Positions 1-33,395 of a stretch of 33,395 nucleotides of DNA are shown here, piece by piece. Both the position numbers and the translations under genes were made by a program. The stretch covers positions 1 to 33,395 of the forward strand of contig JAIYDT010000348.1 of assembly GCA_027487355.1 (NCBI GenBank), given 5' to 3'. The DNA comes from Verrucomicrobiaceae bacterium (GTDB lineage: Bacteria; Verrucomicrobiota; Verrucomicrobiia; Verrucomicrobiales; Akkermansiaceae). The first letter of the stretch is position 1. The number at the start of each line of letters is the position of its first letter. Under the pieces are notes generated by a model. That model ran no database searches and was not told the DNA's origin. It saw only the letters and a program-made list of their open reading frames with translations.

Positions 1-3000
1 CAACCGCGGACTCACCAAGGCAGGTTCCGGCACGTTGGTTCTCAACGGAGCAAACAGCTATGGAGGCCTGACGAACATCACCGCTGGCGTGCTGCGCATC
101 ACGAACGCGACGGGACTCGGTGCCGTAACGGGTGGAGTCACCCAATCCGGGACCAGTGCTCTCGAGCTCGACGGCACGGGCGCCGACTTCTCCGTCGGTG
201 CGGAAGCTCTAACGATCAATGGCGGAGGCATCACCAATCTCGGTGCGCTGCGCAACATCGCCGGCAACAACACCTACGGTGGCCCGATCACGATGGCGGC
301 ACAGTCTCGCATCAACTCGGATAGCGGCACTTTGACTCTCAACAATGCGGCAGCTGTCACTGCTCCAAACCTGACACTGGTTGTCGGTGGTGCAGGCAAT
401 ACGAACATTTCCGGTGCCGTGACGCTTGGATCGGGTGGCCTGGCCAAAGGCGACGGCGGTTCGCTCACATTGGGGGGAACGAATGTTTACTCGGGAAACA
501 CCACCCTGAGTGCCGGAACGCTCAATATCACCGGTTCGTGGACCGGAAACACGACGAGCTCGACGCTCGCCATTGGCGGCACGGCGGGCAATACCGTCAC
601 CAATGTCAGCGGAAACATCACGGCCTTCGGTTTCAACGGGGGATCGGTCAACGGTGCGGTCTCCGTTTACAATCAGACTGCGGGCCTCGCCAATTTCGCC
701 GGCAACGTCACCACGGGCGTCTACCTGGCGAGCGGGGTGGGAAGTTACGGTTACCTGAACATCACCGGCGGCACCTTCAAATCGGGCAGGCGCTTCGGTA
801 TTGCCCAGGCGCTGAATGTCGCGGTTCAGTCAACCGGCATTACCTATGTTGGCGGCACCGGCGTTCTTGATATGACCAACAGCGAGTGGGCCCTGAACTA
901 CAGCCATGGTCAGGTCACTGTGGCTGGAAGCGGCCTCATTGACCGCACTGGTGCGACCAACCCGTATGGCATCATCATGAATTCGACCGTCGCAGGCGGT
1001 CAGTATGGCGTGCTGAATGTTGCGGGGGGATCCTTTGTCACGACGACCCAGCCCATCCAATTCGGGAACAGCACCACCGCTTCCAATGGCAACAACAACA
1101 CGGCGCTGATCAATCTCGCGGCAGGAACGCTGCAGGTGGGAACTCCGATGACCACCTCTCTTCCGACAGCCGGAGCCAACAATGCCTACGTGAATTTTGC
1201 CGGCGGCACCCTGAAGACCTCGGCAGCGGTGGCGAACTGGATTCCCGCTTCCAGTGGGGCAATCACGTTCACTTCGACCTTGTTCGGAGCCATCGACAAC
1301 AGCGCGCTTTCAGGTGCGCCATCCTTCGGTGGTGGTCTAACCCTCGACTCGAACGGCTTCAACTCATCCTTGAGCAACGTCCTTTCCGCTGCGGTTGGTG
1401 ACGGGGTCGCTCAAAGCAGCCTCAGTGTGACGGGTGGCTCCGGCTACGTCGGGGCACCGGAAGTCATCTTCTCGGGCGGCACCCTCGCAAGCGGCGGAAG
1501 TCCTGCATCAGGCTATGCCCTGATCAGCGGTGGTGCAGTGACCGGCATCGTCATCACCTCGCCTGGTGCCTACACTTCCGCGCCTACAGTCACTCTGACG
1601 GGTGGCGGCGGAACCGGTGCGAGCGTCAGTGTCGGAACCCTTGTCGCCAACACCAGCGGCGGACTCACCAAGACTGGCACCGGGACCCTCACCCTTACCG
1701 GAGCGAACACCTACACGGGTGCCACTCTCGTCTCGGCGGGCACCCTGCAACTGAACTCATCAGCGGCGGGAGCTCTCACGACCAGCGGTGTGACGGTGGG
1801 TGCTGGCGGAACACTCGGGTTCACCTCGGCGACGGCTTCCACTCTGGACCTCTCCGGCAAACCCCTGACTCTCAGCGGTGGCACCTTGAACTTCGATGTC
1901 GGTGCCTCAGGCATCAATGACGCCATCACCGTTCAGGATTTCACCCTCACCGCCAACAGTTCGCTGACCTTCAATTCCCTCGGTGGCCTGTCGGAGGGTG
2001 GCAGCTACACCTTGCTGACATCTGCCAATCCGATCACCAACGGCGGCTCGTTCACCCTTTCCGGACAAACGGTCGGCCGGGTGACCCTTACCCCGACGAT
2101 CAACGCCAACACCATCACTGTGGCGACCACCGTTGACGAGAGCCAGTGGGGGGTGGACGGCAACGGCAACTGGAGTCTGGCGGGCAATTGGACCGGATAC
2201 CTTCCGGGGACCGCTGGCGACGCCGCGCTTTTCGGCCCGGCGATCACAGCACCCGTAACGGTGAGTGTCGATACTCCGCAGAGTGTCGGTTACATCCGCT
2301 TCAACAATGCCAACGCCTACACCATCGGCTCCAACGGCAGCAGCTTCCTGACGCTCAACAATGGTGCAAGTCCCGCTGTGGTAACCGTGAGCTCCGGTTC
2401 ACACACGATTGCTGAAAACATCGCCCTGCTGAGCAACTTGGGGGTGCTTCCTGCCACAGGAACAACGCTCACCATCAGCGGTATTGTCAGCGGAACTGGT
2501 CGGACGCTGGACGTCAATGGGCCAGGCACCTTGGTGCTTTCGGCCGCAAATACCTACACCGGCGCAACGACAGTCAACAATGCCACACTGAGCCTCACCG
2601 GCTCCCTGACTGGTGGCGCGGCGGTAACGATCAGCGGCAGCGGAGTGCTGAACGAAAGCGCGAGCGGCATCATCAGCGGTGCGGCCACGGTCACCCACAA
2701 CAGCACCGGCGCCAGTATCCTCGCGGGTGTCAATACCTATAGCGGAGCAACGACCGTCAGCAACGGCTCGCTCACACTCTCGGGCAACCGCACGGGTAGC
2801 AGCGGTGCTTTCAACGTTGGCACCGTGGCAGGGCAGAATGCCACGTTGACCATCTCCAATGGCAGCTATGCGCTTGGAGCCAATGCGATGAACGTGGGCA
2901 ACGCACCCACGACTGCTGCCACGGCTACTGTGAATCAATCGGCAGGTGCCATCAGTTTCAGCAGTGGCAATGCGGTTCTGCTCGGTCAGAACACCGTCGG

Positions 3001-6000
3001 CAACCAAGGTGTCTACAACCTGTCGGGTGGGTCGATCACGACCTTTGCCAGCGCCACTCGGGGCATCATTCTCGGTGTTAATTCCAATCCGACCCCAGGA
3101 ATCAACAGCGGGGGGGGCACATTCAACCTCAGCGGGACCGGCACGCTCAACATGACCGCAGCCAGTGGTGGCGGTGGTGATGCTCTTCTGGAAATCGGAC
3201 GCTCCGATACAACTGCCAACAACACGACGAATGCTTTCAATCAAATCGGCGGGACGGCCAATGTCGGAATTCTTACCATGGGTGGTGCGACATCAGGCTC
3301 CACGGGTGTGAACGCGACTTTGAGCCTGACCGCTGGCACCTTCACGGCCAATCAGTTCACGGTTCTTTCAGCGGGTGCTTCGAACGCCTCCTCGATCACG
3401 ATCGGAGGAACTGCGCAGGTAACGCTGCCTGCCATCCCATCCACAAAAGGCTCGGCATCGACTGCGGCCATCACTTTTGATTCGACCACCGGCTATCTCA
3501 GACCGACAGCGACCAGCGCGTCCTACATGCCTGCTGCCGTATTCAATGGTGGCGCGAAGCTGACCGCCAACGGGGCCAAGATCGATACCAACGGGTTCGA
3601 CATCACGATCGGTCAGGTTCTCGAAGATAACACATCCCTCGGGACCCTGACAAAGTCAGGATTGGGCAACCTGACCCTCTCTGGAGTCAATACCTACACC
3701 GGCACCACCACCATCAGCGCCGGCACCTTGACGATCAACGAGGGCTCGATCGCCGGATCCAGCAACATTGTGAACAATGGAGCTCTGGCCTATGCTCTCA
3801 CCACCAATCCCCGCACTTATGCAAATGCAATCACCGGCTCTGGCTCCCTGACGAAGAGTGGCACGAACTTGCTCACCCTCTCAGGTGCCAACTCCTACTC
3901 CGGAAACACCAACGTGACTGGAGGCACGCTGCAGATCTCCGGCTCGACGAATACGGGGTCGTCGACCCTGAATGTCGGCAGTGGCTCCGCTGGTGCATTG
4001 ACCGTTGCGACCGGTGGTTCCTTCACAACCACGGGAGCCCTGAACCTGGGTTCAGGTAATATTGGAAATGCCCTTACGGTGCAGACAGGTGCCACGATGA
4101 ATGTTGGCTCCATTGCCAACCCATGGGGCAGCAACTACACAGTGAATGGGACCCTCACCTCGGCAGGGGCATGGACGGTTTCCACAACTAGAACAACCGA
4201 CACATTCAATGGCTCAGGCACCATCAACGCCTCGTCATTGACCCTGGGCAATGCCACCACGGGAGTGAACTACACTGGCTCGGGAACGATCAACCTGTCG
4301 GGATCGGTGACGGTCGCCTCTAGCAATGGCACCGGAGCTCCATTCTACACCCAAACAAGCGGCACCTTGAATGCCGGCAGCGTGTTGCTTGGCGATAACG
4401 TTACCAACACAGCGGGTTCGCGCACCTTCAACCTGACAGGTGGGCGAGTGAACCTCGGCGCAGGAGGCATTGCTTCGACCGGCACTACCGCAGCAACCCG
4501 TGTTGTCAACCTCGGCACTGGCACTCTCGGCGCTAGCGCAAATTGGTCCAGCAGCTTGCCGATGAACCTCACGACCGTCGCTGGGGTGACGATCAACACG
4601 TTGGACTCGGTTGATAACACGACCGCTCGCACGATCACCCTGTCGGGCGTTCTTTCCGGCACCAGCAACTCCCTGACCAAGGAAGGTGCCGGGGTCCTGG
4701 TTCTCTCCGGCACCAACACCTACACCGGTCCCACGACCATCACTGAGGGAACGATCCGACTCGGCGCGGCCGGCACAACTGGAGCGCTTGCTCCGACCAG
4801 CGCCATTACCAACAACGGCAGCTTGGTCATCGATCGCAGCAATGCTTCGGCTCAGGGAACTGACTTCGGCACGATCAGTGGAACTGGATCGCTGACACAG
4901 GCAGGATCAGGCACCACAACGCTCAATGCTGCCAACACCTACAGCGGCACAACCTCGATCACGGGGGGCACTCTCAGCGTATCAGCGGATAACAACCTCG
5001 GCACCGCTCCAGGATCAGCGACACCCGCCAGCCTGGTGATCAATGGAGGTGCTCTCTCAGCCAGTGCCAGCTTTACTTTGAACTCCAATCGAGGGATCGC
5101 CCTGGGCACAACCGGCATCACCGGCGGCACGATTGGTGTTGCCGCCGGAACACTGAGCTACGGTGGCGTCATTGCCGACAATGGCGGAACGAACTTCCTC
5201 ACCAAGACTGGAGCGGGCACGTTGACGCTCTCCGGTGCGAACAGCTACAGCGGTGGCACGACGATCAGTGCCGGCATCATCAACGCAACCACCAGCAACA
5301 ATGTGCTCGGTAGCGGAGATATTACCTTCAACGGCGGTGCGCGATTGGAGTTGGGCGCACTGACATTAGCCAATGCGATCAACCTGGGCAGCAACACCGG
5401 AGCAGTCGGAAGAGGAATGGTCGAAGGCACCAATGGTGTTTCGACGATTTCAGGGCCGATCTCGGTTACCGCAGGACCCGCTGCTGGCGGAACTTTCGCC
5501 ACGACTGGCGCAGGCACACTTCTGAATGTGGATGGTGCGATTACGGCGACACCTGCCTCGACAGTCGTGTCCGTGAGAGTGGGTAACGTCAACTTTGGAG
5601 GCGGCGGCAACTACACCGATCTGAGAGTCAGTCGCAACGTTGGACTCAACGCCAACAACGGCATTGCCACCACGGCCGTCATGACTGTGGGTGCCTCGGA
5701 GATTTGCGTCGTCGATTTGAAGGGCTTCAATCAGAGCCTTGCTGGCATGATCAAGGGTGCTCAACCCGCTTCTGTGGTCAACGGCACGGCTGCCACGACC
5801 AGCACGCTGACACTTGCCAATTCAGCCAACAGCACCAACGCGGTCATTCTCGCAGGAACGGGTGCGGGAACCTTGGCCATCACTCAGGCTGGATCAGCGG
5901 TTCAAACCCTGAGCGGCGTGAACACCTACACTGGAGCGACAACCGTCAGCAGCGGCACGCTCGCAGCGGGTGTCGCTTCCGTGACGAATACCAGCGGCGC

Positions 6001-6964
6001 GTTTGGCAACAACTCGGCCGTGGTCATGGCTGACAATGCCACTGCAATCCTGGACATCACCGGCTTCAACACACAGATCGGTTCCATTACCGGTGGTGGA
6101 GCGACCGGCGGCAATGTGACCCTCGGGGCTGCAACCCTGACTGTGGGTGGTGACAATACCAGCCCCACAGCCTATGCCGGGGTCATTTCAGGAACTGGTG
6201 GGCTGACCAAGATCGGAACCGGGACACAGATTCTTACAGGAACCAACACCTACACAGGTGCCACGAGCGTTTCCGCAGGCACTCTGGCCCTCGTAGGAGG
6301 CAGTCAAGCATCGCCCATCACGGTAAGTCCTGGCGCATCCCTGAGCTTCACCCTCGGGTCATCAACGTCCTCGACGAGCACCTTCAATGTCAGCTCCGGC
6401 ACAATCAAGATCACCGGCACCCCGACATTGCCCAGCTACACCTTGATCAGTGCCTCGACCGGCATTACCGGCACGCCGACACTGGATGCAGCCATTCCTG
6501 GCTATGTTCTGAAAGCCGTGGGCAACACCCTCGTTCTGGAGAATCCTTACGAGGTTTGGGCCGCTGCCACTGGTGCGACCGGAGGCAAAGCCGCTGACCC
6601 GGATGGCGATGGCTACAACAACCTCATGGAATTCGCCTTCGGAACGGATCCAACCACGAACTCGGCGGGTTCCATCGCCTACTCCGGTGGTGCGGTCACT
6701 GCCACTGGGCAGCCAGTGCTCGAAGAAGACGGCGGCGTCTATTACGCCGTGTTCGCTCGCCGCACTGACTACGTCGCTGCCGGCTTGACCTACACGGTGC
6801 AGTTCACCGCCGGTCTCGATCAGTGGGTCACCAGCGTGACGGTGCCGACGGTCGTCGCGACTGATGGCACGATCGATGCGGTGCGCGTGCCGTTCCCGAA
6901 TTTCGTCGCATCTCCCAGTGGACCGAAGAAGCCCCATTTCTTCCGTGTCACAATCGCGGATTGA
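1..6964 (+). CDS. Giant surface/autotransporter-like protein with autotransporter-associated beta-strand (PATR) repeats; 5' end truncated by window
   Basis: ORF 35..6964 is open to the left edge (frame reads NRGLTKAGSGTLVLNGANSYGG from nt 2). About 12 copies of 'GxLTKxGxGTLxLxGxNTYTGxTTxxxGTLxxx'; Thr/Ser/Gly/Asn-rich; C-terminal 'DPDGDGYNNLMEFAFGTDP...' module; stop TGA at 6962-6964. Confidence 0.9.
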   Translation, partial: NRGLTKAGSGTLVLNGANSYGGLTNITAGVLRITNATGLGAVTGGVTQSGTSALELDGTGADFSVGAEALTINGGGITNLGALRNIAGNNTYGGPITMAAQSRINSDSGTLTLNNAAAVTAPNLTLVVGGAGNTNISGAVTLGSGGLAKGDGGSLTLGGTNVYSGNTTLSAGTLNITGSWTGNTTSSTLAIGGTAGNTVTNVSGNITAFGFNGGSVNGAVSVYNQTAGLANFAGNVTTGVYLASGVGSYGYLNITGGTFKSGRRFGIAQALNVAVQSTGITYVGGTGVLDMTNSEWALNYSHGQVTVAGSGLIDRTGATNPYGIIMNSTVAGGQYGVLNVAGGSFVTTTQPIQFGNSTTASNGNNNTALINLAAGTLQVGTPMTTSLPTAGANNAYVNFAGGTLKTSAAVANWIPASSGAITFTSTLFGAIDNSALSGAPSFGGGLTLDSNGFNSSLSNVLSAAVGDGVAQSSLSVTGGSGYVGAPEVIFSGGTLASGGSPASGYALISGGAVTGIVITSPGAYTSAPTVTLTGGGGTGASVSVGTLVANTSGGLTKTGTGTLTLTGANTYTGATLVSAGTLQLNSSAAGALTTSGVTVGAGGTLGFTSATASTLDLSGKPLTLSGGTLNFDVGASGINDAITVQDFTLTANSSLTFNSLGGLSEGGSYTLLTSANPITNGGSFTLSGQTVGRVTLTPTINANTITVATTVDESQWGVDGNGNWSLAGNWTGYLPGTAGDAALFGPAITAPVTVSVDTPQSVGYIRFNNANAYTIGSNGSSFLTLNNGASPAVVTVSSGSHTIAENIALLSNLGVLPATGTTLTISGIVSGTGRTLDVNGPGTLVLSAANTYTGATTVNNATLSLTGSLTGGAAVTISGSGVLNESASGIISGAATVTHNSTGASILAGVNTYSGATTVSNGSLTLSGNRTGSSGAFNVGTVAGQNATLTISNGSYALGANAMNVGNAPTTAATATVNQSAGAISFSSGNAVLLGQNTVGNQGVYNLSGGSITTFASATRGIILGVNSNPTPGINSGGGTFNLSGTGTLNMTAASGGGGDALLEIGRSDTTANNTTNAFNQIGGTANVGILTMGGATSGSTGVNATLSLTAGTFTANQFTVLSAGASNASSITIGGTAQVTLPAIPSTKGSASTAAITFDSTTGYLRPTATSASYMPAAVFNGGAKLTANGAKIDTNGFDITIGQVLEDNTSLGTLTKSGLGNLTLSGVNTYTGTTTISAGTLTINEGSIAGSSNIVNNGALAYALTTNPRTYANAITGSGSLTKSGTNLLTLSGANSYSGNTNVTGGTLQISGSTNTGSSTLNVGSGSAGALTVATGGSFTTTGALNLGSGNIGNALTVQTGATMNVGSIANPWGSNYTVNGTLTSAGAWTVSTTRTTDTFNGSGTINASSLTLGNATTGVNYTGSGTINLSGSVTVASSNGTGAPFYTQTSGTLNAGSVLLGDNVTNTAGSRTFNLTGGRVNLGAGGIASTGTTAATRVVNLGTGTLGASANWSSSLPMNLTTVAGVTINTLDSVDNTTARTITLSGVLSGTSNSLTKEGAGVLVLSGTNTYTGPTTITEGTIRLGAAGTTGALAPTSAITNNGSLVIDRSNASAQGTDFGTISGTGSLTQAGSGTTTLNAANTYSGTTSITGGTLSVSADNNLGTAPGSATPASLVINGGALSASASFTLNSNRGIALGTTGITGGTIGVAAGTLSYGGVIADNGGTNFLTKTGAGTLTLSGANSYSGGTTISAGIINATTSNNVLGSGDITFNGGARLELGALTLANAINLGSNTGAVGRGMVEGTNGVSTISGPISVTAGPAAGGTFATTGAGTLLNVDGAITATPASTVVSVRVGNVNFGGGGNYTDLRVSRNVGLNANNGIATTAVMTVGASEICVVDLKGFNQSLAGMIKGAQPASVVNGTAATTSTLTLANSANSTNAVILAGTGAGTLAITQAGSAVQTLSGVNTYTGATTVSSGTLAAGVASVTNTSGAFGNNSAVVMADNATAILDITGFNTQIGSITGGGATGGNVTLGAATLTVGGDNTSPTAYAGVISGTGGLTKIGTGTQILTGTNTYTGATSVSAGTLALVGGSQASPITVSPGASLSFTLGSSTSSTSTFNVSSGTIKITGTPTLPSYTLISASTGITGTPTLDAAIPGYVLKAVGNTLVLENPYEVWAAATGATGGKAADPDGDGYNNLMEFAFGTDPTTNSAGSIAYSGGAVTATGQPVLEEDGGVYYAVFARRTDYVAAGLTYTVQFTAGLDQWVTSVTVPTVVATDGTIDAVRVPFPNFVASPSGPKKPHFFRVTIAD
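2..6330 (+). repeat. Degenerate protein-level repeat array (PATR-type, ~12 recognisable units) with recurring DNA core 'aa(c/t)acctacac(c/t)gg'
   Basis: Units seen at about nt 2-100, 440-535, 1660-1760, 2500-2600, 2715-2790, 3640-3735, 3837-3945, 4670-4770, 4885-4985, 5197-5290, 5875-5965, 6200-6300 (approximate, from the translation). Confidence 0.8.
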
Positions 6965-7004
6965 TTCATTTGGCTGCCTGTAAACCCACAACTACCGAGA
7001 TCGA

Positions 7005-8318
7005 ATGAAATCAAAGGGCTTTTCCATCGCTGGCATCCTGAGTTGGTCCTTCCTGCTTCCAGCCTCTGCGGATGTCATCTACAGCAATCTCCGGAACATC
7101 ACCATCCCGACCAATTTCTCGGGGGTGTATTTGAATTTGGAAACGGGAAGCTGGAATACGAACATCAACAGCCCGCAGGCAGGCTGGGACCTCAATCCGT
7201 TCTTTGGCGGATCGGTCCTTTGGAACAGCCCTACCTTCCAACCTGTCCGCACCGGGACGGGAGAGATGGATGCGGTGGTGAATGTGGCAGCGGGTTCGAC
7301 CGTCGGCAGCGGCAGCACTTACTCCACCTTCGTCCAAGGTTCGGGCGGAGAGAATCCCGGTGATCCGGGTTATGGTATCTCTGAAACCCACATGGGTGCC
7401 GGGGTTGGCCAGTTCGTCTCCGGCACCGAAGGCTATCTCGGCTTCCGCCTCAACGGCAGTGACTACGGCTACATGCGGGTCGTCCTCACCAACAACGGCA
7501 GCGGAGCCGTCATCAAGGACTGGGCCTATGACACCAGCGGAGCCTCCGTCGTTGTCGGCGGCATCCGCCAGGTCGGCCAGGACGTGATCCTCTCCTCCGG
7601 CTTCACCCTCGGTTCTGCCGTCGTCAACTCCGGCGGGACCACCAACCTCGTCAAAACCGGAGCCGGCACCAACATCCTGGGTGCCACCAGCACCTACACC
7701 GGCACCACGACGGTTAACGAAGGCAAGCTGCTCATCACCGGAAACCTTGCCAACACCAGCGCCGTCATCGTCAACGATGGAGGCACCCTTGGCGGCAACG
7801 GCAGCATCGCCGGCAGCGTCACCCTCGAAAGCGGGGCCACGATCTCGGCAGGCGAGGGGATCGACACCCTCACCACCGGCGGCAACACCTGGAACGGCAG
7901 TTCATCCCTCATCTTCCAGTTCAGCACCGATGGCGGCAGTGGCGCGGCAGGCAGCGAGTGGGATCAACTCGGCATCAACGGCGGGCTTGATCTCAGCGCA
8001 GCGTCCAGCAGCAATCAGATTTCACTGTCCCTGCTGAGCATGTCCAACGCCACCTCCTCCGGGTTGCTTGGATCCTGGGACGCGAACTCCAATGCCACCT
8101 GGTCTGGAATTGTCACCACCACCTCCGGCATCACCAGCTTCGCGAGCGACAAATTCCTGATCGACACCACGAACTTCCAGAACCCACTCAATGGCAGCTT
8201 TTCGGTGGTGCTCAACGGCAGCAACCTCGATCTGGTCTATACCACCGTTCCCGAACCCGGAGCGTCCCTGCTCGGCGGGTTGGGTCTGCTCATCCTGCTG
8301 CAACGGCGCAGACGCTGA
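7005..8318 (+). CDS. PEP-CTERM sorting-domain protein with one PATR repeat
   Basis: 437 aa; N-terminal signal-like 'MKSKGFSIAGILSWSFLLPASA'; repeat 'TNLVKTGAGTNILGATSTYTGTTTVNEGKLLITG'; C-terminus 'VPEPGASLLGGLGLLILLQRRRR' (PEP motif, TM, basic tail). Confidence 0.9.
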   Translation: MKSKGFSIAGILSWSFLLPASADVIYSNLRNITIPTNFSGVYLNLETGSWNTNINSPQAGWDLNPFFGGSVLWNSPTFQPVRTGTGEMDAVVNVAAGSTVGSGSTYSTFVQGSGGENPGDPGYGISETHMGAGVGQFVSGTEGYLGFRLNGSDYGYMRVVLTNNGSGAVIKDWAYDTSGASVVVGGIRQVGQDVILSSGFTLGSAVVNSGGTTNLVKTGAGTNILGATSTYTGTTTVNEGKLLITGNLANTSAVIVNDGGTLGGNGSIAGSVTLESGATISAGEGIDTLTTGGNTWNGSSSLIFQFSTDGGSGAAGSEWDQLGINGGLDLSAASSSNQISLSLLSMSNATSSGLLGSWDANSNATWSGIVTTTSGITSFASDKFLIDTTNFQNPLNGSFSVVLNGSNLDLVYTTVPEPGASLLGGLGLLILLQRRRR

Positions 8319-8437
8319 GGGGTGGATCGAGTGTTTGGCTTTCTGACTCTGCAACAGGCTCCGCACCGTCTCCATCCTGCACTGCTCTCGTCGCCTGTCG
8401 GCTCGTAGCACCTCGACTCAAGGTGAAATCGATTGAG

Positions 8438-8469
8438 TCTGAAACGCGCAGGCTTCGCAGTGTTTCAGA
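8438..8469. terminator. Candidate hairpin between convergent genes
   Basis: TCTGAAAC (8438-8445) / GTTTCAGA (8462-8469), 8-bp perfect stem, between the + gene ending at 8318 and the - gene ending at 8570; no clear T-tract. Confidence 0.35.
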
Positions 8470-8569
8470 GGGACTGTCTCAGAAGAACAGTCGAATCAAC
8501 TGTGTCTTGGGACAGCTGCTCATGAAGTTTCTAGCGCTGACTTCAGTGAGGTTGGAACGCTCGAAGAAC

Positions 8570-8929
8570 TCAATCCCCACCACCTCCACTGCTACTGCCT
8601 CCCCCAGAATCGCCACCGCCGCTGCTGTCGCTAAACCCACCATCGAATCCGCCGCCGCTGTCACTGTGGGAATGACTGCCGGAGTCGTGATGGGAATGCC
8701 CGTCCCAGCCCGTGTGGGCATGTTGGGACGGTTCGTGATGATGCGGAGGGGGGCTGCTGTCGATCGGTGGAAACATGCTGGAGTCCTGAAGCGGAAATCC
8801 GCTGTCAGACTGGGAGGCATCCGACCGTCGTCGGGGACCGCTTGAACGTTTTCCGTTTGCTTCTGTGGAAATCAGCATCACGGCGATCACGCCCCCAACG
8901 ACGAGGAAGAAGATCAAGAAAGGAAGCAT
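8570..8929 (-). CDS. Small membrane-anchored protein with low-complexity His/Ser/Gly/Asp-rich tail
   Basis: 119 aa; N-terminal TM 'MLPFLIFFLVVGGVIAVMLI' then 'HHHEPSQHAHTGWDGHSHHDSGSHSHSDSGGGFDGG...SSSGGGGD'. Confidence 0.6.
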   Translation of the reverse strand: MLPFLIFFLVVGGVIAVMLISTEANGKRSSGPRRRSDASQSDSGFPLQDSSMFPPIDSSPPPHHHEPSQHAHTGWDGHSHHDSGSHSHSDSGGGFDGGFSDSSGGGDSGGGSSSGGGGD

Positions 8930-8998
8930 GGCGGGGAATCAGTTGGATCTGCTTGTTGTTCGCTCATGAAATGACCTGTCGGTTGAATCCCATCGTGC

Positions 8999-9853
8999 CT
9001 AGCAGAGGTCGCAGGCAAGACGGATGGCGCGGATCATGGAACTGGGGTCGGCGAGGTCCTTGCCCGCGATTCCGAAAGCGGTGCCGTGGTCAGGGCTGGT
9101 GCGGGGCTTGGGAAGGCCGAGGGTGATATTTACCGCTGTGTCGAAATCGAGCAGCTTGAGAGGAATCAAGCCCTGGTCGTGGTACATCGCGAGCACGCCG
9201 TCGAAGCCACCACGGGCAGCGTCGCGGAAAATCGCATCAGGCACTCCGGGCCCGGAGAAATGGGCCATGCCGGTGGCGTTCAGGGCCTCGATCGCCGGGG
9301 AAATGATCCGGATCTCCTCGTCGCCGAAGGCTCCATCCTCACCCGCGTGAGGGTTGAGTCCGGCCACCACAACGCGGGGTAGGGCACCGCTTTTTCGAGA
9401 AAGAAAGTCTGCGAGGAGCTTGCCGGTTCTCACGATCGACCCGACCGACAAGAGTCCGGGAACTTGGGAAAGGGGGACATGGATGGTGGCGAGCGCGACG
9501 GTCAGAGTGTCGCCACTCAGGCACATTCCATAGTCTTGAACACCAAGCACATCCGCGAAAAATTCCGTCTGTCCTGGAAACTGGAATCCGACGCTCTGGA
9601 GCTGCTTCTTCGAGACCGGCGCAGTGACCACGGCATCTGCCCGACCGTCGAGAAGCCTCGCTCCGGCGTCCTTCAGGGCCTCATAGGACGCGAGGGCGGA
9701 GCGGAGGTCTGGCTTGCCTGGAATGCCTGCCGATTCATCGCCGATCACCTCAAACCGATAACCCACCGGCAAGGCACCGGAGGCAAGGGCCTTTCGGACG
9801 ACTTCGGGGCCGATCCCGGCAGGATCACCGAGGGTGATGGCAATGGTGGGCAC
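8999..9853 (-). CDS. pdxA: 4-hydroxythreonine-4-phosphate dehydrogenase
   Basis: 284 aa; 'MPTIAITLGDPAGIGPEVV', 'ADAVVTAPVSKK', 'GLNPHAGEDGAFGDEE', 'GFDGVLAMYHDQGLIPLKLLDFDTAVNITLGLPKPRTSPDHGTAFGIAGK' match PdxA family signatures. Confidence 0.93.
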   Translation of the reverse strand: MPTIAITLGDPAGIGPEVVRKALASGALPVGYRFEVIGDESAGIPGKPDLRSALASYEALKDAGARLLDGRADAVVTAPVSKKQLQSVGFQFPGQTEFFADVLGVQDYGMCLSGDTLTVALATIHVPLSQVPGLLSVGSIVRTGKLLADFLSRKSGALPRVVVAGLNPHAGEDGAFGDEEIRIISPAIEALNATGMAHFSGPGVPDAIFRDAARGGFDGVLAMYHDQGLIPLKLLDFDTAVNITLGLPKPRTSPDHGTAFGIAGKDLADPSSMIRAIRLACDLC

Positions 9854-9870
9854 GGTGTTGGGTCGCTCGC

Positions 9871-10908
9871 TCAGATGAAACGAACGATCAGGGCCCGTTT
9901 TCTTTTGGACTGGATCCAGCGATCATACTCCCCGGCGGTCTTCTTGCGGCGGACGCGGTCTTCGACCATTTCCTGAACCTTTTCATCGGAAAGGGAAGGG
10001 GACGGACCTGGAACCTTCTTGATGACCTTCACCACCGTGAACCCCTGTGGGTCCTCCAACGGGCCGAGCACCTTGCCGATTTCGGCATCGGAGAGGATGG
10101 AGGCGAATTCCGGTGACAGCTCAATCCGCGGAACGTTATTCTGAATCCCTCCGCTTTCTGCAAACGCATCCTTGGAGTGGGCCTTTGCCAGTTCGGCGAA
10201 ATCCTTTCCGGCCTGGAGCTGGGTCACCAGGTCCTCGGCGATGGCCAACTGGCTCTCCGGAGTCGAGATGGCACCCGATGAATCGGAGCGCGGAATGAAG
10301 ATCTTTTGGAACGAAAGAACGTCCTTCGAAATGTCGCGCAAGCTTCCCTTGATCTCCGCATACTCCTTGGCCACTTCATTCGGCAGCGGTGGAGGAGCGT
10401 CGGCGATGTGCTTGGCACGCATCGCCTGCACCACCAGCTTCTCCTCGGTCATCTTCTTGTAACCGTCCATCGTCAGACGGTTCTTCTTCAGCTCGTCGAG
10501 AAACTTCGCTTCGTCGCCGTTGTAGAGGTCCCGGACCTGGCGGTCGATCTCTTCCCTGATGATGGAGGGCTTGATGGAGGCTCCGATCTGCTTGAACTCG
10601 TCGAGGATGATTTCGCGATCAATGAGTTCATCAAGCACCTTGTTGCGGGACTCCTTGAGGATCCGTTCAAACTCAGCACCGCGCCTCGGGAACTGGGCCA
10701 TGAGCTGGGCATAAACTGGAGCGAGCAGGAAGGATACCTGGCTCTTGGTGATGATGCGGCCGTTGACCTTGGCAGCGGGGCCATTGACCTCGATGGGTCC
10801 CGAAGGTCTGGCTGGGCCGGGAACGGGCTGGGGCACCGGAAGCTGCTGTGGCTCAGCGTGGGCGGAGGCCGCGAGGCAGAGGGTGGTGAAAATGGTTTGA
10901 AGCTTCAT
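9871..10908 (-). CDS. SurA/PpiC-like periplasmic peptidylprolyl isomerase / chaperone
   Basis: 345 aa; signal peptide 'MKLQTIFTTLCLAASAHA'; 'VNGRIITKSQV' N-terminal chaperone motif; parvulin-like region 'DFAELAKAHSKDAFAESGGIQNNVPRIELSPEFASILSDAEIGKVLGPLEDPQGFTVVKV'. Confidence 0.85.
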   Translation of the reverse strand: MKLQTIFTTLCLAASAHAEPQQLPVPQPVPGPARPSGPIEVNGPAAKVNGRIITKSQVSFLLAPVYAQLMAQFPRRGAEFERILKESRNKVLDELIDREIILDEFKQIGASIKPSIIREEIDRQVRDLYNGDEAKFLDELKKNRLTMDGYKKMTEEKLVVQAMRAKHIADAPPPLPNEVAKEYAEIKGSLRDISKDVLSFQKIFIPRSDSSGAISTPESQLAIAEDLVTQLQAGKDFAELAKAHSKDAFAESGGIQNNVPRIELSPEFASILSDAEIGKVLGPLEDPQGFTVVKVIKKVPGPSPSLSDEKVQEMVEDRVRRKKTAGEYDRWIQSKRKRALIVRFI

Positions 10909-11004
10909 GGCGAGGAAAGAGGCCTAAATCGTCCGGGGATCTTTGGAGCGACGTTTGGATTGTCTTTTCCCTACGAATCGAATGCAAGCGGGGAGTGGGG
11001 CTTG

Positions 11005-11949
11005 CTACGGAGCACGGTGACCGCAGCTTTCCTTGGCAAACTGTGAAATGGCTCCCATCAACTCGGGGTGGAGCGGGAGGTCTGGATTCGAATAGGAGAG
11101 AATCTGGGCTTCGAGATCGGAAGGAACCCTTTTCAGGACGTGGTTCATGCCCTCGACCCTGACGATTTTCGCGCCGGGCAGCGACCTCTGCAGGGCCTCG
11201 GCGTCGGAAACGGGAATCTGGATGTCGGTCGTTCCATGTACCAACAGTGTCGGGCAGGTGAGTCTCGCGATTTCCTCGGTGGGAGAATATCGGAACCACG
11301 AGATGAGGTAAGGTTGGACGCTCTTGCGAAAAAGCGGATCGAGGCCACCGGAGACCTTCTTCACAGGAACACCCTGATCGAGTTGCTGAAGGATGATGCC
11401 GGCTTCGGCAAGCAGTTCAGGCGTCAACTTGGTGGCGATCTGCTCACGGAGCAGAACCGAGGCGCGACGCGAGGTGCCAGAAAGCGAAATGCAGCCTGCA
11501 ACCGGATGCCTGGAAGCCGCGATCATGCCAATCAATGCCCCTTCGCTGTGACCCAGCACGACGACCTTCTTGAAGCCCTGCTTTGTCTCCAAAAACTCGA
11601 TCCATGCGACCGCATCGTCAATGTAGGTCTCGAAGCGGAGGTTTTCCTCCTTCAGTCCCGCTGCCTTGCTGGCGCCGATTCCACGCTTGTCGATGCGGAG
11701 TGAGGCGATGTTTCGCTCGGCCAGGTCGGTGGCGATCATCTTCAACGCATCATTCTTTCCAGGAAGCCCGAGGGAATTCCCATCACGGTCGGTCGGCCCT
11801 GAACCGGGCAGGATCAACACGGCGCAGTCCGAGGTCTTGCTTGAGCCTTCCAAGGTGCCGCGCAACAGTCCGTTGGGAGTGGTCAGCTCCACGTCCGATC
11901 CGGCGAAGGAAAGGCCGATCAAAGGTAGGGCGAGGAGCAGTCGTTTCAT
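11005..11949 (-). CDS. Secreted alpha/beta hydrolase (peptidase S9/BAAT-like fold)
   Basis: Start chosen at MKRLLLALPLIGLSFAGSDVELTTPNGLLRG (ORF extends to 11991). 'VLILPGSGPTDRDGNS', nucleophile elbow 'VVLGHSEGALIG', 'LLVHGTTDIQIPVSDAEAL', 'GMNHVLK'. Confidence 0.88.
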   Translation of the reverse strand: MKRLLLALPLIGLSFAGSDVELTTPNGLLRGTLEGSSKTSDCAVLILPGSGPTDRDGNSLGLPGKNDALKMIATDLAERNIASLRIDKRGIGASKAAGLKEENLRFETYIDDAVAWIEFLETKQGFKKVVVLGHSEGALIGMIAASRHPVAGCISLSGTSRRASVLLREQIATKLTPELLAEAGIILQQLDQGVPVKKVSGGLDPLFRKSVQPYLISWFRYSPTEEIARLTCPTLLVHGTTDIQIPVSDAEALQRSLPGAKIVRVEGMNHVLKRVPSDLEAQILSYSNPDLPLHPELMGAISQFAKESCGHRAP

Positions 11950-12016
11950 GAAACCAGTTAGGTTGTCGATCACACGACATTCAGGCATCAATCAGCCCGT
12001 GGAAGCAAGCCAAGGG

Positions 12017-12047
12017 AAAGCGGGATTCAGCAGATCGGAACCGCTTT
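12017..12047. terminator. Weak hairpin in the intergenic region between the CPBP protease and hydrolase genes
   Basis: AAAGCGG (12017-12023) / CCGCTTT (12041-12047) with a 17-nt loop, followed on + by TTC then a G7 run; may also be part of the upstream region of the hydrolase. Confidence 0.2.
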
Positions 12048-12200
12048 TTCTGGGGGGGCTGAAAATTCACCCTGGTCAGAGATGCTGCCGAACTTTCCGC
12101 AGAGCTATTGAGGCAAAGGGAGGCCCAGGAGTCACCTACCCTCATCCTCTCCTTGATTCTCGGCGTTCGCACCGTGCCTGCGGTGATGAAACGCGAACCG

Positions 12201-13121
12201 TCACCCTTGGCCGATGGAATTTTCAGAAAGCCTGTCATTGGCAGTGCGCTTCCAGATCGGAGGCACGATCTTTCCACGCTTCGCCGCCATGACCAACATG
12301 ACGATTCCAGTCGAGGTGCAGAGGAACAGGGCAAGGATGGAGGACTCAACCCCGAAGTTGCCGCCTGTTAGATAGTCGGGGCCTTGGACCGTGGATCGAA
12401 TAAGACCTTGCGAGGCGTCATTGCCGGAGACGATGCTCGAGAAGATCGCCGATTGCGTGTAGTTCCATGCGACGTGGAAACCGATGCTCAGCCACAGACG
12501 GCGAGTGAGCATGTAGGCCGCAGCCAGCAGGGTGCCTGCCTCCACCGCGATGAACAGCGCGCCTTCCAGGGTGCCCTGAGGATTGATCAGATGGGTGAGG
12601 CCGAAGACGAGCGAGGACACCACGAGCGCGGCCCAACTGCCGAACCACTTCTCCACGGACCCGAAAAGCACCCCACGGAACAAGAGTTCTTCGAAGACCC
12701 CCGAACTCAGTGCCATCGCGATCGCCGGCACCATGAAACTCATGGGGTTCAGTCCATTCACGCGATAGATGCCGAGGGCCATCAGGACCAGTTCGCATGT
12801 GGCATAGAGGCCTGCGCCGATCAGCAGGCCGACGCCGAGTTCGCGTCCCATGCCGGGCAAGGCCAGTTCGGAGACGGACCGCTGTTCGATGAAACGGGCA
12901 TAGGCGCGATAGATCGTGAGTCCCGCGATGGCCAGCGCAACGATGTGCTGCACTTCCTTGAACGGGTCTCCCGCAAAGCTCGTCATCACATCCGTGTTCA
13001 GACCCAACATCATCAACAGGACGAATCCAAGGACCACGATTCGCACCAGCGGCGAGCGGATGATACGACGTGCAAGACCGGCAGGTGCCTGGGCTGATGG
13101 AGCTGTTGGGATTTCATTCAT
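12201..13121 (-). CDS. CPBP family intramembrane (CAAX-type) metalloprotease
   Basis: 306 aa, multiple TM segments; 'FEELLFRGVLFGSVEKWFGSWAALVVSSLVFGLTHL' and 'GFHVAWNYTQS' correspond to CPBP motifs EExxxR / FxxxH / HxxxN. Confidence 0.9.
   Translation of the reverse strand: MNEIPTAPSAQAPAGLARRIIRSPLVRIVVLGFVLLMMLGLNTDVMTSFAGDPFKEVQHIVALAIAGLTIYRAYARFIEQRSVSELALPGMGRELGVGLLIGAGLYATCELVLMALGIYRVNGLNPMSFMVPAIAMALSSGVFEELLFRGVLFGSVEKWFGSWAALVVSSLVFGLTHLINPQGTLEGALFIAVEAGTLLAAAYMLTRRLWLSIGFHVAWNYTQSAIFSSIVSGNDASQGLIRSTVQGPDYLTGGNFGVESSILALFLCTSTGIVMLVMAAKRGKIVPPIWKRTANDRLSENSIGQG
12365..12372 (+). repeat. CTGTTAGA octamer copy 1
   Basis: 'gccgcCTGTTAGAtagtc'; in - strand CPBP gene as TAT CTA ACA GGC. 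Confidence 0.6.
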
Positions 13122-13334
13122 GGCGGTGTTCGAAAAGCATGGGTGATTCCTGCCTGGCCCCGGAGAAGCCTATCAGTCAACGAATTGGTGTTTTCCCTAC
13201 CTGAAAGGTGGATGTCTTGCAAACAGCTTTCAAGTCTTGATCGCGATGGAGGCGAACGCTCGAGAAGAATGGATGCACCCGTTTGGGTTTCTTTGCTGGT
13301 TCTTTGCGCTCTCTCTGATCAGAAACATCTTCGG

Positions 13335-15560
13335 ATGAATCATCTGCTGTCCTTCATCATCGTGTGGTTCCTGATTCCGTTCTCGTTGGCGGTCGATCCG
13401 GCACCTGCGGACTGGATGCCGCGTCTGGAGGACCGAACCGGCCTCTGGTGGGTGAATGGTCCGCCGAAGATGTTTCAAGGGGAGGAGCGCCCCAAGGAGG
13501 ATGTCCTCGGTTTCCTGGTCGGCGGGCAGACGATGTTTTTCGATTCGCGTCGGGTGAAACCGGTTGAGGGTGACTGGGAGTGCGCGCTGGTGGCCGATGG
13601 CCGACGTTACCTTTGCACCGGGCATCAGCAGCCGGAAGATGAGTGGCGGCAACCGGTGCGCATCGTGGAGAGCGGACGCTTTTTCCAGCGTGTTGCGATC
13701 GAGGGACTGACCTTTGCAGACTCTAACGGAGAGGTCTTCGCGGGAACCGCACGTCTGGAGATCAGTGTCTGGCCGGACAGGCTGGCCTATCGATTGGAAA
13801 GCGGGTCCGGGGCAGTTCTTGCACTGCGGAGCGGCGGGAAGTCGTTGGAGGGAACGGGAAGTGTCTCGCTTGAATTTTCGAAGGGGCAGTCGGAGGCCGT
13901 GGTGGAATCGGAGCTGAAGGTCACGCGCGATGACGCGCTTGGTTGCCATCAGCTGGAGCTGCCGGAGAAGGCATGGAGCAATTCGAGCGGGACCTATTAT
14001 CCGGAGGAGCATCTCGACCGCATCGACCGCAGGCGGGTGACGCTGCGCAATGATGGCGATCAACCCACGGTGGCGAGGTTGATGTTCACGCAGGGAAATC
14101 ATCTTCCGATCACGGGCTTTACGCCGATGTTGTGCGAACCCGACGGCACGCCCACGGGCATTCCGGTGCAGGTTTCGAAGAACTGGCACATGCGTGCCGA
14201 GAAGGGGCGTCTGACCCACGACGGTCAGTGGTTCCATGGCTTCACGTGGGTGCGGGTACCGCCGAAGACACGACGCGAGTTCGTGCTTCAGATGGTCCAT
14301 GCCCGCTATGGTGGCGTGTGTGCGGCGTCGCATGCCCAGCTTTGCCTCATCGGTTGGGGGCACAACCAGTTCTGGGATGAGGCCGCCGTAGGCAGTTTCG
14401 GGGAAAGCATCTGCTTCGAGCCGGGTCGGGTGCAGCGCCGTTGCTTCATCACGGACATGCGGCCGCTCATGACGCTTTCGGAAGAGCCCAACTCGAAACG
14501 CTGGGGTTGGGCCGGCAATTGCGGGGGCGGCGATTTCCTGCTCTGGAAGGATCCTCAAGGCCGCTATCAGACGATGAAGGCCACTCGGACGGACTACCGC
14601 GCACACGGCCCCTGCCTGACCGATGTCGGCTACAGCGAGGAATCGAGTGGCGGCGAGATCACGGCCCGCATGGACGTTTCGGTGCCCGCCGCGAACGATC
14701 ATCTGCGCACCTTCCTGAGGCTGCGTTATGATGTGAGAAAGCCTGTTAGATGGAAGAGACTCGCGTTCTTCCAGCTTGGTGCGGATTTCTACAACAATGT
14801 GCCTGCGAGGAAGATCGCTGTTGGTGACCTTGGTGGTCTCCGTGACGAGTGGCAGCCACGACTGTTGAAGGATGAATATGACAGGACCTCGTTCCCACTC
14901 AACGGTGCGGGTTCATGGGTCTCCGCGCATGGATTGGAAGGTGCCCAGCTTGAAAAGGGCCACGCCGCAGCCAGTCGCGGGCTGATCGTGCGTTCATGGC
15001 GGGCCGTCCTCGGTGGCAGGCCTGCTTCGCCTCATCTGGCGACTTATGGCACCGAGTGGGGTCGCAGCAATCATCGGACCTCCATCGATCTTGTGCCACC
15101 GCCGGATGTCACCGAACTGAAGCCCGGGGACTTCATCGAGGCGGAGCTGGAGCTGGTTGTCTTTCCAGCCAAGGCCGCCGCCTACTATGGCCCGGATTCC
15201 TTGTTTCGAGGCATGCTCGATCGCGATGCCGACTCTTGGCGGCCGGTTCATCGTGAAGCACGAGGCAATGCCCTTCAACCGGTCGCAAAGCTGGGAACCA
15301 TCGTGAACGCCTATCCCTTGGTGGTGGCTGTCGATCAGGACCAACACGCGCAGGTCACCGTCTCCGGCGGGCTTGGCCACCTGCCGGTCACCTTGACCGG
15401 CTTGAAGTCGCCCCAAGGGCATCGCGTGCTCGTGAATGGCCAGCCATTGACCGCCTGGCAGACCGATTGGAACGCCTCGACCCAACGCTGGCAGATTGTC
15501 TGCAACGTGCCTGTACGGGGCGAGTCCGGGATCGAGGTCGTATTGGAAGATGCAAAGTAG
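13335..15560 (+). CDS. Large secreted protein of unknown function
   Basis: Start chosen at MNHLLSFIIVWFLIPFSLAVDPAPADW (signal peptide); ORF open from 13143; ~741 aa; no family recognised by eye. Confidence 0.75.
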   Translation: MNHLLSFIIVWFLIPFSLAVDPAPADWMPRLEDRTGLWWVNGPPKMFQGEERPKEDVLGFLVGGQTMFFDSRRVKPVEGDWECALVADGRRYLCTGHQQPEDEWRQPVRIVESGRFFQRVAIEGLTFADSNGEVFAGTARLEISVWPDRLAYRLESGSGAVLALRSGGKSLEGTGSVSLEFSKGQSEAVVESELKVTRDDALGCHQLELPEKAWSNSSGTYYPEEHLDRIDRRRVTLRNDGDQPTVARLMFTQGNHLPITGFTPMLCEPDGTPTGIPVQVSKNWHMRAEKGRLTHDGQWFHGFTWVRVPPKTRREFVLQMVHARYGGVCAASHAQLCLIGWGHNQFWDEAAVGSFGESICFEPGRVQRRCFITDMRPLMTLSEEPNSKRWGWAGNCGGGDFLLWKDPQGRYQTMKATRTDYRAHGPCLTDVGYSEESSGGEITARMDVSVPAANDHLRTFLRLRYDVRKPVRWKRLAFFQLGADFYNNVPARKIAVGDLGGLRDEWQPRLLKDEYDRTSFPLNGAGSWVSAHGLEGAQLEKGHAAASRGLIVRSWRAVLGGRPASPHLATYGTEWGRSNHRTSIDLVPPPDVTELKPGDFIEAELELVVFPAKAAAYYGPDSLFRGMLDRDADSWRPVHREARGNALQPVAKLGTIVNAYPLVVAVDQDQHAQVTVSGGLGHLPVTLTGLKSPQGHRVLVNGQPLTAWQTDWNASTQRWQIVCNVPVRGESGIEVVLEDAK
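14743..14750 (+). repeat. CTGTTAGA octamer copy 2
   Basis: 'gaaagcCTGTTAGAtggaag'; in + strand gene as CCT GTT AGA TGG. Confidence 0.6.
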
Positions 15561-15585
15561 ATGCCGAATCATGAGGCCTGCTTCT

Positions 15586-16101
15586 TCAGCGGATGGGCGT
15601 CACTGATTCGGGTTGGGATTTGTCGCTTCCCGAAGACTTTGAATCAGGGCTAGCAGCGGCTTGATCAGAACTGGCTTGGGTGGCATTCGCATTCTCCAGG
15701 ACCTTGAAGTTGGTCATCAAGCCGACCGGGACTTCGCGCTTCCCTGCAACGTTGCGGGATGCAGCCGTCAAGCGATCCGCCGCAGCATCCAACTGTTCCT
15801 GATTTGTAGCCATGATCAATGTGCCTCCACCCTGATGAATGATGATATAGCCATCTTCACCCGGTGCGGGGCGCCACGGACGAATTTCCATCCAAACGCA
15901 GCAGACCGGGTTCCGGTCGAGCTGCGACGAAGTCATCCCGAAGTACTTGGCGGTTCTTTCCGCAGTGGCACGATGTGCGGCAGTGCTGTCCTTCGGGATC
16001 GCAAAGCCAGCGAATGGTTGGGCATGACTTGTCTGCGGTGATCCGAGGATCGAACAAATCAGGGCTGCAGCGACTGCGAGAATTGAAAGTTTTTGTTTCA
16101 T
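15586..16101 (-). CDS. Small secreted hypothetical protein
   Basis: 171 aa; signal peptide 'MKQKLSILAVAAALICSILGSPQTSHA'; Ser-rich C-terminus. Confidence 0.7.
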   Translation of the reverse strand: MKQKLSILAVAAALICSILGSPQTSHAQPFAGFAIPKDSTAAHRATAERTAKYFGMTSSQLDRNPVCCVWMEIRPWRPAPGEDGYIIIHQGGGTLIMATNQEQLDAAADRLTAASRNVAGKREVPVGLMTNFKVLENANATQASSDQAAASPDSKSSGSDKSQPESVTPIR

Positions 16102-16177
16102 GAAATCTTCTGTTCAACCATCACCATTTTAGAGCACCAGACAGACTGAAATGAAAGCTCGAAAACCAGGAATGGCG

Positions 16178-16999
16178 TCAACGCCGGTTCGGTGTCTCGG
16201 CTTCGGGGTTTCGTTTGACAATGGCTTGAATCGCGGCATCGGCCCTCGATCGGACTGACAATGCACCAGTATATCTTTTATCGTTGGCAATCCGGTGAAG
16301 GGCCGGAAGCGCTCGACGACTGCCGACCTTCCCAAGCGCTGAGCAGGCGTTTACTTTGATCCATGAGCTGTTGCGTGAAAGCGCTTCGATCAGCTCTTGT
16401 TCCACCTCCGGGAATGCCAAGTATCCCAACGCCTGTGCGGCATCCCCAGAAAGGCGGTCATCCGGATCCTTGAGCAACTCAAGAAGTGGTTGAAGCGCCC
16501 TTTTGTCTCCAGATTTCCCAAGTGCAAATACAACTGCTGAGCGGTTCAACTGCTTTTTGTCCAGCTCCGCTAGAAGCTCTAGCACAAGACTTTCATGCGG
16601 CTTAAGGCAAGCGAGCCAAAGACCCCACAGATTTTCACCATCTCGGATTTCCCGGAGAATTGCTTCCGGTTTGAGGCTGTCTTCAACGTGACGCTTGATT
16701 ACCGACAAGGGCTGGGATTCCGGCAAGCTGGCCACGGTGAGCCCGACAACGCGTGCAGCATGTCGGCGACTATGCCCTGTCCAAAGATCCATTGCAGCAG
16801 CGCATCGCTCGTCAACGGAACCCTTGTCCAACTTGCCCGCAAGGGTCTCTTCCTGCTCATTCAGCAAGACGGCGCAGCCAAACTGTAGCTCGCTCGGTTG
16901 CGAATAGAAGAAGGGTGAATTCTTCAGGGGCTCAGCAATGACCGGCCCGGCTGCCTCAATCAGAATCAAGAAGGCAAATTTAGCGGAAAGAGGATGCAT
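16178..16999 (-). CDS. Secreted HEAT-repeat protein
   Basis: 273 aa; N-terminal signal-like segment; 'GKSGDKRALQPLLELLKDPDDRLSGDAAQALGYLAFPEVEQELIEALSRNSSWIKVNACSALGKVGSRRALPALHRIA' HEAT repeats. Confidence 0.82.
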   Translation of the reverse strand: MHPLSAKFAFLILIEAAGPVIAEPLKNSPFFYSQPSELQFGCAVLLNEQEETLAGKLDKGSVDERCAAAMDLWTGHSRRHAARVVGLTVASLPESQPLSVIKRHVEDSLKPEAILREIRDGENLWGLWLACLKPHESLVLELLAELDKKQLNRSAVVFALGKSGDKRALQPLLELLKDPDDRLSGDAAQALGYLAFPEVEQELIEALSRNSSWIKVNACSALGKVGSRRALPALHRIANDKRYTGALSVRSRADAAIQAIVKRNPEAETPNRR

Positions 17000-17269
17000 C
17001 GCAGTCTGTTTTGTTCCCAGAGTTAAAAGGTATCGGCAGGATTTGGGGGCTGGCCGATCACTCAGTGAGCAGGGTGCAATGGAGACCTGGTATCACGCAT
17101 GTTTTCATGGATCATCAATCCCGATATGTGGATTCGCCACGCTGGTTGGTCAAGCTGGAAGTGGGGCGTTGAAGGTTTGGGCAGTTCGACGCTTGATTCG
17201 AAGCCGGCTATTCCTTGGCCTGATGACTTCATGGGGTGGAGATGGATCAAGTTGGGATCCGATTAGCAC

Positions 17270-17277
17270 CTGTTAGA
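17270..17277 (+). repeat. CTGTTAGA octamer copy 3
   Basis: 'ttagcacCTGTTAGAtcaacc'; supplies the TAA stop codon of ruvC on the - strand. Confidence 0.6.
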
Positions 17278-17776
17278 TCAACCGCCGCTCCAGCAGCTTC
17301 GCCTTCAGCGGATCACTGGCTTGGAGGTGGGCGATGCCGATGGCGAGGGCGTCCGCCGCATCATGGGGGGGCGTTTCGTCGAGCCCCAAAAGCGCCCGGA
17401 CCATGAAGGCGACCTGGTTCTTGTCGGCGTTGCCGTTGCCAACCACGGCGGACTTCACCTTTTTCGGAGCATATTCGTAAACGTTCAATCCGCGTTCGGC
17501 GGCCGCGATGAGGGCTGCGGCGCGGGCGGCTCCCATGCTGATGGCGGTGCGGTGGGACTGGACGTAGATGATGCCTTCCACCGCAACCTCATCCGGCTGA
17601 TACTGCTCGATGATATGACCGAGGTGGGTTCTAACAGCTGCGAGCGCGGCCGACTGCGGCAGGCGGTCGGGAATGCGGATGACGTCGTAGGTGACGGCCT
17701 TCAGGATCCGCGCATCGCCCTCGATCACGGCATACCCGGTGTTGCGGATGGCAGGGTCGATGGCGAGGACACGCAT
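17273..17776 (-). CDS. ruvC: Crossover junction endodeoxyribonuclease RuvC
   Basis: Start chosen at MRVLAIDPAIRNTGYAVIEGD (17776); 'DEVAVEGIIYVQSHRTAISMGAARAAALIAAAERGLNVYEYAPKKVKSAVVGNGNADKNQVAFMVRALLGLDETPPHDAADALAIGIAHLQ' is typical RuvC. Confidence 0.95.
   Translation of the reverse strand: MRVLAIDPAIRNTGYAVIEGDARILKAVTYDVIRIPDRLPQSAALAAVRTHLGHIIEQYQPDEVAVEGIIYVQSHRTAISMGAARAAALIAAAERGLNVYEYAPKKVKSAVVGNGNADKNQVAFMVRALLGLDETPPHDAADALAIGIAHLQASDPLKAKLLERRLI
17630..17637 (-). repeat. CTGTTAGA octamer copy 4
   Basis: TCTAACAG on + strand; in ruvC as GCT GTT AGA ACC. Confidence 0.6.
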
Positions 17777-17790
17777 GATGGGTTTTGAAA

Positions 17791-18684
17791 TCAGCCAACC
17801 ATGGGCATCACATCGACGCCGACGGACAAGCGCTGGCCACCCGCACCCAGGGTCACGCCGCGCAGTGGACTGACATCGGTGAAGTCGCGCCCCCAGGCGA
17901 CGGTGATGTGGCGTTGGGCGGGAAAGATGCCGTTGGTAGGGTCGGCGTCGATCCAGCCGTGCTTGTCTCCGCAGAACAGGGAGATCCACGCGTGGGAGGC
18001 GTCGGCTCCGGTGAGCTTCGGTTTTCCAGGAGGCGGAAGGGTTTCGAGGTAGCCGCTGATGTAGCGGGCGGGCAGGCCGATCGAGCGGATGCAGGCGAGC
18101 ATCAGGTGGGCGAAATCCTGACAAACTCCGGCCCGATTCCGCAGCACATCGTGCACCGGAGTGGCCACGTCGGTGGCGCGGGTGTCAAAACGGAACTCGC
18201 GGAAGATGCGTTTCATGAAGGCTTCGAGAGCGGCGAGAATCGGTCGTCCCGGAGGGAAATCCGGCAGGGCATACTCGGCGAATTCGCGGGCCACCGGGAC
18301 CATCGGCGAAGCAAAGCGGAACTCGCCGGCGGCGGATGACGGGGTGAGCATCGGAGCCTGGCAGGCATCGCGCACGAATTCCCAAGCTGGAGTTGCGGCG
18401 GGATCGGGAAGTTCGCTTGGCATGACTTCGACGAAGCTGCGCGAGATGACATCCAGTTCGGTGTGACGGCCTTCAATCTCGAAGTACGTGGTCACATTCC
18501 CGAAGGCATCCGAGTGCACGCTGCGGCCGACCGGTTGCGGGGTGATCTGCAGTTCATGCCACGGACAACGCTGGGTCGGCAACGGTCGCGGGGCGAGGTG
18601 GGCCAGGTGGTGCGACACGGTGACCGCCCCCTCATAGAGGTAGCGGGTGCGATGCACGATCTGGTATTGCACGGCTGCGGGCAT
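17791..18684 (-). CDS. Transglutaminase-like family protein (bacterial TGase N-terminal + TGase core)
   Basis: Start chosen at MPAAVQYQIVHRTRYLYEGAVTVSHHLAHLAPRP; Cys-His-Asp triad context 'AGVCQDFAHLMLACIRSIGLPARYISGYLET...DASHAWISLFCGDKHGWIDADPTNG'. Confidence 0.9.
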   Translation of the reverse strand: MPAAVQYQIVHRTRYLYEGAVTVSHHLAHLAPRPLPTQRCPWHELQITPQPVGRSVHSDAFGNVTTYFEIEGRHTELDVISRSFVEVMPSELPDPAATPAWEFVRDACQAPMLTPSSAAGEFRFASPMVPVAREFAEYALPDFPPGRPILAALEAFMKRIFREFRFDTRATDVATPVHDVLRNRAGVCQDFAHLMLACIRSIGLPARYISGYLETLPPPGKPKLTGADASHAWISLFCGDKHGWIDADPTNGIFPAQRHITVAWGRDFTDVSPLRGVTLGAGGQRLSVGVDVMPMVG

Positions 18685-18689
18685 GGGAG

Positions 18690-21155
18690 TCAGTAAACCC
18701 TCCGGACAGAGTGGCTGAAGTAGTGCTGGGTGAGAAGATCGGAAAGCTGCTCGAAGGCGGCGGCCCGCTTTTCGAATCCCGCACGATCCGGAACTGTTAG
18801 AGTGGATGGCGGTGCTTCCACGAGCGAGGCGACATGCTCGCGGATCTTCGGCATGAGTCCGAAATCCCTTTCCCCAGGGAGCTTTTCGCACTGTTTGGAG
18901 AGGATTTCCGCCTGCGACATCACGCCGCGCGGGTTGGTGGAATCGAAGAGCAGGAGGTCCACCACCGCATCCCATCGCGGGCGTGAAAAATGGCGACGGC
19001 GGTAGGTCATCACGCTGTCGCAGGTCTCCAGCAGGGGATCGAGGGCGGGCACTTCGTCGGCCTGGGTGTCCGGTGTGGATTCCAGCAGGGAAAGAACCCC
19101 GAGCGAGCGTTCTATGCGACGTCCGATCTCCAGAAAGCGCCAACCGTGGCCACGGGTCATGTTTTCCGCCTGCATGCCGGAGAAGGCGGCAAGGTGGAGG
19201 ACCAGCGAGTCGAGGATCTGCAGCTGGCTGGTGACAGTGGGATTGGACGAGCCGGGTTGAAGGAGATTCTCCAGCCGATTGAAGACTCGCCAGGTGTCGT
19301 CCGACAAGCGGTCGCGGGCGGAGGCCGCATTCCAGAGCAGGGATCGGATCAGGGAGGGCAGGGCCTTTGGATACTTGGCGTCGTGAATCAGGCGGGCCAG
19401 CATCATCACCGGCAGGCGTCCGACCTGGGGGCCATCGTCCTGCAGGATCTTCATCTGACGGAGGATCGAGAAACACGCGTCGCGCTGGTTGCGACGGATG
19501 GACGAAAGCTCTCCGCCGAGCCGGCGCAGTGTGGTGCGAAGCAGGCGGGTCCGGAGCTCGATCCGCTCTGCATAGCGGCCCACCCAGAAGAGCTGCTCGG
19601 CCATGCGGCTCGGGACCTCCGAGGCCAGGGGATCGCGGGTGACCGCCGGTTGACTGAGGCGAATGACGGGCTCGACCGCGTGGGCAGCGGAGTTGTCCGT
19701 GACCCAGACGTCCTTGGAGACCTGTCCGGTTTCCTGTGAATCTTCGACCAGCCCGCCATCTTGAACGACCATCGCCAGCCCGCCTGGGAGGATCGACGAT
19801 CCAGTTCCGGTTTGAAGGCAGAAGGCCCTCCAGATCACGCTGCGGGAGCGGATGGTCTGGCCTTCGAGGGAGGGGGTGACGCTTGGTTTGATCTCGCGTT
19901 GGACCACGAAATCATGAGGACGCGCTTCGAGCATGGCGGTCCATTGGGCCCGCTCGGCGATGCTCATCTGGCTGCCACGAACCGGGCGACCTGAGGTGAA
20001 GGCAGGGTGAATGACATAATGCCGGAGATCGTTGACCACCTGCTGGCGGATTCTTGATTGCCCGAGCCACCAGGTTTCCACGAAGGGCAGCTTGAGATCT
20101 TCTCCGAACCACTTCTTGCAGACTCCCCGCAGGAATGGCATCAGGGCCAGGGTGCCGCCAAAGCCCGAGCCCGGAGCGTTGGCGAGGGCCACATTTCCCG
20201 AGCGCCAGGCCTCGGTCAAACCGGGGACACCGCTGCCTCCATGGGTCCAGAACTCAAGGGGGTCGATCGCATCGGTATCCAATCGGCAGGCCAGCACATC
20301 GATGCGCCGCAGTCCGGAAAGGGTCTTCAGGAAAAGCCGGCGCTCGCGGACTGTTAGATCCGCCGGTTCGACCAGCGGAATCCCGAGAACACGGGCCTTG
20401 TAGGCGTGTTCAAAGTACGATGGATGCCGGAATCCGGGAGTCAACAACACCACGTTCGGCATGTTCACATGTCCTGCTGCGAGGCTGCGGAAGGTTTCCC
20501 GCTCCGACTCGAAGAACGGCGCGAGATTGGCGACGCGGCAATCCTCGAATTCACCGGGCAGCACGCTGGCGGTCACGCTCCGGTTCTCGAGTGTCTGCCC
20601 CTGTCCACCGGGCGAGCGGGTGTGATCGCGCATGACCGACCAGTTGCCTGCCGCATTTCTAACAAGATCGAAGCCGATGCCGATGAGATGTCGTCCGCCA
20701 GACGGCTGGATGCCCCGGATGTTGGCGAGATAATGAGGATTCGCGTGAATCAGATCCGGTGGAATCAGGCCCTCCTTCAATAGCTTCTGTGGGCCATACA
20801 GGTCGGCAAGAACCACCTCCAGCAGCCGCGCACGCTGGCTGAGACCGGCCGAGACCGATCTCCATTCAGCCCCGTCGATCAGCAAGGGCAGCGGATCGAT
20901 CCGTCTTGGCCTGCCCGCTCCGCCCGCGTCGTTGTAAACGTTGTAGGTGGCCCCGAGATCCTCCAGCAGGCGGTCGGCGGAGTAACCAAGCTCGGCGCGG
21001 TGCTCGCTGTTCCATCCGTTCAGGGCCGCGGAAAACTTCGACCACACTGGCCTGACGCGGCCCTGACGATCGGTCATTTCATCCCACAAACCCTCCTGAC
21101 CCGGTCCTGCGAGGGCAGGAGTGGGTGGTTTGGAGGACGATTCGCTTGGGGACAT
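18690..21155 (-). CDS. Circularly permuted type 2 ATP-grasp fused to alpha-E domain protein
   Basis: 821 aa; N-terminal 'YNVYNDAGGAGRPRRIDPLPLLIDGAEWRSVSAGLSQRARLLEVVLADLYGPQKLLKEGLIPPDLIHANPHYLANIRGIQP' (DUF407/COG2308-like); C-terminal 'MAEQLFWVGRYAERIELRTRLLRTTLRRL...' (alpha-E/DUF403-like). Confidence 0.9.
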   Translation of the reverse strand: MSPSESSSKPPTPALAGPGQEGLWDEMTDRQGRVRPVWSKFSAALNGWNSEHRAELGYSADRLLEDLGATYNVYNDAGGAGRPRRIDPLPLLIDGAEWRSVSAGLSQRARLLEVVLADLYGPQKLLKEGLIPPDLIHANPHYLANIRGIQPSGGRHLIGIGFDLVRNAAGNWSVMRDHTRSPGGQGQTLENRSVTASVLPGEFEDCRVANLAPFFESERETFRSLAAGHVNMPNVVLLTPGFRHPSYFEHAYKARVLGIPLVEPADLTVRERRLFLKTLSGLRRIDVLACRLDTDAIDPLEFWTHGGSGVPGLTEAWRSGNVALANAPGSGFGGTLALMPFLRGVCKKWFGEDLKLPFVETWWLGQSRIRQQVVNDLRHYVIHPAFTSGRPVRGSQMSIAERAQWTAMLEARPHDFVVQREIKPSVTPSLEGQTIRSRSVIWRAFCLQTGTGSSILPGGLAMVVQDGGLVEDSQETGQVSKDVWVTDNSAAHAVEPVIRLSQPAVTRDPLASEVPSRMAEQLFWVGRYAERIELRTRLLRTTLRRLGGELSSIRRNQRDACFSILRQMKILQDDGPQVGRLPVMMLARLIHDAKYPKALPSLIRSLLWNAASARDRLSDDTWRVFNRLENLLQPGSSNPTVTSQLQILDSLVLHLAAFSGMQAENMTRGHGWRFLEIGRRIERSLGVLSLLESTPDTQADEVPALDPLLETCDSVMTYRRRHFSRPRWDAVVDLLLFDSTNPRGVMSQAEILSKQCEKLPGERDFGLMPKIREHVASLVEAPPSTLTVPDRAGFEKRAAAFEQLSDLLTQHYFSHSVRRVY
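18794..18801 (+). repeat. CTGTTAGA octamer copy 5
   Basis: 'ccggaaCTGTTAGAgtggat'; in - strand ATP-grasp/alpha-E gene as ACT CTA ACA GTT. Confidence 0.6.
20351..20358 (+). repeat. CTGTTAGA octamer copy 6
   Basis: 'cgcggaCTGTTAGAtccgcc'; in - strand gene as GAT CTA ACA GTC. Confidence 0.6.
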
Positions 21156-21176
21156 GGGCGGAAAACCAGCGCGGCC

Positions 21177-24100
21177 TCAGAGGCTGGCCCGGATCGTCCT
21201 CAAGTCCAGCGTGAAGGGGAAGTCAGGACTGCCGGCAGGGGCTTTTGACCGCACCATTCCACCCGTATGTCCCTCACGGTAAAACCTCGCCATGCGTCGG
21301 GCCTCGGCTTCATAGGCATTGATCGGAAAGGTGTCGTAGTTCCGCCCGCCGGGGTGGGAGACGTGGTAGGTGCAACCGCCGAGCGAAAGCTGGTTCCAGG
21401 TGTCGATCAAATCGAAGACGAGGGGCGTGTGGACGCCAATCGTTGGATGAAGGCAGCTCGGAGGATGCCACGCGCGATAGCGGACGCCCGCGATCGACTC
21501 GCCCTGCGTGCCGGTCGGGTGCAGCGGGAGGGTCCAGCCATTGCACGCGATCTTGTATCGACCCTCCGTAAGCCCGCGGGCGCGGACCTGGAGACGCTCC
21601 ACCGAACTGTCCACATGGCGGACCGTTCCACCGGCGGCGTCTTCTTCACCGAGGACATGCCAGGGCTCGATTGCGTTACGCAGCTCGATTTCCACGCCCT
21701 GGCTGACGAAATCGCCGATCTTTGGAAAACGGAACTCGAGATGTGGGTCGAACCACGCGCGCTCGATCGGGTAACCCGCGCGATTCAGGTCGCCGAGCAC
21801 GTCGTGGAAATCCTGTTTCACGAAATGCGGCAGCATCCAGCGGTCATGCAGCGAGGTGCCCCAGCGGACCAGCGGTTTCTCATAAGGCTCCCGCCAGAAA
21901 CGTGCGACGAGGGCACGCAGGACAAGGTGCTGGGCCATGCTCATCTCGGCATGCGGCGGCATTTCAAAGTTCCGCATTTCCAGCAGGCCGAGTCGCCCGG
22001 TGGTGCCGTCCGGGCTGTAGAGCTTGTCGATGCAGAACTCGGTGCGATGGGTGTTGCCGGTCGAGTCTGTTAGAAGATGTCGGAACAGCCGGTCCACCAA
22101 CCACGGGGGCGGATTGAACTCGTCCTTCATCGTGTTGAAGGCGATCTCCAGCTCATGAAGGGCATCATGTCTCGCCTCGTCGATGCGGGGCGCCTGCGAG
22201 GTGGGGCCGACGAAGAGGCCGGAGAAAAGGTAAGAGAGGGACGGGTGGTGGTTCCAGTAGGTCAGCATGCTGCGCAGCAGGTCGGGGCGTCGCAGCAGCG
22301 GGCTATCGGAGGGAGTGGCTCCGCCGAGGATGATGTGGTTGCCACCGCCGGTGCCGGTGTGGCGGCCATCGACCATGAACTTCTCGGTGGTGAGGCGGGT
22401 GAGGTGGGCTTCCTCGTAAAGGGTGGTCGTGTTTTCCACCAACTCGTCCCAGCTCGCGGCGGGCTGGAGGTTGACCTCGATGACGCCGGGATCGGGCGTG
22501 ACCTTCAGCACCTGGATGCGCGGATCATACGGCGGCGGGCTGCCTTCCAGGATCACCGGCAGGTTGAGGCCGGAGGCGGTCTGCTCGATGCTGGCGATGA
22601 GATCCAGAAACTCTTCGGTTTCCGCCAAGGGAGGCAGGAACACGTGGAGTCGTCCATCGCGGGGCTCGAAGCAGATGGCCGTGCGAATGACCGACTTCGC
22701 CGACTCCTGGGCGGCTGGCGGAATCTCGCTTTCGTGAAGAGAGGACGCTGAACCCTCGCCCAGCCACGAACGCGCGGCCTGACTGGCCGGAAAACCTTCC
22801 AACGCCTCGGCAGCCGCGGACCCTTTCGAGCGGGAGCGCGCCACCTGCATCAGTGGTTCGCGTGGCGGCAATTCACCCCAGGTCTGGGTGGGGTCGGCTG
22901 GAATGATGTAGGGATAGTCGCCCTCGGCCACCCACGGCAGCGAGTCGAGTGGCAGGCGATAGCCCATCGGTGAATCCCCCGGAATGAGATAGAGCCGCTC
23001 GTCGCGGAGAAACCACGGCCCACTGCGCCAGCGAGCGGAGGCCCCGGTGCCCTCGCGCTTCAGGGGCAGGACGAATCCCACTACCTCACCGAGACCCTGG
23101 GAAAACAACCTCGTCAGCCTGGCCCGCTCGTAGGGGTCCTTGAGGTTCGACTCCAGAGGATCGACGTTCGTCGGCAGCCTTCGCTCCCTCAGGAGATAGT
23201 GAAAGATGTCCTCATAGGCCGGCATCAACCACTTCGGGTCCGCTCCCAGCGCCCCGGCCAGGGCGGTGGCGAAGTGCTTGGCGTCCGAGCTACGATGATC
23301 GTAGTTTTTCGACTCATCAGCGATCCATTTCTCATCTTCCCAGATGGCTTCCTTGTCCTTTCTCCAATAACAGGCGAGGGCCCAGCGGGGAATCGGCTCA
23401 CCGGGATACCATTTGCCCTGGCCGTAGAACAAAAGCCCGCCCGGGGCGAAGCGCTTGCGCAACCGCTTGATGAGTTCCCCGGAAAGCAGGCGCTTGCTTC
23501 GTCCAAGCGCGGCGGTGTTCCACTCGGGGGAATCGAAGTCGTCGATCGAGATGAAGGTCGGCTCACCGCCCATCGTGAGGCGCACGTCACCCGCCTTGAG
23601 ATCCTGGTCGATCGCGTGGCCGACCTTCAGGATGTCCTGCCATTGCTCGTCGGTGTAGGGTTTGGTGGTACGAGGAGACTCGTAGATCCGCCTGATCTCC
23701 ATCACGTGCTCCATGGTCGATTCACAGGGATCGACGGCACCGTTCACCGGCGCGGCGCTGGAGGGATCCGGCGAGCAGGCGAGGGGAATGTGACCTTCTC
23801 CGGCCAGCAGTCCGGAGGTCGGATCGAATCCGATCCAGCCCGCGCCCGGCAGATAGACCTCGGTCCAGGCATGGAGGTCGGTGAAGTCCACTTCGGTGCC
23901 CGAGGGGCCATCGAGTGATTTCACATCCGGCTTCAATTGGATCAAATAGCCTGAAACAAAACGCGCTGCCAGGCCAAGGTGCCGAAGGATCTGGACCAGC
24001 AGCCAGGCGGAGTCGCGGCAGGATCCCGATGCGAGAGTGAGCGTTTCCTCCGGCGTCTGCACCCCGGGCTCCATCCGGACGGTGTAGGAAATGTTCTCCT

Positions 24101-24557
24101 GGAGATCGCGGTTGATCGCCACCAGCACGTCGATCGTCCGGTCCGTGAGCCCATCGTAGCGGGCGATCCATTTCTCGAGCAGCGGTCCCGGTTTCTCGAC
24201 CTGGACGAACGGGGCGAGCTCGTGTTTCAGCGAGGGATCGTAGGTGAAGGGAAATGTCTCGGCACTCGGCTCAAGGAAAAAGTCGAAGGGGTTGTTCACC
24301 GCCATTTCGACAACCAGGTTGACCTCGATGTCGAGATGGTCGGCCTTCTCCGGAAACACCAGTCGGGCCAGGTAGTTCGCCTGTGGGTCCTGCTGCCAGT
24401 TGACGAAAACCTCACCGGCATCGACCTTCAGGCTGTAGGCCAGCACTCGGGTGCGGCTGTGAGCTGCGGGCTTGAGTCGGACGATGTGGGGGCCATGTCC
24501 GACATGACGATCATAGCGGTAGCTGGTGCGGTGGTGAAGGGCGACGTGGATCGACAT
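21177..24557 (-). CDS. Transglutaminase N-terminal/core + DUF2126 fusion protein
   Basis: Start chosen at MSIHVALHHRTSYRYDRHVGHGPHIVRLKP (ORF to 24587); TGase core 'GSCRDSAWLLVQILRHLGLAARFVSGYLIQL...DLHAWTEVYLPGAGWIGFDPTSGLL'; C-terminal 'KFMVDGRHTGTGGGNHIILGGATPSDSPLLRRPDLLRSMLTYWNHHPSLSYLFSGLFVGPTSQAPRIDEARHDAL' DUF2126-like. Confidence 0.92.
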   Translation of the reverse strand: MSIHVALHHRTSYRYDRHVGHGPHIVRLKPAAHSRTRVLAYSLKVDAGEVFVNWQQDPQANYLARLVFPEKADHLDIEVNLVVEMAVNNPFDFFLEPSAETFPFTYDPSLKHELAPFVQVEKPGPLLEKWIARYDGLTDRTIDVLVAINRDLQENISYTVRMEPGVQTPEETLTLASGSCRDSAWLLVQILRHLGLAARFVSGYLIQLKPDVKSLDGPSGTEVDFTDLHAWTEVYLPGAGWIGFDPTSGLLAGEGHIPLACSPDPSSAAPVNGAVDPCESTMEHVMEIRRIYESPRTTKPYTDEQWQDILKVGHAIDQDLKAGDVRLTMGGEPTFISIDDFDSPEWNTAALGRSKRLLSGELIKRLRKRFAPGGLLFYGQGKWYPGEPIPRWALACYWRKDKEAIWEDEKWIADESKNYDHRSSDAKHFATALAGALGADPKWLMPAYEDIFHYLLRERRLPTNVDPLESNLKDPYERARLTRLFSQGLGEVVGFVLPLKREGTGASARWRSGPWFLRDERLYLIPGDSPMGYRLPLDSLPWVAEGDYPYIIPADPTQTWGELPPREPLMQVARSRSKGSAAAEALEGFPASQAARSWLGEGSASSLHESEIPPAAQESAKSVIRTAICFEPRDGRLHVFLPPLAETEEFLDLIASIEQTASGLNLPVILEGSPPPYDPRIQVLKVTPDPGVIEVNLQPAASWDELVENTTTLYEEAHLTRLTTEKFMVDGRHTGTGGGNHIILGGATPSDSPLLRRPDLLRSMLTYWNHHPSLSYLFSGLFVGPTSQAPRIDEARHDALHELEIAFNTMKDEFNPPPWLVDRLFRHLLTDSTGNTHRTEFCIDKLYSPDGTTGRLGLLEMRNFEMPPHAEMSMAQHLVLRALVARFWREPYEKPLVRWGTSLHDRWMLPHFVKQDFHDVLGDLNRAGYPIERAWFDPHLEFRFPKIGDFVSQGVEIELRNAIEPWHVLGEEDAAGGTVRHVDSSVERLQVRARGLTEGRYKIACNGWTLPLHPTGTQGESIAGVRYRAWHPPSCLHPTIGVHTPLVFDLIDTWNQLSLGGCTYHVSHPGGRNYDTFPINAYEAEARRMARFYREGHTGGMVRSKAPAGSPDFPFTLDLRTIRASL
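22067..22074 (+). repeat. CTGTTAGA octamer copy 7
   Basis: 'tcgagtCTGTTAGAagatg'; in - strand gene as CTT CTA ACA GAC. Confidence 0.6.
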
Positions 24558-24684
24558 GCGAGGTGGACTGCCTTTAGCAAGCCTCATGCCATTGGATCAA
24601 GCATCGCGACAAGGCGATTTCGGCCCAGAACCTCATTCACACAGGGATAGGTCGGGCGGATCCATCGCAATCCCCGACCCATCA

Positions 24685-24708
24685 GGCCCATCGCCGAAAC
24701 GATGGGCC
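24685..24708 (-). terminator. Candidate hairpin downstream of the TolB-like giant gene
   Basis: Perfect 9-bp inverted repeat GGCCCATCG (24685-24693) / CGATGGGCC (24700-24708), 6-nt loop, in the gap between the - strand gene ending at 24769 and the operon starting at 24557; no T-tract. Confidence 0.4.
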
Positions 24709-24768
24709 AAATCCACACCGTGCGGGCATCCCATTCCCGGCCGGCTCTGAAGGTTGGCCACCGTGTGA

Positions 24769-27700
24769 TCAATCGAGAAGCCAGCTGATCCTGAGCCGCA
24801 CGAATTGCTTGGGTTCGCTCGCGACATCGTCCAGAACCTTGTAGGTGACGGAATCAAAGAAGGCGTCGATCACGGTGTCGGGCGTGATGTGATTGAAATA
24901 CGAAGCTCCTGAATTCCACGTGGTGAGGTCGGAGGAAACCTCCAGAGTGTAGCGGAGGCTGGCCTCATTCTTCCGGAACGGATAAGTGGCGAAGAGGTGC
25001 TCCAGGCCACCATCCGAGGCAATCACGGCATTGAGTTGAGGAATGTCTCCGGAGTCGTTGGGGTCGCCGTTGAGAGCATACTCCTGAATGTTGATTACGC
25101 TGTCGCCATCCGCATCCGCGCTGGAACCCCAGACCGTGGAGCGCTTGGAGGGATCGTTGATGACCGGGGAGGTGAAGTTCGCGATCAGCCAGTTCCAATA
25201 CTCGATGCCATAGATCGAGAATGTCAAAGTGGCCGACTCGAACGACCATTGCACGCCGTCGTGGCCGCTCCAGTCGAATGAGTCAGGGCCGACGAATCCC
25301 GGATTGGGCCTATAGACAAGCTTCTGGGCTTCATCGATGTCGATTTCCATTCCGGCCCTGACGAGAATGAAGTTCGGATACCATGAAAGATCGTCATCCG
25401 TGAATGATCCGGTGGCAATGTCCAGCCTGGTATCCCCGTTGAGATCCCTTGCCACGACACACGAGGCTCCGGCGCAGGAGCGGTCAATGTCAGTGCGCAC
25501 AAAGCTCGGAGTGGACGTCCCGGAGTTTTCGAACATGACAACCTTGCCATCAACTGCGGAAAGCACGATCAGATCCTGATCCGTGTCTCCATCCAGATCG
25601 CCCGTGATGACTTCCTCCGGCGCATTGAAGGTCGAGGCCACCACTTCGAGCGAGAACAATGGTGACGAGGATCCATTGTGCCGCAGCCAGTTGACTCGGT
25701 TGCCGGTGCCGGATGTGCCGACGATGTCCGGATTGCCGTCCTTGTTGATGTCCGCCACGGCGACGCTGCTGGACCCGGCCATGAACGAGTTCGCGATCGT
25801 CCGGGTGAAGGTGGGAGGCGAGCCACCGTTGTTCTTCAACCAGACTACCTCGCCCATGGTCCTGTTTGCACAAACGATGTCAGTGACGCCATCCTTGTCG
25901 ATGTCCGCCGCAGCGATGTCCGCAACTCCGTTCTCGGTGGTCGATGCCACGTCGACCGGAAAATAGATCAAGCCCGGCATCGCTCCGTTGCGGCGGAAAG
26001 TCCGGACTGTATTGTCACCACTGGAGCCGACCACGATGTCCCATTCCGCGTCGCCATCGATCTTGGCGACCGCGAGGGAAACGGGATTGTTTGCAAGTGA
26101 AGTCAGGATGCTGCGCACAAAGACGGGCGGTGAGCCACCCATGTTCCGATAGAGGTAAACGGTGTTGTTGGGTGTACCGCAGGATGCCGTGACGTCGAGA
26201 TCCCCGTCGCGGTCGAGATCGGCGAGGGCCACGTCGTTGATGTGACCGATGGGAGTTCCCACATCGATCGGGTGGATTCCGGCGGGCACCGGCCACTTTG
26301 GCAGGCCCGCTGTCTGTTCATACCAAACTAGGACATGACTCCCGCCGGAAGATCCCGCCACGACCATGTCGGTCATGCCATCACCATTCATGTCGCCCGC
26401 AGCGATGGCCTGGGGGCCAGCGACGGATCCATCGATCAGTTCCTCCTCGAAGCGCAGGACCAACTGTCCGTTGGTGGGCGCGGACTCGATCCGGATCCGT
26501 TCGAGCGAAGGTCCGTCGAGGAGCGTGAAGTGCCCGGTGAACTCCAGGTCACTCAGGTAGAAGCGCTGGTTCATCGGTCCAACCCGTGTGAAATCGACGG
26601 GCCTTCCGGACAGGTCGGTCACATTGATGATGAAATTCTGGTCCCGGTAGGCGCCGACGAAATCCGTGGTCCGGATGATGAGGTTGTAGCTGGTGGTGGT
26701 CTCGTAGTCGAAGATGTTGTTAGTCACCAGTTTGTCCCCCGAGATTGCAAACTCTGCCGTCGCCCCTCCCACGAGTGAATAGGTGTGGGTATCCCAAAGA
26801 TCGGGGTCGAGGGTGCTCAGGGTCCCAACCGTGGTTCCCACCGGGGCATTCTCGGCGACGGCACCTGGAGCCAGGTTCAGCCCGGAAGGAGGATCGTTCG
26901 GGTCCGGAATGATCCGCACCTCGAAGGTCGTCTGCGCCTGGTGGACTCCGTCGTTCGTCGTGATGGTGACGGTGGCGAGACCCCACTGACCCGCATTCGG
27001 CGTCAAGGTCAGGCTGCGGGCGCTGCCCGATCCCCCGACGGCGATTCCGCTATCCGGGAGCAGGGTTGGATTTGATGAAACGGCAGTCACTGTTAGATTG
27101 GAGGCGGGGGTTTCCAAGTCCGTCACAGTGAGCGGAATGGGACCGATCGGCAGATTGATCAATCCCAACTGGTTCGGAACAGGTGTCATGTCCGGCACCC
27201 CGTAAACCACATGCACGTCCAGCCCTCCATCGATGGTTTGGTCTGCCAGATAGGCGACGTAGCCACCGTCAGGCGAGGCCAGGAAACTGCTGACATCGCC
27301 AGTGGACAGGCTGTTGTTGTCGAGCCGGTTGGTGATGAAGTCAGGAACCTTGGTGCAGAACAAGCGGATCTGATCATCCGATCCCCCATGGTCGGCCCGG
27401 AAGATCACGCGGTCGCTCCCGACGATCTGGTAGTCGTAACTGACATGTCGGGTGGAAGCATAAGCATCGTGCAGGCGGGTGGAGCTGCCACCTGAGGCCG
27501 GCACATGGAACAATTCAGACATCCCGTCGGTGTTCTGATCGCCCAAATAGGCGACCCAAGTGCCATCCGCGCTGAGAGCGAACGAGGAAACATCCCCGCC
27601 TGACACCAATGGACCGTTCAACTTGACGGTCGAGCTGCCATCGACTTTTGCGGAATAAAGTTCTGAAACATCCAGTGTATCTCCATCGCCCTGATAGATG

Positions 27701-30150
27701 ATATATTGGCTGTCTGAGGTGATTTCGAAAGTATCCACATCTCCCCCGGCGATCAGAGTGGAGTTGAGTTTGACCCTGGTCCCGCCCCCGATGGGGATCG
27801 AATACAATTCGAAGACGTCGATGGTGGTCAGGTCTCCGCGAAACACGACCTGGGTCCCGTCCTGTGAGATCTCGGCAGTGGTCACATCCATGGAACCAGA
27901 TCCGGACTCCAGAACGGTGGCGGTCCCGCCACCAATTGGCACGGAGAAAAGCATGCAGGTGCCATCGGTGACCGCATCCGCGATGAAGACCACGGTCGAA
28001 GAATCGGCGGAGACCCTGAAATCCAGAACGTCGCCATTGGTCACAAGAGGGGGAGTCAACTTGGAAACTGACCCGCCGGACGATGCGATTGAATAGAGAT
28101 CCACGACTCCGCTGCTGAGCTCCCCTTGCAGGACGACGATGGATTCGTCGGGACTCAGGTCAAACGCGGTGACATCAAAGCCCGCCGGGCTGATCTCGAC
28201 AAGTGAGCCAGACGGCAGGGTCTTTCGGTAAACTGAGTATTCTCCAGGGGTACCCTTGCTTTGCGCACGAAAGAACGCGTAGTTGCCGTCCGAGGTGAAT
28301 TTGACTGAAGTCACGGATTCATTTGCGAGCAGGCTGCTGCCACTGCCGTCCGCAGCTCCCAGGTAACTGCGATATCCGAAGCCCACGTCGTAGAGCGAAT
28401 AAATGGCGAGCGCCCCTCCGGGGGCCGCATAGATGTCACTGATCACATGATTTCCAGTCGGAAGCGGATCATTGACCTTCACCGGAGTGCCGCTGCTGTA
28501 GGCAACTGAGTAGATTTCCCGATGGGTTGGAGAATCCTGAAATGCGGAATAGAACAAGGCGCCTGTCGTATCCGGCATCGCCAGGGTCCCCGCGTCCAGC
28601 GGCACATCTGCCAGATCAACGGGTTGGCTGGCTGAGAAACCGGGAAGGGTCACGACCCACAACTCGGTCCCGCCGTCCCCGTTGTGATCACCCGTATAGA
28701 CCAACAGATTGTCATCTTCTGAAACTCCAACTCCCGAGACCGAGGAATCCGTTGAAAGCGCCGCATTCAGGGTGGTGCGCCCGGTACCGTCTGGATGGAT
28801 TGCAAAAACCTCGTTACGCTCGATTAGAAGTTCGTCATTGGTGTAGATCACATACGATGAATCCGGAAGAACGTGCGCCACATGATCGATGCCTCCAGAA
28901 GAAAAGCCTGCTGCCAGGTCATCGCCGCTCAGGGAATCACGGCTCAGGCGTGCCGAGCCACTGCCATCGAGTTTCCCGCACATCAGGTCGACCGTGCCAG
29001 AGTCGTCCTCGTCGCAGAGATAAACCACCCGTCGGCTGTTCGGGAGAATCTTGAAGCTGTCCGCGCTGAGGGAGTACTCGGGAGATGGGCTTCCGACGGA
29101 GGCCGCGTTGATTCGAATCGGAGTGCCTCCTCCCGTGGCAAGGCTGTAGAGGTCCGTCCTTGTGCCGTCGTCACCGAAGAAGACAATCATGCTTCCATCC
29201 GCGCTGACTTTGATCAGGTTGGTTAACAACCTTGGTATGATGCTTCCTCCGGTGATCAAGGAGGTGTCGGTGTTGCTGGCCAGTGAAGTTTTGCGTATTT
29301 CCTCGCCGATCCAATCCATCCAGTAAACCGTGGTGCTGTCGTCCGAGACAATCAGGGCGGCGCACATGGTCATGCTGTCCGAAATGGTCACGTAGCCGGT
29401 TCCATCGGCCTTGATCGAATACAGTTTGGTCCCCGAATAGGGCAGGCTCTGTGAAAACACGATCCGGCTGCTGTCTGGAGCAATGGCAAAATCATCCAGA
29501 CTGTATGCCCCTGAAGCGGATAGGGAAACGAGAGGGGAACCAGTCGGCAGTGGGTAAGCATAAAGCGAGCTGTCGCTGGAGGTATCCGCTCTGTGTATGA
29601 AAACGACCGCCGAGGAATCTGGCATGAAATCCCATTCACCCAGATTGGGATAGGCTCCCGCAGCAGGAGTGATCTCGACCGGCGCACCACCGGTTACCGG
29701 AACAACAAGCAAGGAATCCTCACTTGTCTCATAAACCACCCATTGGCTGTCGGGTGAGATCTTCCAATCGGAATCGAAGTCCAGAGAGCCGAGGACGGTC
29801 CTTGACCCTGTTGCGGTGGAAATCGCCACAAGGTCATCGCCGTCCTCGCCGATCAGATAGGCGCCATCGGGGGTAATTGAGGTGTCGAGCCAGGGGCCAT
29901 TTGTGGTGAGCAGGGTGGCAGCCCCCCCTGCAGCAGGCACCGAGTACCAGACCCCATAATGACTCTCGAGATAGTCACTTTCGAAGTACACGGTGCTGCC
30001 ATCCGGTGACGGGATTGGCCCGGTCACGTCCGGATCGTTCGACTGCAGGGCGGGGTTGACCTGATGCCGGAAGGTTCCCGCTTCAAGATTCGCCATGCAG
30101 GCGAGCATCGCGACGAGGTGGAGAGCAGGGGAGTGAAGCACGAATTTCAT
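24769..30150 (-). CDS. Giant secreted protein: TolB/WD40-like propeller repeats, cadherin-like domain, FG-GAP/VCBS repeats, C-terminal module
   Basis: 1793 aa; signal peptide 'MKFVLHSPALHLVAMLACMANLEA'; about 20 'S.DSS.VVY..D...ELYSVP..GG' units; 'NDPPSGLNLAPGAVAENAPVGTTVGTLSTLDPD' cadherin-like; about 7 'DxNxDGxxDIV' VCBS/FG-GAP units; C-terminal 'DADGDSVINIQEYALNGDP...YTLEVSSDLTTW...FVRLRISW'. Confidence 0.9.
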   Translation of the reverse strand: MKFVLHSPALHLVAMLACMANLEAGTFRHQVNPALQSNDPDVTGPIPSPDGSTVYFESDYLESHYGVWYSVPAAGGAATLLTTNGPWLDTSITPDGAYLIGEDGDDLVAISTATGSRTVLGSLDFDSDWKISPDSQWVVYETSEDSLLVVPVTGGAPVEITPAAGAYPNLGEWDFMPDSSAVVFIHRADTSSDSSLYAYPLPTGSPLVSLSASGAYSLDDFAIAPDSSRIVFSQSLPYSGTKLYSIKADGTGYVTISDSMTMCAALIVSDDSTTVYWMDWIGEEIRKTSLASNTDTSLITGGSIIPRLLTNLIKVSADGSMIVFFGDDGTRTDLYSLATGGGTPIRINAASVGSPSPEYSLSADSFKILPNSRRVVYLCDEDDSGTVDLMCGKLDGSGSARLSRDSLSGDDLAAGFSSGGIDHVAHVLPDSSYVIYTNDELLIERNEVFAIHPDGTGRTTLNAALSTDSSVSGVGVSEDDNLLVYTGDHNGDGGTELWVVTLPGFSASQPVDLADVPLDAGTLAMPDTTGALFYSAFQDSPTHREIYSVAYSSGTPVKVNDPLPTGNHVISDIYAAPGGALAIYSLYDVGFGYRSYLGAADGSGSSLLANESVTSVKFTSDGNYAFFRAQSKGTPGEYSVYRKTLPSGSLVEISPAGFDVTAFDLSPDESIVVLQGELSSGVVDLYSIASSGGSVSKLTPPLVTNGDVLDFRVSADSSTVVFIADAVTDGTCMLFSVPIGGGTATVLESGSGSMDVTTAEISQDGTQVVFRGDLTTIDVFELYSIPIGGGTRVKLNSTLIAGGDVDTFEITSDSQYIIYQGDGDTLDVSELYSAKVDGSSTVKLNGPLVSGGDVSSFALSADGTWVAYLGDQNTDGMSELFHVPASGGSSTRLHDAYASTRHVSYDYQIVGSDRVIFRADHGGSDDQIRLFCTKVPDFITNRLDNNSLSTGDVSSFLASPDGGYVAYLADQTIDGGLDVHVVYGVPDMTPVPNQLGLINLPIGPIPLTVTDLETPASNLTVTAVSSNPTLLPDSGIAVGGSGSARSLTLTPNAGQWGLATVTITTNDGVHQAQTTFEVRIIPDPNDPPSGLNLAPGAVAENAPVGTTVGTLSTLDPDLWDTHTYSLVGGATAEFAISGDKLVTNNIFDYETTTSYNLIIRTTDFVGAYRDQNFIINVTDLSGRPVDFTRVGPMNQRFYLSDLEFTGHFTLLDGPSLERIRIESAPTNGQLVLRFEEELIDGSVAGPQAIAAGDMNGDGMTDMVVAGSSGGSHVLVWYEQTAGLPKWPVPAGIHPIDVGTPIGHINDVALADLDRDGDLDVTASCGTPNNTVYLYRNMGGSPPVFVRSILTSLANNPVSLAVAKIDGDAEWDIVVGSSGDNTVRTFRRNGAMPGLIYFPVDVASTTENGVADIAAADIDKDGVTDIVCANRTMGEVVWLKNNGGSPPTFTRTIANSFMAGSSSVAVADINKDGNPDIVGTSGTGNRVNWLRHNGSSSPLFSLEVVASTFNAPEEVITGDLDGDTDQDLIVLSAVDGKVVMFENSGTSTPSFVRTDIDRSCAGASCVVARDLNGDTRLDIATGSFTDDDLSWYPNFILVRAGMEIDIDEAQKLVYRPNPGFVGPDSFDWSGHDGVQWSFESATLTFSIYGIEYWNWLIANFTSPVINDPSKRSTVWGSSADADGDSVINIQEYALNGDPNDSGDIPQLNAVIASDGGLEHLFATYPFRKNEASLRYTLEVSSDLTTWNSGASYFNHITPDTVIDAFFDSVTYKVLDDVASEPKQFVRLRISWLLD
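27090..27097 (+). repeat. CTGTTAGA octamer copy 8
   Basis: 'gcagtcaCTGTTAGAttggag'; in - strand gene as AAT CTA ACA GTG. Confidence 0.6.
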
Positions 30151-30502
30151 GGGTATTTCTCTATCTAACGAGCTTTGCCAGGCGTGGCTGGTAACGGGAG
30201 GTTGGGTTCAGATGAGCCTCACGTCATCGCCGCGATATGAGTCAAAATCCATCATCTGCGGAGCCATGGGACCACAGATCAAGACAATGACACGATGGAC
30301 GCTGACCCGCCTGCCTCAAGAACGTCAAACGGTTTTACAATAGCTTCACAAAGTCTGAATCCAGATCGGACGTTGGAACCCGGGTGAGATGCCTGGCGAC
30401 GCAGATGCTGCCAGGACGATCAGGGGGCAAGGGTTCCAGTCAGGAGGCGGAGCTCAGCGCCTCGTGGTCTCGCCTGCTTCGAGTGGTTGCCTACAGAGCC
30501 AA

Positions 30503-30510
30503 TCTAACAG
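30503..30510 (-). repeat. CTGTTAGA octamer copy 9 (intergenic)
   Basis: TCTAACAG on + strand, 'gccaaTCTAACAGagtgc', between mfd stop (30547) and the upstream end of the TolB-like gene (30150). Confidence 0.6.
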
Positions 30511-30546
30511 AGTGCATGTTCTGCGGTGTGGGGTGCAGGATCCGGA

Positions 30547-33395
30547 TCAAAGCAGCCGCAGCATCTCCTCCACTTCCTTCAGCTTCGCCAGCGGCTTGTC
30601 CTTGGTGAGTCTGGGGAAGCGCTTTCCTTCCAGCAGGATGTAATCGCCATTGCGATGGAGCATGAGTCGCTGGGCCTGGATTTCGACCGTGGCGATGCCC
30701 TTGGCGGCGGCGATGGCCTTGATGCGGGCGATGCGGACGAGGTTCTCCGCAGGCTCGGGCAGGCGGCCGAAGCGGTCCCGCCACGACTCCTCCAGGGCGG
30801 CCACCTGCTTCTCCGTCAGGGCTTCGGAGATCTCACGGAAGGCGGAAATGCGCAACTTGGTGTCGTCCAGCCAGCTTGCGGGGAGATAGGCCGGAAGAAG
30901 AATCGCGGATTGTGGATTGTGGATTGCGGATTGGTGGAAACTCGCTTCGGAGAAGGCGATGAAGTCGGCCTTGAAGGTGGAGTCACCGCGCACGACCAGC
31001 TTGCGACCCTTGAGACGATCCACCGATTGTCTAAGGAGCTGACAGTAGAGGTCGAAGCCGATCTGCGCGATGTGGCCGGATTGCTTGGTGCCTAACAGAT
31101 TTCCCGCACCACGGATTTCGAGGTCGCGCATGGCGATCTTGAACCCGGAGCCGAGCGCGGTGTATTGCTTGATGGCGTGGATGCGTTTGCGGGCATCCCC
31201 GGCGGTCATCATGTCGCGCGGCAGCAGCAGGATGGCGTAGGCCTTTTCCCCGGCGCGACCAACCCGGCCACGGAGTTGATAGAGATCGGCGAGACCGAAA
31301 CGGTCGGCCCGATCGATGAGGATCGTATTGGCATTCGGGATGTCGATGCCGGTCTCGATGATGGTGGTGGCCAGCAGCACGTCGGCCTCGCCGTGGACGA
31401 AGGTGTGCATGACTTGTTCGAGGTCGTCCTTGTCCATCTGGCCATGGCCGACAATGACCCGCGCTTCGGGGACCAGCTCCCGCAATTTTCCCGCCATCAT
31501 CTCGATGGTCTTCACGCGGTTGTGCAGGAAGAAGACCTGTCCGCCGCGTTTCATCTCGCGCTTGATGGCATCGCGGATGATCCGCTCATCGTAGGCGCAG
31601 ACGCTGGTGGAAACCGGCACGCGGTTGGGCGGCGGAGTCTCGATGGTGGACATGTCGCGCGCCCCCATCAGCGCCATGTAAAGCGTCCGCGGGATCGGCG
31701 TGGCGGAGAGTGTCATCACATCGACCTGCCGGAACAGCTCCTTGAACTTCTCCTTGTGCTTCACGCCGAAGCGCTGCTCCTCGTCGACGACCACGAGCCC
31801 GAGGTCCTTGAAACGCACATCTCCCGAGGTCAGTCGATGCGTGCCGATGACGATGTCCACCGAGCCGTCTTCGAGGCCTTTCAGCGTCTCCCGGATTTCC
31901 GAAGGCGTCCGAAAGCGGTTCATCAGATCGACCCGCACCGGGTAGTCCGACATGCGTTCGCGAAAGGTCCGCCAGTGTTGCTCGGCGAGCACGGTGGTGG
32001 GAACGAGAATCGCAACCTGCTTGCCGCCTGTCACCGCCTTGAAGGCCGCGCGGATCGCGACCTCGGTCTTTCCGAATCCCACATCTCCGCAGATCAGTCG
32101 GTCCATCGGCTTCGAGGATTCCATGTCGAGTTTCGACTCCTCGATGGCGCGCCGCTGATCGACCGTCTCGTTGTAGTGGAAGGAATTCTCGAACTCGAAC
32201 ATCCATCGCGAATCCGCCGGATGGGCATAGCCGGTCTGGCCCTCGCGCTCCGCCTGCACCCGGAGAAGCTGGGCCGCGTAGTCGAGAATCGATTTCTCCG
32301 CCGATTTGCGGGCGTTCTTCCAGGCGTTGCCGCCGAGTTTGTTGAGGTCGGGCGTTTTTCCTCCGAGACCGACGTATTTCCCGACGAGGTGTGCTTGCTC
32401 GAGGGGAACGCTGAGGATTGAACCGCCGTCGTATTCGATGGAAAGCTCCTCGCCATCATCGCCCGGATGGATGCCTCGGAAACGCCCGATGCCATACTCG
32501 TAGTGCACCACGAGATCTCCCTCGGACATTTCGTCGATCGTCGCACGAGCAATGGTGGCCCTGGCCCGCTCCAGCGTCGAACGACGAGCCATGCCCGGCG
32601 TGCGATAGCGTCCGAAGAGTTCCGATGAGGAAAGCACGGCAAGCTTCAGGTTCGGCACCGTGAAGCCCGCCAGCAGTTCGCCCCGCATCGGGACCAGGCC
32701 GAGGTCACGCTTCAGATCCTTTCCGGCCAGATCGGTGAAACGCTCCTCCTCGCCTTGATTCGAAAACACGATCGCGACGTCCCACTTTTCCCGCTGCCAC
32801 TCGTTGAGCTGTTTGAAATATCCCTCGCGCCGCGACTGCTCCAGCACGAAGTCACCGGCATCAAACAGGCCCATCGGACTGTTGTAGCAGGCCGTTGAGA
32901 AATCCTCCTCACCGTCGAGGTCGGCGGTTCCTTCGAGGATGCGGATGTCAGGATGTTTCGCTTCAATGACCCCGACTCCCACCAGCAGGTCCTTCTTCTT
33001 CCGGTAGTCCGCCACGGTGGCCACGGAGGCGGGTTCGGAGAGCAATAGTTCCGCTTGTTGGAGCTTCGCGGTCGTGGCCTGGGTGTTGAGGTCGAACTCC
33101 CGCAGCGACTCCAGTTCGGTATCGAAAAACTCCAGCCGCAGGGGCTTCGCGGCCTGCCAGGCGAAGAGATCGATGATGCCGCCTCGAACGGCGAACTGTC
33201 CACGGCCCGCCACAGTCGGGACGCGCTCGTAACCATGGTCTGCAAGGGATTTCGCTAGGTTCTGAGGATCGAGGGCCTGGCCGGGCTTCAAGGCCGTCCG
33301 CGAGTCCTTCATCGCGCCGGGCGAGGGAGCAGGGGAATCAAATGACTCACTGCCACAAATCACAACGAACGAATCCTGTCGGGCGATGGCCTCCA
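30547..33395 (-). CDS. mfd: Transcription-repair coupling factor Mfd (N-terminus beyond right edge)
   Basis: ORF reads through the right edge ('EAIARQDSFVVICGSESFDSPAP'); CarD/RID region 'EMSEGDLVVHYEYGIGRFRGIHPGD', helicase 'MDRLICGDVGFGKTEVAIRAAFKAV', 'LVVVDEEQRFGVKHKE', 'TLSATPIPRTLYMALMGARDMSTIETPP', 'LLATTIIETGIDIPNANTILIDRADRFGLADLYQLRGRVGRAGEKAYAILL'. Confidence 0.97.
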   Translation of the reverse strand, partial: EAIARQDSFVVICGSESFDSPAPSPGAMKDSRTALKPGQALDPQNLAKSLADHGYERVPTVAGRGQFAVRGGIIDLFAWQAAKPLRLEFFDTELESLREFDLNTQATTAKLQQAELLLSEPASVATVADYRKKKDLLVGVGVIEAKHPDIRILEGTADLDGEEDFSTACYNSPMGLFDAGDFVLEQSRREGYFKQLNEWQREKWDVAIVFSNQGEEERFTDLAGKDLKRDLGLVPMRGELLAGFTVPNLKLAVLSSSELFGRYRTPGMARRSTLERARATIARATIDEMSEGDLVVHYEYGIGRFRGIHPGDDGEELSIEYDGGSILSVPLEQAHLVGKYVGLGGKTPDLNKLGGNAWKNARKSAEKSILDYAAQLLRVQAEREGQTGYAHPADSRWMFEFENSFHYNETVDQRRAIEESKLDMESSKPMDRLICGDVGFGKTEVAIRAAFKAVTGGKQVAILVPTTVLAEQHWRTFRERMSDYPVRVDLMNRFRTPSEIRETLKGLEDGSVDIVIGTHRLTSGDVRFKDLGLVVVDEEQRFGVKHKEKFKELFRQVDVMTLSATPIPRTLYMALMGARDMSTIETPPPNRVPVSTSVCAYDERIIRDAIKREMKRGGQVFFLHNRVKTIEMMAGKLRELVPEARVIVGHGQMDKDDLEQVMHTFVHGEADVLLATTIIETGIDIPNANTILIDRADRFGLADLYQLRGRVGRAGEKAYAILLLPRDMMTAGDARKRIHAIKQYTALGSGFKIAMRDLEIRGAGNLLGTKQSGHIAQIGFDLYCQLLRQSVDRLKGRKLVVRGDSTFKADFIAFSEASFHQSAIHNPQSAILLPAYLPASWLDDTKLRISAFREISEALTEKQVAALEESWRDRFGRLPEPAENLVRIARIKAIAAAKGIATVEIQAQRLMLHRNGDYILLEGKRFPRLTKDKPLAKLKEVEEMLRLL
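30906..30933. repeat. Heptanucleotide tandem repeat (YGGATTG)x4 inside mfd
   Basis: CGGATTG TGGATTG TGGATTG CGGATTG read directly; translates on the mfd strand to '..HQSAIHNPQSAI..'. Confidence 0.85.

Follow-up and report, generated by a model that had tools for sequence, protein, structure and literature searches.

To our knowledge, DNA uptake sequences have been described only in Neisseriaceae and Pasteurellaceae, and in the literature searched neither such sequences in Verrucomicrobiota nor the word analysed here turned up. The uptake sequences known to us are terminator-associated and typically not denser in genes, and the uptake signal sequences (USS) of Pasteurellaceae combine a non-palindromic word, which is scattered over both strands and has a conserved core, with AT-rich flanking motifs. 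The uptake sequences (DUS) of Neisseriaceae occur as dialects round an invariant core, with signal-free relatives and with a stop codon limiting the reading frames in which the word can lie (Frye et al. 2013, PMC3630211). For the GC-rich, palindromic HIP1 of cyanobacteria, which is spread through genes, varies by one base at the edges of the word, and is lost in some relatives and replaced by alternate HIPs in others, the action of a methyltransferase plus methylation-dependent repair has been proposed (PMC4390886).

The octamer CTGTTAGA belongs to a signal found throughout the chromosomes of one GTDB genus within the Verrucomicrobiales, and it resembles each of these systems in part. With the DUS it shares that no other short word of the genome is as over-represented, that both strands are used and that it comes in dialects with an invariant core, with signal-free relatives, stop-limited frames, and ComEC and type IV pilus machinery; in contrast to the CTG-centred 10-mer of the DUS, however, its core is G-N-TAG, exact copies are fewer (0.13-0.43 per kb genome-wide), genes are preferred, inverted pairs show no excess and the phylum is a different one. 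The likeness to the Pasteurellaceae USS lies in the scatter of a non-palindromic word over both strands and in its conserved core, but AT-rich flanking motifs are missing here, and both sequence and phylum are unrelated. Like HIP1 and the alternate HIPs (PMC4390886) it is a strongly over-represented genic octamer that has been lost or replaced in some relatives, whereas it is neither palindromic nor GC-rich as the HIPs with their cognate methyltransferases are. Finally, it has in common with the Chi sites of E. coli and of AddAB systems its length, its preference for genes, the presence of AddAB-like proteins and, in one genome (G004), polarity; yet E. coli Chi exceeds its null only about 3-fold and lies to 73% on the leading strand, while the excess here is 12-90 fold and no consistent polarity is seen.

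The stretch of DNA in which the word was noticed (33,395 nt, hereafter the window) corresponds to contig C302 in the 4.97-Mb assembly of G000, which comprises 617 contigs. Over 16 kb it is 95.8% identical to Verrucomicrobiaceae bacterium C1_MAG_00076, whose contig in turn matches G002 at 100% identity across the 1,003 bases compared; the other of the two nearest named records is the pond-labelled Verrucomicrobiaceae bacterium D1_MAG_00066. All nine copies listed in the first-pass annotation were recovered at exactly the coordinates and on the strands given there, and its further particulars, namely 12 occurrences of the hexamer TGTTAG with nine of them inside the full octamer, a T directly after the octamer in six of the nine copies, two genuine near-matches and the reading frames (derived from ORF coordinates), proved equally accurate. 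CTGTTAGA is the top over-represented 8-mer of the window (9 vs 0.12 under an order-2 Markov model), and none of 100 dinucleotide shuffles reached nine copies (mean 0.22).

Five copies on the plus strand lie antisense in genes and are read as Leu-Thr, i.e., those at 12365..12372 in an Rce1-like CAAX protease gene (12201-13121, minus strand; T-CTA-ACA-G), at 18794..18801 and 20351..20358 in a CP_ATPgrasp/Alpha-E gene (18690-21155, minus strand), at 22067..22074 in a DUF2126/transglutaminase gene (21177-24587, minus strand) and at 27090..27097 in a giant FG-GAP gene (24769-30150, minus strand). Sense copies read as Val-Arg are found at 14743..14750 (plus strand; CT-GTT-AGA) in the ORF 13143-15560 (plus strand) and at 17630..17637 (minus strand) in ruvC (17273-18124, minus strand), and the complement of the copy at 17270..17277 (plus strand) supplies the TAA stop codon of ruvC. 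The copy at 30503..30510 (minus strand) is intergenic, 37 bases past the stop codon of an mfd-like gene (30547-33363, minus strand). The two near-matches, TTGTTAGA at 20659..20666 and CTGTTAGG at 31091..31098, both on the minus strand, differ from CTGTTAGA at the tolerated positions 1 and 8, respectively (see below). No Rfam match to an RNA family was found in the window.

The enrichment extends far beyond the window. With 631 copies (335 + 296) CTGTTAGA is much more frequent in G000 than the reversed word with 111 (61 + 50), a control that is lenient given how seldom TAG-containing words occur in these genomes, and the density of CTGTTAGA is 116 to 143 per Mb in G000, G002 and G023. Under an order-3 Markov model, observed and expected numbers were 32 vs 0.73 in the sample from G000 (252 kb), 38 vs 1.8 in that from G027 (184 kb) and 57 vs 2.4 in that from G045 (105 kb). 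The excess is also apparent under a null in which synonymous codons are shuffled, so that proteins and codon usage are unchanged (30 vs 0.65 in G000, 35 vs 2.4 in G027, 57 vs 1.75 in G045 and 9 vs 0.1 in G014), amounting to 12-90 fold across the sampled genomes; the simple gene caller used for these nulls misses some genes; in the window, e.g., it called a wrong ORF in place of ruvC. As a yardstick, in 250 kb of E. coli K-12 the same codon null gave 70 vs 23 for Chi (about 3-fold) and 5 vs 7 for CTGTTAGA. Elsewhere in the order, in other families, CTGTTAGA is in most cases much rarer than the reversed word. One genome from such a family, G075, has 522 copies vs 302 of the reversed word, with TTGTTAGA also in excess in sampled DNA, so that this or a related signal may extend past the genus.

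That conservation of proteins does not account for the word, as the first-pass annotation had argued, is borne out not only by the codon null but also by the frames in which it is read. Without an in-frame stop codon CTGTTAGA can be read in four frames only, Leu-Leu-Asp/Glu and x-Val-Arg on one strand and Ser-Asn-Arg/Ser and x-Leu-Thr-x on the other, and all four are enriched in each of the three sampled species (G000, G027 and G045). In G045, the word occupies 30 of 70 Leu-Leu-Asp/Glu, 16 of 73 Leu-Thr, 5 of 13 Ser-Asn and 6 of 35 Val-Arg contexts. The dominant frame differs by species because the choice of frame tracks codon cost: TTA accounts for 0.5% of the leucine codons of G000, a genome dominated by the Leu-Thr frame, and is common in G045, where the Leu-Leu frame prevails. 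Such a pattern is expected of a DNA-level signal superimposed on genes, and that the signal operates at the DNA level, and not through protein conservation, is strongly supported. Of the codon contexts able to hold it, the word fills up to 43% in one species, which amounts to a strong genome-shaping force that needs explaining whichever recogniser acts.

While the first-pass annotation had correctly recognised an octamer signal, its degeneracy and its dialects became apparent only here. The consensus is about (C/T)TG(T/A/C)TAG(A/G), with the G and the TAG essentially invariant. Among one-base variants in G045, position 1 follows the order C>T>G>A, position 2 is mostly T, position 3 only G, position 4 T>A>C but not G, positions 5-7 only TAG, and position 8 A>G; the bases flanking CTGTTAGA are near random, except that C is avoided after the word. 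Single sites turn over, mostly at the tolerated positions, while abundance stays similar. The sister genomes G002 and G023 agree with this pattern: of nine exact copies of G000 that could be aligned to G002 eight are kept (those at 22067, 27090 and 30503 amongst them), and of four aligned to G023 only one is kept exactly, the other three being altered only at position 1 or 8; the homologues in G023 are CTGTTAGC for the site at 14743, CTGTTAGG for that at 17630 and GTGTTAGA for that at 18794. A fifth site aligned to G023, that at 12365, has lost the core and reads CTGTCAGG. In turn, the distant congener G108 carries CTGTTAGA at the same codons as the site at 20351. The homology of G002 and G023 to the window starts exactly at the first base of the copy at 17270 (L061, L184, L228), left of which the sequences are not related; close by, G002 has a dispersed repeat of some 360 bases. 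In this single case the coincidence may reflect chance or a recombination junction.

Congeners carry species-specific dialects of the word with a shared core. The genus is represented by 73 genomes, and whole-genome counts cover the three words CTGTTAGA, CGGTTAGA and CTGCTAGA. Among congeners, copies of CTGTTAGA range from 1288 in 3.0 Mb (G045) down to 2 in 4.4 Mb (G031), and species without it often use another spelling. In G017, CGGTTAGA has 1163 copies and CTGTTAGA 49; CTGCTAGA has 661 in G029 and 650 in G034 vs 26 in G000; and the sampled sequence of G001 and G040 favours CGGATAGA, CTGCTAGA and CAGATAGA. Little or no signal was found in G031 and G009. On the tree of one conserved gene pair, which is a gene tree and not a species tree, CTGTTAGA is widely distributed, and members of one clade have switched to CTGCTAGA or lost the signal.

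Gene content permits both DNA uptake and Chi activity and does not decide between them, since ComEC and PilT as well as AddAB-type proteins are present. ComEC was found in 57 of 60 congeners (the three assemblies without it being 57-66% complete), and the retraction ATPase PilT was above the cut-off in 97 of 99 genomes; G041, the only well-assembled genome lacking PilT, is 90% complete and has only distant matches to it, and all three counted words are absent from this genome, too. PDDEXK_1 proteins of AddA/AddB size occur in 59 of 61 genomes.

Of the classes proposed in the first-pass annotation, an uptake-like signal fits best because the dialects of the species share an invariant core. CTGTTAGA is the local dialect of a degenerate, non-palindromic and largely orientation-independent recognition signal, and we would give slightly less than an even chance to its acting in the manner of a DNA uptake sequence. 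In that case, a receptor on the cell surface, belonging to the type IV pilus/ComEC machinery, would prefer DNA spelled as in its own species. Once imported, such self-DNA would be recombined into the chromosome, letting the word build up by drive where it costs the coding sequence little, and a receptor that changed would move the dialect of one species away from that of another. What speaks against such a function is that several species, e.g., G031, are without the counted words despite having ComEC and PilT, that the word is denser in genes (in G045, the degenerate form occurs at 1.33 per kb in genes vs 0.50 between them), that inverted, terminator-like pairs show no excess, and that some polarity is seen in G004.

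The orientation of the copies bears on KOPS and Chi. KOPS is excluded because both strands mix within contigs: in G017, 36 plus and 50 minus copies in 478 kb reject a 90% bias (p = 1e-14) and also a 75% bias (p = 7e-4), and in G027 a 138-kb contig with constant GC skew carries 16 plus and 20 minus copies, which again rejects a 75% bias (p = 0.011). No replication polarity was found in sampled G027 and G045, the ratio relative to local skew being 28:29 in the latter, polarity was weak in G017, and an apparent link of CTGTTAGA to GC skew in G000 turned out to be due mostly to gene orientation. A Chi-like word, attenuating an AddAB-type helicase-nuclease and directing recombination, with dialects that would reflect changes in AddB, is accordingly at odds with G017, G027 and G045. 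Its main support comes from the complete genome G004, where 79 of 116 copies (68%) fit a two-arc polarity (p = 1e-4), with the contig, which begins in a sulfatase gene and not in dnaA, halved by length instead of by a mapped origin and with counts unadjusted for gene orientation. Such a role would also agree with the AddA/AddB-sized proteins of nearly all congeners and with the preference for genes, as Chi itself is genic in 70 of 71 cases in the E. coli sample. However, G031 has AddAB-type matches but no signal, and G011 has no such matches, yet shows weak variant enrichment. As the enrichment is too strong by the yardstick of Chi under the same codon null, and the polarity weak and inconsistent, Chi is disfavoured, and we consider it distinctly unlikely.

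A HIP-like origin, in which a methyltransferase and methylation-dependent repair acting on a core such as TGNTAG make and maintain the word, would be in keeping with the tolerated variants at positions 1, 4 and 8, with the fast turnover of sites and with the genic spread, losses and replacements known from HIP1. CTGTTAGA is, however, not its own reverse complement, and deamination of a methylated precursor is unsupported, as CTGTCAGA (4 vs 3.4) and CTGTTGGA (15 vs 8.2) are not depleted in G000; this origin appears unlikely, if still worth serious consideration. The protein-like pattern of tolerance and the dialects require only some sequence-reading factor, which might equally be a nucleoid or chromosome-organising protein, the reader of an anti-restriction mark, or a primase or repair protein at its entry site, each with species-specific spelling; no candidate factor was found and translocation of the KOPS type is excluded, so that this broader class seems rather unlikely. 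By far the least probable, to the point of being negligible, is that the word arose by chance, from codon usage or protein conservation, or through the copying of a repeated element: one aligned site pair lies within a duplicated element (L234), and repeats therefore contribute a little, but the synonymous-shuffle null, the four frames, both strands, the intergenic copies and the near-random flanks all argue against it.

Returning to the uptake-like reading, the chances seem to us about even that the genus harbours either a third, independently evolved uptake system, built on a G-N-TAG core, with dialects that evolve rapidly within the genus and act as a barrier to interspecies gene exchange, which would be the first such system in Verrucomicrobiota, or else a non-palindromic genome-shaping word for which no mechanism has been described. 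If an uptake system is indeed present, its origin and the co-evolution of signal and receptor could be studied in a phylum far removed from the known cases, using the dialects of some 60 related species, and natural transformation would be predicted in a little-tractable group.

Several further observations concern the genomic surroundings. The window also has another over-represented word, TGTAGGTGTT, which was dismissed as it is confined to one repeat protein; it lies in the region 35-8318, which is devoid of CTGTTAGA and codes for a protein of 2309 aa rich in PATR (passenger-associated transport) repeats and, after it, for a PATR/PEP-CTERM protein. The ATP-grasp/Alpha-E gene adjoins the DUF2126/transglutaminase gene (18690-24587), and named relatives of the DUF2126 protein outside the group are mostly from Betaproteobacteria, at about 60% identity. 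In G017, a stretch of 40 kb (G017:C1:10842-50791, partly L142) lacks the local dialect CGGTTAGA, which on average occurs once per 5.5 kb on this contig; the part of it that was read has a GC content of 59% vs 64% and few long ORFs, and the stretch is perhaps an acquired island. Finally, G000 contains a CRISPR array (L005:17980-19537, G000:C64) with 29-base repeats GTTCTCCCCACATGCGTGGGGATGGTCCG at a period of 61 bases, which by its repeat is type I-E-like.
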